Shown here: one piece after another, positions 1 to 64,000 of the stretch | Layout: each line of letters opens with the position of its first letter | How positions within the stretch are numbered: the first letter of the stretch is position 1 | Assembly: GCA_019359355.1 (NCBI GenBank) | Contig: JAHHHM010000004.1 | Coordinates: 62,001-126,000 of the forward strand | DNA from: Microcoleus vaginatus WJT46-NPBG5 | Lineage (GTDB): Bacteria > Cyanobacteriota > Cyanobacteriia > Cyanobacteriales > Oscillatoriaceae | Direction of reading: 5' to 3' | DNA: 64,000 bases | Position numbers and translations under genes: made by a program | Notes under the pieces: generated by a model | The model's database searches: none | Told to the model about the DNA's origin: nothing | The model's input: the letters and a program-made list of their open reading frames with translations, nothing else

Positions 1-255
1 TTAATTGTACGCATTTTATTAAAATTTCAGTAATTCCCATTCATAGTTTGGGCTAAACGGGAAAGTCTGACAAGTCATTGATGTAATTTGTAACATCAAA
101 CGCAACACAAGCATGAAGTTTTATCAAGATTTATATGAATAAGTTAAACAAAAAGACGCTTTGAAGTGAGATCATTTTCTCTATAGGGGTTCTAACCGGC
201 CGCATCTGAATAAAATCAGGAAACAAAGGTTCCCCAAACCCAAGTCCCAGGGATA

Positions 256-2133
256 TCAGCCTAATCTTGCGCCTTCTACCTCTAAGCAGTATAAATAATA
301 GCCTTGGCCATTAAGATGCGTGGCAATGGCTAACCCGTTTGCGCCCCAACCGGCAATTGCCAAGGGTGTCTTCGTTCCCTTCAACGTTCCCACGCGCCGC
401 CCTTGGAGATCGAGAAACAAAATTTCACCTTGAGCATTTGCTATAACGCACCCGCCTTGAACCGCCGCCCAGCACACCGGCACAGTTTCTAAGGGAATGC
501 GCGTCACTTGCAAAGGGTGCAGCCGAATTCGCAACACAGTCGGTTTTGGTGTTTGCTCAATCCCAAACAACGTGTAAGGTTCGTCGGTGAGCGTCCAAGG
601 GCGACCGTAAGAATTTTCTTTGCAAACCACCGGCAGCGAGAGCAAACCTAACTGTGTGCCGCGACGCGTGTAAACTCTAAACAGCGTTTGATTTTTTTTC
701 AAGTCTTGCCATACAGCTAGCAGATGCCGCCGGTCGAGAAACATGATTTCTGGCAAAGTTTCCTCACCCAAAGCCAGCATCCTCACTGGCAACTGTGGCG
801 GTTCGTCGGATTTGGCGCTTCGCAACGCTGCCAGGGAGTAAAATCGCAACTGCCCCCCCATTGCGACTGCCAACCACCGGCTATCGGGATCAATCGCAGC
901 TTTGTAGGCAGATGAGGCACCGGCATTGTCGCCCAAGTTTTCCTGATCCGGCATCCCCACATTTAAGAGAGATCGCGGCTGCCACTCATCGGCACCCAAC
1001 CAGTAAAGTTGTTGGGGAGTATGAATTAAGCAGCCTTGGGATTGGGGCTGCAATTGGGTGACAGGAGCGGGTAAGCTGACTTTAATCAGTGGTTGGCGGT
1101 TTGCCGGCCAGATCCGCACTTCTGCCGCCAGCGCCCCGTAAACAAAGGTTTCTGATGAGGCTAAGCAGGTTAAAGGTGCCGGTAAAACCGCTCGATTCGC
1201 TCCGGGCAATGGCTTAATAATGACCGATTCCGGCACGTTGTCTAAAGGCAGCCGACGATCTTTAAATTCTTTAACGCGGGGATCTTCCATCGCCTGCCGC
1301 AAGGCTTTAGCCATTTCAGCGGCTGTGGTAAACCGGCGGGCGGGCAGTTTTTCCAAAGACTGTTTCACAATTGCCTGTAGCGCTTGGGGAATGGTTACCG
1401 GCAACTCTAAGCGTTGATTCATGTGCGCCCACATCAGCTTGCCTGGATAGCCAGTAAATGGACGCTGCCCGATTAAAAGTTCAAATAGTAAAATTCCCAC
1501 CGCATAGACATCTGATGCCGGCGAATAAAGGCCGTAAAATCGTTCGGGTGCCATGTATGCCGGTGAACCCATCGAGGCATCTGGGGAAGGCACACCGCGA
1601 CTGTCTGACTTTGCCTCGCGCACTCGCTGGGCGATGCCAAAGTCAGACAGTCGCGGCAACCAGCCGGCATTGCCCAAGTTTAAAAGTATATTTTCCGGTT
1701 TAATATCGCAGTGAATAATCCCTCGCTGATGGGTGTAATCTAATCCCGCTAAAATACCAATTGTTAGACGCAAACCTTCTGCTAAGTTTAGGGCGCTGTC
1801 TTGTTCGAGTAAACTGCGGAGTGTTCCTCCCTCGCAGTAGTCCATTACCAAATACCGGCCTGTTGCCGTGTGTTCTAAGGCTTGGCAAGCAACAATATTG
1901 GGATGTCGCAGGGTGAGCAGCGATCCGAGTTCTTGTAAAAATTTATGAGTGGGTGAGCGTTGGTGGCTGAGTTCTTTGAGGGCAACTAACTGGCCGGTTG
2001 CGCGATCTATGCCGCAAAAAACTCGGCCAAATTGACCTTGACCGATTAGTCCGATAATGTCGTACTTAGAGTGCTGCGGTACAATTTTGTGGGCCGGCGT
2101 TCGATGCAGAGTCAAGTCTTTCACCTTCATCAT
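256..2133 (-). CDS. Serine/threonine protein kinase with C-terminal propeller-like region
   Basis: Hanks-type protein kinase, 625 aa. The kinase domain spans about residues 22-290: glycine loop GQGQFG, VALKEL lysine, catalytic loop HCDIKPEN, DFG and a GSPAYMAPE activation segment. The catalytic loop reads HCD rather than HRD, so this is a non-RD kinase and may not need activation-loop phosphorylation. The remaining roughly 330 residues lack a transmembrane helix and carry recurring short beta-strand-like blocks (for example WLAVAMGGQLRFYS), suggesting a WD40/propeller-like sensor region; that fold is inferred. The protein is probably cytoplasmic. The next gene upstream on the chromosome is a polysaccharide BY-kinase on the same strand, separated by about 235 bp. 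The kinase assignment is firm and the substrate unknown. In Synechocystis a Ser/Thr kinase (SpkG) sits in the PAP gene cluster; whether this is its relative, 13 kb away, cannot be settled here. Confidence 0.93.
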   Translation of the reverse strand: MMKVKDLTLHRTPAHKIVPQHSKYDIIGLIGQGQFGRVFCGIDRATGQLVALKELSHQRSPTHKFLQELGSLLTLRHPNIVACQALEHTATGRYLVMDYCEGGTLRSLLEQDSALNLAEGLRLTIGILAGLDYTHQRGIIHCDIKPENILLNLGNAGWLPRLSDFGIAQRVREAKSDSRGVPSPDASMGSPAYMAPERFYGLYSPASDVYAVGILLFELLIGQRPFTGYPGKLMWAHMNQRLELPVTIPQALQAIVKQSLEKLPARRFTTAAEMAKALRQAMEDPRVKEFKDRRLPLDNVPESVIIKPLPGANRAVLPAPLTCLASSETFVYGALAAEVRIWPANRQPLIKVSLPAPVTQLQPQSQGCLIHTPQQLYWLGADEWQPRSLLNVGMPDQENLGDNAGASSAYKAAIDPDSRWLAVAMGGQLRFYSLAALRSAKSDEPPQLPVRMLALGEETLPEIMFLDRRHLLAVWQDLKKNQTLFRVYTRRGTQLGLLSLPVVCKENSYGRPWTLTDEPYTLFGIEQTPKPTVLRIRLHPLQVTRIPLETVPVCWAAVQGGCVIANAQGEILFLDLQGRRVGTLKGTKTPLAIAGWGANGLAIATHLNGQGYYLYCLEVEGARLG

Positions 2134-2368
2134 CCTTTCCCGCTTTAGGTCAGTAGGTAGACATCAAACGCCCCAGGTTTCGATTTAATTCCCTCTGCCG
2201 TTTCCCTAAGCTGCGGTGAATTATTATATCCTTTTTCTTCCGCCCGCGTGATGCGTCCCTCACAGACTGGGCTGTTTTCTTTAAGGTTATTCAAATTCAC
2301 AGAATTTAAGCGGGATGCAGTTGGAAATCGCAGTCTTTAAGGAAGTGTAGAGATTAGGCTTTTGGCAT

Positions 2369-4618
2369 TTATCCCTTAACCCCATTTGCCACAATTCCTA
2401 AGATTGAAGCCCCAGAAATTTTTAATCCATCTAATGATTTGTTCAGCAGCGAACGGTCGGTTTTGTCAAGCCCCACAACCATCACGATTCCATCAGTATG
2501 AGCGGCTAAAATATTGCCGTCTGCTAAGCCAATGAGAGGAGGCGTGTCATAAATAACCAAGTCGAAAAAGGCTTGAAATTGCTCCATTAAATAGAGCATT
2601 TTTTTCGATGAAAGCAGTTTGATGGGGTCGGGGGCCAAGGAGCCGGCACTCAGCACAAATAGGTTATCCTCCCACCAAGATGCTTCATCGCTGCCGGTGT
2701 TTTGCGATCGCTGGATCACATCATTCAGCCCAATATCTGTTGCAATCGCATCGCTGAGACCCCGCTCATTCGACAAGCCTAATTTTGTATGAATTTTTGG
2801 AGAGCGCAGATCCGCATCCACCAGCAAAACGCGTTGCCCGATTGCGGCTGCCGCTTGTGCCAAATGGATCGCTACCGTAGACTTGCCATCCCCTGATGCC
2901 GCCGATCCGATGGCAAAAGAGCGAATCGGCGTATGAGGACTCAGCAACCGGATATTGGTATATAAAGTTCGGAACGCTTCCAAAACTGGAGAAGCCATGT
3001 ATTGCTGTTGAGCAGTAGCCGCGTTTCCTAGCATCAAACTCAGTCCACCGGCTCCTTTTCCTAAACCGGCAGGGGTCGGAACCGCAGCGCTTTTCTGGAG
3101 GCTTTTGGCAAACGGAATCACCCCCAATAAGGGCAGTTTTGTTGCCGCTTTTGCTTCCTCTGGGGTGTGGAATACTGTGTTCAGTACCTCTACCAGAAAG
3201 CCCACGACAATGCCTAATAAACTGCACAAAATGATCGCTAATACTAACTGTTTCTTCGTTTCTTTAATGGTGGCCGGCATTAGTAATCCTGTCGCAGTCT
3301 TCGGGATCTTAGGTGGGTCTATCAACACCCAAGGCTCTTGTTTCTGAGCCGCATCGATTCGCAAAGCTTCTAGTTTGGATAAAAGTTGTTGTAAACTCTT
3401 GGTTACAACTTCTAACTCACTTTGTAAAGCAACATACTGACGCGTATTAGCCGCATAATCAGTAATTCTTACATCTAACCTTTGTTCCGATTCCGCAAGC
3501 GATTGATCGCGAGCTTCCAAATCGCGGATGCTCATCTCAACTTTAGCCATGATGACATTTTTGGCTTCTTGATTCACCAGGGCCATTAATTGTTGTTGTT
3601 TCTCGCGCAAAGCGCGAACGGGGGCGCTATCTTCCCGATATCTGGCTCGCTTCATTGCTAGCTCAGTGTTTACTTTCTGGAGCTGACCGAGTAAAGTTTC
3701 GTAGGCTTTAGGCTCAGTCATAATAATTGCGAGACCATCGCTTTCATCTAGCTGTCTTTGCAAGTTTTCGTAGCTGGCTCGCTGTGAATCTAGTTGAGTT
3801 CGGATATCTACGCGATCATTCTGAATCGACTGCCCTTGCTCGGTCAGGGATCTTCCCTCTAATGCAGGATCTAGGAGGTTAGAACTTACTCGCAATTGTT
3901 GCATTTGGGCTTGAAGCCGGTCAACTCGCTCTTGCTGGGAAGGCAACTTGCTCTCAATAAATTGAATTCCTTGATTAATGCTGATGAGGCGTTGCTGAAG
4001 GCTATAGTCTAAATATTCTTTGGCAAGGTTTTCTAATACATACAGAACTTTTTTCGGATCTGAATCGGTATATTCAACGGCTAAAATTTTGGTGCCTTGC
4101 TGTTTGCCATCTTTTAAAAAAGTGCTGCGAGTAATGACTAGGTCTGCTATCAGTGAACTATAAGTTATTTTTGGATACTGTTTTTGTAGCTTTTCAATCA
4201 CCGGCATCATAATTTTTGGACTTCTTAAAACTCGAATTTGAGTTTCATAATCCAAAAAACTACTTTCTTCTGTTCTTTTATCTAAACTTTCTGAGTTACC
4301 ATTTTGAGCTAGCAGAAATTGCTTGGCTAAGCGATCTTCAGCCGTAGGAGCTTCAACTAAAAGTTTAAATGAGCCTTCATACTGTAGGACAATTTGGCGC
4401 GAACTCGATACAATTAATGTCCCAGCAGCCGCACTCAAGGCGATGGCAACACCCGTCATAACCAAAAATCTTCGCCGAACCACGGCGAACACCCAAAATA
4501 AATCTAACTTCTCTGTTGCCCCTCCCTCAGACCCCTCGGCGTCAAACTGAGGCGGAAATTGATGCGGCTTGCTTTTAGATTTAGCTGAAAATGCCTTAAA
4601 TTCGTGTTCAGTATCCAT
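2369..4618 (-). CDS. Polysaccharide biosynthesis tyrosine autokinase (Wzz/Wzc-type BY-kinase)
   Basis: Co-polymerase and autokinase controlling chain length and export of surface polysaccharide at the inner membrane. Residues about 51-70 form the first transmembrane helix. A long periplasmic Wzz-like region with coiled coil follows (about 200-430), then a second helix (about 456-476) and a cytoplasmic ATPase with Walker A SGDGKST near 575, Walker A' LLVDADLR and Walker B LVIYDTPP. The protein stops just after the ATPase fold at NGVKG, so the tyrosine-rich tail of classical Wzc is missing. I start at the ATG at 4618 (749 aa); a TTG at 4660 would add 14 residues. It is transcribed away from the SLBB export gene at 5673 across a 1-kb spacer, and the pair probably works in the same exopolysaccharide pathway. 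Confidence 0.92.
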   Translation of the reverse strand: MDTEHEFKAFSAKSKSKPHQFPPQFDAEGSEGGATEKLDLFWVFAVVRRRFLVMTGVAIALSAAAGTLIVSSSRQIVLQYEGSFKLLVEAPTAEDRLAKQFLLAQNGNSESLDKRTEESSFLDYETQIRVLRSPKIMMPVIEKLQKQYPKITYSSLIADLVITRSTFLKDGKQQGTKILAVEYTDSDPKKVLYVLENLAKEYLDYSLQQRLISINQGIQFIESKLPSQQERVDRLQAQMQQLRVSSNLLDPALEGRSLTEQGQSIQNDRVDIRTQLDSQRASYENLQRQLDESDGLAIIMTEPKAYETLLGQLQKVNTELAMKRARYREDSAPVRALREKQQQLMALVNQEAKNVIMAKVEMSIRDLEARDQSLAESEQRLDVRITDYAANTRQYVALQSELEVVTKSLQQLLSKLEALRIDAAQKQEPWVLIDPPKIPKTATGLLMPATIKETKKQLVLAIILCSLLGIVVGFLVEVLNTVFHTPEEAKAATKLPLLGVIPFAKSLQKSAAVPTPAGLGKGAGGLSLMLGNAATAQQQYMASPVLEAFRTLYTNIRLLSPHTPIRSFAIGSAASGDGKSTVAIHLAQAAAAIGQRVLLVDADLRSPKIHTKLGLSNERGLSDAIATDIGLNDVIQRSQNTGSDEASWWEDNLFVLSAGSLAPDPIKLLSSKKMLYLMEQFQAFFDLVIYDTPPLIGLADGNILAAHTDGIVMVVGLDKTDRSLLNKSLDGLKISGASILGIVANGVKG

Positions 4619-5672
4619 TTTAGTTTGGCGATTTTTGCTAGAAGTTAGCGCTCCGAACAAATCCTAAACGGAAGTCTTTCTATTTGTCCTCAAATCTCAA
4701 TTTGTGATACAAAATTTAACATTTAAACGTAGACGGATCGTGCTATTGCATCGATTTAATCAATATAGGGTTTGTGCCTTAATTTGTGTGGCAGAGAGAA
4801 GAAAATCGTTTTCTGCCCTCACTACTGTTGCTAAACCGGCACATCACACACCCGTTAAAATAGCTTAGCATCACTCACAGACTGGCCTTTGTTAGGCCGG
4901 CGGCACCCTGATCCCCTTATTGGGGGTAGATTTGAGGATTATAGGAGCTAGAACGTTTGACCCGTGACGGACAAATTAACAGTCTGAAAAATTTATCGCA
5001 GACGTAGCAGTAATCGTGCTGCCTACTTTTAATAGTATGCCCATGTTTGTGAACTTTTGCACACCACACAAGGGACACTTCCTCACCGTCGAGAATCAGA
5101 TTGAGTGTCGGCAGATCAATCGCGTTCTTCTATTTTACTATTTTAAAGTTCTGTGTTCTCCTTCTAAATTTTTTCCTTGCCTGTCATTTTTTCTGACCCG
5201 CTTCACTTGATCTGGAATTTGAGGGCAAAAGGGATTGGGTGGAAGCCTGCTCACGCAAAGTCTGGGATGAGGGGAGTTAAAAGTTTTCCCTCGGACTTTT
5301 ATTGTATTTTCGCTCAGGCAGGGGAGAACTTGGCAGCTTTAGGACGCTTGTTTAACAACGGATCAATTGTTTGAGTCAGGATTTAAATCTGCGCTAAGAT
5401 TGACTGCCGGCCACCTCTACTATAGCGCCAATCCTATAAATATTTAGGTAATTTTACGGTTATTGAAGAATGCTGTGCTGAGGTTGATAAATATGGCTAA
5501 AATTTAAAGGCTATGTTTAGCAGAGTTTGGGTGTACTCAAGTCTGTATTTAAAATCAACGGGTCGGCAATTAACAGAATTTTGAGAGTTCACGGGTGCTG
5601 CTTGAGAGGTTTGACATGAATAAGAAAATGGGTGCAGCGTCTATCAATAATCGTTGAGGCACTAAGTAGCGT
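4619..5672. other. Long divergent intergenic region of the exopolysaccharide block
   Basis: About 1.05 kb between two divergently transcribed export genes. Short reading frames near 5016-5374 show no recognisable motif and no convincing ribosome binding site, so I do not call a gene. Two small inverted repeats are visible: GGCC/GGCC at 4884-4898 and CCCC/GGGG at 4913-4926. The length and position suggest promoters for both flanking genes, but I cannot place them. Confidence 0.5.
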
Positions 5673-7133
5673 ATGGTTTATGTTAATTTTTTCAAACAAA
5701 TCACCCTGCCGGTGGTCAGTTTGACCCTTGTGGCGGTGGCATTCATCGCCTCTCCATTTCCTAGTATGGCTCAAGTGTCGGGAGACGCAGACGCTGCCGG
5801 TTTTTCATCAGGAAGCGCTTACAAATTAGGCGGTGGGGATCGCATTCTGATTGAGATATTGGAAGTTCCCGAATTAAGCGGGGAGTACGAAATTTTGTCA
5901 GATGGTACAGTAGTTTTGCGGCTAGCCGGCAGTGTGGATGTCAGGGGGATGACCATAGAACAAGCTGCCGCAGCAATTACCGCTCAATACGAAACTGTCT
6001 TGAATGAGCCGGTGATTTCAGTGACTCTTTCTGCCATTCGTCCTCTTAACGTGGGTGTCAGCGGCGAAGTTACTCGTCCGGGAATTTACTCATTAAATTT
6101 GATTCCTGGTGTCGGGGTTAGACCTGGGGTTCAGTATCCAACGGTCACTCAGGCAATAGAAAAAGCTGGAGGAATTACACAAGCGGCGAATATTCGCGAG
6201 GTTCAGGTGCGCCGGCCTCAAAGATCCGGGCCAGCTCGAATTATTAATATTAATCTTTGGGAAATGTTGCAGGGTGGCGATTACAGTCGCGATATGATTT
6301 TGCAGGATGGAGACGCGATCTTTATCCCCTCAGCAACCAGCCCCAACTTAGCAGAAGCGCGTCAAATTGCAACGGCTAGTTTTTCACAACAGTCCGATCA
6401 ACCCCGCACTGTGACCGTGGTGGGTGAAGTTTACACACCCGGAAGTTATGTGGTCATTGGCGGAAACACCACATTAGATTTGAGAAACCAAGGTTTACCC
6501 ACTGTCACCCGCGCAATTCAGCTAGCAGGAGGAATTAAACCGCTAGCGGACATCCGGCAAGTACAGGTGCGCCGGCCGACAAAAGCCGGAGGAGAACAAG
6601 TAATTAACGTCAATCTTTGGCAACTTTTGCAGACAGGTGATACGACTCAAGACACCATTGTGCAAGACGGAGATACGATTATTATTCCTACGGTAACTGA
6701 AGTTAATCCAGCAGAAGCCGCTGACTTAGCGACGGCTAATTTTTCTCCCACTGCGATTAGAGTGTATGTCGTGGGAGAAGTGAGAGTGGGTGGAGCCGGC
6801 TCAGTTTTACAAGTTCCCGCCAATACCACTTTAAATCAAGCTTTGTTATCTGGAGGATTCGGTTATGATAATCCCAGAGCGCGTAGAGATGCGGTTAAAC
6901 TCATTCGCCTCAATCCTGATGGCACTGTTGCCGAACGTGAAGTGAATGTTGATTTAACGCAAGGAATTAATGATCAAACAAATCCTTTGCTTCGCAATAA
7001 CGATATCATCGTTGTCGAGCGAAATCGTATGACAGCATTTTCAGACCGGCTCGGTTCTGCAATTGATCCCATTGTTAAAGTTTACCCGCTGTTTAATTTT
7101 TTAGGAGTGTTGCGCTCACTCTTCAGATTTTAG
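5673..7133 (+). CDS. SLBB-domain polysaccharide export protein (Wza-like)
   Basis: Outer-membrane or periplasmic export component of an exopolysaccharide system, 486 aa. Residues 1-34 form a signal peptide ending near SMAQ. The polysaccharide export (Poly_export) domain follows at about 47-125, beginning YKLGGGDRILIEI. Next come three SLBB-type repeats: two with the pattern V-x-GEV-x-PG, AGGI and VQVRRP, and a third starting VYVVGEV. A hydrophobic C-terminal segment (VYPLFNFLGVLRSL) could be the membrane-spanning helix typical of Wza-class proteins. The gene opens a plus-strand run with a polymerase-like protein and a GH2-like protein, and is divergent from the BY-kinase at 2369-4618. A paralogue lies at 44525-46411. 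Confidence 0.92.
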   Translation: MVYVNFFKQITLPVVSLTLVAVAFIASPFPSMAQVSGDADAAGFSSGSAYKLGGGDRILIEILEVPELSGEYEILSDGTVVLRLAGSVDVRGMTIEQAAAAITAQYETVLNEPVISVTLSAIRPLNVGVSGEVTRPGIYSLNLIPGVGVRPGVQYPTVTQAIEKAGGITQAANIREVQVRRPQRSGPARIININLWEMLQGGDYSRDMILQDGDAIFIPSATSPNLAEARQIATASFSQQSDQPRTVTVVGEVYTPGSYVVIGGNTTLDLRNQGLPTVTRAIQLAGGIKPLADIRQVQVRRPTKAGGEQVINVNLWQLLQTGDTTQDTIVQDGDTIIIPTVTEVNPAEAADLATANFSPTAIRVYVVGEVRVGGAGSVLQVPANTTLNQALLSGGFGYDNPRARRDAVKLIRLNPDGTVAEREVNVDLTQGINDQTNPLLRNNDIIVVERNRMTAFSDRLGSAIDPIVKVYPLFNFLGVLRSLFRF

Positions 7134-7319
7134 TTAACGTTGAGTGATTTCAGTTCAACGGACAACTAACTTTAAAGTTGGCAAGAAGAATTACTCAGCA
7201 TTTTCTAGCTACTAAAGGAAAGGCTGTCATTCTCACACGAGCCGGTTTTGCTAATAGCGAAATGGGAAAAATAATTGGCAGCCTTAGCAAAGTTTTATTA
7301 GCGGTCAATAATAACAAGT

Positions 7320-8723
7320 ATGAAAGCCATTCAAATCCTGATCTTCAGCAGTCCCTTGCTGACTGCAATTCTGGCTGTATCTTTAATTATCTTAATTGCT
7401 TTATTATTTCATTCTTCCAGTTATAAGAAAATTTCTTACTATTACCAAAGAGGATTTGCAATTTTATTTTTATTCCTGTCGCCGGCTTTAGAGGGAAGAC
7501 CTCCATTAAATTACTTGCACCCGACCAAGCTGGCCGAGACGAACAAAACAAATATGCATTACCTCTGGATTCCTTTTATGGTCTTCTGCTTCCTTATTTT
7601 ATTTCCTAGGATTAGTCATTTTTTTAAATATTCAATTAGTATTTTTTCCTTACTTTTATCAAAAAATCCATGTTTTTGGATTTACGCAACCCTGCCATTT
7701 TTCTCAATGTTTTGGTCAGAAACTCCTGAGATCGCCTTTGACCACTTTTTAGGCTATATATTAATCACGCCGGTTGCGATTTACTTGGCTGTGCAATATG
7801 ATTGGCAAGACCTAGCCAGGTTTATGCGTTGGAGCCATATCATGCTAGGCATAGGTAGTTACATCCACCAACGACCCGGTAGTGTAGTTGATTGGTCGGG
7901 TTTAACAAAATCCAAAAATAAACTCGGTGGCATTATGTGTTTATCCACAGCCTTTTGGTTCGTCAATTATTCCCAGGCTGTACAGAGCAAGGCAGGCCGC
8001 TGGTTGTCTCTTTTGATGACTTTAGTTTCATTTTATTTAATGAGAACCGGCAAATCAGGCGGAGCGCTTGTTGCCGTAATATTATTAATTGGAATGGTAC
8101 TATCGCTTAATTTTATTAAACGTTTAAGTTTTCAATGGGCATTTGCTTGTATTGCCACCTTTATTATTATTAGTATTGCCTCAACTCTTGTAATTACAGA
8201 TAACTTAGAAGCCATCGTAGTTGAGGGTTTAGGAAAAGATATGACCTTAACCGGGCGTACAGAATTTTGGCCACAAATCTTCGCGCGGGTTGTTGAAAAA
8301 CGCCTCTTATTTGGGTTTGGGTACTACAGTTTTTGGCAACCTGAGCGGGGAATTAACAATCCCGCAAAAGGAATCTTTACCACAACCGGCTTTATTCCCC
8401 CCCACTCCCATAATGGTTATTTAGAGATTTTAGTTTATTTTGGCTTGTTTGGATTAATCTTATTTGCGGTTTCTTTCGTGATTAATCTTGTCATGGCAGT
8501 TCAGTATTTAATGAAAGAAAGACTAGAGCTTTCAGCCATACCCATGATATTTTTGATGTACTTAACCTTAAATAATATCACAGAAACCACAATCATTGAA
8601 CCAACAAACGTTTGGGTTTATTATGTAATGCTAACAGTACGCTTAAGCATAGACACATCGTTCTTCAACAACACAACAATAGCTCCAAAACCCAAACGAC
8701 AAACGCCATCCTTCTCAGCCTAA
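7320..8723 (+). CDS. O-antigen ligase / Wzy-like polysaccharide polymerase
   Basis: Integral membrane protein of 467 aa with roughly 10-12 hydrophobic helices. A longer loop after mid-protein contains GRTEFWPQIF, and later HSHNGYLEILVYFGLFG; both match the O-antigen ligase/Wzy_C family. Members join or polymerise lipid-linked oligosaccharides on the outer face of the inner membrane. The context between an SLBB exporter and a GH2-like protein favours a role as exopolysaccharide polymerase. The sequence is richer in AT than its neighbours, as is common for such polymerases. Ligase and polymerase activity cannot be distinguished from sequence. Confidence 0.87.
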   Translation: MKAIQILIFSSPLLTAILAVSLIILIALLFHSSSYKKISYYYQRGFAILFLFLSPALEGRPPLNYLHPTKLAETNKTNMHYLWIPFMVFCFLILFPRISHFFKYSISIFSLLLSKNPCFWIYATLPFFSMFWSETPEIAFDHFLGYILITPVAIYLAVQYDWQDLARFMRWSHIMLGIGSYIHQRPGSVVDWSGLTKSKNKLGGIMCLSTAFWFVNYSQAVQSKAGRWLSLLMTLVSFYLMRTGKSGGALVAVILLIGMVLSLNFIKRLSFQWAFACIATFIIISIASTLVITDNLEAIVVEGLGKDMTLTGRTEFWPQIFARVVEKRLLFGFGYYSFWQPERGINNPAKGIFTTTGFIPPHSHNGYLEILVYFGLFGLILFAVSFVINLVMAVQYLMKERLELSAIPMIFLMYLTLNNITETTIIEPTNVWVYYVMLTVRLSIDTSFFNNTTIAPKPKRQTPSFSA

Positions 8724-8862
8724 AACCAACGCAGCTTACCCCCAAAACCTATAACTTTAACAGAACCCTGATACCAACCCTGAACCCATCTGTTTTTATC
8801 TGTGGTTAAAAAAAATCCAAAAATCTAAACTTTCCTAAAAAACCAGCCAACCTCCCAAATTC

Positions 8863-11800
8863 GTGACAAAAAAAATAACCAAAGTTATCGGAATATTTTT
8901 ACTGACAATATTTATTTTTGCAGGAATTGGTAGCCAAATTCACAAAGGCAATTCAGCCAATTGTCCTGTCTTGCAACTTGCTAAAAATACAGCCGGCGAA
9001 TCCCTTAAAATCCCCAACAGTAAACGAGACGAAATTTATCTCAACGGCATTTGGAAATTTATCCCTGCACTCGGTGGATCGCAGCAATTGCCCCCACAAA
9101 CCGGCTGGGGTTCCATCTGGGTTCCGGGAGATTGGCAGCGCGAAAACCACCCCTCAGTACCTGGAATCATTTCACGAGGAACCGGCACCGCATGGCAAAA
9201 CTTCAACGGCAAACAACTCTCAAAAGCCTGGTATCAAAGCACCATCAGCATCCCCGCCGAATGGCAAGGACGAACGATCCTGCTTGATCTCACACGCCTC
9301 AGTACCGATGCCGAAGTGTATGTGAACGGCATCCAGTGCGGCCAAATTCAGTGGCCCTACGGCGCAGCAGATATCACCACAGCCGTTAAACCAGGCAGCA
9401 GTGCAGTTTTAAGTCTATTAGTAACAGCAGCCGCCGATGAAAAAGAAAAAGCCGTAATTATGGGGCCAAATGAAATTTATAAAACCGAAAGCACGCTAGA
9501 ATCACGGGGATTAATTGGCGAAGTGCGATTACTTAGCCGGCCTGCAAAATCCTATATTAGCGACGTATTTGTACAACCGTCTACGCGAAACAATCAAATT
9601 AAATTAGATGTAGAACTTACCGATATTAAAGAAGCCGGCAAAACTGAAATTATCGCCCAAATGCTCAATGAAAAAGGCAAGATTGAGCGAGAATTCACCG
9701 GCAGCACAAACGTCACCGCCAAACCCACCCAAACTGTACAAATCGCCTGGGACTGGCCCCATCCGCGACTGTGGGACATTGGCCGGCCCAACCTTTATAC
9801 CCTGCGGCTGCAAGTGCGAGGCAGTGGCATTGAGGATGAATATCATCAAGAATTTGGCTTCCGCGAATTTTGGATAGAAAGGCGAAAATTTTACTTAAAC
9901 GGCACAGAATTGCGCCTGCGACCGATTCTTTATAGCGAAGAATGGGCCAACGGCATCCCTGAAGTTGGGAACCGAATCATCGACAGCTACCTGTGGGCCG
10001 GCTTTAATATCGCTGAACTGTGGCCTTGGAACCACAATGAACGCGGCAAATCGCACTTTCGAGAACTTTTTGCCGGCCTTGCTGACCAAAAAGGGTTTCC
10101 CCTAATCGGGCCGGCATTAGATATGACAAACCTTGCCTGGTCTGGTAGATGGAAAAACCCAGAGAATAGGGAACGCTGGGAACAGCAAATGCTCACAGAA
10201 TTGCGCCGGTATCGCAACCATCCCTCAATTTTATTGTGGGGAAGTAATTCTAATTTTTTCGGCTATAACGATGATCAAAACCCGCGTCGCATTGGCAAAA
10301 AAAAGGTAGAAGGAACCCTCGGAAAAGATGCTGACAAGCGTTTCCAGGAAATTTCTCCGGTCGGCGAAGCAGTGGTGGCAACGATTAAAAAACACGATCC
10401 CACCCGTCCCGTCCTGGTTCACCAAGGGGCCGCCGTTGGCGATGTTTATGCCTTAAACTGCTACTTAAATATGATTCCCCTGCAAGAACGGGAAGAGTGG
10501 CTTTCGCAGTGGACGCAGCAGGGAGATATGCCTTATATGGCGGTGGAATTTGGCACACCACTGCACACAACCATGATGCGAGGTCGCAAGGGTTTTGGTA
10601 ATGCAATTCTCAGTGAACCCCTGATGACTGAGTTCAGTGCGATTTACTTGGGTAAAGAGGCTTACGAGTTAGAAACTCCCGCTTATCGAGCAAAGATTCG
10701 GGAGTTATTTGTGGGGGATGGCGAGTATAAAAGCTGGCATTTTAACCCGCAACTTGATTTCGCGCCGGCATTCCAAAAGTTGCAGCAGTTATTCATTACA
10801 AATACCTGGCGCAGTTGGCGCACCTTTGGCATCACGGGTGGGATGATTCCTTGGAACAATGGCCACGGCTGGCAGGTTTCAGAGGGCGGCAAACAAACGG
10901 TGGATCTTGGCCCTTTTAAACCAGGCCGGCGTGGCCCTTACTTGCAGCAGGTGCCAAAGTCTTTATGGCACGCTTTCCAGATGGAAGCGAATACGATCCA
11001 CCCAGCCGGCATTGCGCTATTAGAAAACAATGGCCCAACCTTGGCTTGGATTGCCGGTTCTGAGCCCGCTTTTACGGCAAAAGACCATAGTTTTAAGGTA
11101 GGAGAAACCTTGCAAAAGCAAGTGGTATTGATTAACGATCTCAGGGAAAAGCAAACGTTTTCCTTTGAGTGGCAGGTGACGGTTAAGGGGCAAAAGGTGG
11201 GGACTGGCCAAAATCAGGGTAATATCGAGCCGACACAAACGCTATTTTTTCCCCTAGCAGTCGATTTGCCAAAAACCTTGGCGGCAGAAAAAGTGGAGGG
11301 AGAAATTCGCCTCAGTGCTCGGATTGGCAGCCGGCAGCATCAAGACCGTTTTAGCTTCCGGGTTTTCAGTTCGTCTTTAGCCACCGGCAAAGGAGAAATT
11401 GCGGTATTCGATCCTGCCGGCCAAACCACTGCAATGCTGCAACAGATGGGTTACACCGTTAAGCCGTGGGCCGGTTCTGACACTCCCCAGCTTTTGGTAA
11501 TCGGTCGTGAAGCATTATCCAGTGAGGAGAAGCGGCCAGGAAACTTAGAAGCCTTTGTCCGCAAGGGTGGCAGAGCAATTATTTTTACTCAAAACTCCGA
11601 ATGGTTGCAGCGTATAGGACTGCGCGTTTCGCCCCATCTCAGCCGGCGCGTCTTCCCGGTTGATGAAACGCATCCGGTGGTGGCGGGATTGGATGCACTG
11701 GATCTGCGGGACTGGCGGGGTGAAAGTTCCTTAGTAGAAGCTTATCCTGACACCAGGCAAGGCGGCATGAGGCTGAGTCCTAGCGGTTTGCCGTGGTATG

Positions 11801-12687
11801 GTTGGCACTGGGGAAATCGGGGTGCAGTCAGTTCTGTGCCGGTGGAAAAGCCGCATCATAGTTCTTGGCGACCGATTTTAGAGTCAGAATTTGATCTGGC
11901 TTACACACCGCTGATGGAACTTGATTATGGCAAAGGCCGGCTGATTTGGAATGGTTTAGACCTGGAAGATCATTATGCTGTGGAAGTGCCGGCGGCAAAA
12001 CTTGCTCAGCAAATGATCGAATACGCCCAGACAGCGCCGCTGTCTCCCAAGGCAAATAAGGTGATTTTAATCGGCAGCGAGGCAGATGCCGGTAAACTAG
12101 ATGCGCTCGGTGCCATTTACCGACAAGCCGATTCACTAGAAACTAACCCGGATTTAGTGATTATCGGTTCAGAGGCAAAGGTTAAAGATGAGGATTTGCA
12201 GGCATATTTGAATGCCGGTGGTAAGGTGTTTTTCTTGCCGGCAGCCAAACCCGCTACAACTTTGGGGGTGCAAGTGCAGGAGGTAAAAAACTTCGGCGGT
12301 TCCCTTGCAGTTCCCAATTGGCCAGAAGTTCGCGGCATCAGCGCTTCTGATTTGCGCTGGCGTTCTTTTCACGACGCTTGGTTAATCCAATCTGGTGGTG
12401 AAGTGGCAGCAGATGGTTTATTAAGTCGCGTGGTTTCTGGGAAAGGGGTGGCGATTTTCTCGCAAATCGACCCTGACGCCTTGGAAGCAGATACAAATAC
12501 CTATTTTCGTTACAGCCGGTGGCGGCAAACGCGGGCAATTTCCCAAATCCTCGCTAATATGGGCGCAAGTTTTAAAGCTGACAGGCAAATTTTCAAGCCG
12601 GTGAATAACCCGAATCGCTTCTATCACCCTGATTATCAAACAGATTTTGAGCAAGGCGATGATCCCTATCGCTATTACCGTTGGTAA
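8863..12687 (+). CDS. Large glycoside hydrolase family 2-like exported protein
   Basis: 1274 aa with a GTG start and an N-terminal hydrophobic export segment (IGIFLLTIFIFAGIGSQI, about 9-26). The N-terminal half has GH2 architecture: a sugar-binding jelly roll (from YLNGIWKFIPA through LLDLTRLSTDAEVYVNG), an immunoglobulin-like domain, then a TIM barrel. The usual barrel signature ending in Asn-Glu appears near residue 460 as NHPSILLWGSNS, so the acid/base glutamate is replaced by serine. A glutamate is retained in PYMAVEFGTP, the region of the usual nucleophile. The C-terminal half has class I amidotransferase-like segments (AVFDPAGQTTAML, FVRKGGRAIIF) resembling those appended to some beta-galactosidase families. 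Position after the export and polymerase genes suggests trimming or binding of the exopolysaccharide. The substrate is unknown and the enzyme may be altered or inactive. Confidence 0.82.
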   Translation: MTKKITKVIGIFLLTIFIFAGIGSQIHKGNSANCPVLQLAKNTAGESLKIPNSKRDEIYLNGIWKFIPALGGSQQLPPQTGWGSIWVPGDWQRENHPSVPGIISRGTGTAWQNFNGKQLSKAWYQSTISIPAEWQGRTILLDLTRLSTDAEVYVNGIQCGQIQWPYGAADITTAVKPGSSAVLSLLVTAAADEKEKAVIMGPNEIYKTESTLESRGLIGEVRLLSRPAKSYISDVFVQPSTRNNQIKLDVELTDIKEAGKTEIIAQMLNEKGKIEREFTGSTNVTAKPTQTVQIAWDWPHPRLWDIGRPNLYTLRLQVRGSGIEDEYHQEFGFREFWIERRKFYLNGTELRLRPILYSEEWANGIPEVGNRIIDSYLWAGFNIAELWPWNHNERGKSHFRELFAGLADQKGFPLIGPALDMTNLAWSGRWKNPENRERWEQQMLTELRRYRNHPSILLWGSNSNFFGYNDDQNPRRIGKKKVEGTLGKDADKRFQEISPVGEAVVATIKKHDPTRPVLVHQGAAVGDVYALNCYLNMIPLQEREEWLSQWTQQGDMPYMAVEFGTPLHTTMMRGRKGFGNAILSEPLMTEFSAIYLGKEAYELETPAYRAKIRELFVGDGEYKSWHFNPQLDFAPAFQKLQQLFITNTWRSWRTFGITGGMIPWNNGHGWQVSEGGKQTVDLGPFKPGRRGPYLQQVPKSLWHAFQMEANTIHPAGIALLENNGPTLAWIAGSEPAFTAKDHSFKVGETLQKQVVLINDLREKQTFSFEWQVTVKGQKVGTGQNQGNIEPTQTLFFPLAVDLPKTLAAEKVEGEIRLSARIGSRQHQDRFSFRVFSSSLATGKGEIAVFDPAGQTTAMLQQMGYTVKPWAGSDTPQLLVIGREALSSEEKRPGNLEAFVRKGGRAIIFTQNSEWLQRIGLRVSPHLSRRVFPVDETHPVVAGLDALDLRDWRGESSLVEAYPDTRQGGMRLSPSGLPWYGWHWGNRGAVSSVPVEKPHHSSWRPILESEFDLAYTPLMELDYGKGRLIWNGLDLEDHYAVEVPAAKLAQQMIEYAQTAPLSPKANKVILIGSEADAGKLDALGAIYRQADSLETNPDLVIIGSEAKVKDEDLQAYLNAGGKVFFLPAAKPATTLGVQVQEVKNFGGSLAVPNWPEVRGISASDLRWRSFHDAWLIQSGGEVAADGLLSRVVSGKGVAIFSQIDPDALEADTNTYFRYSRWRQTRAISQILANMGASFKADRQIFKPVNNPNRFYHPDYQTDFEQGDDPYRYYRW

Positions 12688-12699
12688 AAGCCGGTAACG

Positions 12700-12933
12700 G
12701 TGAGTTCGATTTTCGTCGTAGCGGCAGGTATCCTATTAACGAGCTTGAGTGCCGGTGTTTTGATGGGATGGATGGGTTTGCTTTGCTCGCAAGAAGGGTT
12801 TGCGCCGGGGGAAGCGGTTTATCTGACTCAGGTGCCGGTGGAAGCTTCGCTTTGGGCGACGAACGCTGAGGGTCAGTTTGCTCGGAATTTGATGAAGTGG
12901 AATTCGGATTGTTTGCGATTTTATGCGCTGTAA
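12700..12933 (+). CDS. Small hypothetical membrane protein
   Basis: 77 aa with a GTG start only 12 bp after the GH2-like stop codon, so likely co-transcribed with it. The first 30 residues are hydrophobic (FVVAAGILLTSLSAGVLMGW), consistent with a signal anchor, followed by a short soluble tail with two cysteines (LLCSQ and DCLRF). I do not recognise a family. The position at the end of the exopolysaccharide run and the membrane anchor are the only clues. It could be a non-coding reading frame, since no strong ribosome binding site is visible. Confidence 0.45.
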   Translation: MSSIFVVAAGILLTSLSAGVLMGWMGLLCSQEGFAPGEAVYLTQVPVEASLWATNAEGQFARNLMKWNSDCLRFYAL

Positions 12934-13041
12934 TGGCGTGTTAGACCGCAACTGCGGCACAATTATAAGTTAGGCAGTTTAAGTCCTGATTGAGGCGGTG
13001 CTTTAGAATAATTGAGTGAGGTAACAAAGGTTGGTTAAAGT

Positions 13042-13878
13042 GTGAAACTATCAGAACAAACAATATCGGCTCTTGCCTCGGTTATTACTGGTGATGGAGG
13101 AAGATCGCCATATCGAACTGGTCCACAATTAGTTTCGTTCTTCAACCAATTTGGTTCAGAGGACACTTATGAGAGCGGTTTTCCTTCTCGTTGGTATTAT
13201 GCAGAAGAGAAAGTGCGCGAATTTAATGACACGTCAACCATGAAAGATATTCTGGTTGCGGCTCTCGATCCTCGCCACTTTCTAGCTCAAGAACTCAACA
13301 TTAATGTTGCAGTCGAACATCTAAACCAGTTTCTTGAGTTTGATAATTACGAATTGCGACCTTCAGGAAAGAGGTGGGATGTTTACAAATTAAGCGGCTC
13401 TTCAATCGAGTTATTGCATCCTTATGAAAATTCAGTTGAACTAACACATATCTTTATTGATGAACAAATAAAGAAGTGTGACAAGAAGCTTGGTGAAGGA
13501 GATTTTGATGGTGCAATTACCAATGCACGCTCTCTTGTCGAAGCAGTTTTGTCAGCGATTGAGAAAGAATTTGATCCTAATCCACCTGAATATGACGGCA
13601 ACCTGCCGAAGCTGTACAAGAGGGTTCAAAAGCACTTAAACCTCTCCCCAGGACAGGAGAGGCTTGCAGAATGTCTGAGGCAAATCCTATCCGGATTAAC
13701 AAGCATAGTTTCTGGCTTGGCTACTTTACGCAATACGATGAGTGATTCTCATGTTATTTCATATAAACCACTAGAACATCATGCAAAATTAGCAGTTAAT
13801 TGTGCTAAGACTCTCTGTGATTTTCTATTTGAAACAAAGGAGTATCAAATGCAGAAAAAGAAGAATAACGCCCCCTAA
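13042..13878 (+). CDS. Abortive infection family protein (Abi C-terminal domain)
   Basis: 278 aa with a GTG start. The N-terminal part (LVSFFNQFGSEDTYESGFPSR) and the C-terminal part match what I know of abortive-infection family proteins with the Abi C-terminal domain. That domain shows here as AITNARSLVEAVLSAIEKEF, then LPKLYKRVQKHLNL, GLTSIVSGLATLRN and a late helix ending LCDFLFET. Some members abort phage infection, but the family is broad and mostly untested. The gene stands alone in its orientation, next to a DUF4258/DUF2283 pair. It has none of the GCCGG words that fill the surrounding genes, which points to recent acquisition. Antiphage activity is an inference. Confidence 0.75.
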   Translation: MKLSEQTISALASVITGDGGRSPYRTGPQLVSFFNQFGSEDTYESGFPSRWYYAEEKVREFNDTSTMKDILVAALDPRHFLAQELNINVAVEHLNQFLEFDNYELRPSGKRWDVYKLSGSSIELLHPYENSVELTHIFIDEQIKKCDKKLGEGDFDGAITNARSLVEAVLSAIEKEFDPNPPEYDGNLPKLYKRVQKHLNLSPGQERLAECLRQILSGLTSIVSGLATLRNTMSDSHVISYKPLEHHAKLAVNCAKTLCDFLFETKEYQMQKKKNNAP

Positions 13879-13954
13879 CAATCGCGCTGCACCGGAACGT
13901 TTCAAGCATACCAGGGAGAGCGATGTTTGCAGAGGTAGCGATTGCTTTCCCTAC

Positions 13955-14173
13955 TTAAGCTACAGTAAAAGATACATTTTCTAGCACTACATTAGGGATA
14001 CTTCCAGCACCTAAAACCTCTTTAGCATCTAAAATTTCTATCCCTATTAATAACTCATTTTCACCAATATTTAAAGCAATTTCGTCAGTTAATTGTAAAG
14101 TGCGACACTGATGTTTACCTTCTACAAGTCTAATGTAGAGAGCATCAACTTCTGAATCATAACTAATCTTCAT
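13955..14173 (-). CDS. DUF2283 domain-containing protein
   Basis: 72 aa. The sequence starts MKISYDSEVDALYIRL and continues with IALNIGENELLIGIEILDA, the two-part signature of the DUF2283 family of short beta-rich proteins. It lies 11 bp downstream of a DUF4258 gene on the same strand, an arrangement frequent in cyanobacteria and suggestive of a toxin-antitoxin-like pair, with DUF2283 the likely antitoxin or partner. No biochemical role has been established to my knowledge. Start and stop are unambiguous. Confidence 0.85.
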   Translation of the reverse strand: MKISYDSEVDALYIRLVEGKHQCRTLQLTDEIALNIGENELLIGIEILDAKEVLGAGSIPNVVLENVSFTVA

Positions 14174-14184
14174 AAACTTTGACC

Positions 14185-14439
14185 TCAGAAATAAAAAGTA
14201 TAAACCGTGATAACGACTAACTCAGTATCAGTCTCGGCAACAATTGGTACTACTTTCTTGAGAGAGTAGAGCTTACCCTGCCAATCTTTATTATACTGAA
14301 AAGTAGCTTGATATTTGTACCTACCATTTTTAGCAGTTTGTCGATTACCTGTAATAATAGTATCAACAATTTCTACTTCATTTGTACCTCTTTCAATCGC
14401 TTGCTCTTGGGCATGATTAGTTAATCTAATGGGTTTCAC
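14185..14439 (-). CDS. DUF4258 domain-containing protein
   Basis: 84 aa. The motifs LTNHAQEQAIERGTNEVEI and the C-terminal strand block LVVITVYTFYF fit DUF4258, a small family with a RelE/BECR-like look that often accompanies DUF2283. The conserved HAxxRxxERG-type helix appears as HAQEQAIERG. It is the first gene of a two-gene unit with DUF2283 (11-bp gap). A toxin role for the pair is an inference from gene arrangement and size. The pair sits within the stretch lacking GCCGG words. Confidence 0.83.
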   Translation of the reverse strand: MKPIRLTNHAQEQAIERGTNEVEIVDTIITGNRQTAKNGRYKYQATFQYNKDWQGKLYSLKKVVPIVAETDTELVVITVYTFYF

Positions 14440-14838
14440 TTTTGCTTATCCATATTCAGTATTAGGAGTCGGCGAATCATAAACCGGCTAGAAACCAGTT
14501 TTTTTCAATCGTATTGATTAAAAAACGGAAGATTTGTACAGAACATCAAATATATATTGGTAGCCAACGCAATTGAATGATTCAGAATAAATTCATTCAT
14601 GTCTACCTCTACCAGTATCCTGAAAACCCATATAGGTGTACCAAGTAGGGGAAGGAGGACGCTTTTTCTGAGCATACCTTCACCAGAGATGCTTGCACAG
14701 GCCGGCTGGGCAATATCTGACTTCCACAAGTGTGGTTTATCCGCATTAACCGGCACCCCTTCACCTCCAACCGCGACACTCGTCTAAATAATCGAGATTG
14801 CCGAATCATCTCAGTTAGTATTATCTAATAAGATGGGT
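14440..14838. other. Intergenic region without a recognisable gene
   Basis: About 400 bp between the DUF4258 gene and a LuxR remnant. Overlapping short frames on both strands (about 14505-14809) encode no motif I recognise. The GCCGG word reappears here, at 14483 and 14701, marking the edge of the stretch that lacks it. It may be debris from the same event that truncated the LuxR gene. Confidence 0.4.
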
Positions 14839-14982
14839 TTAGTTAACTAAACCAGCACGGAGGGCGCGGACAGCAGCAGAAGTGCGATCATCACAAGATA
14901 GCTTAGTCAAAATATTACGCACATGAGTTTTCACTGTACCGAGGGAAATATGTAGTTCTCCGTTCTTCCACTCCAACCTCAT
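14839..14982 (-). pseudogene. Remnant of a NarL/LuxR-family response regulator (HTH end only)
   Basis: Reading the minus strand from about 14964 to the stop at 14839 gives ELHISLGTVKTHVRNILTKL followed by SCDDRTSAAVRALRAGLVN. This is the second half of a LuxR-type helix-turn-helix and its normal C-terminal end. The receiver domain and the first HTH helices are missing. Upstream codons read RLEWKN instead of the expected SNQEIA-like segment, and the 2Fe-2S gene begins at 15023 on the other strand. The fragment keeps an open frame, but 40-odd residues cannot form a functional regulator. It is most simply a 5'-truncated relic left by a rearrangement. Confidence 0.8.
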
Positions 14983-15022
14983 TCCTCAAAACTCCCCTCT
15001 CCCACTTAAAACTCAAACCAAC

Positions 15023-15505
15023 ATGGTCAAAACGATTCGCTTAGATCCCCTTGCCTACGAAGCCGCAGTTCAAACCAATACCAACATCCTCTCAGCATTG
15101 CTAGCGCACGAACTGAACGTGCTGAAAGAATGTGGAGGGCGGGGGATGTGTGCCACCTGCCATGTTTTCATTAAACAGGGGATGGACAGTCTCTCTCCCA
15201 TGAACCGGCGGGAACAACGAACCCTAGAAATTATTACCAGATCTCAAACAAATTCTCGCCTTGCCTGTCAGGCACGAGTCATGGATGAAGGGGTAGTTGT
15301 GGAAGTCCCCACAGGGATGTACATCAACGCCATTCAAGATGTTAACGCCCTCATTGGTCGCCGCGCCGAACAAAATTTGCTCCACCCGATTACCGGCCAG
15401 GTTGTTGTGGAAGCCGGCAAGTTAATTACTCGTTCTATCATTACCCAACTCGAAGAAACTCGCTTCCAAGTTGGGGAGTATCTCGTTCACACGCGAGATG
15501 CTTAA
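15023..15505 (+). CDS. 2Fe-2S ferredoxin-domain protein of the PAP-like cluster
   Basis: 160 aa. Residues about 1-95 form a 2Fe-2S ferredoxin fold with cluster ligands Cys37, Cys43, Cys46 (CGGRGMCATC) and Cys82 (RLACQA). The Cys-x5-Cys-x2-Cys spacing is adrenodoxin-like rather than the Cys-x4 spacing of plant-type PetF. The last 60 residues are a separate tail (GQVVVEAGKLITRSIITQLE) with no family I can name. It is likely a soluble electron carrier. It is followed after 81 bp by a phycobilisome-like gene. The same neighbours occur in the Synechocystis slr0144-slr0152 cluster implicated in photosystem II assembly, where Slr0148 is the probable counterpart (inferred from memory of that cluster). 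Confidence 0.87.
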   Translation: MVKTIRLDPLAYEAAVQTNTNILSALLAHELNVLKECGGRGMCATCHVFIKQGMDSLSPMNRREQRTLEIITRSQTNSRLACQARVMDEGVVVEVPTGMYINAIQDVNALIGRRAEQNLLHPITGQVVVEAGKLITRSIITQLEETRFQVGEYLVHTRDA

Positions 15506-15524
15506 AAACGGCTACTATCCCTGG

Positions 15525-15554
15525 GATTTTAGATTTTAATTTTTATCTAAAATC
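15525..15554. repeat. GATTTTAGAT inverted repeat
   Basis: Perfect 10-bp arms GATTTTAGAT and ATCTAAAATC with a 10-nt AT-rich loop, between the 2Fe-2S gene and the phycobilisome-like gene. The same word recurs near 28181, 42091, 44358 and 60404. It could act as an attenuator between the two genes. Confidence 0.6.
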
Positions 15555-15586
15555 GTTCAATTATGTAGTGTTGCAGGAAGTAATTT

Positions 15587-16051
15587 ATGTTAAGCAAACT
15601 GACCCGCTTGAGTGTGACAGTGGATGGTCGTTATGCTACGGCTGCGGAATTGCAGTTTTTGAAAGATTATTTTAAGACATTTAATTTGCGCTTAAAAGCT
15701 TACAAAAAAATTCAAGCGGCTGAAGCAGAAATTCTTCGGAAAGTGGAAGCAAAAGTTCTGTCAATTGACCCAAATTTATTTCGCAGCGGTTCCGAGGATG
15801 CGACGGCTAAATGGCGACTCGACACGCTTCGGGTTTTGCGATACACCTCTGCTGCTTTGTTAACTAATGATGTCGAGCGGCTGCGGAACGGCTTTATCCT
15901 TTGGTTCCACACGATTCTGCGGGCGCTGGAGGCTGAGCGCAGTGCGAATATTACTTATCAAGTGATGCTTGATGTGATTAAGCAGTATTTAACGCCTGCA
16001 GAAGCGGCGATTTTTTCTCCGATTTGGGAATTGCACCGGCTTAAAAAATAA
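15587..16051 (+). CDS. Phycobilisome-family protein without bilin cysteine
   Basis: 154 aa of globin-like, almost wholly helical phycobiliprotein fold. It has an N-terminal segment (LSVTVDGRYATAAELQFLKDYF), a central TLRVLRYTSAALLTNDVERL corresponding to the phycobiliprotein RxxTYA region, and a C-terminal LDVIKQYLTPAEAAIF. The protein has no cysteine at all, so it cannot attach a bilin covalently. It is probably the second gene of a unit with the upstream 2Fe-2S protein. By order it matches Slr0149 of the Synechocystis PAP cluster, where such proteins are thought to help photosystem II assembly rather than harvest light. That functional statement is by analogy. Confidence 0.82.
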   Translation: MLSKLTRLSVTVDGRYATAAELQFLKDYFKTFNLRLKAYKKIQAAEAEILRKVEAKVLSIDPNLFRSGSEDATAKWRLDTLRVLRYTSAALLTNDVERLRNGFILWFHTILRALEAERSANITYQVMLDVIKQYLTPAEAAIFSPIWELHRLKK

Positions 16052-16150
16052 TCTTGCCAAGCCCAATACATTTATTTTATGTTGTTAGCTCTGAAGCTCA
16101 TCTTCAAAGATTATTAATACTTTGCAAAGATTATTTTTTAACCGCAGATT

Positions 16151-16202
16151 CCGCAGGTGAAACTGGAATGCGCTACGCTCCTCATTCAAGTTCCACCTGC
16201 GG
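16151..16202. repeat. Imperfect inverted repeat (dispersed element)
   Basis: Arms of 20 bp at 16151-16170 and 16183-16202 (outer part CCGCAGGTG/CACCTGCGG) pair with two mismatches around a 12-nt loop. The preceding ACCGCAGATTCCGCAGG resembles the 'CCGCAGAT' tandem words common in cyanobacterial spacers. It lies just before the strong palindrome at 16228 and may be a miniature mobile repeat. Confidence 0.5.
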
Positions 16203-16227
16203 ACGCAGCTAAATTCAGAGGAACATG

Positions 16228-16270
16228 ATTTTACTGAGATTAACTGGCACTTAGTTAATCTCAGTAAAAT
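16228..16270. terminator. Perfect 18-bp-stem bidirectional terminator
   Basis: The arms ATTTTACTGAGATTAACT and AGTTAATCTCAGTAAAAT are exact reverse complements separated by the 7-nt loop GGCACTT. T-rich sequence (ATTTTTGTTTT) follows on the plus side. The site lies between the convergent genes ending at 16051 (plus) and 16297 (minus), so it can stop transcription from both arms of the PAP-like cluster. Confidence 0.85.
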
Positions 16271-16296
16271 ATTTTTGTTTTAATAAATTGCCCTTT

Positions 16297-16953
16297 TCAG
16301 TCGCACAAAATAGCCAGGATCTTGTCATGGTTTTGTCCTTCTGCCACCCAAGATTCTGCCGGCTTTAGGCGTTCTGTTAAGCCAATAATAAATCGGTTGG
16401 TTTCTGCACCCATTGACTCGCACGTTGTTTGCAGGGAGTAAATGTCTCGACCTGTAAGCTGGCTGAAGAATGCACTTAAGATGCCGGCTTCTAAAAAACA
16501 CACGGGATGATTGGTTTTAGGTGCGCTTTCCGCAAAAGGAGAGTTGCTAATTCTCACTTCTAAAAATCCCTGCTGATAATAGGTTTGGTCAAATTCAAAC
16601 GTTCCCCAACCAAGGGTTTTCCAACACTGTTGAAAACATTGGAGAAATTCAACCATTTCCATTTCAGCTAAAGGCTTGCCGTAGTATTCACTCACTTCTT
16701 CACAAAAACGGACGTAGAAATTTTTGCCCCACCAGCGACCACAATTGAACAGTACCAAGCGTGCAGCTTGGCCAGTTTCTTGGTCTAGACCTTGGTAAAT
16801 TGCTTTTATTAAAGTATCTGGCAAAGCTAGGAAACGATCGCCCCGACGATTTTCTAACAAACCCAGCTCGAGATCGCCTCGAATATAGGTAGCGGGGGCA
16901 AAGTAATTTCCAGGGAGGCGTTTGGACTCAAGTAAATCAGAGATCGCAATCAT
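16297..16953 (-). CDS. V4R-domain protein (PAP-like cluster, Slr0147-type)
   Basis: 218 aa. The C-terminal half is a V4R (4-vinyl reductase, BchJ-like) domain: FFSQLTGRDIYSLQTTCESM followed by GAETNRFIIG. The usual Cys-x5-7-Cys metal pair is reduced to one cysteine here, since the second position is Asn. The N-terminal half begins MIAISDLLESKRLPGNYFAP and carries a WGKNFYVRFCEEVSEYYG helix region. V4R domains bind small hydrophobic or tetrapyrrole-like ligands in other proteins. In the Synechocystis PAP cluster two V4R proteins flank a phycobilisome-like gene, the same set seen here. The last gene of the minus-strand arm, it ends at the 16228 terminator. Confidence 0.8.
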   Translation of the reverse strand: MIAISDLLESKRLPGNYFAPATYIRGDLELGLLENRRGDRFLALPDTLIKAIYQGLDQETGQAARLVLFNCGRWWGKNFYVRFCEEVSEYYGKPLAEMEMVEFLQCFQQCWKTLGWGTFEFDQTYYQQGFLEVRISNSPFAESAPKTNHPVCFLEAGILSAFFSQLTGRDIYSLQTTCESMGAETNRFIIGLTERLKPAESWVAEGQNHDKILAILCD

Positions 16954-17032
16954 GTTAATAATTAATTATTAGCTAGAATTTTCAATTTTTTCAAAATTCA
17001 AAATCGTAAGTTCTGAATTTTTCAGGGCGAGT

Positions 17033-17503
17033 TCAAGACTGCGTCACCTCTAAAAGGGTGGTCTGAGCTTGGGTTAAATACGGCTCCAACAGGGCTAGCG
17101 CCTGGGGTGATAGCAATCCCTTTAAACGCACTTGCAGCAGATGGTAGAGCTTTGTTTCAACGGCAACCATCTGATGGGTTTGCACTAAACCTTTCAGCCA
17201 CTCAAGCAGATTTTGTTGTAAAAAATCTCGGTCATTCAAAAGCATTGCCATCGCGCAATGACGCAAGATTAGCAACCAATTCTTTAAGGAGCGCTCTAAG
17301 AGTTCTTGGTTGGTATCGGGAAATGCTTTAATCAGTTGATCGGCAACGGGTTGGAAAATTGCGACTTCTTGCTCTCGCAGGAGTTCATAAGTTTTTAAAC
17401 TTTGAGCTAGGGAAATCGCGTAATGCTTAAAAGCGTCAAGTTCTTCTGTTTTCAAGTACCGGCTTTCTGCCTGATCGAGTAAGACTTCAATCTTTGGATT
17501 CAT
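17033..17503 (-). CDS. Phycobilisome-family protein, probably bilin-less (Slr0146-type)
   Basis: 156 aa and all-helical, with phycobiliprotein-like landmarks: N-terminal AESRYLKTEELDAFKHYA, central LRHCAMAMLLNDRDFL and terminal LKGLLSPQALALLEPY. The only cysteine is in LRHCAMA, which aligns with the RY[VI]TYA stretch of allophycocyanin rather than with the chromophore cysteine, so covalent bilin attachment is unlikely. It is a paralogue in architecture of 15587-16051. It lies 79 bp upstream of the V4R gene at 16297 and downstream of two more minus-strand genes, forming a four-gene arm. The assembly-factor role is by analogy with the PAP genes of Synechocystis. Confidence 0.78.
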   Translation of the reverse strand: MNPKIEVLLDQAESRYLKTEELDAFKHYAISLAQSLKTYELLREQEVAIFQPVADQLIKAFPDTNQELLERSLKNWLLILRHCAMAMLLNDRDFLQQNLLEWLKGLVQTHQMVAVETKLYHLLQVRLKGLLSPQALALLEPYLTQAQTTLLEVTQS

Positions 17504-17608
17504 CGGTTTACACTGATTGGGGAAGGTTTAAAAAAGATGAAGGATGAAGGGAAAACTTGGTGGGTTTATAAAAACTTCTTCCGTTTTCCTTTTGGTTACA
17601 AATGTTCG

Positions 17609-17959
17609 TTAAAACAAATCCACGAGATCCGCTAATGTGGTTTCTGCCGGCTCGGAAGGTGCGCTCACCGGCACGCTAGCAGATGGCTTTGGCAGCGAAC
17701 CAACTGCCGGCTTTCCTTCCCAAGGTAATGCCCGGAAAAATTCTGCCACCGGCACGGTTAAAGGCAGGGGCTGGCCATCTTGCTGCGCGTCTTGAAACGC
17801 TAGGGGTTGACCTTGCCAATTACAATTGCTAAAAAATTCTTGAACCGACTGTTGCAACCAATCAGAATGAACGGTAAAAAATGAAGCCTCAGCCGGAGAA
17901 TCTTTGGGTTGTTTTTTTTTGCCCGTCGCCTTTCCTTGCCCAGAAGTTTTAGCGGTCAT
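17609..17959 (-). CDS. Short protein with duplicated FFxxxxWxGxP motif
   Basis: 116 aa with a Lys-rich, probably disordered N-terminus. Two copies of the motif V-x-EFF-x4-W-x-G-x-P follow: VQEFFSNCNWQGQP and VAEFFRALPWEGKP. It ends in an acidic leucine-rich peptide, TLADLVDLF. No enzyme domain is visible, and it looks like an adaptor with short binding motifs. The start overlaps the stop of the upstream V4R gene by 4 bp (ATGA), so the two are translationally coupled. By position it corresponds to Slr0145 of the Synechocystis PAP cluster; that match is inferred from order, not alignment. Confidence 0.72.
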   Translation of the reverse strand: MTAKTSGQGKATGKKKQPKDSPAEASFFTVHSDWLQQSVQEFFSNCNWQGQPLAFQDAQQDGQPLPLTVPVAEFFRALPWEGKPAVGSLPKPSASVPVSAPSEPAETTLADLVDLF

Positions 17960-18687
17960 TTCAGTCTCTCTCCATCCAGCAAACGCTTCTGAATATCGCG
18001 GGCGGTGGCTCCTTCATTGAGCCAGAAAGATGCGGCATCAATTCGGTCTTTATTCCCTAGCAGAAACTTACAGTAGGTTTCTCCCATTGAATAACACTGA
18101 ATTTCAATGCAGTTCAGAGATTTTTTGACCAAACTGCTGAAGAAACCGGCAAATAGGCCGGCATAAAGATAGCAAACGGGTTTACCAACATCTCCTAATG
18201 TGCGAGCCACCGCTGAATCAAAAAGATTGATAAAGATAAATCCCTGCTTGCGATCACTCATGTCTACCTCCCACCGGCCCCATCCCTGAGCGGTGAAAGG
18301 CCACCACCAAGTTTCTAACAAAAACATTAAATTAGAACTGTGAATATCCCGTTCAAATTCTTTTTCAAACCACTCTCGAAAAACGACGGCATCCTTGGTT
18401 CCCCATTCGCAACCAATGGTGTACATGATGACGCCAGAAGCGTTGCCCACTTCTTCTTCTAAACCTTCTTGCAGGCCGATAATAAAGTCTTCACTGGTGA
18501 AAATATTTCGGCTGTCATTCCAGTCGGTAATAATGCCAGATTTGGGCTGCATCTGAAAAAAATCCTGAAACCCATAATGGTTATGTTTTTTAGGATACTT
18601 GCCTTTCTGGGAGTGTTTTTGGCCAGATGTCTGGGGCGCGGATGAGGCGGGGGTGAGCGCAAACTCCCTGTTAGTGGGGGTGGCCAT
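17956..18687 (-). CDS. V4R-domain protein (PAP-like cluster, Slr0144-type)
   Basis: 243 aa. It opens with a low-complexity, basic N-terminus (about 1-38), followed by a conserved HNHYGFQDFFQMQPKSGII block. A C-terminal V4R domain follows with KPVCYLYAGLFAGFFSSL, then IQCYSMGETYCKFLLG. Both cysteines of the V4R metal or ligand pair (Cys-x6-Cys) are kept here, unlike the second V4R protein at 16297. First gene of the minus-strand arm; its promoter should lie in 18688-19044. Slr0144 of Synechocystis, implicated in photosystem II assembly, is the likely counterpart. Ligand unknown; a tetrapyrrole is plausible. Confidence 0.82.
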   Translation of the reverse strand: MATPTNREFALTPASSAPQTSGQKHSQKGKYPKKHNHYGFQDFFQMQPKSGIITDWNDSRNIFTSEDFIIGLQEGLEEEVGNASGVIMYTIGCEWGTKDAVVFREWFEKEFERDIHSSNLMFLLETWWWPFTAQGWGRWEVDMSDRKQGFIFINLFDSAVARTLGDVGKPVCYLYAGLFAGFFSSLVKKSLNCIEIQCYSMGETYCKFLLGNKDRIDAASFWLNEGATARDIQKRLLDGERLK

Positions 18688-19044
18688 GTATGGACTCCTT
18701 GTTCGGTAACGGTTCCAGTGGGTTGAGCGTTAAATTGGGTGGCCGGAAAAGTGACTGCTCCAACTTCAGTTTATTCTCCCACAATGTCTTGTACAAGGCA
18801 GACTTGGGAAGGAGCGAAGCGTCGCACAGCCAGCATTTTTTTTGGGTAACTCGCTGCCGGCACTAAGCGGGTGAGCAGTTATACCGACACCTTGCTCCAG
18901 TCGAGACATTGCCGGCAACATCTCTAGACTAACTAATTAATAAGTTGCCGGTTAACTATGCAAAATTTAAGTTTTTTGACGGTAACTGATACCCTATCTG
19001 TGCTATGTTTTGGGCACGCAATCTAGTACGGATTTCAAGCATCT
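18688..19044. other. Divergent promoter region
   Basis: 357 bp separating the V4R gene (minus) from the pseudo-caspase gene (plus). No small gene or strong hairpin is visible. It must hold promoters in both directions. The stretch TGATACCCTATCTGTGCTAT near 18988 lies just before the plus-strand gene, but I cannot assign a promoter with confidence. Confidence 0.4.
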
Positions 19045-20892
19045 GTGGTGAAAAATCAGGCTTGCATCGCAATTGGTATTAACCAATATCAGTTCTTCCA
19101 GCCTTTAAGCTACGCCCAGCAGGATGCACAGGCGTTAGGAAATTTCTTGGTGGATGAAGCTCGCTTGCCGGCAGAGCGGTGTGTATTGCTCACAGACACT
19201 TCACCACCGGCATCTGATCACTCAACCTATCCGAGTAAAGAAAATATTCTGGCATGGCTGGATCGGCAGTGTCGGGAGCAAGTGCAGCCGGGTGATTTAT
19301 TGTGGTGCTTTTTCAGTGGCTATGGGATGAGCTGGGAAGGTCAAGATTTCTTGATGCCAGCAGAAGGCGACCCCACGGATATCCCGGCTACCGGCATCCC
19401 CATGCGAGAGCTGTTCGCCACGCTGAAGGCAGCGCCGGCAGACATGGTCGTGGTTTTGCTAGATATGAACCGCGCTTCTAGTATGCGAAGCCATGATGCG
19501 ATTGGAACCGAGACGGTGGAATTGGCCAAACGCTTGGAAATTCCAACCCTGCTTTCTTGCCGGCCTGGTCAGTTTTCCCGCGAAGTGAGTGCACTGCATC
19601 ACGGCTTGTTTACCGCAGCGCTTCTAGAAGGTTTGCGCTACAACCGCTGCATCGATCTCGATAGTTTGGAACGCTATCTCAACCACCGCTTGCCAGAGTT
19701 AAGCGAACACCACTGGCTGCCGGTGCAAGAACCGCTGATGGTGGTCAACCCGCGTGAAAAAATCCACCAGGTGATTTGGCCGCAAAATGACGCTGTGACC
19801 GCCAGTAAGGCAGTCGCAAGCCAGTTTTCATCTTCCAGTGAACCCCACCTCGGCAATGGCTTTGTGACGCCTTCGGTGGAGTATTCCCCACTCAACGGTA
19901 ATGGGTTTAATGGGAGTCGTCGCGAACCGGGTAATTTGGCTCTGCCGTCGGATGCTCCCTTAAAATCTGCTGGTGCGGGTTCGCAGATGGGGAAACCCGC
20001 CGCTGAGCCGGCTGATGCTGCACCTGTACTCTCGGGCAATGCCTCGGAAACTCCCAAATCTCAAGAGTCGGTGTCTTCCCAAAAGTGGGTGCTGTGGGGA
20101 GGCGCGGCGGCGTTGGTGTTGCTGTTGGGTGTGGCGGTGAGCCGGGTAACAACTGTGAACCAATCAGCACCGGAGACTAGCTCAATGGTCGCCGGCACTG
20201 ATGAAATAAGCCAGCCGGCAGCCGTACCAAAAGAGGCTACTACCGCTGCTCAGACGCCACAGGCAGCAGCGCCAACCCCTCAGCCGGTGCGGAGTCAAAC
20301 GCTTCTCGACAAAGCCATATTGACCATTCAGCCGGTTCAAGCCACGCATTTTAGTTCGGCGATCACCACTGCCGGTCAGATACCCCCCAATGATCCGCTC
20401 TACGCCGAAGCGCAGCAGAATATTGAGCGCTGGGGTGGGGTGATTTTGGATATTGCCATCGGACGCGCTAAACAGGGAAACTTTCAGGGAGCGATCTCAG
20501 CGGCTAAGCTGGTACCGAAAGAGCGGCCAGAATTAAACGCTCAAGCGCAAAAACTGATCGCTCAATGGCAACAGCTATTTAAAGTGCAGCAGGCGAATCA
20601 GAAATTGCTGAATAAGGCAGTCGGCTCGATCCGTCGGGGACAGCTTGATTCTTATACCTTGGCAATTGCGACTGCCGGTCAAATTCCTGCCGGCCAACCG
20701 AAATACGCAGAAGCTCAGAAATTAATCGCGCAGTGGAGTGCAGCGATGTTTAATGAAATTGCCCTATATCGAGCAGCACGCGGTCAATTCAGCGCGGCGA
20801 TAGAAGCGGCCAATTTAGTGCCGGCTTCTACCCCAACTTATGCGAAAGCTCAGAAAGCAATTGCCCAGTGGAAACCAAAAGTAAAGCGATAA
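19045..20892 (+). CDS. Pseudo-caspase (inactive peptidase C14-like) with TM helix and C-terminal repeats
   Basis: 615 aa with a GTG start. Residues 1-235 form a caspase/orthocaspase p20-like domain (ACIAIGINQYQFFQPLSYA). The histidine of SGHG is replaced by Tyr93 (FFSGYG) and the cysteine of DxC by Asn142 (LLDMNRAS), so the catalytic dyad is absent. A low-complexity linker leads to one transmembrane helix at about 347-368. Beyond it are repeats built around A-x-TAGQIP-x3-P-x-YAEAQ-x2-I-x-W, at about 430-615. The domain would be cytoplasmic if the tail is exported. Catalytically dead caspase homologues are known in cyanobacteria. It is divergent from the PAP-like arm; its repeat region may correspond to the TPR-like Slr0151 of that cluster, which is an inference to test. 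Confidence 0.85.
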   Translation: MVKNQACIAIGINQYQFFQPLSYAQQDAQALGNFLVDEARLPAERCVLLTDTSPPASDHSTYPSKENILAWLDRQCREQVQPGDLLWCFFSGYGMSWEGQDFLMPAEGDPTDIPATGIPMRELFATLKAAPADMVVVLLDMNRASSMRSHDAIGTETVELAKRLEIPTLLSCRPGQFSREVSALHHGLFTAALLEGLRYNRCIDLDSLERYLNHRLPELSEHHWLPVQEPLMVVNPREKIHQVIWPQNDAVTASKAVASQFSSSSEPHLGNGFVTPSVEYSPLNGNGFNGSRREPGNLALPSDAPLKSAGAGSQMGKPAAEPADAAPVLSGNASETPKSQESVSSQKWVLWGGAAALVLLLGVAVSRVTTVNQSAPETSSMVAGTDEISQPAAVPKEATTAAQTPQAAAPTPQPVRSQTLLDKAILTIQPVQATHFSSAITTAGQIPPNDPLYAEAQQNIERWGGVILDIAIGRAKQGNFQGAISAAKLVPKERPELNAQAQKLIAQWQQLFKVQQANQKLLNKAVGSIRRGQLDSYTLAIATAGQIPAGQPKYAEAQKLIAQWSAAMFNEIALYRAARGQFSAAIEAANLVPASTPTYAKAQKAIAQWKPKVKR

Positions 20893-20898
20893 AAGATC

Positions 20899-20935
20899 AG
20901 GGATGAGTCAGAAGTTATCTTCACTTCTCATCCCT
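20899..20935. terminator. Hairpin between convergent genes
   Basis: GGGATGAG at 20900 pairs with the CTCATCCC that ends at 20934, and an inner AGAAGT/ACTTCT pairing extends the stem. It lies 7-40 bp after the pseudo-caspase stop and before the end of the convergent phytochrome gene, so it may serve both. Confidence 0.65.
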
Positions 20936-20969
20936 TGAAATTGGCGCAGCCTTCTCCATGCCGGCTATT

Positions 20970-23492
20970 TTATTTGAGGGGAATTTCAATCCAAAATTCT
21001 GTTCCCCCGTTGGGTTGGGAAACGCATTTAAAATTCCCGCCGTGTTTTTCTACAACAATTTGATAGCTAATTGCTAAGCCAATTCCCGTGCCTTTACCGA
21101 CTGCTTTTGTGGTAAAGAAAGGATCGAACACTTGGTGCTGTAATTCCTCCGGAACACCAGGGCCATTGTCGGCAATTCGGATTGCAACAAATTGGGAATT
21201 GAGCTTTGACAATTCTTTTTCCTCGCTCCCCTTTCTTGGCTCTGCAGTTAGTAGAGAAGTGGTAATTGTAATTTGACTGGGATTGGCTCGAATCTGCGCC
21301 ATTGAGCGATGTTTATCATACTCTTCTAAGGCATCAATTGCATTGGCTAAAACATTCATAAATACTTGGTTTAACTGGCCGGCATAACACTCTATTAGCG
21401 GCAGTTCGCCATATTCTTTAATGATCTGAATGTTAGGCCGGTCTGGTTTAGGTTTGAGCCGGTTGCTCAAAATTAGCAGCGTACTATCTAACCCATCGTG
21501 AATATTCACCGGCTTCATTTCGGCTTCATCAACGCGGGAAAATGTTCGCAATGACTGCACAATCGAGCGGATGCGCTCAGCTCCCACTTTCATTGATTTT
21601 AACAGTTTTGGCAGGTCTTCAATCACAAACTTTAAATCCCTACGCTCAGCTTCCTCCTGAATTTCAGGCACCGCTTGGGGATAGTGTTTTGTGTAAAGAT
21701 TTAAAAGCTCAACCAAGTCTTGGGTGTAGTTATCTGCATGGGTCAGATTTCCGTAGATGAAGTTAACCGGGTTATTAATTTCGTGCGCCACACAGGCAAC
21801 CAGTTGGCCGAGAGAAGACATTTTTTCGGTTTGAACCAGTTGAGTTTGAGTGCGTTTCAGTTCATCTAAAGTAATTTCTAATTGATTGGCTTTTTCTCGC
21901 TCTCTTGATTCTGATTCTTGCAAAGCTTCATTTAATTTTGCCAATTCATCGGCTTTTCGCAGCACAATTTTAATCATGCCGTTTCTAAGTTCAAGTGCCG
22001 CCTCTCGTTCACACTTTTTCCACGGTAAAGATTTGAATTTTACCGTTTCTTTCCACAGCTTAAACGATCCTCTAGGCGAGAGGCGCAAGGTTCCATCATC
22101 TGCCACTTCAACGGCTTTATGGGGATTGCCGGCCCAATTTACAGTTTGAATTTCTTCCGGCCTAAACCAGAGGACGTAATTATGTTGAGTCTGGGAAATA
22201 GAAATCGCCAGTAACCCACTGGCTGTGTCTTTAAACGCTTCTGCTTCTGGATAAACGGTTGCTAACGAATCTGTATAAATAATTTCTTCAGTAAAATTTT
22301 TTGTCAGCCAAGTGAGCAAGCGATTGAGATCCTCTGCTGCCGGCGTTTCACCAATGAGCCGGCATTCACCCCCCAAACATACAGCAGCGCCTTGAGCGCT
22401 CACTAAGTCCAGCAAGTTTGGAGATTCTTCGTTACACAATCCCTCAACAAACTTACTTTCAAGCGACATCCTCTCAATTAGCTTAGCAGTGATCGATTTT
22501 AAGGCAATTTTATAATCGTAATCTTCATTTTCTTCCTTGGTGGATAAATCTAAAGACATCACTTGTCCTAGAAACTCACACGCTTTCCGCACCTCATAGC
22601 CAACGTACTTGGGTGATTGATGGTGACACGCAATCAGTCCCCATAGTTTCTGCCCTTTCATTAAGGATATAGACATGGAAGCGCTAACGCCCATGTTGTG
22701 CAAATACTCTATATGAATGGGCGAAACACTTCTAAGAACAGAAAAGCTTAAATCAAGTGATTTTTTAGTTAGCGGATTAATTTTGGGAGTAATTTCAGCC
22801 GGCAGATAATTGACATTGGCAATTAATCTTAGCCAGTTGGAACAATACAGAAGTCTAGCCTGTTTGGGAATATCAGAGGCGGGGTAGTGCAACCCTAAAA
22901 AAGGCGGCAAACTCTCTTGTTTCTCTTCAGCAATGATTTTTCCGTTCCCTTCTTCATCGAATTTATAGACCATCACTCGGTCAAATCCGCTAATTTCTCG
23001 CACTTCTCTAACAATGATTTGGCACAAGTTATGCAAGTTTGACGCGCCTTGAATTTTAGTTGAGGAGTCTCTGACCAAATTATAAAAACTAAAAAAACTA
23101 TTTTCGGGTTGAGAGGAAATTGGCTCCAATTCAAGAATTACACAACCATCTGCCCGATGAGCGATCCCATCAAAATGCTGAGTTTTATAGGGAAGAATGA
23201 CGGATACTCTAAAGGGATTGACCGTCTTTAATTCAGGCTGAGATAAGATTCTTTTTAAATCTTTGACTTGAGAGTTACCCAATAAAAAGCTTAAATTTTG
23301 ATTAATTAATTGCTGACTGGGAACGTTGAAAACTTGTAAAGTATTATTGCTAACTTGTAAAATTTCCAAATTGGGTTCTTGCAAGACAAAAAGAACCCCG
23401 TGAGGCTGAATCGCTCCAGGAATTTGAATGGGTTCTCTATCACAATTCGTTAAATCAACTTTTTGTGAGGTTTCAAGTTGGCGGCTACTCAT
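20970..23492 (-). CDS. Bacteriophytochrome-type sensor histidine kinase
   Basis: 840 aa, soluble, in the order PAS (about 15-125), GAF (140-310), PHY (320-505), coiled coil, HisKA and HATPase. The bilin cysteine is in the N-terminal extension (Cys17 in LTNCDREPIQIPG), the biliverdin-type site of bacteriophytochromes. The GAF position that holds Cys in Cph1 is Ile (LRSVSPIHIEYL). GAF keeps the PASDIP motif; PHY keeps the tongue motif PRGSF. The kinase has phospho-His near 568 (HEINNP), the N-box NVLANAIDAL and the G-boxes DNGPGVP and GKGTGIGLAI. This predicts a biliverdin-binding red/far-red photoreceptor autokinase (CphB/BphP class). No receiver domain is fused or adjacent. Its kinase half is very similar to that of the gene at 24372. 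Confidence 0.93.
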   Translation of the reverse strand: MSSRQLETSQKVDLTNCDREPIQIPGAIQPHGVLFVLQEPNLEILQVSNNTLQVFNVPSQQLINQNLSFLLGNSQVKDLKRILSQPELKTVNPFRVSVILPYKTQHFDGIAHRADGCVILELEPISSQPENSFFSFYNLVRDSSTKIQGASNLHNLCQIIVREVREISGFDRVMVYKFDEEGNGKIIAEEKQESLPPFLGLHYPASDIPKQARLLYCSNWLRLIANVNYLPAEITPKINPLTKKSLDLSFSVLRSVSPIHIEYLHNMGVSASMSISLMKGQKLWGLIACHHQSPKYVGYEVRKACEFLGQVMSLDLSTKEENEDYDYKIALKSITAKLIERMSLESKFVEGLCNEESPNLLDLVSAQGAAVCLGGECRLIGETPAAEDLNRLLTWLTKNFTEEIIYTDSLATVYPEAEAFKDTASGLLAISISQTQHNYVLWFRPEEIQTVNWAGNPHKAVEVADDGTLRLSPRGSFKLWKETVKFKSLPWKKCEREAALELRNGMIKIVLRKADELAKLNEALQESESREREKANQLEITLDELKRTQTQLVQTEKMSSLGQLVACVAHEINNPVNFIYGNLTHADNYTQDLVELLNLYTKHYPQAVPEIQEEAERRDLKFVIEDLPKLLKSMKVGAERIRSIVQSLRTFSRVDEAEMKPVNIHDGLDSTLLILSNRLKPKPDRPNIQIIKEYGELPLIECYAGQLNQVFMNVLANAIDALEEYDKHRSMAQIRANPSQITITTSLLTAEPRKGSEEKELSKLNSQFVAIRIADNGPGVPEELQHQVFDPFFTTKAVGKGTGIGLAISYQIVVEKHGGNFKCVSQPNGGTEFWIEIPLK

Positions 23493-23964
23493 GTTCTTAA
23501 CTGCTCCTGGTATAACTTCTATAAAACTGTGCTACGCTCACCGACATCACTCCAATTGTTAAAACCCGGCAGCGTTTATAAAAATAAAGAGACTGACGCT
23601 ATAGATCAACAAACAATCTCTAGTATTTTAAATCCTGGCAGTAGCGGCAACTCATTTGGCTTCGCCAACTTTCCTGCTTTTGTACCAGATGTAGCTAGAG
23701 TGCCCCACCGGCATCCCCTATTCCCTGATTTGATAAAACTTATAAGTTTATTGTGTTCTTCTGAAAACAGAAGTGACCTCTGTAAAAATAAGTATAAAAG
23801 ATTTAAGAAAAATTTGCCGACCTGGGACCCAATGAGCAAAGTCTCCAGGGTTGCCTCAGTAGCGAAGATTAAAATCCTTTACTTGAGCAAATATACTGAA
23901 ATAATTCTTTAAGCCGCGATGCCGGCGCAATCACAACCTGTCTCGTCCTTATTTTTAACCCTGA
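23493..23964. other. Spacer between the two photoreceptor kinases
   Basis: About 470 bp upstream of the bacteriophytochrome gene, so its promoter is expected here. A plus-strand frame of 144 codons crosses the region and the phytochrome start, but it shows no family features or ribosome binding site and I reject it. The region ends at the kinase remnant at 23965. Confidence 0.4.
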
Positions 23965-24133
23965 TTATTTAGTGTCGCTGGGAATTTCAATCCAAAATTC
24001 TGTGTCTTCGCCGGCATCTGAGAGACATTATAAGAGTGCCGCCGTGATTCTCAACAACGATTTGATCACTAATAGATAGCCCCAAACCCGTTGCTCTTTT
24101 GGCTTGTTTTGTAGTAAAGGAAGATCGCCTTTT
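23965..24133 (-). pseudogene. Frameshifted remnant of a histidine kinase ATPase C-terminus
   Basis: The minus strand encodes FTTKQAKRATGLGLSIS then DQIVVENHGG in one frame, and DAGEDTEFWIEIPSDTK followed by a stop at 23965 in the neighbouring frame. These are the G2 box and final strand of a HATPase domain like those of the two flanking kinases (GTGIGLAIS...EFWIEIP). The frame breaks between the two pieces, and nothing upstream at 24134-24371 continues the kinase. It is the decayed end of a third, related kinase gene. Confidence 0.83.
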
Positions 24134-24371
24134 TTACTCAAAGCCCTTTTGGCAGAGATTTGCAGATCTCGCGAACTACACCCCTAGTTAGGAAGATTTT
24201 TCAGTGCAGTTCCACATCTTGTTATTATTGAATTGTCGGTTTTTAGGACATCAATTAAAGCTGCGGATTTTATAAGCAGAAATTAAAGAAAAACTGGCAT
24301 TTCTAGAGTGACTTGAAAGCCGCTTCAAAATACCAGTTAGACAAATAATAACTACATTTACCACTAACTTG

Positions 24372-27224
24372 CTAAAAAACTGATTCAACTTTTTGTTGAG
24401 AAAGCATTGGTGTGTGCAGCACCGGAATTTCTATCCAGAATTGGGTGCCTTGCCCCGATTGGGATGTACACCTGAACACGCCGCCATGTTTCTCTACAAC
24501 AATTTGCCGGCTAATTGATAATCCAATGCCCGTACCTTTACCGGCATCCTTCGTAGTAAAGAACGGGTCAAAGATTCGATCTCTTACGGATTCTGGCATT
24601 CCCGGGCCATTGTCAGCAATGCAGATTGCCACAAATTGAGAATTAGAGGCTGATCCTTGCGTTTCTCCGGTTCCTTCTCCCATGTCTCCACTTTTGAGAA
24701 AAGTAGAAATCGTAATTTGATTAGGAGTCGCTTCCATCTCCGCTAGAGATCGAAGCTTGTCATACTCATCTAAAGCGTCAATCGCATTGCTGAGGACGTT
24801 CATAAATACTTGATTTAACTGGCCGGCATAGCACTCTATCAGCGGCAATGGCGCGTATTCTTTGATGATTTGAATGGCTGGCCGGTCTGAACGAGCTTTC
24901 ACACGGTGGTGCAGAATTAACAGAGTGCTGTCAATGCCTTCATGAATATCTACCGGCTTCATTTCTGACTGATCGATTCGGGAAAAATTGCGTAAAGACA
25001 AGACAATCTGGCGGATACGATCGGCACCCAGTTGCATTGAGGACAACATTTTAGGCAGATCCTCAAGGATAAAATCCAGTTCCACCTGTTCCATCAAATC
25101 GAGGATTTCTGCCTTTGGGTTCGGGTAATGTTGCTGGTAACTCTGTAGCAGTTCCAGCAAATCTCGCGTGTATTGTGTGGTGTGAATCAGGTTGCCGGTG
25201 ATGAAGTTAACTGGATTGTTAATTTCGTGCGCCACGCCGGCAACTAACTGACCCAGAGAAGACATTTTCTCGCTTTGAATCAGTTGGGTTTGCATCTGCT
25301 GAACTTCGTCAAGCGCCACAGCCAACTGTTGAGCGTGAGCATTTGCAGAAAGAGCTGATTGTAGGCTTTGTTGATACAGTTCCGCTTGCTGAATCGCCAC
25401 TGCCGCTTGAATTGCTAAATGTTGCAGCAATTCCACTTCTGCCGGCTGCCAATTACGCGGTTCCTGACACTGATGAGCAATCAGTAATCCCCACAAGTTT
25501 GAATCTATCTGGATCGGAACAATCAAATTGGCTTGAATTTGAAGACTGTCTAAAAACTCCCGGTGACAGGAGCTAATCTCTTCTTGCTCGACATTATTAA
25601 TCGCCCGCGTCTTTCCTTTCAGGTAGAGTCTGGCACAATCCTCTGGAATGCACTCACTCGCAGCTTGGATGCCTAAAACCGAACGCCAATTACCTCTAAC
25701 TTCTTCAACAGTCACTTCCCCACTGCCATCTATATTGAGCTGGTAAATTACTACCCGATCTGTATTTAATAGATTTCGCACTTCTCGGACAATGGTTTGG
25801 AGAATAGTTTTTAAATCCAGTGTGCTGCGGATTTGCTCTGTCACTTGTTGGACAACTTTGGTATAGTCTAATGACTGTTGCAGTTGGGCTGTTCGCTCTA
25901 AAACTTGACGCTCCAGATTAGCATTTAAAGCCCGCACTTCTTGGTATAAAAGATACTGCTGAATCGCCATTGCAAAATGAACGCCTAACGCTTGAGCAAG
26001 TTGGATTTCTTCAGCACTCCACTCTTGAGACTGACCTTTTTTCAACTCTCGCCAAACTTCAAACGAGTGTCTAGGAAGCACTTGTTTTTGGTTCGTGTCA
26101 AAGCATCCCGCCCACAATCGTTCTGTATCAATTTCATTGCGAAAAATACTTAGAATTCCCAAAAATTGCTGCCGGTAATAGAGGGGAATGACTAGCAGCC
26201 CCCGGATTGCTGTGGGCTGAAATGCCGGCGTTAAAACGCGGAACAGTGGTTCTTTATAGAGATCCGAAACCGCCCAAATGTTGGGATGACTTTGCCCAGA
26301 GGCTTGTGAATGAGTGGGTTTAAAACCGGCTCTCATCCACTGCTGCCACAGGGGATGTTCTTCAAGCAGCCCATTGTTTCCTAGCGTTGAAAGTGCCGGT
26401 TGCTCGCCGCAGGTGAACAGTTTAGCTGTACAAGCAAAAGACGTATTACTTTGCGAGGTGTTTTCTGGGGTGATGTAAATTCTGCCACCGGCTCCTTGAA
26501 AAGCGGCGACGGCTGCTTCCAACGCGGCTTCTAATTGAATGCTGGGTTGAGCATGGAGGAGGGCGGAAATTTGGTTAATTGTTGCTTCTCGTGCTTGCTT
26601 TTCGCGAGCTTGACTGAGCAGAATTGAATGCGTGATGGCGATTGAGACTTGATCGACGATTTGCTGAAGCACCTGTAGCTGTTGCTCAGAAATCTCTAGG
26701 GTTTCCGAGTGATGGGAGACGAGCAATCCCCAAAGCCTATCACCATCCACAATCGGCACCACAACAGACGACTGCACACCCATTGCCGTCAGATAGGTGG
26801 CATGACAAGGATCTAGCGATTGATAGCGGATATTTTCAGTTTCCAAGAATTTGCCGGTTTCAGCGCAATCCAAAGGGCTTAAACCGATTTGCTGCTGCCC
26901 AACATTCACAATAGATCGCACACGCGCCGTGCGAAACAATTCACGAGCATGAGGGGGAATGTCATCGGCTGGAAAATTTAGCCCTAATAAGGATGGCAGG
27001 CGATCATTATAAATTGATTCCGCAATAACTTCGCCACTCTCATCTCTATTAAAGCGATATATTTTCACCCGATCCGTATTTAAAAATGCTCGCACTTCGG
27101 CAACGGTTGCCGTTAAAATCTCTCGTAAATCCAAAGACTGGCGGATTCGCTGAGTGATCCGGTAAAGTAAAATTTCCCGATCCAGACGCTCTTGGAGTAA
27201 TTCGGTATTGTCTGTGAAATTCAT
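24372..27224 (-). CDS. Cph2-like knotless phytochrome/CBCR hybrid sensor histidine kinase
   Basis: 950 aa, soluble. GAF1 (about 20-200) has the DIPPHAR motif and a bilin cysteine near 139 (LDPCHATYL). The following module (about 205-440) carries PRHSFEVW near 383, the PHY-domain tongue motif. A third GAF (about 460-635) has Cys near 552 in SSCHREFL, the Cys-His signature of cyanobacteriochromes. Then come HisKA with HEINNP near 665 and HATPase (DNGPGMP, GKGTGIGLSI). There is no N-terminal PAS/knot, so GAF1-PHY matches group II (Cph2-like) phytochromes, here coupled to a kinase rather than to GGDEF/EAL. Two chromophores per chain are predicted. Neighbour and paralogue of the phytochrome at 20970 in its kinase half. 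Confidence 0.88.
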   Translation of the reverse strand: MNFTDNTELLQERLDREILLYRITQRIRQSLDLREILTATVAEVRAFLNTDRVKIYRFNRDESGEVIAESIYNDRLPSLLGLNFPADDIPPHARELFRTARVRSIVNVGQQQIGLSPLDCAETGKFLETENIRYQSLDPCHATYLTAMGVQSSVVVPIVDGDRLWGLLVSHHSETLEISEQQLQVLQQIVDQVSIAITHSILLSQAREKQAREATINQISALLHAQPSIQLEAALEAAVAAFQGAGGRIYITPENTSQSNTSFACTAKLFTCGEQPALSTLGNNGLLEEHPLWQQWMRAGFKPTHSQASGQSHPNIWAVSDLYKEPLFRVLTPAFQPTAIRGLLVIPLYYRQQFLGILSIFRNEIDTERLWAGCFDTNQKQVLPRHSFEVWRELKKGQSQEWSAEEIQLAQALGVHFAMAIQQYLLYQEVRALNANLERQVLERTAQLQQSLDYTKVVQQVTEQIRSTLDLKTILQTIVREVRNLLNTDRVVIYQLNIDGSGEVTVEEVRGNWRSVLGIQAASECIPEDCARLYLKGKTRAINNVEQEEISSCHREFLDSLQIQANLIVPIQIDSNLWGLLIAHQCQEPRNWQPAEVELLQHLAIQAAVAIQQAELYQQSLQSALSANAHAQQLAVALDEVQQMQTQLIQSEKMSSLGQLVAGVAHEINNPVNFITGNLIHTTQYTRDLLELLQSYQQHYPNPKAEILDLMEQVELDFILEDLPKMLSSMQLGADRIRQIVLSLRNFSRIDQSEMKPVDIHEGIDSTLLILHHRVKARSDRPAIQIIKEYAPLPLIECYAGQLNQVFMNVLSNAIDALDEYDKLRSLAEMEATPNQITISTFLKSGDMGEGTGETQGSASNSQFVAICIADNGPGMPESVRDRIFDPFFTTKDAGKGTGIGLSISRQIVVEKHGGVFRCTSQSGQGTQFWIEIPVLHTPMLSQQKVESVF

Positions 27225-27718
27225 TTTTTTATCTGCGAAGCTTAATTGATTTGGCAGTTACCAGATTCTGGAGTTTTTTAGCCGCCTCCGGCATCAGTAG
27301 GATTCTGGAAACAGTATTTAAAAATAGACAAGCAAGTGACTTAAGTTAACTGTTTATTCAAATAAGTTAACAAACCCAGAAGTTCGCCTGAAAAAGTCGG
27401 GGGGATCATCAAAGGTGGCTCTCACCTCAATGGTTCTCAAAGATGCTTCGCTGGAAGTCTGCTCACTCATTAGGCCAACATTTGAGTTTTCGGGTTAAAG
27501 TTAAAGCACCCGGATCTTCTGGGCTTTACAATTGAGTTTCAAAGTATGGGCAACTTCCACTGAAGGGCAAATCGCGCTGTAAATTTTTGAACCGGCTCTG
27601 GGAAAGGGGGATTTGGCACAAGCCTGAAAAACCTACGTTTTTCTTTTATTTTATAATTATTCCTCCTGGCTTGTAAAAAGTTAGAGTCGGTCTATATGCA
27701 AGTTATTATAATCTCAGT
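27225..27718. other. Intergenic region upstream of the Cph2-like gene
   Basis: About 495 bp between two minus-strand genes. I see no gene, RNA or strong hairpin. It should contain the promoter of the photoreceptor kinase. Confidence 0.4.
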
Positions 27719-28177
27719 TTAGCTGGCTGCCAAATGCTGCCGGATTTGCTGGCGGACACTCATCAAAATTTTCCCTAAATGATTTTGGCCGGTTTTCTCA
27801 GGACCACAGCCCCAGTAGCAATCAGTGGGCGAATCTTCTACAATCTCTGCCTCGCCGGTGGCTAGCAGCAAGGTTTGGATATCGCCATGAGTCAGAAATT
27901 TGGTTAATACGGCTTCTCGCATAATCATATATTTGGCAGATTCCCAGTCTGAGCGAAGTTTGCGATTCTTATCACGCCCGATTGCAGCGGCTTCCTCTGG
28001 TGTCGCAGCGCTATGAATTAAGGGGATGATAAATTCATCTTCGCTACCGGCAAATTTTTGCGCTTGATAATAATGCTCTACAGTTTGCCAGTCTTTGCCG
28101 GCTAAGTGAATTCCGTGGAGAGAAAAGTTTGAAAAGTACCCGTAAGCATCGCCAACTTTGTAAAAATAAATGATCAT
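27719..28177 (-). CDS. NADAR family protein (YbiA-like N-glycosidase)
   Basis: 152 aa, full length for the NADAR family (formerly DUF1768). The landmarks are YGYFSNFSLHGIHLAGKDWQ, TVEHYYQAQKFAG (with the conserved Glu-His), AAAIGRDKNRKLRSDW and the closing DCYWGCGPEKTGQNHLGKIL. Family members hydrolyse N-glycosidic bonds of riboflavin-pathway intermediates, removing reactive metabolites, or of ADP-ribosylated nucleic acid derivatives. It is cytoplasmic and a lone minus-strand gene with no riboflavin gene beside it, so the substrate remains open between those options. Confidence 0.9.
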   Translation of the reverse strand: MIIYFYKVGDAYGYFSNFSLHGIHLAGKDWQTVEHYYQAQKFAGSEDEFIIPLIHSAATPEEAAAIGRDKNRKLRSDWESAKYMIMREAVLTKFLTHGDIQTLLLATGEAEIVEDSPTDCYWGCGPEKTGQNHLGKILMSVRQQIRQHLAAS

Positions 28178-28180
28178 ACT

Positions 28181-28204
28181 GATTTTAGATTTTAGATTTT
28201 AGAT
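28181..28204. repeat. Tandem GATTTTA repeat
   Basis: Three tandem copies of a 7-9 bp word (GATTTTAGATTTTAGATTTT) just upstream of the NADAR start. The spacer up to 28481 shows nothing else; the same word occurs elsewhere in the window in spacers only. It resembles the short tandemly repeated sequences of cyanobacteria. Confidence 0.65.
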
Positions 28205-28481
28205 GCGCCTGTCAAATTGAAAGCCAGTGTGAGCGCTGAAATTAGAAAAAGATGTTCACAAGGTTTTGATTTTGACCGCCGAGGGTAAAAACTGGTAAAA
28301 TTCATAAGTTGATCGAGTTTGAGCTTATGGGAAATTCATTCAGACTTGACAAGAATCAACCGGATAGGATTTTGCAGAGTCGTTTGGCATAACTCCAATT
28401 TATATGATGCCTTTAAATGGCAGCAGAGAGTTTGCCAATTTAAATTCAATCGCAATGGGCGAACACGAGCGAGCTTTGATA

Positions 28482-29093
28482 ATGTCTGCTGGAACTTTTG
28501 AAAAAACAAACCTTGGTTGGCAAATTCAGCAATTCCAACAACAGATGGGAGAGTGGCTGGCGTTGCAATTTTCTAAATTATTCTCCAATATCCCGGAGGT
28601 AAATTGGCCATCTAGGGCGCTTGAGTGGGGCTGGCTATATTGGTTATTTAAAGGGTTATTCTGGATAATACTAGGCTTGCTGGTGAGTTGGTTGGTTTTG
28701 CAACTGTTAGGGCAATGGCCGGCACTCCTCGATACATTCCGTTTACGACGCAGAAAGGGGGACTTAGAGCCGGCAGCCAGAGCGGATCGCCCCTTAACGG
28801 CGGATCTGTGGCTGGTGCAAGCGCAAGAATTTCAGCGACAAGGAAACTACCGACAAGCTTGTCGAGCACTTTATATGGCAATGTTGCAGCGTTTAAATGA
28901 CACGGGTGTGGTTCCGGGAGAACTCAGCCGCACCGATGGAGAATACCGGCAATTATTGCAGCAGCAGTCGCGACAAGTCCAGCCCTATCAAATTCTGATC
29001 GCCACTCACGAGGAGCAGTGTTTTGGCGATGCCGATGCAACACTTGATGACTTTAACCGATGCCAGCAAGCTTATCGAGAGATACAGCCGTGA
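28482..29093 (+). CDS. DUF4129 domain-containing membrane protein
   Basis: 203 aa from the ATG at 28482. Further in-frame ATG codons at 28404 and 28455 would lengthen it, but the family usually begins near MSAGTFEKTNLGWQIQQF. One transmembrane helix (LFWIILGLLVSWLVLQLLG) precedes a cytoplasmic DUF4129 domain with LWLVQAQEFQRQGNYRQACR and a C-terminal QCFGDADATLDDFNRCQQAY. The DUF4129 segment lies downstream of the helix as in proteins of MoxR/DUF58 clusters. It overlaps the next gene by 4 bp (GTGA), indicating coupled translation. First gene of a five-gene plus-strand run. Confidence 0.83.
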   Translation: MSAGTFEKTNLGWQIQQFQQQMGEWLALQFSKLFSNIPEVNWPSRALEWGWLYWLFKGLFWIILGLLVSWLVLQLLGQWPALLDTFRLRRRKGDLEPAARADRPLTADLWLVQAQEFQRQGNYRQACRALYMAMLQRLNDTGVVPGELSRTDGEYRQLLQQQSRQVQPYQILIATHEEQCFGDADATLDDFNRCQQAYREIQP

Positions 29094-30283
29094 GACAACT
29101 TTCAAAGCGCCGGTTGTTGATGCTGGGGGCGATCGCCATTGCAATCATTGTGCTGCTCACCTTATTTTTAGCACCAAGTACCAACCAGCAAAGCACGGGT
29201 TCTACTTACAGCCGTTCTCCAGATGGCTACGGCGCTTGGTACGCTTTTATGGAAACACGGGGAACGCCGGTTCAGCGTTGGAAAAAACCCTTAGAAGATT
29301 TACCGGGATTTCCCGCTCAAACTTCAGAATTGATCACTCTAGAAAGGCTGGGAAAATCTCCAATTCAAAATACTATCACTCTGTTGCAAGTTAACAGGGA
29401 AATAAGGGGGGAAGAGATTAGCAAAAAAGAAAAAGAATGGGTTGAAAAAGGCAATACGCTGGTAATTTTGGGAGTCCCTAGCCGGATAACAGAAGCCGCT
29501 TTTACGACACAGCAAGAATCTGCTGCCGGCCTAGTTAAGATTGAAACGCGACGCCGAAAATTGAGAGAGCGAAAAAATCAGCCCTATCTGCCGGCACAAC
29601 AAGACGGAAACATCGCTGAATCTGTCCTAGGTGATCGCTTTGGGGCAGTCGTTTGGCAACAAAAAATAGGAAAAGGCCGGCTAATTTTAGCGGCAACACC
29701 CCATTTAGCAGCGAATGCCTATCAAGATGAGCCAGGAAATTATCAATTTCTAGCACAGTTGCTAACTCAAGATAATCAAAAAATATGGGTAGATGAATAT
29801 ATTCACGGCTACGAAGAATTATCGGCGGACAAAGGTAAAAAAGCGCAGCGCCGTCTGTTGAGTTATTTGGCAAACACACCTTTGTTTCCGGCAATCCTGC
29901 AAACGGCTATTGTGCTGATAATCGCGATTTGGGCTGCAAACCGGCGATTTGGAGTGCCGCAATCTTTAGAGGTGCCGGTGGTTGACAACAGCGAAGCGTA
30001 CATTAAAGCCACTGCCGGCATTTTGGAAAAAGCAAATAGCAGTGAATTTGTCCTTGATATTGTAGGCAAAGAAGAACAAATTCAGTTGCAAAAAGCTTTA
30101 GGATTAGGGCCGACATTACTTGAACCGGATTCGCTAATTACTGCTTGGGTGCAGCAAACAGGACAACCGCCGGTTGAACTTGAAAAACTTCTCCATCTTC
30201 ATTCTCAAAAGCGACGAATGAGTGAGAAAGAGTTGCTAAGCTGGTTGAGCAAATGGCAAACGCTGCGCCGAGATTTGGGCTAA
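29090..30283 (+). CDS. DUF4350 domain-containing membrane protein
   Basis: 397 aa from the GTG at 29090, which overlaps the upstream stop (GTGA). A frame start at 29060 is possible but lies inside the DUF4129 gene. One N-terminal helix (LLMLGAIAIAIIVLLTLFLA) is followed by a DUF4350 domain beginning STYSRSPDGYGAWYAFMETR. It resembles a ThuA/GATase-like fold, with EWVEKGNTLVILG and GKGRLILAATP. A second helix lies near FPAILQTAIVLIIAIWAANR, with a cytoplasmic C-terminal domain after it. In other bacteria this family accompanies MoxR and DUF58 genes, as here. It is probably part of a membrane complex serviced by the MoxR ATPase. Confidence 0.85.
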   Translation: MRQLSKRRLLMLGAIAIAIIVLLTLFLAPSTNQQSTGSTYSRSPDGYGAWYAFMETRGTPVQRWKKPLEDLPGFPAQTSELITLERLGKSPIQNTITLLQVNREIRGEEISKKEKEWVEKGNTLVILGVPSRITEAAFTTQQESAAGLVKIETRRRKLRERKNQPYLPAQQDGNIAESVLGDRFGAVVWQQKIGKGRLILAATPHLAANAYQDEPGNYQFLAQLLTQDNQKIWVDEYIHGYEELSADKGKKAQRRLLSYLANTPLFPAILQTAIVLIIAIWAANRRFGVPQSLEVPVVDNSEAYIKATAGILEKANSSEFVLDIVGKEEQIQLQKALGLGPTLLEPDSLITAWVQQTGQPPVELEKLLHLHSQKRRMSEKELLSWLSKWQTLRRDLG

Positions 30284-30380
30284 AATAAGCCGCAATTAGG
30301 AAATAAAAGTTTTTGATTACCCAATTTCCAGATTCTTCTGTTTCCAATTTATTTAACAACTAATCACAGACACAGATTTA

Positions 30381-31331
30381 ATGAGCGACTCAAACACTGT
30401 ATTTACTCGTCTCAGCCAAACCCTCAACCAAATCGTTGTCGGTCAATCAACACTGGTGCAGCAGTTGCTAGTAGCAATGCTTGCCGGCGGTCATGTAATT
30501 TTAGAAGGGTTGCCAGGAACCGGCAAAACGCTTTTGGCTCAAGTCCTTGCCAGATTGGTGCAAGCAGACTTCCGGCGAATTCAGCTAACGCCAGATATTT
30601 TGCCGGCGGATATTTTAGGGACAAATATTTTTGATCTCAACACCCGAAATTTTACCCTGAAAAAAGGGCCAGTTTTCACTCAAGTATTATTGGCTGATGA
30701 AATTAACCGGACGCCGCCGAAAACCCAAGCGGCCCTCTTAGAAGCAATGGAGGAACAGCAGGTCACTTTGGATGGGGAAAGTATGCCTTTACCGGAGCTA
30801 TTTTGGGTGATGGCGACCCAAAATTCCCTAGAATTTGAAGGAACTTACCCACTACCAGAAGCGCAGTTAGATCGGTTTTTATTTAAGCTGATTGTCGGTT
30901 ATCCAGAGGCGGCGGCAGAAAAGCAAATGTTGCTCAATTCTCAGGCCGGTTCGCCGTCGAGACGTTTTGATTTAGCACGTTTAAAACCTTTGGCAACGGG
31001 GGAACAAGTTTTGCAAGCGCGTCAAGCAGTAAGAGCAATTAAAGTTGCCGATAATGTGATGGATTATCTATTAAATTTGGTACAGCGTTCCCGGCAACAT
31101 CCTGATTTAGCATTGGGTGCTTCTCCCCGTTCTGCTGTAGCTTGGTTGCAGGCAAGTAAAGCTCATGCTTGGCTAAATGAGCGCGATTTTGTAACGCCAG
31201 ATAATATTAAGGCAATCGCTGCACCTTTGTTACGTCACCGGCTGATTTTAAAGCCTGAAGCGCAATTAGATGGGTTGCAAGTGGATGCGGTTGTCAGCAC
31301 ACTGTTAAATCAGGTGCCGGTACCGAGGTAA
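30381..31331 (+). CDS. MoxR family AAA+ ATPase
   Basis: 316 aa, full length. It has the Walker A motif GLPGTGKT, a Walker B/sensor region QVLLADEINRTPPKTQ, LEAMEEQQVTLDG, sensor 1 WVMATQN and the arginine finger region EAQLDRFLFKL. MoxR ATPases act as chaperones that insert cofactors into, or remodel, protein complexes, usually together with a von Willebrand factor A or DUF58 partner. The DUF58 partner follows after 17 bp. The upstream neighbours encode membrane components of the same conserved cluster. The remodelled client is unknown. Confidence 0.95.
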   Translation: MSDSNTVFTRLSQTLNQIVVGQSTLVQQLLVAMLAGGHVILEGLPGTGKTLLAQVLARLVQADFRRIQLTPDILPADILGTNIFDLNTRNFTLKKGPVFTQVLLADEINRTPPKTQAALLEAMEEQQVTLDGESMPLPELFWVMATQNSLEFEGTYPLPEAQLDRFLFKLIVGYPEAAAEKQMLLNSQAGSPSRRFDLARLKPLATGEQVLQARQAVRAIKVADNVMDYLLNLVQRSRQHPDLALGASPRSAVAWLQASKAHAWLNERDFVTPDNIKAIAAPLLRHRLILKPEAQLDGLQVDAVVSTLLNQVPVPR

Positions 31332-31348
31332 GTTCAGCATTTAAAACA

Positions 31349-32674
31349 ATGATTCCTTCTCAACGCGTTTATTTACTGTTACTTCTAGGCATTGCCATCG
31401 CACCGGCACTCGCCATCGCCTTTAACAATCAGGTCAGCATCATCGGCACGTTGCTCTATGATGCCGGCATCTTGTTATTAATGCTTTTAGATAGCTTACG
31501 GGTGAAAAGTCACCGTGTAGAAATCACGCGCACGCCCCTTGGACGCCTCTCGATTGGGCGGGATAATCCGGTTATTTTGTCAGTGCAAACACTCAAGCAG
31601 CCGGCAAATATTCAAATTCGGGACGGCTACCCCGTTGAGTTTGAAGTTTCTTTGCCGGCGCTACAGGCTTCCTTGCCGGCAAACACCACTCAAGAACTCA
31701 CTTACACCGTTAAGCCGAGCCATCGAGGTGAGTATCTGTGGGTAGACATTCAGGCGCGGCAGTTGGGTGCTTGGGGGTTGGCTTGGCATAATTGGAAAAT
31801 TCCAGCAGCTCAAAAGGTAGCTGTTTATCCGGATTTGTTGGCATTACGGGCACTTTCGATTCGCCTGACGCTGCTATCAACCGGCAATATGCCACAAGCG
31901 CGTAAATTTGGCATGGGGACGGAGTTTGCCGAATTGCGGGAATACAGCAGTGGCGACGATCCCCGCCTGATCGATTGGAAAGCCTCCGCGCGCGGGTTTA
32001 GCGCACCCAGCCGGATGCCGCTCCAAATCAGGGTTTTAGAGCCAGAACATGAGCAAACTCTGATGATTTTACTGGATCGCGGACGCCTGATGACGGCACG
32101 GGTGCAAGGATTGAAGCGATTTGATTGGGGGTTAAATGCGACGCTGGCGCTGGCTTTGGCTGGGTTAAATCGCGGTGATCGCGTGGGGGTTGGCGTGTTT
32201 GATCGTGAAGTAACCACCTGGATACCCCCAGAACGGGGTCAGCATCATCTCAGCCGGCTCATTGAGCGACTCACACCGATTCAGCCGGTGTTATTAGAAC
32301 CCGATTATATAGGTGCTGTAACAAATTTGGTCAAACAGCAAACTCGGCGAGCGCTAGTAGTATTAATTACAGATATTGTTGATGTGACTGCTTCTGCCGA
32401 ACTTCTTGCCGGTTTAGCACGTTTGACGCCGCGCTATTTGCCATTTTGTGTGACTCTGCGCGATCCTCAAGTTGACTCTCTCGCCCATACTTTCACCGAG
32501 GATGTGTCTGCAACTTATACCCGTGCGGTTGCTTTAGATTTAGTCTCTCAGCGACAAGTTGCCTTTGCAAAGTTAAAGCAGAAAGGCGTGCTGGTTTTAG
32601 ATGCGCCGGCTCATCAGATTAGCGATCAATTAGTCGAACGTTACTTACAACTCAAAGCACGGAATCAACTTTAA
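31349..32674 (+). CDS. DUF58 domain-containing protein (vWA-like, MoxR partner)
   Basis: 441 aa. Two N-terminal hydrophobic segments (YLLLLLGIAIAPALAIAF and IGTLLYDAGILLLMLLDSL) anchor it in the membrane. The DUF58 signature is clear: GTEFAELREYSSGDDPRLIDW followed by KASAR, and later RLIERLTPIQP. The C-terminal region has vWA-like strands (LMILLDRGRLM, ALVVLITDIVD). In MoxR clusters this family is the likely adaptor linking the ATPase to its client. It starts 17 bp after moxR, in one operon. Confidence 0.93.
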   Translation: MIPSQRVYLLLLLGIAIAPALAIAFNNQVSIIGTLLYDAGILLLMLLDSLRVKSHRVEITRTPLGRLSIGRDNPVILSVQTLKQPANIQIRDGYPVEFEVSLPALQASLPANTTQELTYTVKPSHRGEYLWVDIQARQLGAWGLAWHNWKIPAAQKVAVYPDLLALRALSIRLTLLSTGNMPQARKFGMGTEFAELREYSSGDDPRLIDWKASARGFSAPSRMPLQIRVLEPEHEQTLMILLDRGRLMTARVQGLKRFDWGLNATLALALAGLNRGDRVGVGVFDREVTTWIPPERGQHHLSRLIERLTPIQPVLLEPDYIGAVTNLVKQQTRRALVVLITDIVDVTASAELLAGLARLTPRYLPFCVTLRDPQVDSLAHTFTEDVSATYTRAVALDLVSQRQVAFAKLKQKGVLVLDAPAHQISDQLVERYLQLKARNQL

Positions 32675-32763
32675 TCTTGGCAGCCTCCCAGATTGGCAAA
32701 AATTTGAGGAGTGGGAGCATCTTGCTCCCTCTGAAAATATCACCTAGCTCACTCATGAGGAAA

Positions 32764-33723
32764 TCATTGGAGTGCAGGCTTGCGGCTACAATACTTGACC
32801 AATAGCGCAAATAATCCGATTCCAACCAAGTATTTCAGAGGCTCTGGAATTATTGGATTGGGTGAGAAAAACCCTTCAATGATGCCGGCAATGATCAGCA
32901 TCGGCACAACACCAAATACTAATTGCGCGGCCTGAGAACCGTAAAACTTTAGAGCGTCAGCACGGCGATATTTACCGGGAAAAAGAATCGCTCTGCCTAT
33001 CAAAAGACCGGCACCTCCTGCAAGAAAGATTGCCGGCAATTCCAAGGAACCGTGAGGAAAGACAAACGCCCAAAAAGGATAGGCTAAGTTATTCTGACCC
33101 ACAAGGGCGGCGAGTGCACCGATATGTAGCCCATTCACGACGAGAATAATAACTGTTGCTAAACCAGCAGTAATTCCCCCGGCAACTGCTGTAAATGATA
33201 CTTTTAAGTTGTTAACCATAAGTTCGCTGGATGCCAAAGGTTCAATGCCAACAATTGAACCCATCCATAATTCATGCCGATCTCGTACTTTTTCTATTAT
33301 GTCTTCTGGCACCATCAGCGACATAAATAACGGATCTTGCCAAGCAAACCACCAAGCAATTAAAATGCCGGCCATAAAGATAGCGGTAGCAATAGCAATA
33401 TAAAGCCAATTCTGTTGGATGGCTGCCGGTAAACCCCAGCGATAAAATTCCACCACTGCTTGCCATTCCTGCCGGCGTGAACCCTGATAAATTTGGGTAT
33501 AGCTGCGGGAAGTCAAAATTTGCAAGTCTCGCACCAAACTTTCTCCCGCTTGGTGGGTTCGTGCCCGTGCCAGATCCGCAGAGACAGAACGATACAAACT
33601 AGCCATTTGCCGGATTTCATCTGCTTTTAAAGATTTCAAACCTTTTTGTTCAATTTGCATTAAAAGTGCATCCAACTGTTTCCAGTTTGGTTCCCGTCTC
33701 GCGATCCAGCGCTGAATATTCAT
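32764..33723 (-). CDS. SpoIIM-family (stage II sporulation protein M-like) membrane protein
   Basis: 319 aa. An N-terminal soluble helix bundle (NIQRWIARREPNWKQLDALL) is followed by about five helices and the SpoIIM-family loop: GGITAGLATVIILVVNGLHI, then PHGSLELPAIFLAGGAGLLI. SpoIIM-like proteins are frequent in MoxR/DUF58/RDD clusters outside spore formers, where their role is unknown. Here it lies on the opposite strand within the cluster, divergent from the membrane protein gene at 33816. Family assignment is firm, function not. Confidence 0.9.
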   Translation of the reverse strand: MNIQRWIARREPNWKQLDALLMQIEQKGLKSLKADEIRQMASLYRSVSADLARARTHQAGESLVRDLQILTSRSYTQIYQGSRRQEWQAVVEFYRWGLPAAIQQNWLYIAIATAIFMAGILIAWWFAWQDPLFMSLMVPEDIIEKVRDRHELWMGSIVGIEPLASSELMVNNLKVSFTAVAGGITAGLATVIILVVNGLHIGALAALVGQNNLAYPFWAFVFPHGSLELPAIFLAGGAGLLIGRAILFPGKYRRADALKFYGSQAAQLVFGVVPMLIIAGIIEGFFSPNPIIPEPLKYLVGIGLFALLVKYCSRKPALQ

Positions 33724-33815
33724 AAAGTTTCTTAAAACCTTGCCGGTGACTATGCCTAGGGTAGCTTAAGATAGCGTCAAGCAAGCACGTCCTCATCAAC
33801 GAGAGGATTTTACTG

Positions 33816-34733
33816 ATGTCTAAAAATATTAGTCCTCAAAGTCCAATCCAACCGCTGAGTATCGGTAATGTCGTCAGTGCTGGAGTGCGAATCTATCGCT
33901 CTCATCTTAAGTCCTATTTGTGGCTAGCTCTCCAAGCGTCTTTGTGGGTGATGCTTCCCTTGGTACTGCTGGCTCCTGTGAGTGGATTTCCTGTTTATTT
34001 TCAAGCTAACCCTTTTGCTATGTTAGCTCTTGTTATAGCTGCGTTAGCTCTACTGATTTATGGCTTTGCAAAATATTACGCTTTTTCCGCGCTCATCTCG
34101 CGCTTAGCTTTTAGCGAATTAATCAACAAACCTGAAAGTGTCACTACAGCAAAAGACAAAATAAATTCCCATTTCTGGTCATTTTTTTGGTTGAGCATTC
34201 GGATTGGATGTTTGCTGTTTTTAGTTTACTTTGGATTAGCCTTTGTGGGGGGTCTTTTTTCTGTTATTTTGGGCGCTGTGTTAAGTTCAATATTCGGTCG
34301 AATGGGCAACCTTTTATCCTTAATTCCACTTGTATTAATTATCTTGTTTGGGCTGACGTGGTTTTTCTCTCGATGGCTGGTTGCTGAAGTTCCACTAGCC
34401 GTTGAGGAAGGATTTAACATCCGGCAAAGCATTGCTAGAAGTTGGGAATTAAGTAAAAAATCTGCTTTTAGAATTCAAGCTATCCTTCTAATTGGTTTTT
34501 TAGTATCCGTTCCTCTTGTGCTGGTTACTAATTTTTTACCCTCGATCTTTCTCCTAGGAGTTGAGCCAAATTCTCCCCGCTATTGGATTGTGTATTTCAT
34601 TTCTTTAATTACGGGTTTATTAGGAAGTGCTTTGGTACTGCCGTTCTGGCAAACAATTAAAGCTGTTTTATACTATGATCTTCGCAGCCGGCGAGAAGGG
34701 TTGGGTCTAAAACTGCGTGATCGCGAAGTTTAA
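33816..34733 (+). CDS. Multi-pass membrane protein of the RDD/SpoIIM cluster
   Basis: 305 aa with about six transmembrane segments. It opens QPLSIGNVVSAGVRIYRSHL, and a conserved stretch EEGFNIRQSIARSWELSKKS precedes the last helices. This pattern resembles the membrane domain found in glycerophosphodiester phosphodiesterase-type or DUF975-like proteins, but no catalytic domain is present. It is 18 bp upstream of the RDD gene and divergent from the SpoIIM-like gene, so it belongs to the cluster. Function unknown; a partner or scaffold for the RDD protein is the simplest guess. Confidence 0.75.
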   Translation: MSKNISPQSPIQPLSIGNVVSAGVRIYRSHLKSYLWLALQASLWVMLPLVLLAPVSGFPVYFQANPFAMLALVIAALALLIYGFAKYYAFSALISRLAFSELINKPESVTTAKDKINSHFWSFFWLSIRIGCLLFLVYFGLAFVGGLFSVILGAVLSSIFGRMGNLLSLIPLVLIILFGLTWFFSRWLVAEVPLAVEEGFNIRQSIARSWELSKKSAFRIQAILLIGFLVSVPLVLVTNFLPSIFLLGVEPNSPRYWIVYFISLITGLLGSALVLPFWQTIKAVLYYDLRSRREGLGLKLRDREV

Positions 34734-34751
34734 TAATCTGTACTAGGTGCC

Positions 34752-35534
34752 ATGCGTTTTTTTAATCGGGTCACGCTTCAGACACCAGAAAGTGTAGAAC
34801 TAGAATTCACACTAGCCGGCATTGGAAATCGAGCCTTGGCGTTGCTAATTGATTATTTGGTCTGGGGTTTAATTCTTTTTCTAGTTTTGATTGTCTGGTA
34901 TTTTTTTGCGACTCAGCTAGTTGATTTGTTGGACCCGCTGAGCGGCAGTAACAATCTGCAACTGTGGCTAATCTCAATTTGGATTCTAATTACATTTTTT
35001 ATCTATGTGGGGTATTTTGTTTTCTTTGAAACTCTATGGCAAGGACAAACACCCGGTAAACGCTTTGCAGGAATTCGCGTAATTCGGGACGATGGGCGCA
35101 CGGTTGGATTGCAACAAGCGACGTTGCGGGCGCTGCTGCGGCCTGTTGATGATACTTTGTTTATCGGCGCAGTTTTGATTATGCTGACTCGCCGGGAAAA
35201 ACGCTTGGGAGATATGGCAGCCGGCACCGTTGTGATTCAAGCAGATCGAGCAGTTGCACCGGCACGTTTTCCCATATCTGAGCCGGCGCAACAGCTAGCA
35301 GAACAGTTGCCCTATTTGTCCAATTTACCCGCCTTGCTACCAGACGACTTTGCCGTGATTCGAGAGTATTTGCAACGGCGTAGCGCGATGGAACCCAAAG
35401 CTAAATCTGAATTAAGCCGGCAGCTAGCCAGTCAAGTTAAAAACGTGATTGCCTTAGAAGAGTTGCCAGAAAAAGTCAGCGCAGACGTGTTTCTAGAAGC
35501 TGTGTATCTGGCTTATCAATCGAATAGGGCTTAG
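34752..35534 (+). CDS. RDD family membrane protein
   Basis: 260 aa. The RDD signature is present: Arg and Asp in GIGNRALALLIDYLV, then TLWQGQTPGKRFAGIRVIRD and LRALLRPVDDTLFIGAVLIM. There are three to four transmembrane helices, followed by a cytoplasmic C-terminal helix bundle of about 90 residues. RDD proteins are thought to transport small molecules or ions in some bacteria, but the substrate is generally unknown. Last gene of the plus-strand run, 18 bp after the membrane protein. Confidence 0.93.
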   Translation: MRFFNRVTLQTPESVELEFTLAGIGNRALALLIDYLVWGLILFLVLIVWYFFATQLVDLLDPLSGSNNLQLWLISIWILITFFIYVGYFVFFETLWQGQTPGKRFAGIRVIRDDGRTVGLQQATLRALLRPVDDTLFIGAVLIMLTRREKRLGDMAAGTVVIQADRAVAPARFPISEPAQQLAEQLPYLSNLPALLPDDFAVIREYLQRRSAMEPKAKSELSRQLASQVKNVIALEELPEKVSADVFLEAVYLAYQSNRA

Positions 35535-35602
35535 GAGAGGATAAGGGGGAGAAATACATCATCACCCTCATCCCTCAAAAACACTCAGCACTTATACTCT
35601 AA

Positions 35603-36730
35603 TCACCGGCCACCTGTTAAGAAACTCTTACTCAGGCGTTTAATTGCACGATCTGCCACATCAGAGTAACGCAAGTCTCCACACAACACTCTTCCTAGCG
35701 TCTGAGTGGCTGCGGGGCGCTTAACACCAACTTTGTAAGCAACACCGGGGAATTGGAAGAAGACGCCCGATAAGCGCTGCGCCCACACCATATCACTGCC
35801 CCATTCTTCTTGGATCGTCTGGGTGTAGTTTTCCAAAGCGTCACCGGCACCAGAAAGCGCCCGATCAATTGCTTCTGAGGCTTTTAAACCACTAAACATT
35901 GAGGGGCGAATGCCTTCGGCTGTAAACGGATCAACCACACAAGCTGCTTCGCCGGCTAACACAGCATTTTGAGTGTGAAGCTTTTGGTTGCCATCCCACA
36001 AACAAAGCGGATGGGTGTAGTATTTGCCAGTGCCGGCATTCGCACCCAACCCAGCTGCATATTCAGCTAAAACGCTGTTGAAATCTTTCGGGTCACCGCC
36101 GCGAAAAGTGCTAACCCCAATCGAATAGCCATCTGCTTTCGGGAAGTTCCAAATAAAGCCATTTTTCTGCAAGCCAAATTCAAAATTGACGACAGGGTTA
36201 GTTGCCGCTTGCGCTGAGTCAATTTCCAGTGCGCCGGCTAACCGCTTTTTCGGTTCCTTAAAGCGCAACCACTTGGACATCGGCCCTTTAGCACCATCCG
36301 CCGCAATCAAATAACGACCTTGAACCGGCCCATTTGCCGTATTGACTTGCCAATGGTCATTTTTGAACTCAATGCCGGTGACTTCCGTATTGTCTCGCAG
36401 TTCCGCTCCTTGCCTTTGCGCTTGCTGGATCAAGAAGTGGTCAAATACATCCCGTCGCACCATCCAAATTGGCTCTTTAACTTGCAGATCCACATCTACA
36501 GGATCTTCCAGCTTCCAAGTGGAGCGCACCCGGTTAACTTTTAGAGAAATCGCTGGAGAAAAATCAAAATCAAACCACTGAGCAATCGCAGGAGACACCC
36601 CACCGCTACAGGGTTTATAGCGTGGCAGAGATTCTTTTTCCAGCACAAGAACGGAGCGCCCCCGCTTTGCCAAGTGATACGCAGCAGTTCCACCGGCAGG
36701 GCCGGCACCGACAATGATGCAATCAAACAT
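35603..36730 (-). CDS. Geranylgeranyl reductase family FAD-dependent oxidoreductase
   Basis: 375 aa flavoprotein. The dinucleotide-binding motif IVGAGPAGGTAAYHLA sits at the N-terminus, the family motif RYKPCSGGVSP near 42, a second FAD motif in LIAADGAKGPMSKWL and a late GEAACVVDPFTAEGIRPSMF. Geranylgeranyl reductase family members reduce isoprenoid chains of chlorophyll, phylloquinone/tocopherol or lipids. The protein is about 30 residues shorter than typical chlorophyll ChlP, so I do not equate it with ChlP. Adjacent frr and pyrH are housekeeping genes and offer no pathway hint. Membrane-associated, NADPH-dependent in the family. Confidence 0.88.
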   Translation of the reverse strand: MFDCIIVGAGPAGGTAAYHLAKRGRSVLVLEKESLPRYKPCSGGVSPAIAQWFDFDFSPAISLKVNRVRSTWKLEDPVDVDLQVKEPIWMVRRDVFDHFLIQQAQRQGAELRDNTEVTGIEFKNDHWQVNTANGPVQGRYLIAADGAKGPMSKWLRFKEPKKRLAGALEIDSAQAATNPVVNFEFGLQKNGFIWNFPKADGYSIGVSTFRGGDPKDFNSVLAEYAAGLGANAGTGKYYTHPLCLWDGNQKLHTQNAVLAGEAACVVDPFTAEGIRPSMFSGLKASEAIDRALSGAGDALENYTQTIQEEWGSDMVWAQRLSGVFFQFPGVAYKVGVKRPAATQTLGRVLCGDLRYSDVADRAIKRLSKSFLTGGR

Positions 36731-36835
36731 CTTTAGGTAATTGTTATTTGTTAATTACTAATTGCCAGCTCTCAGGTGTAAGTTCCCGGATAAAAATTCC
36801 CTTGACTTCACACATTTGAGCGCTGAGCATTAATT

Positions 36836-37384
36836 TTAGACTGTCGTGATATCTTTTTCTTTTTCCGCTAGCAATTCCTCAATCCTGGCAATGTACTTAT
36901 CCGTCAGCTTTTGAATTTTATCTTGCAAATCCCGCGACTCATCTTCTGTAATGTCTCCATTCTTCTCCTGTTTGCGAGTCGAATCGACACCATCGCGCCG
37001 GATATTGCGAATCGAAACTTTCCCCTCTTCCGCATATTTCGCAGCAATCTTAACCAATTCCTTGCGGCGATCACTTGTCAGAGGCGGAATGTTCAACCGA
37101 ATTACTGAGCCATCGTTATTAGGCGTCAAACCAACATCGGACAGAGAAATTGCCTTCTCAATCGTATTCAAACTGCCGCGATCGTACGGTTGAATCGTAA
37201 TCGTGGTTGAATCCGGTGTGTTGATATTCGCCAAGGATTTGAGCGGTGTTGGCGTGCCGTAATACTCCACCGTCACCCGATCAAGCAGCGAGGCATTCGC
37301 GCGACCTGTGCGAATGGTATTAAACGAGCGTTGAGTTGACTCAACCGCCTTTTGCATATGGCTTTCAACATCAGCTAACTTCAC
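36836..37384 (-). CDS. frr: Ribosome recycling factor
   Basis: 182 aa from the GTG at 37384, the normal length of the family; an upstream ATG at 37459 would add 25 unrelated residues. It splits post-termination ribosomes together with EF-G. Family landmarks are [37 protein letters not shown] and [18 protein letters not shown], seen here as [16 protein letters not shown]. The start lies inside the end of pyrH with a 14-bp overlap and has a strong ribosome binding site. pyrH-frr is a conserved pair in bacteria, and the two are translationally coupled. Confidence 0.96.
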
Positions 37385-38099
37385 AAGAACCTCCCACAAT
37401 TGTTCCGACAGATTCACCCATAACTGCTCGGCGGATGTTTCCTCCGACCGAGATATCAAAGACCATGATAGGAATGCTGTTTTCTTTACACAACGCGATG
37501 GCTGTACTGTCCATTACCCGCAGATCATGGGTCAAAACATGGCTATAGGTCAAGCTTTTAAACCGGCGAGCGTCTGGATTGAGATGGGGATCGGAATCAT
37601 AAATCCCATCTACCTTGGTCGCCTTAAAAATTACATTCGCATCAATTTCAGCAGCGCGTAAAGCGGCTGTTGTATCCGTTGTAAAGAAAGGGTTTCCAGA
37701 GCCGGCACCAAAAATCACAGTCCGTCCCTTTTCTAAATGGCGAATCGCACGCCGCCGAATGTATGGCTCTGCCACTTCCTGCATCGCGATAGCTGTTTGC
37801 ACCCGCGTTGGCACCCCAATTTTTTCTAGGGCATCTTGTAAAGTCATGGCATTCATGACCGTAGCAATCATGCCGATGTAGTCTGCTGTGGCCCGATCCA
37901 TCCCCGCAGAAGCCCCTTTGACTCCCCGAAAGATATTACCGCCACCGACTACAATGGCCATTTGGACGCCACTAGCCACTACATCGGCCACCTGTTGAGC
38001 GATTTCATGAACCACTACTGGATCGATGCCATAGCCTAGGTCGCCCATTAGGGCTTCACCGCTCAGCTTCAGCAGAATCCGCTGATAAACTATCCCCAT
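37371..38099 (-). CDS. pyrH: Uridylate kinase (UMP kinase)
   Basis: 242 aa, full length. It phosphorylates UMP to UDP in pyrimidine nucleotide synthesis; the bacterial enzyme is a hexamer of the amino-acid kinase fold. Motifs are [13 protein letters not shown] at the start, [52 protein letters not shown] and [10 protein letters not shown]. It is followed by frr with a short overlap. The stop codon lies within the frr start region. Confidence 0.97.
37390..37395 (-). promoter_or_regulatory. Ribosome binding site of frr
   Basis: GGGAGG on the minus strand, 5 nt before the GTG at 37384. This decides the frr start in favour of the 182-aa form over the longer frame beginning at 37459. Confidence 0.85.
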
Positions 38100-38258
38100 G
38101 CTGCGACTATGTTATTAACGTCAAATTCCTCCACCTTAACATACCAGTAGAGGGGCATTTTGCAACGTTTCTACTCAAAATCGGAAGGAAAAAATAGGGA
38201 CTAGGGGCTAGGGGAGAAATATCTCTAATCCTCAATGCCCCATGCCCCATACCCTTCA

Positions 38259-38804
38259 CTACTGTCTCCACTTGACAGAGCAGCCGATTGCTTCGGTGAA
38301 CGCAATACTCACCGGCTCTCCCTGAAGCAATTGTGTCAGTGCGTTCCGTAAATAAGGCACTCCCACTGCTTCTGGGTCATTAGCATTATCATCAATTTGT
38401 CCCCGGTAACGCACGAGGCCATTTGTGTCTAACAAAAATACCTCAGGCGTTTTCTGTACTCCAAAGCAATGAGCCACATCTTGGGTGACATCCCGAATAT
38501 AGGGAAAATTCAGTTGATTGCTGGCTGCGAAGGTTTTCATATTTTCAAAGCTATCTTCGGGATACTGGATCGCGTCATTGGCGTTAATCCCGATTAAAGT
38601 AAAGCCTTGAGCTTGAAAATCCGCTTGAATTTGTTTGAGCCGGCCAAGATAGAGGCGCACATAAGGGCAGTGATTGCACATGAATATGACGCCAACCGCC
38701 CGAAAACTTTCGAGATATCGGGCTAAATGATGTACCGTATCGTCAATTCCAGGCAGTTCAAAATCGGGAGCGTAGCTGCCAATCGGAGTATCTGTCATTT
38801 CCAT
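38259..38804 (-). CDS. Thioredoxin-like (AhpC/TSA-fold) protein
   Basis: 181 aa. It begins TPIGSYAPDFELPGIDD, a peroxiredoxin-like opening, and has a CxxC motif in FMCNHCPYVRLYLGRL, then IGINANDAIQYPEDSF and KTPEVFLLD. This family, with the CNHCPY motif, is widespread in cyanobacteria and usually annotated only as a thioredoxin family protein. No signal peptide is present, so it is probably a cytoplasmic redox protein. The stand-alone gene is downstream of the agmatinase gene by 97 bp, on the same strand. Confidence 0.88.
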   Translation of the reverse strand: MEMTDTPIGSYAPDFELPGIDDTVHHLARYLESFRAVGVIFMCNHCPYVRLYLGRLKQIQADFQAQGFTLIGINANDAIQYPEDSFENMKTFAASNQLNFPYIRDVTQDVAHCFGVQKTPEVFLLDTNGLVRYRGQIDDNANDPEAVGVPYLRNALTQLLQGEPVSIAFTEAIGCSVKWRQ

Positions 38805-38901
38805 GAGAACTCACTTTCCATAGCGCGTAAATCACAATAACTCATATCACTGTCATCGGCCATCGTCGGTTTTACGCAATTGACCGATGACAAATGACAA
38901 G

Positions 38902-39813
38902 CTACCAGCCTTGAGCCATCGCTTGGTATCCAATAAGTTTATAAACCAGTTTGGCTGCGGTGAATTCTGAAACCACGGAATCGGCAACCGGCGCTAATTC
39001 CATCACGTCACAGCCAATCACTTCGTGAGACTGACACACTCGTCGCAAAAAGGTTGTCAGGCTGTACCAATTCAACCCACCCGGTTCTGGGGTGCCAACG
39101 CCCGGTATTAAGGTGGGATCAAGTCCGTCAAGATCAATGGTGAAAAACACCCGTTTTGTTTGGATGCCGGCAATCGCGCGATCCATCCAATCGGGTTGGC
39201 TAACAATATCGCGTGCGCGGAACACCGGCAGATGTTTTTCTTTGATCAGATCGGCTTCTTCTTTACAAATGCTGCGAATGCCGATTTGTAAGGTTGGCAA
39301 GCCCATGTCTACGATCCGGCGCATTACACAGGCGTGGTTGTGAATTGAGCCATGATACTCATGGCGTAAATCCCCGTGAGCGTCGATTTGAATGACGGTG
39401 AAAGGTTCGTCTGGATACGCCATCCGATAAGCTTCTACAACGCCGGTGGTGATGCTGTGTTCGCCACCCAAGGCAATCACAAATTTACCTTCTTGAATCA
39501 GATGGTAAATCGTCTTGCTGGTAACTTCTAGCATTTCCTCAGACGAAACGGACTGGCCATTGCGGGTATCGGCAATTGCGGAATGAGTGAAAATTCCCAC
39601 TTCATAGCAGGTTTCCCGATCTAATTCCTCGTCGTAGCATTCAAGCTGATCCGAGGCATTGAGAAGGTGAGCCGGCCCGTTTTCGCAACCTCGCCGATAG
39701 GTGGTTGTGGCTTCGTAGGGAATGGGCAAAATGACAACGCGGGAATCGTCGTAGGCAACCTCGATCTCAGACCCAAGAAATGGCTGTATAGCAGCAGGAG
39801 TTTGAACCGGCAT
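38902..39813 (-). CDS. speB: Agmatinase
   Basis: 303 aa from the ATG at 39813, matching the length of cyanobacterial agmatinases. The long upstream frame (to 40080) would overlap the divergent hydrolase gene. It hydrolyses agmatine to putrescine and urea. Di-manganese ligands are visible in GGEHSIT, QIDAHGDLRHEYHG and FTIDLDGLDP. N-terminal PIPYEATTTYRRGCENGP fits the family. Members of this ureohydrolase group can also act on guanidino compounds other than agmatine, so the exact substrate is not certain. Confidence 0.9.
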   Translation of the reverse strand: MPVQTPAAIQPFLGSEIEVAYDDSRVVILPIPYEATTTYRRGCENGPAHLLNASDQLECYDEELDRETCYEVGIFTHSAIADTRNGQSVSSEEMLEVTSKTIYHLIQEGKFVIALGGEHSITTGVVEAYRMAYPDEPFTVIQIDAHGDLRHEYHGSIHNHACVMRRIVDMGLPTLQIGIRSICKEEADLIKEKHLPVFRARDIVSQPDWMDRAIAGIQTKRVFFTIDLDGLDPTLIPGVGTPEPGGLNWYSLTTFLRRVCQSHEVIGCDVMELAPVADSVVSEFTAAKLVYKLIGYQAMAQGW

Positions 39814-40028
39814 GGCAGAAGTAATAAAAAGCGAGTTGCAACATTTTGATCCTGACATACTGTGCTGCGGTTGGTACACTCGGCTGATACCCCTGATGCC
39901 GGTGTGAGGTTGCCTGATCGCAATCAAAGGGGTGCTGCGGCTAATGGCATTCTTGTGGAATTTATTACAAAATTTTAAGAAGATACCCGCTGACGATTGG
40001 CCATTAGCTTTTAGATAATTTTTTTCCC

Positions 40029-40964
40029 ATGACTTTCTCTGCTGCAACCCCATCAACCCCTGCTGCCGGCACCACTGCAACGACTCACACCTGGACTTGG
40101 CGAGGGTTTCCCATTTGTTACCAAACCCAAGGCAAGGAAGGGCCGGTTGTTGTGCTTATACATGGTTTTGGCGCTTCTTGTGGCCACTGGCGCAAAAACC
40201 TGCCGGTGTTGGCAGCCAATTGCCGTGTCTACGCCTTAGACTTAATCGGCTTTGGTGGCTCAGCTAAACCTACTCCCGGCGTTGAGATTTCCTACACCTT
40301 TGAAACGTGGGGACAGCAAATTGCAGATTTCTGCCGCGAAGTTGCCGGCACTCCCGCTTTTTTAGTCGGCAATTCCATCGGCTGTATTGCCGCAATGCAA
40401 GCCGCTGTTGATCATCCCGATATTGCCTTGGGGGTGGCGCTGCTAAACTGTTCCTTGCGGCTACTGCATGATCGCAAACGCACCCAACTTCCCTGGTATC
40501 GCAGTCTAGGCGCACCCATTGCACAGAAAATTCTATCCATCAGCTGGATAAGCCAGCTATTTTTTAACCGGCTCGCCACACCGGCAACCGTGCGGAAGAT
40601 TCTTTTGCAAGCCTACAAGCGCCCGGAAGCCGTGACAGACGAACTCATTGAGATGCTCCTGGTGCCGGCTCGTGATCCGGGTGCAGTGGGCGTATTTGTA
40701 GCGTTTACTGCCTATTCTCAAGGGCCGCTGCCAGAGGATTTGCTGCCTCAGCTACCTTGTCCGGCGCTGATGTTATGGGGAACCGCAGATCCCTGGGAGC
40801 CGGTGGAGTTGGGACGAAAGTTGGCCCAGTTTTCCACTGTACAGAAGTTCATTCCCTTAGAAGGAGTGGGCCACTGTCCCCAAGATGAAGCACCGGAGTT
40901 AGTCAATCCCATTTTGCAGCAATGGATTTTGGAACAGTCAGAGTTGTTAGATGCCGGTCATTAA
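40029..40964 (+). CDS. Alpha/beta fold hydrolase
   Basis: 311 aa. Motifs: oxyanion strand VVVLIHGFGASCGHWRKNL, nucleophile elbow LVGNSIGCIAA with Ser as nucleophile, acid in WGTADPWEP and a late His in EGVGHCPQDEAP. The GNSxG elbow and the WRKNL and DLIGFGGSAKP motifs resemble the pheophytinase-like hydrolases of cyanobacteria and chloroplasts, but substrate specificity cannot be read from sequence. It has no signal peptide. It stands between the agmatinase gene and the rhomboid gene, with no evident operon. Confidence 0.85.
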   Translation: MTFSAATPSTPAAGTTATTHTWTWRGFPICYQTQGKEGPVVVLIHGFGASCGHWRKNLPVLAANCRVYALDLIGFGGSAKPTPGVEISYTFETWGQQIADFCREVAGTPAFLVGNSIGCIAAMQAAVDHPDIALGVALLNCSLRLLHDRKRTQLPWYRSLGAPIAQKILSISWISQLFFNRLATPATVRKILLQAYKRPEAVTDELIEMLLVPARDPGAVGVFVAFTAYSQGPLPEDLLPQLPCPALMLWGTADPWEPVELGRKLAQFSTVQKFIPLEGVGHCPQDEAPELVNPILQQWILEQSELLDAGH

Positions 40965-41369
40965 GATCGCCTTTGATTGATTGGCTAGTTTACTGACTCA
41001 AAAGCTTTCCAAAGTCAGCTATCAATTCTGACAGTAATGTGTCAGGATTGAAGGGCCGATAACCGAAGAATCTATTAATAAAGCTTTAAAGTGCTTCTTA
41101 TCAAGAATTCGATAAATTATTAAAATCAACAGGCTATCTATTTAAATATTAATTTTTTATTACTTTATATTCCAACGTATTCTTGCATTTTATACCTAAA
41201 GAGAACTTGCCATTAAAATCTCAAAAATTCTGCATCACTGTAAGATTTTAGGAATCTAACCTTGAAACTCTTTACTTTACCATGCAATAATCTGCCGATT
41301 GGCAGACGGAGAGAACCGGCAAAATAGAGTATCTTGTTGGCAACTTTGTCATAGTGAGGAAAAACAACT
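40965..41369. other. Intergenic region
   Basis: About 405 bp before the rhomboid gene. AT-rich, without a recognisable gene, RNA or terminator. The rhomboid promoter is presumably here. Confidence 0.4.
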
Positions 41370-42092
41370 GTGGTTCCCTTGCGCGATGTAAATCCAGTCC
41401 GCATCACCCCATACGTTACTTACGGGTTGATTATCGCCAATATCTTGGTATTTATTTATGAGATAACTTTGCCTCCGCCGGTGCTTGAGTCCTTTTTTAG
41501 GACTTGGGCTGTGGTTCCCAGAGATTTAACAATGGTCTTGGAAGGGACAGGAGTGGGTTCTTCCCCTTTTCCAGAATGGCTGACCCTAATTAGCTCCCAA
41601 TTTCTACACGGGGGCTTTCTCCACATCGCCGGCAATATGCTATTCCTCTGGATTTTTGGCAACAACGTAGAGGAATCTTTAGGACGTATCAAATACCTGA
41701 TTTTTTACCTGGGTTGCGGTGTACTTGCTGCCTTAACTCAATGGTTTTTTGCCAGTGGATCTGACATTCCTTCCCTGGGTGCGAGTGGAGCAATTGCCGG
41801 CGTCATGGGAGCCTATATTCTCAAGTATCCCAAGGCAGAGATTGTAACTTTAATTCCCCTCGGTTTCTTCTCAACCCTGGCTCGCATTCCTGCTTACTTT
41901 TTTCTAGGTTTTTGGTTTGTACAGCAAGCATTTAACGGCATCGTTGGTCTCAACGCGCCGGCAGATATCGGGATGCAAGGCGGCGGCATCGCTTATTGGG
42001 CGCACGCCGGCGGCTTTGTGTTTGGAGCCATTTTAGGGCCGCTGCTTGGCTTATTTAATGATTCAAAAGAGCCAAGGACTGAACAACTTTAG
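41370..42092 (+). CDS. Rhomboid family intramembrane serine protease
   Basis: 240 aa with a GTG start. Six or so transmembrane helices include the family landmarks: FLHGGFLHIAGNMLFLWIFG, the serine motif GASGAIAGVMGAY and the histidine helix YWAHAGGFVFGAILGPL. Rhomboids cut transmembrane substrates within the bilayer by a Ser-His dyad, and both residues are present. The stop codon lies at the edge of a TTTTAGAT tandem repeat that doubles as a hairpin. Substrate unknown. Confidence 0.93.
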   Translation: MVPLRDVNPVRITPYVTYGLIIANILVFIYEITLPPPVLESFFRTWAVVPRDLTMVLEGTGVGSSPFPEWLTLISSQFLHGGFLHIAGNMLFLWIFGNNVEESLGRIKYLIFYLGCGVLAALTQWFFASGSDIPSLGASGAIAGVMGAYILKYPKAEIVTLIPLGFFSTLARIPAYFFLGFWFVQQAFNGIVGLNAPADIGMQGGGIAYWAHAGGFVFGAILGPLLGLFNDSKEPRTEQL

Positions 42093-42139
42093 ATTTTAGA
42101 TTTTAGATTTTGGATGCGTTATCTAAAATCTAAAATCTA
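42093..42139. terminator. TTTTAGAT-repeat hairpin between convergent genes
   Basis: Tandem AGATTTT units at 42091-42111 are followed after a 9-nt spacer by ATCTAAAATCTAAAATCTA at 42121-42139, the reverse complement. The stem is long and AT-rich, between the rhomboid stop and the BY-kinase stop at 42140. It probably works as a bidirectional terminator and is one of five copies of this word in the window. Confidence 0.7.
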
Positions 42140-44341
42140 TCATTTAAAATTCCTAACGTTATGCACTTCAGCTTGAGGGCGTTGTGGTTTGCGTGCATCT
42201 TGAGGAGACTGTGGCCCACTCACCGGCAGATAATCAGCCGGCTCTGGGAACGGTGCAGTGCTGTAAACTTCCACTGTCGTATCCGCGCCGTTAATAATGG
42301 CTCCCAAAAGTTGAATTTCTTCCGATTCAGTTAATAAATCAACATACTCAGTCATTAAACCCGATTCTGTGAACAGGGGTCGAGCCACCACCACCATGCC
42401 ATCGGTGTGAGGTTCCAGCAACAGGGCATCATTACACGCACTCAGCGCCGGCGTGTCTACAATTACAAAATCAAAGCGGCCCCGAACATCCTTAAGTAGG
42501 CGTTGCAACTCACTCGATTCCAGAATCCCACCCGGTTGCCGAACCGGCCCTGGGGACGGCACCACATACAGGTTCTCAATTTCTGGAACCAGGCGAATGC
42601 AGCTATTTGGCTGGCCATAGTAGCGCAGAGGCTCAATCGAATTTTCAGGATCGGTGGCCACCTTCAAACATTGCGCCTGAGAAGGGGAACGCAAATCTGC
42701 CTCAATCAGCAGCGTGCGTTTGCCGGCCCTTGCGGAAGCAATTGCCAAATTATAAGCACAAAACGTCTTACCTTCCTTTCTGCCAACACTGGTCAGCAAC
42801 AACACCTTCACAGGTTTGTCACTTACGCGACGCAGATTCGTCCGTAACCGCTCGTAAAATTCCAGATAAGGAGAATCCGACTCCACCATCACCGGCATCT
42901 CGTGACTGTCCAGGTCAAAAACCATCACAGCCGGTAAAATTCCCAAAAGCGGCACATCCCGTTCTTGTAAAGATCCGCGCACTTCTTCCATCGTGTAAAA
43001 CTTGCCATCTAGCATAGACAGCAAAAAGATCAGCACGCCACCGCTAAAAATCCCCACCACAGCGCCGGCTGCCAGCGTCATCACAATCCCCATCCCCGGC
43101 TTATTGTGGCGAGCCACCTTGATCCCTTGTGGCGCAATACTCAGACTGCTAACCGTTTCTGCGCCGGCAGTTCGCGTATCGGCTAACAGCGTTTGCATCT
43201 GATCGTAAAGCGCTTTGTGAATTGCCACCTGCTGCTGCCGGCGATCACGTTCGAGCTGCTTATTCGGAATACTCGCGTATTCGTTCCTGAGTTCCTGTTC
43301 TGTGCGAACGGACGCCTCAAATTGCTGTTGCAGCCGGTCCCGCTCGGTTTGCAAACCCATGAGTGAACCAGCTACCTGCTGCCGCGCCGGATCTAAACTA
43401 CTGTTTTGCCGGATTTCCGAACCACTCATCAGCGGTGCCGCCGCCCCATTTCCGCCGATCACTTCAGCCGAGCGCTGCCGCAACAACTCCTCATAAGCTT
43501 GTTGCTTGCGGCGCAACTCCACCATTCTGGGGTGATCATCGCGCAAATCCCGCTTCAAAATTTCCATTTCCGACTCAGTGGCGTGCATTTGTACGCGCAG
43601 GTTCGCCAGAATCGGATCGGCACTGAGCGCTTGAGAAACATAAGCCTGATCCGGCGTCAATCCTAGCCGGCTAGACAAGCTGCGAATTTGTGCCTCAGTT
43701 CCCTCTATTGCCAGTCGCAGTTGCCGTTGCTGTTCTTGAGAAGTCGCAATCGCACTCGGCAAAGCCCCAATCCGGGCCACCGATAGCGCCGCTCCTTCAA
43801 TGCGATCAAACTGTTCGAGTTCTTGTTCAGCCGCCTTCAGCGCCTCGGTTACCGGCACTAACCGTTTTTGAATTTCTTGAACGGTGACGTCCACGCGGGT
43901 TGAGTTGACCTTATTGCTATACTCAACCATCGCCTTCATCAGCGCAGCCACCATTGCTTTCGCTTTATCTTGATCGGGCGCAAGGTACTGAATTTGAATA
44001 AACGGCGGTGCCCCTTCTTTAGGCAGCCAAATCTTAGTATTTTTTTGAATATTATTGGGAGATTCCTTCATCTGAGTTGACACTGATTGGATCACCTCAG
44101 GAGATAGCAGAAACTCCTGCGTAATAGTCGAGCCTTGCTCTTGAATTTGAGGGGTGGTCTTGGCAAAAGCCACCAGAGGCCGATTAGACGTGAGCAATCC
44201 GTCCGCGAGATAGATAGGAGCCGGATCGGGCTGGATCGCCACGACCCCTGAAGCGCCGCACACCGCCACAAAAGCAGCCACTCCAAACCATTTGTATTTG
44301 CCTACGGCGATGAGATAACGCTTAACAATTGGGGGGGTCAT
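42140..44341 (-). CDS. Second polysaccharide co-polymerase/tyrosine autokinase (Wzz/BY-kinase)
   Basis: 733 aa. Helices at about 14-34 and 415-440 enclose a periplasmic Wzz-like region with long coiled coil. The cytoplasmic ATPase has Walker A SVGRKEGKTF near 519-527, with KEGKT where most BY-kinases have GEGKS, Walker A' LLIEADLRSPS (Glu where Asp is usual) and Walker B VIVDTPALS. The C-terminal tail of about 40 residues holds only two tyrosines (VEVYS, ADYLP), far from the usual tyrosine cluster. Neighbours on the same strand are an SLBB export protein and the exosortase genes, a second surface-polysaccharide/export locus apart from that at 2-13 kb. Weakened kinase activity is possible. Confidence 0.9.
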   Translation of the reverse strand: MTPPIVKRYLIAVGKYKWFGVAAFVAVCGASGVVAIQPDPAPIYLADGLLTSNRPLVAFAKTTPQIQEQGSTITQEFLLSPEVIQSVSTQMKESPNNIQKNTKIWLPKEGAPPFIQIQYLAPDQDKAKAMVAALMKAMVEYSNKVNSTRVDVTVQEIQKRLVPVTEALKAAEQELEQFDRIEGAALSVARIGALPSAIATSQEQQRQLRLAIEGTEAQIRSLSSRLGLTPDQAYVSQALSADPILANLRVQMHATESEMEILKRDLRDDHPRMVELRRKQQAYEELLRQRSAEVIGGNGAAAPLMSGSEIRQNSSLDPARQQVAGSLMGLQTERDRLQQQFEASVRTEQELRNEYASIPNKQLERDRRQQQVAIHKALYDQMQTLLADTRTAGAETVSSLSIAPQGIKVARHNKPGMGIVMTLAAGAVVGIFSGGVLIFLLSMLDGKFYTMEEVRGSLQERDVPLLGILPAVMVFDLDSHEMPVMVESDSPYLEFYERLRTNLRRVSDKPVKVLLLTSVGRKEGKTFCAYNLAIASARAGKRTLLIEADLRSPSQAQCLKVATDPENSIEPLRYYGQPNSCIRLVPEIENLYVVPSPGPVRQPGGILESSELQRLLKDVRGRFDFVIVDTPALSACNDALLLEPHTDGMVVVARPLFTESGLMTEYVDLLTESEEIQLLGAIINGADTTVEVYSTAPFPEPADYLPVSGPQSPQDARKPQRPQAEVHNVRNFK

Positions 44342-44357
44342 AGCAGCCGGCTCCGGA

Positions 44358-44373
44358 AGATTTTAGATTTTAA
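44358..44373. repeat. GATTTTAGATTTT repeat copy
   Basis: A further copy of the AT-rich word, immediately upstream of the BY-kinase start at 44341. The spacer of 183 bp to the SLBB gene holds nothing else I recognise. Confidence 0.5.
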
Positions 44374-44524
44374 ATTTTGGGTTTTAAATCACTGATTTAT
44401 TCAAAAGTCAACCCTTCATTAAATTATGACGCGAATGAGTATTTAACTCACCAAGTTCTGGTTGGCGTCCCCATTTCTTTATCCGTTTCCCCGTCTCTCA
44501 TTCTGCCACTCTCTCACTCAACAA

Positions 44525-46411
44525 TCATCTCCGGCTTCCTGCGGGGGCAAATATATTTACAGCGCTATTTTGTAAGGAATCAAAAAATAGGAGAAAACCG
44601 AGAACATCACGAAAAGGCTGAGTGAACGTATTGAGAGCGTAGCTAATTCGAGCCACAAAATTCCGACCTATGACAATCACATCGTTATCTTGTAGGAGAG
44701 GATTTTGAGCCGGCTCGCCTCGAAGTGCCTCTTTGCCGTCAATTTCTAGGGTGACTGCTCTGCCTTGTTCTGGGTCAAACCGAATCAGGGCAATTTTCCG
44801 CAGGTTGGCGGTGTCTAGGGGAACGTTGTTTAGGGCATCGACAAACGTACTACCACTGGGAAGCGTCACTGTACCCGCCGCACCACTAGCGTAACTTAAA
44901 ACTCGAACGTTGATCGTGGGTTTGGCCAGAGTAGAGCGGCTGACGAGCTGCCGGTCATAGGCCCGATCTTGGCCCGGTTCCAGTCTGGGGACGATCACTG
45001 CATCGCCGGTTGCCAAGCGTAAATCGGGTAAAGCGGCTGAAGTTTGCAGGGGGGTAAACAAATCGAGGGTTTCCTCGCTGAAGCGCCCATCAGCGAGTGC
45101 CCGACGCACCCGCACCACCCGCAAGTCTGCATTTTGGGTAATGCCGCCGGCAGTGAGTAAAGCGTCTGAAACCCGCGTTGCGCCGCCCTGTAGCGGGTAA
45201 AAACCCGGCTTTGCGACTTCGCCGGTAATGGTGACTTGCACGGGTGCCTGGGATGCTAGCGTCGAATTAGCGACTAACTCGCTAACCTCATCGCCATCTG
45301 AGCTGATAGGCCGTTGTGGCACAATGATTGCATCGCCTTCTGCCAGAGGAAATGCCGGCAGAACACCCCCTTGCAACGCGCTGAGCAGGTCAAGATTTTG
45401 CTCAATGACAGACCCATTTCCTAGAGCGCGGCGCACCCGTACTTGTGCTAAATCTGAGGCGGCTGTGGCCCCGCCGGCAGCCAGCAACGCGTCATACACG
45501 CGAGAAAATCCGGGCTGTAGGGCATACAAACCCGGTCGGGCTACTTCGCCTGTGACGCTAACAGCAACGGGTGTTTTAGCCGCTAAATTTGAGTTGGCGA
45601 GCGCCGCAGTGTCGTAACCCGGAGCTTGAGGAATTGTCTGTTTTGGCACGACGATGGCATCCCCGTCTTCTATCCGAATACTGGGGGGTGTGCTGCCGGT
45701 TTGCAAAGGCGTGAGCAGGTCAATATTTTGCTCGACAACTGAACCGTTCGGTAAGGTGCGGCGCACCCGCACAAAGCGCAAATCTGCGGCGGAGGTGGTG
45801 CCGCCGGCCAGGAGAATTGCAGAAGATACTCTTGGTAAAATATTGGGTGGAATGACATAAAAACCCGGTTGGGCAACTTCACCCACGACAGTTACATCCA
45901 CCGGGCGCGGCACCACCAGTGCCAGGGAAATCACCGGATCAACCACATACTGATTAAGCCGTCCCCGAATTTCTGCCTGGGCTTCTGCTAAGGTTAACCC
46001 GTCTAGAAATACGCTTCCGATCAGGGGCATGACGATGTTCCCTTCCGGGTTAATTGCGCCCCCAAAATTCAGGTCGGGAAAGCGCTGCACTTGAATTTGA
46101 ATTTGATCCCCCGGCCCTAAGCGATAGGTTGTATAGTCCTCTGCCCGACCGGCATCAAAGGTTGATCCTGGTAACGGCGCGTTCTGAATCGGTTGGGATG
46201 AGGGCTGCCTAGGAACTTCTAGGGGGGGTGGGGCTGGTTGGGGATAGCTGGGAATCGTCGGCCCGATTTGAGCCTGGGCACTAGCGGGAGACGCTTGGGA
46301 TGGGGCACTCCAAATAAGGCCGGTAAATAATAGGGTTGTGGTGCCGGCATACAGTCCGGCAAGGGAAAACGCGGTTAACTGCTGAGTGGAAACAGTGGGC
46401 GATTTAAACAT
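44525..46411 (-). CDS. SLBB-domain polysaccharide export protein with repeated SLBB modules
   Basis: 628 aa. A signal peptide at about 1-42 (LAGLYAGTTTLLFTGLIWSA) is followed by a Pro-rich stretch and a Poly_export domain starting YRLGPGDQIQIQVQRFPDL. Three successive SLBB modules follow, each with [TV]GEVA-x-PG and a VRRALxxGxV-type strand and differing little from one another, then a degenerate fourth module (VRVLSYASGAAGTVTLPSG). More SLBB repeats than in the paralogue at 5673. It ends in a hydrophobic helix and a basic tail. It is probably co-transcribed with the BY-kinase downstream (183-bp gap). Confidence 0.91.
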   Translation of the reverse strand: MFKSPTVSTQQLTAFSLAGLYAGTTTLLFTGLIWSAPSQASPASAQAQIGPTIPSYPQPAPPPLEVPRQPSSQPIQNAPLPGSTFDAGRAEDYTTYRLGPGDQIQIQVQRFPDLNFGGAINPEGNIVMPLIGSVFLDGLTLAEAQAEIRGRLNQYVVDPVISLALVVPRPVDVTVVGEVAQPGFYVIPPNILPRVSSAILLAGGTTSAADLRFVRVRRTLPNGSVVEQNIDLLTPLQTGSTPPSIRIEDGDAIVVPKQTIPQAPGYDTAALANSNLAAKTPVAVSVTGEVARPGLYALQPGFSRVYDALLAAGGATAASDLAQVRVRRALGNGSVIEQNLDLLSALQGGVLPAFPLAEGDAIIVPQRPISSDGDEVSELVANSTLASQAPVQVTITGEVAKPGFYPLQGGATRVSDALLTAGGITQNADLRVVRVRRALADGRFSEETLDLFTPLQTSAALPDLRLATGDAVIVPRLEPGQDRAYDRQLVSRSTLAKPTINVRVLSYASGAAGTVTLPSGSTFVDALNNVPLDTANLRKIALIRFDPEQGRAVTLEIDGKEALRGEPAQNPLLQDNDVIVIGRNFVARISYALNTFTQPFRDVLGFLLFFDSLQNSAVNIFAPAGSRR

Positions 46412-46620
46412 AAACAGATGCAGACAATTAAAAGTTTATTTTTTACTTTAAATTCTTAATAATTTATTTTAAATTTTGAGTGTATTTTGTACATAACTCG
46501 TGTTAAGTTTGCCAACTTTCTAGACATCAGGGAGCGTAAATTTACTTCACAAAACCCAACATCGTAAAGGAATTCAAGGCGCTAGATTCAGGCATTCTAC
46601 GATTTATTTTGCCCATTTTT

Positions 46621-47376
46621 TTATAAATTCTCTAAAGGGCCGGCCATCAACGCCGCTTGAACCGTTTTACCTAAAGATTCAGCCAACTGTCGGGATCGCT
46701 CAATATTGCCAAAAGGCTCGATAGAAATCTGAATGCTCACCGCCACCCAAGGAACGCGCCGGTTCGATAACTGTGCCCTGCGATCTGCCCAGAACCACTG
46801 ACTCGGTGCCGGATGGCCACCGTTAGGCCAAGCGTACCATTGCAAGACTGCATAAGTCTGCCGCTCGTTTCTAGCTCGCAAAAAACGCGCTTGGACGGTT
46901 GCAACCTGTTGTGCTGTAAATTTAGCCTCCCCACTGCTACCGGCTGTGTGGGGAACTGCAACGGTAAACTGCATTTGACTGTAGGAATCTAAGATCCAGC
47001 GCTGCAAGCCGCTGACATCTGTCCACTCAACTTGCGGTTGATCACTTGGATCAGATTGAGGTAATAACAGAATCAATGCTTTAGTCTGGGGAGCGTGCTG
47101 AACTTCAAGCAGTAACCAATTGTGACCGCCGATCAGGACAGTATCCTGTTGAAGCGTCTGCCAACCGGCAATGGTTAAACCTGTTTTCCGCAACCCTTTT
47201 AGCTGTTCAAGGGTGGGGACTGGGGGGGGACTTGCCCAGCGCCAGTTTCCTGCAAAATAGCCTGGAACTGCCCCGATGCCGATCAGTCCTAGCAGAAATC
47301 CCAGCAAGATAATTTTAGACAGTGGATAGCGATGCAGTAGCTTAGACAGGGGCATAGCTAGAATTTTAATTTTCAC
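46621..47376 (-). CDS. Cyanoexosortase A system-associated protein
   Basis: 251 aa. A single N-terminal helix (IILLGFLLGLIGIGAVPGYF) anchors a periplasmic domain with WQTLQQDTVLIGGHNWLLLE, AQFLRARNERQTYAVLQWYA-like segments (here ARFLRARNERQTYAVLQWY) and NGGHPAPSQWFWADRRAQL. These match the partner protein that accompanies cyanoexosortase A. The exosortase gene lies 90 bp upstream on the same strand, which supports the call. A second start eight codons in (47355) is possible. Its role is presumably to assist sorting of PEP-CTERM proteins or polymer export; no mechanism is known. Confidence 0.85.
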   Translation of the reverse strand: MKIKILAMPLSKLLHRYPLSKIILLGFLLGLIGIGAVPGYFAGNWRWASPPPVPTLEQLKGLRKTGLTIAGWQTLQQDTVLIGGHNWLLLEVQHAPQTKALILLLPQSDPSDQPQVEWTDVSGLQRWILDSYSQMQFTVAVPHTAGSSGEAKFTAQQVATVQARFLRARNERQTYAVLQWYAWPNGGHPAPSQWFWADRRAQLSNRRVPWVAVSIQISIEPFGNIERSRQLAESLGKTVQAALMAGPLENL

Positions 47377-47466
47377 TTGACTGTGCTCTGTCAGCTATTT
47401 GCTAACAGCTAAGTGGGGAGAACCAAACCCTAACAAAACCCACAAGGCTTGAGGTAATTTTTAGGA

Positions 47467-48351
47467 TCAATCGGAATCAATATAAAAATACTCTTTAAAC
47501 TTTTCAATTCCATTGAGCAAGACCATTAACAGTGCTAGCATACCGGCAGAATAAAGATCGCCGCCCCATCCTTCGTGCAGCCAATTAAATGCTTGTTCTT
47601 GGCCGGTTCCATAAAATAAGGTAAGCAGGGTATTGCGAAGAATATTGGCAGTGACGCTAACCACAACAGTTAGCCACAAAAACACGAGGGTCGTTGCCCG
47701 TGATCGATAAGTGTCAGTCCAGTAAAGCAGCATTAAGCTGACATAAAGACTGGTGAACAACATTTTCAGACCGGCACAGTGGGGAGCGACTTCAACAATG
47801 CGTCCTCCAACAAACAGATTAATGTTCTGCACCGTAACATTCAGCCCAAATTGCGTCAAGATAAAGCCGGCGGTGCCGGCGATGAAGCTTTGCAGGGGTA
47901 AGGTGTAAGGGGCGATTAAGTAGGGAATTTCTGTGGGAGTGGCGAGCAAAACTAACAGCAGTGGAAAGGCTTGCAGCCGGATGCCTTCCTTACCTTTTAT
48001 CCACAGACAAACGCCGGCAAGAACCGTTGGAAAAGACAAATTAACCAGATCCGGAAGCCCGCTGAGATAGAAGACACCCCCCAACCCCAGCAAGAAGCCA
48101 CCCAACGGATGGGTGTGATCGCTTAACTTCACCCATCGATCCCGGTTGATCCAGCTGATGTAGGCGGCGAAGGGCAAACCAATCAACCCGTGGCTGAAAT
48201 ATTCGTGTTCCAGGCTAATTTTAATGATTTTCAGCCAGCCAGAGTACCAGTGCATCAGCAAGGGTGCATAGAGAATGGCCAGTAGGCTAAGGATCAAGCC
48301 GGTGAACAGGTATCGTTCAACAGCATCGGGAACTTTGCGATCAATGTGCAT
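47467..48351 (-). CDS. crtA: Cyanoexosortase A
   Basis: 294 aa with about eight transmembrane helices. The exosortase catalytic Cys, Arg and His are seen in APHCAGLKMLF, ANILRNTLLTLFYG and NWLHEGWGG. Exosortases process C-terminal PEP-CTERM tripartite tails and are found with extracellular polysaccharide genes. The cyanobacterial form A lies next to its dedicated associated protein, as here. I saw no PEP-CTERM tail among the proteins of this window, so its substrates lie elsewhere. The symbol follows the family name (not the carotenoid gene of the same name). Confidence 0.92.
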   Translation of the reverse strand: MHIDRKVPDAVERYLFTGLILSLLAILYAPLLMHWYSGWLKIIKISLEHEYFSHGLIGLPFAAYISWINRDRWVKLSDHTHPLGGFLLGLGGVFYLSGLPDLVNLSFPTVLAGVCLWIKGKEGIRLQAFPLLLVLLATPTEIPYLIAPYTLPLQSFIAGTAGFILTQFGLNVTVQNINLFVGGRIVEVAPHCAGLKMLFTSLYVSLMLLYWTDTYRSRATTLVFLWLTVVVSVTANILRNTLLTLFYGTGQEQAFNWLHEGWGGDLYSAGMLALLMVLLNGIEKFKEYFYIDSD

Positions 48352-48436
48352 GATGTTAACTCAGGGAATTTTGGCTTGTCGTGTCCGTTGCCAACAACCA
48401 AGGACAAAAGACAAGGAACTCTCGAACCCTCTCTAA

Positions 48437-49585
48437 TCAGCGAAGGGCTGCGGCTTGGCGAGTGATGAAAGATTCGATGCCGGCAGCGACTTGGGAAATT
48501 TGCGTCTCCTCCAGTCCGGGATACATCGGTAACGAGAGAATTTCCCGGCACAAGGCTTCTGCGTGGGGAAAATCGCCGGTTTTGTAGCCCAAATACTCGT
48601 AAGCCGGCTGTAAGTGGCAGGGAATGGGGTAATGGATGCCGGTTTGGATGCCGGCTTTGGTGAGTTCTTCCTGAAGCGCGTCGCGACTTACAGAACCAAG
48701 GGCGCGAATCGTGTAGAGATGGTAAACATGGCCGGCACTGCTTTGGTTTTGAATAGGACTGATGCCCTCGCACTGGGAAAGTAACGCGTCATACTGCTGG
48801 GCAGCTTCGTTGCGGGCGCGGTTCCAGCCGGCTAAATAGGGCAGTTTGACCTTAAGTATAGCGGCCTGCAAAGTATCAAGCCGGCTATTTGTCCCAACTT
48901 CGGTGTGTAAGTATTTCTGCGGTGCGCCGTAATTACGAAGGGTTCGCATTCTTTTGGCCACTTGTGGATCGCTGGTGACGACGGCACCGCCATCTCCAAA
49001 GGCACCCAAATTTTTGCTGGGGTAGAAGCTAAACGCTGCTGCAGTACCGATTGAGCCGGCGCGGTAGCCTTCTCGTTCGGCTAAATGAGCTTGGGCAGCA
49101 TCTTCAAAAATTAGTAGGTTGTAGGTGCCGGCAAAGTCTCGCAGTTGGCGCGGGGAAACCATTTGTCCGTAAAGATGGACGGGTAAGATCGCGCGTGTTT
49201 TAGGTGAGATGGCAACTTCGGCGGCTGCCAAGTCTATCAGAGCGGTTTGCGGGTCACAATCAACGAGGATTGGCGTCGCGCCGGCACGTAGGACGCCGAT
49301 TAAGGTGGCAATAAACGTGTTGGTCGGTAAGATGACTTCATCGCCGGTGTCGATGCCACAGGCTTGCAATCCCAGGGCAATGGCATCAGTTCCACAGGCA
49401 ACGCCAATGCCATATCGCACACCACAGGCTGCTGCAAAGGCGGACTCGAATTCTGCCAGCGCCTCACCGAGAACGAAATCTCCCCGCCGCAGGACAGTTT
49501 GGATCGCCTGTTCTATCTCAGCTTGAATTGGCTGGTGCTGTAGTGTGAGGTCAACAAACGGAACTTTTACAGAGGCGCTAGTCAT
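48437..49585 (-). CDS. DegT/DnrJ/EryC1/StrS family sugar aminotransferase
   Basis: 382 aa, PLP-dependent. It begins VPFVDLTLQHQPIQAEIEQA and has GTDAIALGLQACGIDTGDEV and the PLP lysine in FSFYPSKNLGAFGDGGAVV. Members transaminate nucleotide-linked 3- or 4-ketosugars to make aminosugars of surface glycans. Its place immediately upstream of the exosortase gene supports a part in surface glycan synthesis. The specific sugar is unknown. Start ATG at 49585. Confidence 0.92.
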   Translation of the reverse strand: MTSASVKVPFVDLTLQHQPIQAEIEQAIQTVLRRGDFVLGEALAEFESAFAAACGVRYGIGVACGTDAIALGLQACGIDTGDEVILPTNTFIATLIGVLRAGATPILVDCDPQTALIDLAAAEVAISPKTRAILPVHLYGQMVSPRQLRDFAGTYNLLIFEDAAQAHLAEREGYRAGSIGTAAAFSFYPSKNLGAFGDGGAVVTSDPQVAKRMRTLRNYGAPQKYLHTEVGTNSRLDTLQAAILKVKLPYLAGWNRARNEAAQQYDALLSQCEGISPIQNQSSAGHVYHLYTIRALGSVSRDALQEELTKAGIQTGIHYPIPCHLQPAYEYLGYKTGDFPHAEALCREILSLPMYPGLEETQISQVAAGIESFITRQAAALR

Positions 49586-50011
49586 AGGGGGAGAATTTAA
49601 AAATCAACGGTCTCGCTCATCTCAAGTAAAAGACCTGGATATTACTGTTATGCCGGATCGCCACGGTGTTCACCACATCCAAGTTATGAAGAATCTGTAA
49701 AGGTTTTCACTTTTTTTTAAAGATCAGCCCTGTTTAACCTTTGGTTAAGGCGATTCACGCTGAAGAAACTACGATTGTCAGGAAAAATTTCTCACAGCGA
49801 TCAGATGAAAAGGTAAGGGTTTCTGTTTTACGGTTAATGCTGCTAAGAACAAAGCGCAGATTCGCTTCAGGCATGAGCCGGTGTGACTGTTACAGTTGCT
49901 TCATTCTGGAAAAATAGCCGCGCCCCGACTCCGGTAAAAACACGCAGTTGTTCCACTAGAAATTAGGTAATCGGTTAAAATCCTATCTGGTGTCCAAAGA
50001 GAGAACAGCAA
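49586..50011. other. Divergent intergenic region
   Basis: 425 bp between the aminotransferase (minus) and the dienelactone hydrolase (plus). It contains a 6-bp-arm palindrome TTAACC/GGTTAA around TTT at 49734-49748, a possible operator. No gene or RNA recognised. Confidence 0.45.
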
Positions 50012-50848
50012 ATGCCTGATTTTACACGCCGAAAATTTATCATTACGACTGCCTTGGCGGCTGGGTTTGCATTAGCCGTTCACCCAATTTCTGCTCAAGT
50101 GATCACAACAGATAGTGAAAGTTTGGTGGCAGGTGAGGTGATGATTCCTGTCACCGATGGTGAAATACCGGCTTATCGGGCAATGCCGGCAACGGGTGAG
50201 AATTTTCCCATCGTACTGGTAGTGCAAGAAATTTTTGGGGTGCATGAACATATTCAAGATGTTTGCCGCCGGTTTGCAAAGTTGGGATATTTAGCCATTG
50301 CGCCTCAAATGTTTGCTCGTCAAGGCGATGTTTCCCAGCTAAGCGATGTTCAAGAAATCATTTCTAAAGTTGTTTCTAAGGTTCCAGATGAACAAGCGCT
50401 GTCTGATTTAGATGCGGCGGTTGCTTGGGCAAAAACATCCAGTAAAGGCAATGCGGATAAACTTGCAATCACCGGCTTTTGTTGGGGAGGACGAATGGTG
50501 TGGCTATATAGCGCTCATAATCCCAATGTTAAAGCTGGAGTGGCCTGGTATGGCCGTTTGGTGGGAGAATCGAAGCCGTTAACGCCCCAGCATCCGATTG
50601 ATATTGCTGCTGATTTGAAGGTGCCGGTTTTGGGGCTTTATGGCGGCAGTGATCAAGGAATTCCGAATGAAACCGTTGAGCAAATGCAGGAAGCGTTGAA
50701 AGCCGGCAACAGTGGTTCGGAAATTATTCTTTATCCAGATGCGCCCCACGCTTTCTTTGCCGACTACCGCCCTAGTTATCGCCAAGAGGCGGCTGAAGAT
50801 GGCTGGCAGCGCTTACAGGCTTGGTTCAAGCAGTATGGCGTTGTTTGA
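50012..50848 (+). CDS. Tat-exported dienelactone hydrolase family protein
   Basis: 278 aa. The N-terminus [19 protein letters not shown] has a twin-arginine motif and hydrophobic core, so export by Tat is predicted with cleavage after ISAQ. The mature part is a dienelactone hydrolase: [20 protein letters not shown], nucleophile cysteine in [11 protein letters not shown], acid in [10 protein letters not shown] and His in [14 protein letters not shown]. The Cys-His-Asp triad is complete. Hydrolase for lactones or related esters; the actual substrate is unknown. Stand-alone gene. Confidence 0.92.
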
Positions 50849-50993
50849 TAGGGTTTAATTGGGGTTGCCGGTTTAACCTCGATTATTCTTCTTTTTTGAC
50901 TTCTCAAGCTCATTTACTAATCGTCCAGTAAGAAGCACCAAAACAAGATAATGATGAAAATAGGTTAGGGAGAGTTATCAACCAAATATCCCT

Positions 50994-51065
50994 GTAGGGG
51001 CATCGCATTCGGTTCCTACATCTTTACTTCAATGCATATTTATGGTGCCGAATACGATACCTTAC
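50994..51065. repeat. Imperfect inverted repeat downstream of uvrB
   Basis: The arm starting GTAGGGGCATCGCATTCGG at 50994 pairs with the arm GGTGCCGAATACGATACC at 51044-51061 with a few mismatches around a 27-nt loop. This is reminiscent of the GTAGGGGC-type dispersed palindromes of cyanobacteria. It may also end transcription from the hydrolase and uvrB. Confidence 0.55.
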
Positions 51066-51085
51066 GGATTACTTTCCTAGAAAAT

Positions 51086-53089
51086 TCATCGGTGATTGCC
51101 TAGCATTCGATCTCGCAAATTTTTAATGCGATCTCGATACTTCGCTGCTTCCTCAAATTCCATTTTCTTCGCTGCTTCTTTCATTTGGGCTTCCAATTGA
51201 CCGATTAACTCAGGAATCTGATCGATAGAAAGCTCATCTGCCTGTTCGCAAACGGTTTCTAACTGTTGAGCGTTGAGCCGGCGCGACAGATCCAAAAATG
51301 ACAAGATGGCATTTCCTGATTTCTTAGCAATTGACTGCGGTGTAATTCCGTGCAGTTTGTTATACGCCATTTGAATCCCCCGCCGGCGATCCGTTTCGTC
51401 AATCGCTTTGATCATGCTGTCGGTGAGATTATCGGCATATAAAATCGCTTGCCCTTTCACATGACGCGCCGCCCGCCCGATGGTTTGAATGAGGGAACGC
51501 GCCGCCCGTAAAAATCCTTCTTTATCGGCATCCAAAATTGCTACGAGAGAAACTTCTGGCAAATCTAATCCTTCCCGCAATAAATTGACGCCTATTAGCA
51601 CGTCAAATTCACCCTCACGCAATGCTTGGAGAATCTCAATACGCTCAATCGATTGAATTTCAGAATGCAGATACCGGACTTTAATCCCGCGCTCTTGGAG
51701 ATATTCTGTCAAATCTTCTGCCATGCGCTTGGTTAAAGTTGTAATCAGCGTGCGTTCTTTCCGGTCAACTCTATCTTTAATTTCTCCTAATAAATCATCA
51801 ATTTGACCAGATGTTGGACGCACAAAAATTTCTGGATCGATCACGCCGGTGGGTCGAATCACTTGCTCGGCTACCTGACCTTCTGATTTTTCGATTTCCC
51901 AGTCTCCGGGCGTCGCTGAAACAAAAATACACTGATTGACCTTTTCCCAAAATTCATCAGCTTTTAGGGGGCGATTATCGGCTGCACTAGGAAGGCGAAA
52001 TCCATGCTCAATTAGCACTTTTTTCCGCGCTTGGTCGCCATTATACATCGCCCGGATTTGTGGGACTGAAACGTGAGATTCATCAATCACGAGTAGCCAA
52101 TCTTTCGGAAAATAATCAATTAAACATTCTGGGGGTTCACCGGCAATCCGTCCTGCCAAGTGACGAGAATAGTTTTCAACGCCGTTGCAGTAACCGACTT
52201 CTCGCAACATCTCCAGATCGTAGCGGGCGCGTTGTTCTAGCCGCTGAGCTTCTAATAATTTCCCTTCTTTCTGCAATTCTTCCAGCCGGTTTTCTAGTTC
52301 CGACTCAATGGCTTGGCAAGCAATATCTAGGCGATCTTGTGGGGTAACAAAGTGACGCGCTGGGTAAATATTCAGAGCTTCTACGCTTTGGAGGATGTTG
52401 CCGGTTACGGGGTCAAGATAGCGAATGGCGTCAATTTCATCGCCGAAAAATTCCACTCGAATAATTCGGTCTTCATAAGCAGGGCCAATTTCTAAAACAT
52501 CACCTTTCACGCGAAACCGACCTCGACCTAAATCTAAGTCGTTGCGCGTATATTGCACCCCAGCTAATTCTCGCAACAACTGACGTTGATTGACTTCGTT
52601 TCCTACTTTTAAAGGGATAGACGCTTTCAAATATTCTGAGGGAATTCCTAAGCCGTAAATGCAGCTAATGGAAGCAACGACAATCACATCCTGGCGCTCA
52701 AATAACGAACGGGTTGCTGAGTGTCTCAGCATATCAATTTCATCGTTAATTGAGGCGGTTTTTTCGATATAGGTGTCGGTGACGGGAATATAAGCTTCCG
52801 GTTGATAGTAGTCGTAGTAACTGACAAAGTATTCAACGGCATTGTTCGGGAAGAAATCCCGCAATTCGTTGCATAGCTGGGCAGCCAGGGTTTTGTTGTG
52901 CGCGAGTACGAGGGTGGGTTTGCGGATTTGCTGAATCACTGAGGCGATCGAGAAGGTTTTGCCGGTGCCGGTGGCCCCTAGTAGGGTTTGATAGGGGTGG
53001 CCGGCTTGAATGCCCTTAACAAGTTGTGCGATGGCTTGCGGCTGGTCGCCGGTGGGTTGAAAGGGGGCTTGGAGATGAAATTGCACCAT
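51086..53089 (-). CDS. uvrB: Excinuclease ABC subunit B
   Basis: 667 aa from the ATG at 53089 ([17 protein letters not shown] follows), the usual UvrB start; an upstream ATG at 53128 adds 13 residues. Damage-loading helicase-like subunit of nucleotide excision repair. Landmarks: Walker [10 protein letters not shown], the beta-hairpin [12 protein letters not shown], helicase motifs [12 protein letters not shown] and [29 protein letters not shown], and a C-terminal UVR motif ([18 protein letters not shown]) that binds UvrC. It is complete and typical. Confidence 0.98.
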
Positions 53090-53426
53090 AAGGTCTTTCG
53101 CAGTGGCTTCCAAATGGGATGTTAACACCGGCAGCCCGATACAGGGCCGGCTGGGATAATGTTTTACTTAATATAGGCAAAGAAAGCATTTCTGGCCGTT
53201 TGACAATTTCAACCTGCTTGTATGAACTTTTTTAACAATTATCAACTCGAAAAATTTAATCCCATCTTTCTTTTATTTTAACAGAAAATTAAGAAACATT
53301 ACTGAATTTAATCAGCCTTCAGGTAGAGGGCTGGCTCAACTATATTGCTTAAGCTAAGAATAGACTTAAAATTAAAGTTGCAACTTTCACTTAAGTTCAA
53401 AGCGCTCAAAAATAAGGAGAAAGCTT

Positions 53427-53609
53427 ATGAGCATCCAAGAAAGAGCAAAAGTGATTGGAGAGAACCTTGAAGGCAAGGCTCAAGAAGCGGTAGGTGAAAT
53501 TACTTGCGATCCTGAAGATCGAGTAGAAGGTAAAGCGAAGGAACTCGACTCGCAAACTCGCCATGCTGCGGAAGAATTGAAAGAAGAGATCGACCACAAG
53601 CTGGACTAA
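53427..53609 (+). CDS. CsbD family stress protein
   Basis: 60 aa. The CsbD signature is visible: ENLEGKAQEAVGEIT, PEDRVEGKAKELDSQ and TRHAAEELKEEI. CsbD proteins are small hydrophilic proteins induced in general stress in Bacillus and common in cyanobacteria; biochemical role unknown. A strong ribosome binding site (AAGGAG at 53414) precedes the ATG. Nearly identical in length to the second copy at 54070. Followed by a perfect terminator hairpin. Confidence 0.93.
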   Translation: MSIQERAKVIGENLEGKAQEAVGEITCDPEDRVEGKAKELDSQTRHAAEELKEEIDHKLD

Positions 53610-54069
53610 CTATCATACTTTTACTGGAGGGTCTGGGTAACTCATTGGCTACCCAGACCCTTCTTCTATTAAACAAAGGATTTGGAAGCTCAGCTAGAGC
53701 GCATTTGATTCGTGATTTATATGGGATGCGCCCAAATCTCCCATTCCTCTCGCCCTATCCCCGTCAATCTGGACAAAAAAATAAATGCGTAGCAAATGAG
53801 GACGGCAGCCGTTAAATCTGGAATCTACAGCTTTAAAAAACTTGATATTTTTATTTCATGACTAACTTCAATAGATGATTAGCAGCGATATTCTGCTTTT
53901 TCATCATCTTGTCCTGCAAACTTACAAGGAAACGCGCGATCCCCAGCTATCTTCCAAGAGTCGGAGACATCGTTTATCTTTAATCCACCTGCGGGTAGAT
54001 GGCTTGATGAAGAACAGCCAATACGATGAGAGTAGATAAAACGATATCAAACAAATACGGAGTAACAAA
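53610..54069. other. Spacer between the two CsbD genes
   Basis: 460 bp. It contains the terminator at 53629 and then AT-rich sequence without a gene I can support. The second CsbD gene must have its own promoter here, since the terminator ends the first transcript. Confidence 0.5.
53629..53660 (+). terminator. Rho-independent terminator of the first CsbD gene
   Basis: The arms GGGTCTGGGTA and TACCCAGACCC pair perfectly (11 bp, 10-nt loop), followed by the T-rich TTCTTCTATT. It lies 20 bp after the stop codon. Confidence 0.85.
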
Positions 54070-54258
54070 ATGAGCATAGAAGATAGAGCCAAAGCAACAG
54101 CCAGCAATCTTGAAGGCAAAGCTAAAGAAGCGATGGGTGAAGTAACCGGCGACCCTCAAGATAAAGCTGAAGGCAAAATGAAACAAGCAGAAGGCCAAAC
54201 TCGCCACGCTGGTGAAGATCTCAAAGATAAAGTCAAAGACACCATTGACAAGCTATAA
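54070..54258 (+). CDS. CsbD family stress protein, second copy
   Basis: 62 aa with SNLEGKAKEAMGEVTGDPQD, KAEGKMKQAEGQTRHAGEDL and a C-terminal KDKVKDTIDKL. It is a clear paralogue of the 53427 gene, sharing about half of its residues by eye. It is small, highly charged and probably intrinsically disordered. The GGAG of CGGAGTAACAAA upstream serves as ribosome binding site. It is separated from the first copy by a terminator and from the lipoprotein gene downstream by another hairpin, so each unit seems to be transcribed separately. Confidence 0.93.
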   Translation: MSIEDRAKATASNLEGKAKEAMGEVTGDPQDKAEGKMKQAEGQTRHAGEDLKDKVKDTIDKL

Positions 54259-54266
54259 GCCTTTTT

Positions 54267-54316
54267 GTCGAGGTCGGCTGGATAGCTCATTTCTGATCTA
54301 GCCGTTCGACTTTTTT
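54267..54316 (+). terminator. Hairpin after the second CsbD gene
   Basis: GTCGA and CGGCTGG on the left pair with CTAGCCG and TTCGAC on the right with one or two imperfections, followed by TTTTTT at 54311-54316. It is 9 bp after the stop codon. Confidence 0.65.
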
Positions 54317-54370
54317 CAGCGTTTTAAATACACAAGTGGTCTAAAAGTCACTTTACAAACACAGTTTTTA

Positions 54371-54378
54371 AAGGAGGT
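54371..54378 (+). promoter_or_regulatory. Strong ribosome binding site of the lipoprotein gene
   Basis: AAGGAGGT, a perfect match to the 16S rRNA tail, ends 4 nt before the GTG at 54383. It fixes the start and suggests high translation, unusual in this window where most starts lack a clear site. Confidence 0.8.
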
Positions 54379-54382
54379 TAAT

Positions 54383-54823
54383 GTGGGTTTCTTTCAGCAA
54401 ATTCGGAAAGCTTTGATAGCTCTTGTTTTGGTATTAGTTCTCAGCACAGCAACAGCTTGTGGAGGAGCAACTACAGCCCAAAGTCCAACGAGTTTACCTG
54501 GAACCACCGGCAGTGCGACTTATTCGCAATTAGAACGGGGGAATAGCGTAGCCGGTCAAGAGTTTGGCACTTGGGTTATGCAAACTGCCAAAGGACTGGT
54601 TCAAGATGCCTTCGTGCGTGACGACAACAAACTGGGTGTTGTAATTACATCGAAAGTAAATCCGAACGAAGTAAAAGATTTAGCGCGTTCCTTAGCCCAA
54701 GGCTTTCACCACAATTTCCCTAATCAGGATGTTAGCGTGTTAGTTTACGCCCCTGATAAGAAACTAATTATGACGGCCAAGTACGATCAACAGTCAAACA
54801 AAATTGACTATAAAGCCGGTTAA
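54383..54823 (+). CDS. Hypothetical lipoprotein
   Basis: 146 aa with a GTG start. Residues 1-26 are a lipoprotein signal with the lipobox STATAC, so it is predicted to be lipid-anchored at Cys26. The mature part has a compact alpha/beta region (GQEFGTWVMQTAKGLVQDAF, DVSVLVYAPDKKLIMTAKYD), with no named family that I recognise. Third of four small genes at 53.4-55.4 kb; the neighbourhood of CsbD genes hints at an envelope or stress role, which is an inference. Confidence 0.75.
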   Translation: MGFFQQIRKALIALVLVLVLSTATACGGATTAQSPTSLPGTTGSATYSQLERGNSVAGQEFGTWVMQTAKGLVQDAFVRDDNKLGVVITSKVNPNEVKDLARSLAQGFHHNFPNQDVSVLVYAPDKKLIMTAKYDQQSNKIDYKAG

Positions 54824-54929
54824 GGACAGACAGTTTCAGACATTTTGAAAAGCGGGTAAAGTTGCCGCAATTCATGGAAATTAGATGTCTGAGTAAAAAG
54901 CAATTGACTTAAAGCAGGAGAAAAATCAA

Positions 54930-55442
54930 ATGAGTACAAGCGACCAATATAAACGCCATATCATGAGTGATTTGGCCCAGGGCGATAGCGAAATGATGAG
55001 TGACGCCCCCACCCAAGATTACCAAAACTTTGACGATTTCGCCCAACGCTCTACGCCTAATGAGCGTCGGCAAATGTTCGGGAAGTCTCTTCAGCATAGT
55101 AATATTCCCCCCAGTCAGTTGGAACCAGAACTGCAAAAAGCAATCGCACAAATCAAACCCAACGAACGGGATGATGTTGCTCGCGAATTCCTCAAGCATT
55201 TGGAAAAGAGAGGTCTTAAGGATCGGCAGCTAGAGCAACAACTGGGACTTTCAACACATCATGCCAGCCACATGACTTCTGATGATGTTGCTAAACTGGC
55301 ATCCTTTACCTATCACTCACATCCCGATGTGTTCCAAGAGGTATTAGCCGATAAACCAGATTTAATGAAATTCCTTGGCAATCCCCTTGTGGCTGCTATC
55401 GTCGGTGTAGTTGCGGCTAAGTGGTTGGGCAATCGTCACTAA
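54930..55442 (+). CDS. Hypothetical protein with C-terminal hydrophobic helix
   Basis: 170 aa. The N-terminal two-thirds are hydrophilic and helical (RSTPNERRQMFGKSLQHSNI, KAIAQIKPNERDDVAREFL). A Met/His-rich turn (HHASHMTSDDVAKLASFTYH) and a terminal hydrophobic helix (LVAAIVGVVAAKWLGN) follow, suggesting a tail-anchored protein. The ribosome binding site GCAGGAG precedes the ATG. I do not recognise the family. It lies 106 bp after the lipoprotein gene and ends in a terminator; it may form a two-gene unit with it. Confidence 0.72.
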   Translation: MSTSDQYKRHIMSDLAQGDSEMMSDAPTQDYQNFDDFAQRSTPNERRQMFGKSLQHSNIPPSQLEPELQKAIAQIKPNERDDVAREFLKHLEKRGLKDRQLEQQLGLSTHHASHMTSDDVAKLASFTYHSHPDVFQEVLADKPDLMKFLGNPLVAAIVGVVAAKWLGNRH

Positions 55443-55488
55443 GCTCAGCTTTTGAAGCGGTCAAAAAAAGTTTTTTTCTGGGTATTTA

Positions 55489-55519
55489 AGGGAGATCATG
55501 AATGATCACCCTTTTTTTA
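55489..55519 (+). terminator. Terminator after the stress-gene run
   Basis: AGGGAGATCAT pairs with ATGATCACCCT (one mismatch, GA loop), followed by seven T residues at 55513-55519. It ends the 54930 gene 47 bp after its stop. Confidence 0.8.
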
Positions 55520-55590
55520 TTGCCGGCATCCAAACCTCACCTATCTACCCTTTCAAACCTATCTGAGATTGTCCAAACAAAACTAGAATT

Positions 55591-58410
55591 CTAACCGCTG
55601 CGCGATGAACTTAAAGCATTGCGCTCACTAATTTTATTCAAAAGAGCCGTAAAAGTTTTGTAATCAACCGGCTTGATCAAATACTCCGTTGCCCCCAGAG
55701 CAAATCCCTGATTTTTATCCTCCACAAACGTCAGCACAATCACAGGAATATCAGCCAGCTTTGGATTGGCTTTAAGCGCTGAAAGTACCGCCCAGCCATT
55801 CATACGAGGCATCATTACATCCAGAATAATCGCATCTGGGCGCAACTCCTTCGCCAGTCGCAATCCCGCCTCGCCGCCTGCCGACGCCACCACCCGAAAC
55901 CCTTGTTTAGTCAAGCACCGCGCAATCAGTTCCCTTGCGTCAGGATCATCATCAATCACCAGTACAGTCGTAGCAAGACTCAGAACACAGCTATCCCATA
56001 CCTGAGACTTTACTTCAGCATCACCTATCTCAATTTCTTCCTCAGTTTTAACCACCACCGGCAGGCGAATCGTAAAAGTAGAACCATAACCGGCTTCGCT
56101 TTTAACAGAAATTTCGCCGCCTTGCATTTGGCAAAATTTCTGAGTAATCGCAAGTCCTAAGCCGGTGCCTCCATAGGTGCGCGACATAGAGGCATCTGCC
56201 TGGGTGAATGGCTGGAAAAGATTCGCCATCTGTGCCGGCGTCATGCCAATGCCGGTGTCACTAACAGAGAACACAATGAATGATGAATCTTCTGTATCCC
56301 CTTCTCCTGCACTCACCGTCAGCGTAATTTTGCCCTGGTGAGTAAACTTAGCTGCGTTACTAAGCAGATTGAAAAGTGATTGCCGCACTTTCGTTAAGTC
56401 AGCATACATCGTGCCCAGGTTGCAGTCGCAATTGACCGTCAAAGTGTTACCATTTTTTGCAATTAAAGGCCGGAAAGTCAACGCAATCTCATCAATTAAA
56501 TCCGCAACCTCAAACGTTTCTGGGCAAAGAATCATCCTGCCGGCTTCAATTTTTGAGATATCAAGAATATCGCCGATCATTGCCAGCAAGTGTTTTCCAG
56601 AGATGCGAATCCTATCGAGATCGGGTTGCATCTCCTGATAACCTAAATCTACGGCCTCCTCTTGTAACATCTCGCTGTAGCCAATAATGGCGTTGAGAGG
56701 CGTGCGTAACTCATGGCTCATATTCGCCAAAAATGTGCTTTTGGCGCGGCTAGCGGCTTCTGCTGCCTCTTTAGCAGCTTGCAACTCAAGACTACGTTCT
56801 TCAAGTTGCCGGCTTCGCACTTCTAAACCCTTGAGCAAGCTGCCCACTTGCTGAGCCATTGTATTCAAAGTCGAGGAGAGCAGCCCGATTTCATCCCCAG
56901 ATGTCACCGGCGCTCGCACGCTTAAATCTCCACTTGACAGCAATTGAGCCGTGTGAGTCACTTCAGCCAATGCGCGGGTAATTCGAGAGACGACGAGCAG
57001 CGCCACCGGCATCCCCACCACATTTAAAAGCAGCGCCACCAGTAACAAAAACTGGCTGTGATTTGCCGCTGCGCTCGCCTCTAGCACCAACTTTTGCGCT
57101 GTCTCGTCATTTGCCACTGAGAGCGCTGCACTCGCGCTTTTGAGTTGAGTTGCGCTGATCCACCCCACCCACACGGCTAGCGAGGTAAGCATTCCCAAGG
57201 CGCTAAACAGCGCGATCAAGGAGGTGCGAATTCCTCCCCGGAACCTTCGTTTAGAAAATCCTGCCGCCCAGGGATAGAGTTTGAGGAACGGATCGGGGCA
57301 CACCGGCTCTCCAGAATTCCAGATTTCTTCGATCAAACCATCCGCTCTCACCTTGCCGACGCGCACGGTTTTCCAAGTATGCTGGCTTTGGCTATCTATC
57401 TTCACGATGCCTCCCGGTGCGGCAAACTCGATATTTTTAGCCGCAGCCTTCACCTTCGCCACTTCCGTTGAACCCGCCTTTTCTACGGCTTGCTTCCACA
57501 GATAAACGCCCAAGTATGCCGCCTCGATGGGGTCATCTGTGACACGATTTTGACCGTATTTTGCCTTATATGCTTCGACAAACTGCCGGTTTTCTTCTGT
57601 ATCGAGGGTTTGAAAATAGTTCCACACCACCAGATGTCCCGCAATATTTTCAGCCCCAATTTTTTGCACTTCTTCTTCTGCCAAACTTACAGACATCACC
57701 GGCAAGTCTTCGGCTGTGAAACCGGCTTCTCGCAACTGCTGGAAGAAAACGACATTACTATCGCCATTCAGACTATTGACAATTGCATCGGGTTGGGAGG
57801 CTTGAATGTGGGCGATTGCCGTGCTGAAATCTGTGCCACCAAGGGGGATATAATCTTCACCTGCCAACTCTCCCCCCTGTGCCGCGAGTTGCGCTTTGAT
57901 AATTGGGTTGGCGGTACGCGCAAAGATATAATCTGAGCCAATCAGGTAGATTTTCCGCTTGCCCTGAGCGAGTAAGTAATCCACTGCAGGGATAATTTGC
58001 TGGTTGGGTGCAGCGCCGGTGTAGAAGATATTCGGAGACTGCTCTAAACCTTCATACTGCACGGGGTAAAAGAGCAATCCATTCAACCCTTCAAACACCG
58101 GCAGCACGGCTTTGCGACTAGCAGAAGTCCAGCAACCAAACACGGCGGCTACCTGTTCCTGTTGCAGCAATTTCTTCGCCTTCTGGGCAAAGGTTTGCAA
58201 ATCGCTTGCCCCATCCTCAACGATAGCTTCGAGCCGGCATCCTAAAACTCCGCCTGCGGCATTAATTTCATCAATTGCCAGCAAGGTAGCATCTTTCACT
58301 GAAATCTCACTGATCGACATTGTGCCGGTGAGGGAATGCAGCACGCCGATTTTAATAGGGGTAGTGCCGGTGTTCAGTTTCCGGGTAGGGTGAGTGCTAT
58401 TTGCTCCCAT
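55591..58410 (-). CDS. Substrate-binding-protein / histidine kinase / receiver fusion
   Basis: 939 aa. Residues about 18-385 form a type I periplasmic-binding domain of the UrtA/AmiC kind ([38 protein letters not shown]). Transmembrane helices follow at about 393-415 and 452-475, then a HAMP domain, HisKA (His near 565 in [12 protein letters not shown]), HATPase ([14 protein letters not shown]) and a receiver (phospho-acceptor Asp near 864, [10 protein letters not shown]). The sensor domain is related to urea or amide-binding proteins, so urea or short-chain amides are possible ligands. It lacks a signal peptide, and an in-frame stop about 45 nt before the ATG rules out a longer N-terminus. 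With two helices both ends lie on the same side of the membrane, predicted to be cytoplasmic. Lone gene. Confidence 0.92.
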
Positions 58411-58737
58411 ACGGTTTTCTATTAATTTTATGGCTCTAACCCTGAAATTTTAATTCAATCTTGCCTAATCTGGGTTTTAATGCCATTCACATAAATCGTC
58501 AATCGAATTTATAATCAAAAATTTATAACCAAGAACTGGCAGGTGAGTATTCCTGGCTGATCTTCAATTTCTCAAAATGTTACGAAACGACTGCCGGCTC
58601 AGAGTAGACTTCTTACAACCGTAAATTTTTTGATTGATAAACTGTAGAGGTTGGCCCAATTTGACAGCCGATATCCAAAAATATTGGGGCCCTGGGATCA
58701 ACCAATATACTTTCTAATATGATGGCAAACCGGCAAG
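58411..58737. other. Divergent region with a small inverted repeat
   Basis: 327 bp between the sensor kinase (minus) and the methyltransferase (plus). The inverted pair ATATTGG/CCAATAT at 58681-58708 lies 30 bp upstream of the methyltransferase start, a candidate operator. No gene seen. Confidence 0.45.
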
Positions 58738-60249
58738 ATGTCTACAGTCCAAATTTACTGCAATGAGTTGCGCTCGCCGGCTATCCTAAGCTCGGTTAAT
58801 TCATCCGCCTTTACTTCTATGACTAACCGATTATTTTACGGCGACAATCTTGAAATGCTTCGTCAGTTCATTCCAGACAATTCTGTAGATTTATGTTATA
58901 TTGATCCGCCTTTTAACTCCAATCGTAGCTACTACCAACTTTATAACAACCAAGGCAATCAATTGAGAACCCAAGCTTTTACGGATGTTTGGATATGGGA
59001 TGATTTTGCAACAGCCGGCCTTTCTCAAATCCTTGATAATTATCAAAATAAATTTACCGCACAAACGATTGATTTAATGGCCGGTTTATCAAAAGTCTTG
59101 GGCAAAGGCAGCTTATTGGCTTATTTAGTCAGCATTACTCTGAGAGTTGCTGAAATTCATCGCATTTTAAAGCCTAATGGGAGTTTTTACCTTCACTGCG
59201 ATCCGACTGCCGGCCATTATCTGAAGCTAATACTTGATGCCGTTTTTTGCCCTGTCGGTGGCGATTTTAAAAATGAAATTGTTTGGTGTTATTCAATTGG
59301 AGGGAAAAGCAATAAACGGTTTGGAAAAAAGCATGATACTATTTTATATTACACAAAAAATACTGAAACTTACACCTTTAATGAAAAGGATGCATCAATT
59401 TGTAGAAAACCAAACTCTCACATGAAAGTTAGGACAGATGCAGCAGGCAGGCACTATCAACAAAAAACGGATAAAAAAACAGGTAAATTATATAAATACT
59501 ATTTAGATGAAGGAAAAATTGCTGAAGATTACTGGACAGACATCGAAACATTAAATCGACAAGACAAAGAACGCTTAGGCTACCCAACCCAGAAACCAGA
59601 AGCACTCTTAGAACGTATTATCAAAGTTAGCAGTAATGAAGGCGATATTGTATTAGATGCTTACTGCGGTTGCGGGACAACTTTAGCCGTTGCTCAGCGC
59701 CTCAACCGGCAGTGGATAGGAATAGACATTACCTATCAAAGCATTAGCTTGGTTCTTAAACGCCTTGAAAATTCTTTTGGCAGTGACGTACTAGCCCAAA
59801 TTCAACTGATTGGCATTCCCAAAGATAGGGAATCGGCAATCGCGCTGGCAAGCGATCAAAGCAATTGCCGACGCACTGAATATGAAAAATGGGCGATTCT
59901 TACCTATTCAAATAACCAAGCGCTCATTCAAGAGAAAAAAGGTTCTCACCAAGGGATAGAAGGTCTTGTCTATTTTTTAGGAAAACATGGAGAATTTCAT
60001 AAAATAATATTGCAAGTTAAGCGGGATAATATAAATTTCCGTGATCTAGACAAGATGCATGAAATTATAATCAATAAAAAAGCTAGTATTGTTATTTATA
60101 TTGTTTTTGAAAAAAACACTTATCTTGTAGAAAAAACTCAATCTTATGGATTTTATTATGATAGAATAGATAAAAATATTTACCCTCGCTTGCAACTTGT
60201 CACGATTCAAGAAATCTTGGAAGAAGGAAAGCGTCTTAAGAGTCCTTGA
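58738..60249 (+). CDS. Beta-class DNA methyltransferase with nuclease-like C-terminal domain
   Basis: 503 aa from the ATG at 58738; a second ATG at 58819 gives MTNRLFYGDNLEML, the common family start, and may be the real one. Motif IV (CYIDPPFNSN) precedes motif I (LDAYCGCGTTLAVA near 305), the order of beta-class N6-adenine or N4-cytosine methyltransferases. About 375-500 is a second domain with GIEGLVYF and IILQVKRDN, similar to the PD-(D/E)XK-like module found in related proteins (typically IDG and VKGG), here with substituted residues. No restriction or specificity gene is next to it, so it could be solitary or a fused restriction-modification enzyme. The tail is AT-rich and carries no GCCGG word. 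Confidence 0.88.
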   Translation: MSTVQIYCNELRSPAILSSVNSSAFTSMTNRLFYGDNLEMLRQFIPDNSVDLCYIDPPFNSNRSYYQLYNNQGNQLRTQAFTDVWIWDDFATAGLSQILDNYQNKFTAQTIDLMAGLSKVLGKGSLLAYLVSITLRVAEIHRILKPNGSFYLHCDPTAGHYLKLILDAVFCPVGGDFKNEIVWCYSIGGKSNKRFGKKHDTILYYTKNTETYTFNEKDASICRKPNSHMKVRTDAAGRHYQQKTDKKTGKLYKYYLDEGKIAEDYWTDIETLNRQDKERLGYPTQKPEALLERIIKVSSNEGDIVLDAYCGCGTTLAVAQRLNRQWIGIDITYQSISLVLKRLENSFGSDVLAQIQLIGIPKDRESAIALASDQSNCRRTEYEKWAILTYSNNQALIQEKKGSHQGIEGLVYFLGKHGEFHKIILQVKRDNINFRDLDKMHEIIINKKASIVIYIVFEKNTYLVEKTQSYGFYYDRIDKNIYPRLQLVTIQEILEEGKRLKSP

Positions 60250-60403
60250 AATCTCAAATTTCTTAATTTTATCTAAAAAGTCGTCAAACCGAAATCGAAT
60301 TAGATAAAATTGAATAGGTCAAATTGTAGTTGTACAATCTCTATAATTATTCCAGGCCGGCTGCAAGATGCCAGTAAAGTATTGAGAATTGCCGCTCCCC
60401 AAG

Positions 60404-60419
60404 TCTAAAATCTAAAATC
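60404..60419. repeat. TCTAAAATCTAAAATC repeat copy
   Basis: Reverse-complement orientation of the GATTTTA word, 16 nt before the start of the DsbA-like gene. One of five occurrences in spacers of this window. Confidence 0.55.
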
Positions 60420-60434
60420 GATCCGAGGTTTTCT

Positions 60435-61310
60435 ATGCGCCGGTTTTTCCTGAATAGCCTTGCTACCCTTCGCCTTACAGTTGGGCATTTATCCCGCCCT
60501 CAGCGCTCATTCTGGCTGGCTGGAGTGTTGGCAATCTCCCTATCCTTAATGAGTTGCACAGCCAACAAACCAGCAGCAAAATCAACGCCGGCAGCAGATG
60601 CAGCGTTAAAAGCGCAAGTTTTGCAGATCATTCGGGAAAACCCGCAAGTGGTTGTAGATTCAGTTCAGGCGTACCAGCAGCAGCAACAGCAGCAGGTTCA
60701 GCAGGCACGCCAAACATTTTTGCAGCAAATGATCGTAAATCCTGCCTCAGTGATCGGGGATTCCCCCGCCACCGGCGCAGCGGATCGAAAAGTCGTACTT
60801 GTGGAGTTTTCAGACTTTCAATGTCCCTTTTGCTCCAAAGCTCACAAAACTGTGAAGCAGTTCATGGACAAGCATAAGGATAAAGTCACTTTAACCTACA
60901 AGCATTTACCGCTAACTCAGCTGCATCCAGAGGCACTACCGGCAGCCAAAGCTGCATGGGCAGCGCAGCAGCAGGGGAAATTTTGGGAGTATCACGATGC
61001 CCTATTTAACCAGCCAGACAAGTTGGGCGAGCCGTTATATGGAACAATCGCAAAAAACTTGAAACTTGATGAAGCCCGGTTCAACAAAGATCGTCAAAGC
61101 GCGGCTGCCGAGGCTGCCATTCAAAAAGACGTTCAGATGGCTGAAAGTTTGGGCATTTCTGGTACGCCTTTCTTTACCCTCAACGGCGAGACGCTTGCCG
61201 GTGCGATTGAGCTACCAGAATTAGAAAAAGCTTTAGAGCGCGTCGTCGGTGCAACTCCAACACCGGCAACAACAGAGCAGCCGGCTGAACCCCAAACAGA
61301 AACCCCATAG
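60435..61310 (+). CDS. DsbA-family thiol oxidoreductase, predicted lipoprotein
   Basis: 291 aa. Long N-terminal signal with hydrophobic core (FWLAGVLAISLSLMSC) and lipobox LMSC, so it is likely lipid-anchored outside the cytoplasmic membrane. A Gln-rich linker (about 76-95) leads to a thioredoxin fold with the active site CPFC near 131 in EFSDFQCPFCSKAHK. A cis-Pro loop GISGTPFFTLNG follows. DsbA-like proteins form disulfide bonds in exported proteins. The C-terminus is Pro/Thr-rich. A complete member of the BdbD/DsbA-type family; partners are not encoded here. Confidence 0.92.
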   Translation: MRRFFLNSLATLRLTVGHLSRPQRSFWLAGVLAISLSLMSCTANKPAAKSTPAADAALKAQVLQIIRENPQVVVDSVQAYQQQQQQQVQQARQTFLQQMIVNPASVIGDSPATGAADRKVVLVEFSDFQCPFCSKAHKTVKQFMDKHKDKVTLTYKHLPLTQLHPEALPAAKAAWAAQQQGKFWEYHDALFNQPDKLGEPLYGTIAKNLKLDEARFNKDRQSAAAEAAIQKDVQMAESLGISGTPFFTLNGETLAGAIELPELEKALERVVGATPTPATTEQPAEPQTETP

Positions 61311-61318
61311 AAAAGCAT

Positions 61319-61349
61319 TCTCGTTCCCAGACTAAACCTGGGAACGAGA
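61319..61349. terminator. Bidirectional hairpin TCTCGTTCCCAG / CTGGGAACGAGA
   Basis: A perfect 12-bp stem with a 7-nt loop (ACTAAAC), between the convergent DsbA-like (plus) and rpe (minus) genes. The word CTCGTTCCCAG also resembles the dispersed palindromes seen in many cyanobacterial spacers. T-runs are weak, but the position supports termination in both directions. Confidence 0.75.
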
Positions 61350-61356
61350 CATTCAA

Positions 61357-62064
61357 TTAAACCGCCGCCAATTCTGGGGTAGGACGCTTGCTATTGCGAA
61401 TTCCCTCAATCGCCTCAGCATAATCCTTAGCCTTAAACACAGCAGAGCCGGCCACAATGGCATTCGCACCGGCTTCCAAAACCTGCCAAGTGTTATTCCC
61501 CTTCAAACCACCATCCACTTCAATCCAAGGATCAAGTCCACGCTCATTGCACATTTGGCGAAGCTTTTGAATTTTAGGCACCACAGCCGGAATAAAACTC
61601 TGACCCCCAAAGCCAGGGTTGACGCTCATAATCAACACCAAATCGCAGACTTCAATCACATACTCAATCAGTTCCAATGGCGTAGAAGGATTGAGTACCA
61701 CACCAGCTTGCTTGCCGAGTTCCCGAATTTGGCACAGCGTACGGTGCAGGTGAGGCGAAGCGTTATGCTCTGCGTGAACCGAAATAATATCCGCGCCGGC
61801 TTTAGCAAAATCTTCAACGTACCTTTCTGGTTCCACAATCATCAAGTGGACATCCAGCGGCTTTGTAGTCACCGGGCGAATGGCTTCCACAATCAGTGGC
61901 CCAATTGTAATATTAGGGACAAAGCGACCATCCATGACATCGATGTGAATCCAATCTGCCCCAGCCTTATCCACCGCTTGAATTTCTTCTCCCAGACGGC
62001 TGAAATCGGCTGATAAGATGGATGGAGCAACAACAATAGATTTGCTTGAGGGTGTTTGAGTCAT
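61357..62064 (-). CDS. rpe: Ribulose-phosphate 3-epimerase
   Basis: 235 aa from the ATG at 62064 ([20 protein letters not shown]), the family length; an ATG at 62109 adds 15 residues. It interconverts ribulose-5-phosphate and xylulose-5-phosphate in the Calvin cycle and pentose phosphate pathway. Landmarks: [24 protein letters not shown] with metal ligands, [27 protein letters not shown] and VDGGL. TIM barrel; complete. Confidence 0.97.
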
Positions 62065-62164
62065 GGCTGGCGGTGTCTCCTGCTTCCTGTGTGGTAATAA
62101 GTTTAACAAAATATTTATAGTTATCAGAATTGAGTTAATTACCTAACTTTTGAAATTTTTGGAA

Positions 62165-63826
62165 ATGGCAGCCTTAAATCAGCGGCAGATTGTAAAAAAA
62201 CTTGTGTGCATTGTTTGGAGTCTGGGCGCAGCCGGCTTATCTGTGCCGGTTTTAGCCTTAGAAACCTCATTGGGAGAAGCCGGGATCGATGCGGGGCGGT
62301 TGCACAACCCCCCCTTTAACTTGCTTGGTCGCAAAATCGCCATTGGCCAAGTAGAAATAGGCCGGCCCGCCCAGTTTGGCGTAGACAAAAAGATGTCCCA
62401 AAATACCGGCATTGCCGTAACGCGAGTCTTCCAAGGCAATAACCGGCCCAAATCAGATACCAACGTTGATCCCCACGCCCAAAGCGTTGCCGGTGTCATG
62501 ATCGGAAATGCCAAAGCCCTGCGCGGCGTTGCACCGGCAGCCAGACTTTACTCCTCATCTGCCATCAGTACCCGCACCAAAAACCGACAGTTCCTCGAAT
62601 GTTTAGCCACTCAGCACGTCGCCCAGCAAAACAGCGGCGACGTCCGAGCCATTAACTTTAGCTTTGGCGAACCCTTAACCCTTGATCCCCGACCTGATGC
62701 CGTCTTAGATGGCAATTCCCCGCTCACCCAATGCATCGACTGGTCAGCCCGCGTCCACGATGTTCTCTACGTCATTGCCGGCAATCAAGGTAAAGGCGGA
62801 ATCCCCATTCCCACGGATAACTTTAATGGCGTCAACGTTGCCTTTTCCAACCTGGATCAAGGAATGTTTTCCAAAGTTGATGTTGCCAACTTGGGCAGCA
62901 CATTTACAGGATTTGCCAGCCGGCTAGCCGGTGTAGAAGGTAATCTGGGAGAGCGCCGGTCTATTAGTCTGGTAGCACCCGGTCGGGATATCTCAATGCT
63001 GAACCCAGACGGCAGTGTGTCCCGCACCACCGGCACCAGTTTTGCGGCCCCTCACGTCACCGCTACGGTCGCTCTGCTACAAGAATTCGGTGATCGTCAG
63101 CTTCGCAGCCGGCAGCCCCACTGGAGTCTAGATGCGCGACGCCAGGAAGTCATGAAAGTCGTGTTGCTCAACTCAGCAGAAAAAGTCAAAGACAGGGGGG
63201 ACGGGCTGCTGCAAAATATGACCCGCACCGTCACAGACAAAGACAACCGCAACTGGTTAAACTCCGATGCCTACAAAGACCAGGCCGTACCCCTGCACGC
63301 CCAAATCGGAACCGGACATCTCAACGCTTTCCGAGCTTACCAGCAGTTCAGTCCCGGCCAGTGGAAGCCAGATGCTCCCGTACCACCGATGGGATGGGAC
63401 TATAACACAGTTGACGCATTTTCAGACACGTCTGAGAGCACTCAGAACTCAACACTCAAAGCTGGGGATTCCTTCCGAGACTATGGGCTAGAGAAACCCT
63501 TAAAGCAGGGAAGTTTTGTCGCGATTACCTTAGCCTGGAACCGGCGGGTTGAGCTAGAGGATACCAACAAAAACGATCAGTATGATGAAGGGGAAGAATT
63601 TCGTGATCGCGGCTTGAACAACCTCGACCTTTATTTAATGCCAGAGGGTGAAAACGACATAGCAAAGAGCATCCGAGCCTCCATTAGTTCCGCAGACAGT
63701 GTTGAACACATTTTTTACCCCATCCCCCAAGCCGGTCGCTATAAGATCCGCGTCCAATTTCGCCAGCAAGTCAATGAAGCAACCCAACCCTATGCCCTCG
63801 CCTGGTGGACTGTGCCGGCACCTTAG
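62165..63826 (+). CDS. S8 subtilase-like peptidase with altered Asp motif
   Basis: 553 aa from the ATG at 62165; a TTG at 62150 is an alternative. The signal peptide is about 1-32 (LVCIVWSLGAAGLSVPVLA). The subtilase core is recognised by the His motif DPHAQSVAGVMIG (His near 104), the oxyanion Asn in YVIAGNQGKGG and the Ser motif GTSFAAPHVTATVALL (Ser near 292). At the position of the catalytic Asp (normally D-[ST]-G) the sequence reads GQVEIGRP, with Glu in place of Asp. The C-terminal domain (about 430-553) has FRDYGLEKPLKQGSFVAITL and ends AQPYALAWW-like, a common beta-sandwich of exported subtilases. Secreted; activity uncertain. Confidence 0.85.
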   Translation: MAALNQRQIVKKLVCIVWSLGAAGLSVPVLALETSLGEAGIDAGRLHNPPFNLLGRKIAIGQVEIGRPAQFGVDKKMSQNTGIAVTRVFQGNNRPKSDTNVDPHAQSVAGVMIGNAKALRGVAPAARLYSSSAISTRTKNRQFLECLATQHVAQQNSGDVRAINFSFGEPLTLDPRPDAVLDGNSPLTQCIDWSARVHDVLYVIAGNQGKGGIPIPTDNFNGVNVAFSNLDQGMFSKVDVANLGSTFTGFASRLAGVEGNLGERRSISLVAPGRDISMLNPDGSVSRTTGTSFAAPHVTATVALLQEFGDRQLRSRQPHWSLDARRQEVMKVVLLNSAEKVKDRGDGLLQNMTRTVTDKDNRNWLNSDAYKDQAVPLHAQIGTGHLNAFRAYQQFSPGQWKPDAPVPPMGWDYNTVDAFSDTSESTQNSTLKAGDSFRDYGLEKPLKQGSFVAITLAWNRRVELEDTNKNDQYDEGEEFRDRGLNNLDLYLMPEGENDIAKSIRASISSADSVEHIFYPIPQAGRYKIRVQFRQQVNEATQPYALAWWTVPAP

Positions 63827-63871
63827 TCATTTCTCATCGTCATTGACTCTTTGCTTACCACCGAAAATTAA

Positions 63872-64000
63872 ATGACAAAAAACAAAAAACCTAAAAGCCA
63901 AACGCAAGTAGAGAATATTTTTATGAAAAAAGACCCCGATCCATTTGACAATCCCCACACACAACATTTACATCTATATCTGTATTTAATTCCAGTGCTG
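63872..64000 (+). CDS. Hypothetical protein, 5' part only
   Basis: The reading frame starts at the ATG at 63872 (or 63923) and runs off the window. The visible part is Lys-rich, then DPDPFDNPHTQHLHLYLYLI, the beginning of what looks like a membrane helix (LYLYLIPVL). It begins 45 bp after the subtilase gene on the same strand and may be co-transcribed. Family not recognised; the rest lies outside. Confidence 0.6.
   Translation, partial: MTKNKKPKSQTQVENIFMKKDPDPFDNPHTQHLHLYLYLIPVL

Follow-up and report, generated by a model that had tools for sequence, protein, structure and literature searches.

The closest described system is the slr0144–slr0152 (pap) operon of Synechocystis PCC 6803. The Slr0144–Slr0149 proteins interact and sit at the thylakoid (PMC9880817), and the operon is upregulated upon the loss of lumenal photosystem II (PSII) proteins (PMC4853703). 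Whether it serves PSII assembly is disputed even for Synechocystis, where slr0150–slr0152 may be the cause of the effects (PMC10151467), and the role of the slr0144–slr0149 proteins and of their V4R domains has been called an open question (PMC13326532). The survey of Rockwell et al. (2023) saw no evidence that slr0150–slr0152 are conserved partners and set them aside (PMC10151467). Within the operon, phosphorylation of the ferredoxin Fd5 (Slr0148) is lost in an spkG (slr0152) mutant, whilst the kinase activity of SpkG itself is without direct proof (PMC11863333). The SpkG–Fd5 pair goes back to Angeleri 2018, as relayed in PMC11863333 and PMC7860145.

The locus described here lies in a 64,000-nucleotide stretch of DNA from Microcoleus vaginatus WJT46-NPBG5, referred to below as the window.

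Composition of the locus

Six open reading frames occupy positions 15023–18687, two reading rightwards (F148 and P149, the doublet) and four leftwards (V144, S145, P146 and V147, the quartet), and their coordinates and strands are as the first-pass annotation had given them (Table 1). The gene types named there also stand, in that Pfam assigns Fer2, two Phycobilisome and two V4R domains to five of the six proteins; for S145 the Pfam search gave no family, and its V-x2-FF-x4-W-x-G motif is present in at least two copies in 65 of 120 relatives. The ferredoxin F148 has fdx_isc as its nearest NCBIfam family, its four cysteines are invariant in an alignment with 17 relatives, and serine or threonine is conserved at too many positions to point to a phosphosite. 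V144, which shows 52–99% identity across the phylum, has invariant cysteines at positions 172, 198 and 206 in an alignment of its relatives, and its gene overlaps that of S145 by 4 bp. A V4R ligand was sought through solved relatives, where the profile matches the V4R domains of phenol regulators weakly, and hence no ligand can be inferred. The matches of the globin profile among solved structures are allophycocyanin and phycocyanin chains. A phytochrome-type histidine kinase is found about 2 kb beyond V144 and stays nearby across the family.

Table 1. Features of the locus and its surroundings (window positions)
Feature	Position	Strand	Description	Evidence
SpkG-like Ser/Thr kinase	256..2133	- (quartet strand)	Slr0152 ortholog; 12.9 kb from F148	Pkinase 1.7e-51
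Exopolysaccharide cassette	2369..12687		between kinase and F148; outside cluster proper	
Wzc-like tyrosine autokinase	2369..4660	-	exopolysaccharide cassette	
Poly_export	5673..7133	+	exopolysaccharide cassette	
Wzy_C ligase	7320..8723	+	exopolysaccharide cassette	
Family-2 glycosyl hydrolase	8863..12687	+	exopolysaccharide cassette	
F148	15023..15505	+	160-aa [2Fe-2S] ferredoxin, ISC/bacterial type (CX5CX2C...C), Slr0148/Fd5 ortholog	Fer2 5.9e-9
P149	15587..16051	+	154-aa phycobiliprotein-like globin, Slr0149 ortholog	Phycobilisome 4.8e-17
Dispersed repeat copy	16130..16222		about 90 bp, inverted arms 16150-16170/16183-16203, in junction	
Hairpin	16228..16270	+	perfect 18-bp stem, 7-nt loop, then ATTTTTGTTTT on +; probable terminator of F148–P149 arm	
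V147	16297..16953	-	218-aa V4R protein, Slr0147 ortholog	V4R 8.4e-17
P146	17033..17503	-	156-aa phycobiliprotein-like globin, Slr0146 position	Phycobilisome 7e-10
S145	17609..17959	-	116 aa, two V-x2-FF-x4-W-x-G motif copies, Slr0145 position	profile match in most loci
V144	17956..18687	-	243-aa V4R protein, Slr0144 ortholog, opens leftward arm	V4R 2.5e-21

The proposed correspondence to slr0144–slr0149 was assessed against two loci of one Synechocystis-type genus, PCC 6803 itself not being among them, with the genus label assigned from the Fer2–TPR–Pkinase order downstream of the cluster. One of these loci runs on, on the same strand, into Fer2, TPR and Pkinase genes that represent the slr0150–slr0152 tail. 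Reciprocal best hits were obtained for all six proteins, with identities of 61–62% for V144, 63–65% for F148 (64.6% over 161 residues in one locus; about 60–65% for V144 and F148 together), 53–56% for V147, 39–43% for P149 and 40–44% for P146, and weakly for S145, whose hit is reciprocal at a single locus of the pair (E 3e-6). The internal order of the quartet and of the doublet matches slr0144–slr0149, and both V4R genes are present in five genomes of the Synechocystis-type genus. Best hits to other families and a convergent order in Synechocystis were also looked for, and the correspondence withstood both; when followed gene by gene, the two Synechocystis-type loci are indeed co-directional. 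In the window the genes lie on two strands, and do not form a single co-directional slr0144–slr0152 operon. Full-length Slr0151 was found neither in the window genome nor in five other genomes tested, the matches being confined to the TPR region (residues ~180–265), and in the same search it was found only in the Synechocystis-type genome. The best-studied part of the Synechocystis operon is therefore missing here.

The two globins had been annotated as bilin-less. The chromophore site was located with a yardstick that we take to be the allophycocyanin sequence, whilst the Cys/Trp pattern itself comes from database sequences. At the Cys84-equivalent site the window P149 carries a tryptophan, which sets it apart from the light-harvesting phycobiliproteins, and thus, as far as covalent attachment at this position goes, the description is right for this protein. 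As a family trait it fails, since 40 of 85 P149 relatives keep the cysteine (43 have tryptophan, one has threonine and one a gap), and both the cysteine and the tryptophan states occur within the convergent clade. The window P146 has a serine at the equivalent site, in a less certain alignment.

The convergent junction

The perfect 18-bp hairpin reported where the two arms meet is real, consisting of two fully complementary 18-nt arms. It is one of just two perfect stems of at least 13 bp (loop of at most 15) in the window, and its fold beats all dinucleotide-preserving shuffles (z = -7.0 on the plus strand and -6.0 on the minus strand). The pattern of a Rho-independent terminator, a stable A+T-rich stem followed by a T-rich tail (ATTTTTGTTT), is seen on the plus strand only, with no T-rich tail on the minus strand. 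As the hairpin folds far better than the shuffles and has its T-rich tail on the plus strand alone, it most likely ends the rightward F148–P149 arm, judging from the sequence pattern. The same stem occurs with mismatches in two genomes of the genus. The perfect hairpin was also considered as a conserved element and rejected, because the stem is imperfect within the genus and no matching hairpin is present in the junction outside it. Rfam gave nothing at gathering score within 14400–19200.

Beside the hairpin lies a copy of the dispersed repeat, an element that is matched 28 times in the genome of the window and is mostly missing at the junction of another genome of the genus (G002). In Planktothrix, Arthrospira and Microcoleus the convergent junction is filled by a pentapeptide-repeat gene.

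Gene order across the cyanobacteria

The V144 relatives came from 80 contigs of named genomes plus some 60 further genome regions, and gene order was read with six family profiles, giving 125 distinct loci after removal of duplicates. The stable backbone of these loci is the quartet V144–S145–P146–V147, usually followed by the SpkG-like kinase (slr0152). The doublet is placed upstream of the quartet (Leptolyngbya types), in the slot between quartet and kinase either forward (Synechocystis types) or inverted (the window type), or is unlinked. Quartet, inverted doublet and kinase are combined in 25 of the 125 loci, to which the window and two congeners are added with the kinase about 13 kb away; 23 have quartet then kinase with no doublet, 18 the doublet upstream of quartet and kinase, and 11 the Synechocystis order of quartet, doublet and kinase, with 13 more in that order without a nearby kinase. 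What had been annotated as a split local to this genome is in fact clade-wide, the convergent order being found in about 30 distinct loci that include Oscillatoria PCC 10802, Planktothrix, Arthrospira PCC 9108, Microcoleus and Tychonema. A separate and independent arrangement is seen in L085 and L160, both of Leptolyngbya type, where F148 or P149 lies past the kinase on the opposite strand.

In a concatenated-protein tree the convergent and Synechocystis-type clades are sisters in 199 of 200 bootstrap trees, and layout tracks the tree, needing 5 changes where shuffling needs 41 on average. The doublet lies upstream of the quartet in the outgroups, in most Leptolyngbya types and at the root of the tree, and hence an ancestral status of the Synechocystis order is not established. 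Under unordered parsimony any of the three orders could have been the ancestor of the convergent and Synechocystis orders. A Synechocystis-like ancestor was obtained by rooting on L183, a long branch, and disappeared with the deeper outgroups L184, L176 and L177. Inversion-ordered parsimony suggested that the quartet had inverted in place, with the convergent order as an intermediate toward the Synechocystis order, and this was ruled out once the kinase was added. Since the quartet–kinase backbone lies on one strand in nearly all loci, it is the doublet that is the moving part. The simplest reading would be that the doublet moved once to the position between V147 and the kinase and that one of the two branches inverted it. 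The operon structure of this cluster should not be read from Synechocystis alone.

The SpkG-like kinase and genome-wide co-occurrence

The locus is larger than the six genes of the first-pass annotation, the SpkG-like kinase at 256–2133 having been overlooked. This kinase is the top match in its genome to the Synechocystis-type SpkG, scoring 301 bits, with the runner-up at 91. In 25 of the 30 loci scored as convergent the kinase stands head-to-head with F148, with about 0.1–0.6 kb between the ends of the reading frames. A gap similar to that of the window, about 13 kb, is found in two genomes of its genus (G001 and G002), and one of about 0.2 kb in a neighbouring genus of the same family (G004). 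In two further genomes (G168 and G043) the kinase is still head-to-head with F148, both genes having left the quartet.

In a sample of 244 genomes spread evenly over the phylum, 43 carry V4R relatives, 42 an F148 ortholog and 36 the SpkG-like kinase. The 42 genomes with F148 all fall within the V4R set and the 36 with the kinase all have both V4R and F148, for which the Fisher probabilities are 1e-46 and 2e-36 with relatedness ignored. The best five kinase candidates were scored per genome, some assemblies being fragmented, and on this basis the kinase was not found in seven V4R-bearing genomes. Within a single genus (g60) one genome has V4R, F148 and kinase together and two have none of them. 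Co-occurrence does not depend on linkage, as the cluster genes are unlinked yet present in G168, G208 and G250; in G168 a kinase–F148–P149 block lies 1.7 Mb from the quartet, and in G067 the quartet, F148 and P149 are all present and mutually more than 1.5 Mb apart. That co-occurrence persists with the doublet megabases away argues that the parts work as one unit, irrespective of how they are arranged.

The slr0152 kinase is thus conserved and strictly co-occurring, unlike the view taken in the survey, whereas Slr0151 has no such support. This sets the conserved SpkG apart from Slr0151, which is absent here though its mutants carry published PSII phenotypes, and the linkage-independent co-occurrence of the ferredoxin, the V4R pair and the kinase tells which parts should be studied together. 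The six genes are relatives of the known pap set; what is added is that, in the 244 genomes, the kinase occurs only where the V4R/ferredoxin set is present. It may be, with a chance that falls just short of even, that the cyanobacterial Fe-S/V4R/globin cluster has the SpkG-like kinase as its dedicated seventh member. The cluster would then be a redox/tetrapyrrole module under phospho-regulation, with kinase and ferredoxin as the regulatory pair, and the inverted doublet would give both genes one divergent control region across the clade.

Function and alternative explanations

The best explanation, and probably the correct one, is that the locus is the pap Fe-S/V4R/globin cluster in its Oscillatoria–Planktothrix–Microcoleus arrangement, acting as a functional unit, and that the convergent order reflects a rearrangement passed down by descent, normal for this large filamentous branch, and not an adaptation peculiar to the window genome. 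The work on Synechocystis (PMC4853703, PMC9880817, PMC11863333) and the descent from pre-PcyA clusters (PMC10151467) together suggest a thylakoid accessory complex. Its products would act jointly at the thylakoid to assist the assembly or repair of the photosystems. In this complex a tetrapyrrole, or some similar hydrophobic ligand, may be held or sensed by the V4R pair and the globins, whilst electrons would be fed or drained by the ISC-type ferredoxin, whose state the kinase would set. The two arms would be separate transcripts, with the rightward one stopping at the hairpin. PSII assembly may also be the function in the window organism.

The first-pass annotation had seen in the locus a Synechocystis-like single operon split for independent control of a redox half and a V4R half. 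The geometry does fit one in-place inversion of F148–P149 relative to the Synechocystis-type order, as neither the position nor the strand of the kinase changes, but such a split is unlikely to be the explanation given that the convergent order is common to the whole clade and that the upstream doublet of the outgroups allows more than one ancestor for the two orders. Moreover, the V147–F148 gap is already the widest measured in the Synechocystis types (median 134 nt against 8 nt within the quartet), and separate promoters could therefore exist there too. The junction might equally be thought neutral, with module linkage drifting and carrying no regulatory meaning, and this deserves serious consideration even if it is somewhat doubtful. 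The existence of at least four layouts plus unlinked cases points that way, as do the pentapeptide-repeat gene of the Planktothrix and Microcoleus junctions, the dispersed repeat of the window junction and the exopolysaccharide cassette that intervenes between kinase and F148. Against it stand the strong conservation of layout within clades and a head-to-head kinase–F148 pair that outlasts the loss of quartet linkage in two genomes.

A different question is whether the present role is tetrapyrrole or bilin handling or sensing, as a relic of the pre-PcyA clusters, instead of PSII assembly. The derivation of the cyanobacterial Fe-S, V4R and globin proteins from such clusters (PMC10151467) is in keeping with this, and so are the chromophore cysteine that about half of the P149 relatives have in a phycobiliprotein-like CRRD context and the phytochrome-type histidine kinase kept close to V144. 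Such a role appears rather improbable, however, when tryptophan replaces the cysteine in the window lineage, the scan of flanking genes showed neither a heme oxygenase nor a bilin reductase and proteomics in Synechocystis links the set to the photosystems (PMC4853703, PMC9880817).

Comparison with known systems

In common with the slr0144–slr0152 (pap) operon of Synechocystis PCC 6803, the cluster has orthologs of slr0144–slr0149 and of slr0152 (SpkG), in the same order within quartet and doublet. It differs in that the doublet is inverted, in comprising two or more transcription units where the operon has one, in having neither an adjacent Fd4 (slr0150) nor a full-length Slr0151, and in the distance of 12.9 kb to the kinase in the window genus. 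That distance also separates it from the SpkG–Fd5 pair of Synechocystis, for which the phosphorylation is described from Synechocystis (PMC11863333, PMC7860145); the likeness is that the kinase and ferredoxin genes are associated, most of the convergent clade having them directly head-to-head. With the Fe-S/V4R/globin clusters derived from pre-PcyA clusters (PMC10151467) the locus shares one Fe-S protein, two V4R proteins and two phycobiliprotein-related globins. The survey reported these clusters as variable and slr0150–slr0152 as unsupported partners, whereas here the kinase is a conserved companion of the set.

Neighbourhood of the pap-type cluster

Beyond V144, one of the two V4R proteins of the cluster, the gene for the phytochrome-type histidine kinase is kept close to the cluster across the family (59-94%), and that for the caspase-like protein is conserved next to it. 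In the Planktothrix and Microcoleus types, the caspase-like protein is still recognisable close to the cluster. On the side of F148, the [2Fe-2S] ferredoxin, lie genes of a defence-like or toxin-antitoxin-like character, of which the Abi_C gene was not found in the compared regions of nine relatives. The LuxR-type remnant was not found in the corresponding regions of both congeners, and a stretch that matches it at 76% identity lies within an open frame of 242 aa at another genomic site. The dispersed repeat, which is about 90 bp long and has inverted arms, has 28 matches in the genome.

Features in and around the cluster (window coordinates unless prefixed; G000, the window's own genome; C33, a contig within it)
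Feature	Position	Strand	Remarks
Third phycobilisome-family globin	G000:C33:61556-62011	-	Overlaps window bases 1-11; adjoins SpkG-like kinase
Abi_C protein and DUF2283/DUF4258 pair	13042-14439		Beside F148
LuxR-type response regulator remnant	14842-14961	-	C-terminal, 40 aa; 60 bp upstream of F148
Dispersed repeat	16130-16222		
S145, short protein	17609-17959	-	
Caspase-like protein	19045-20892	+	Divergent from V144
Sensor histidine kinase, phytochrome-type	20970-23492	-	PAS_2-GAF-PHY-HisKA-HATPase; near cluster

Related clusters and the third globin

Some genomes hold diverged copies of the cluster (loci L159, L182, L185, L186 and L188), the number of which reaches several per genome. These copies contain one or two F148 genes together with V144, P149 (a phycobiliprotein-like globin) and V147 (the other V4R protein), and are without S145. 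S145 itself carries a V-x2-FF-x4-W-x-G motif twice, a repetition that is also seen in many relatives, and this may represent a short docking motif. In Oscillatoria PCC 10802 and other members of the family a relative of the third globin, with a cysteine in an RCxYDM context, is likewise found near the kinase.
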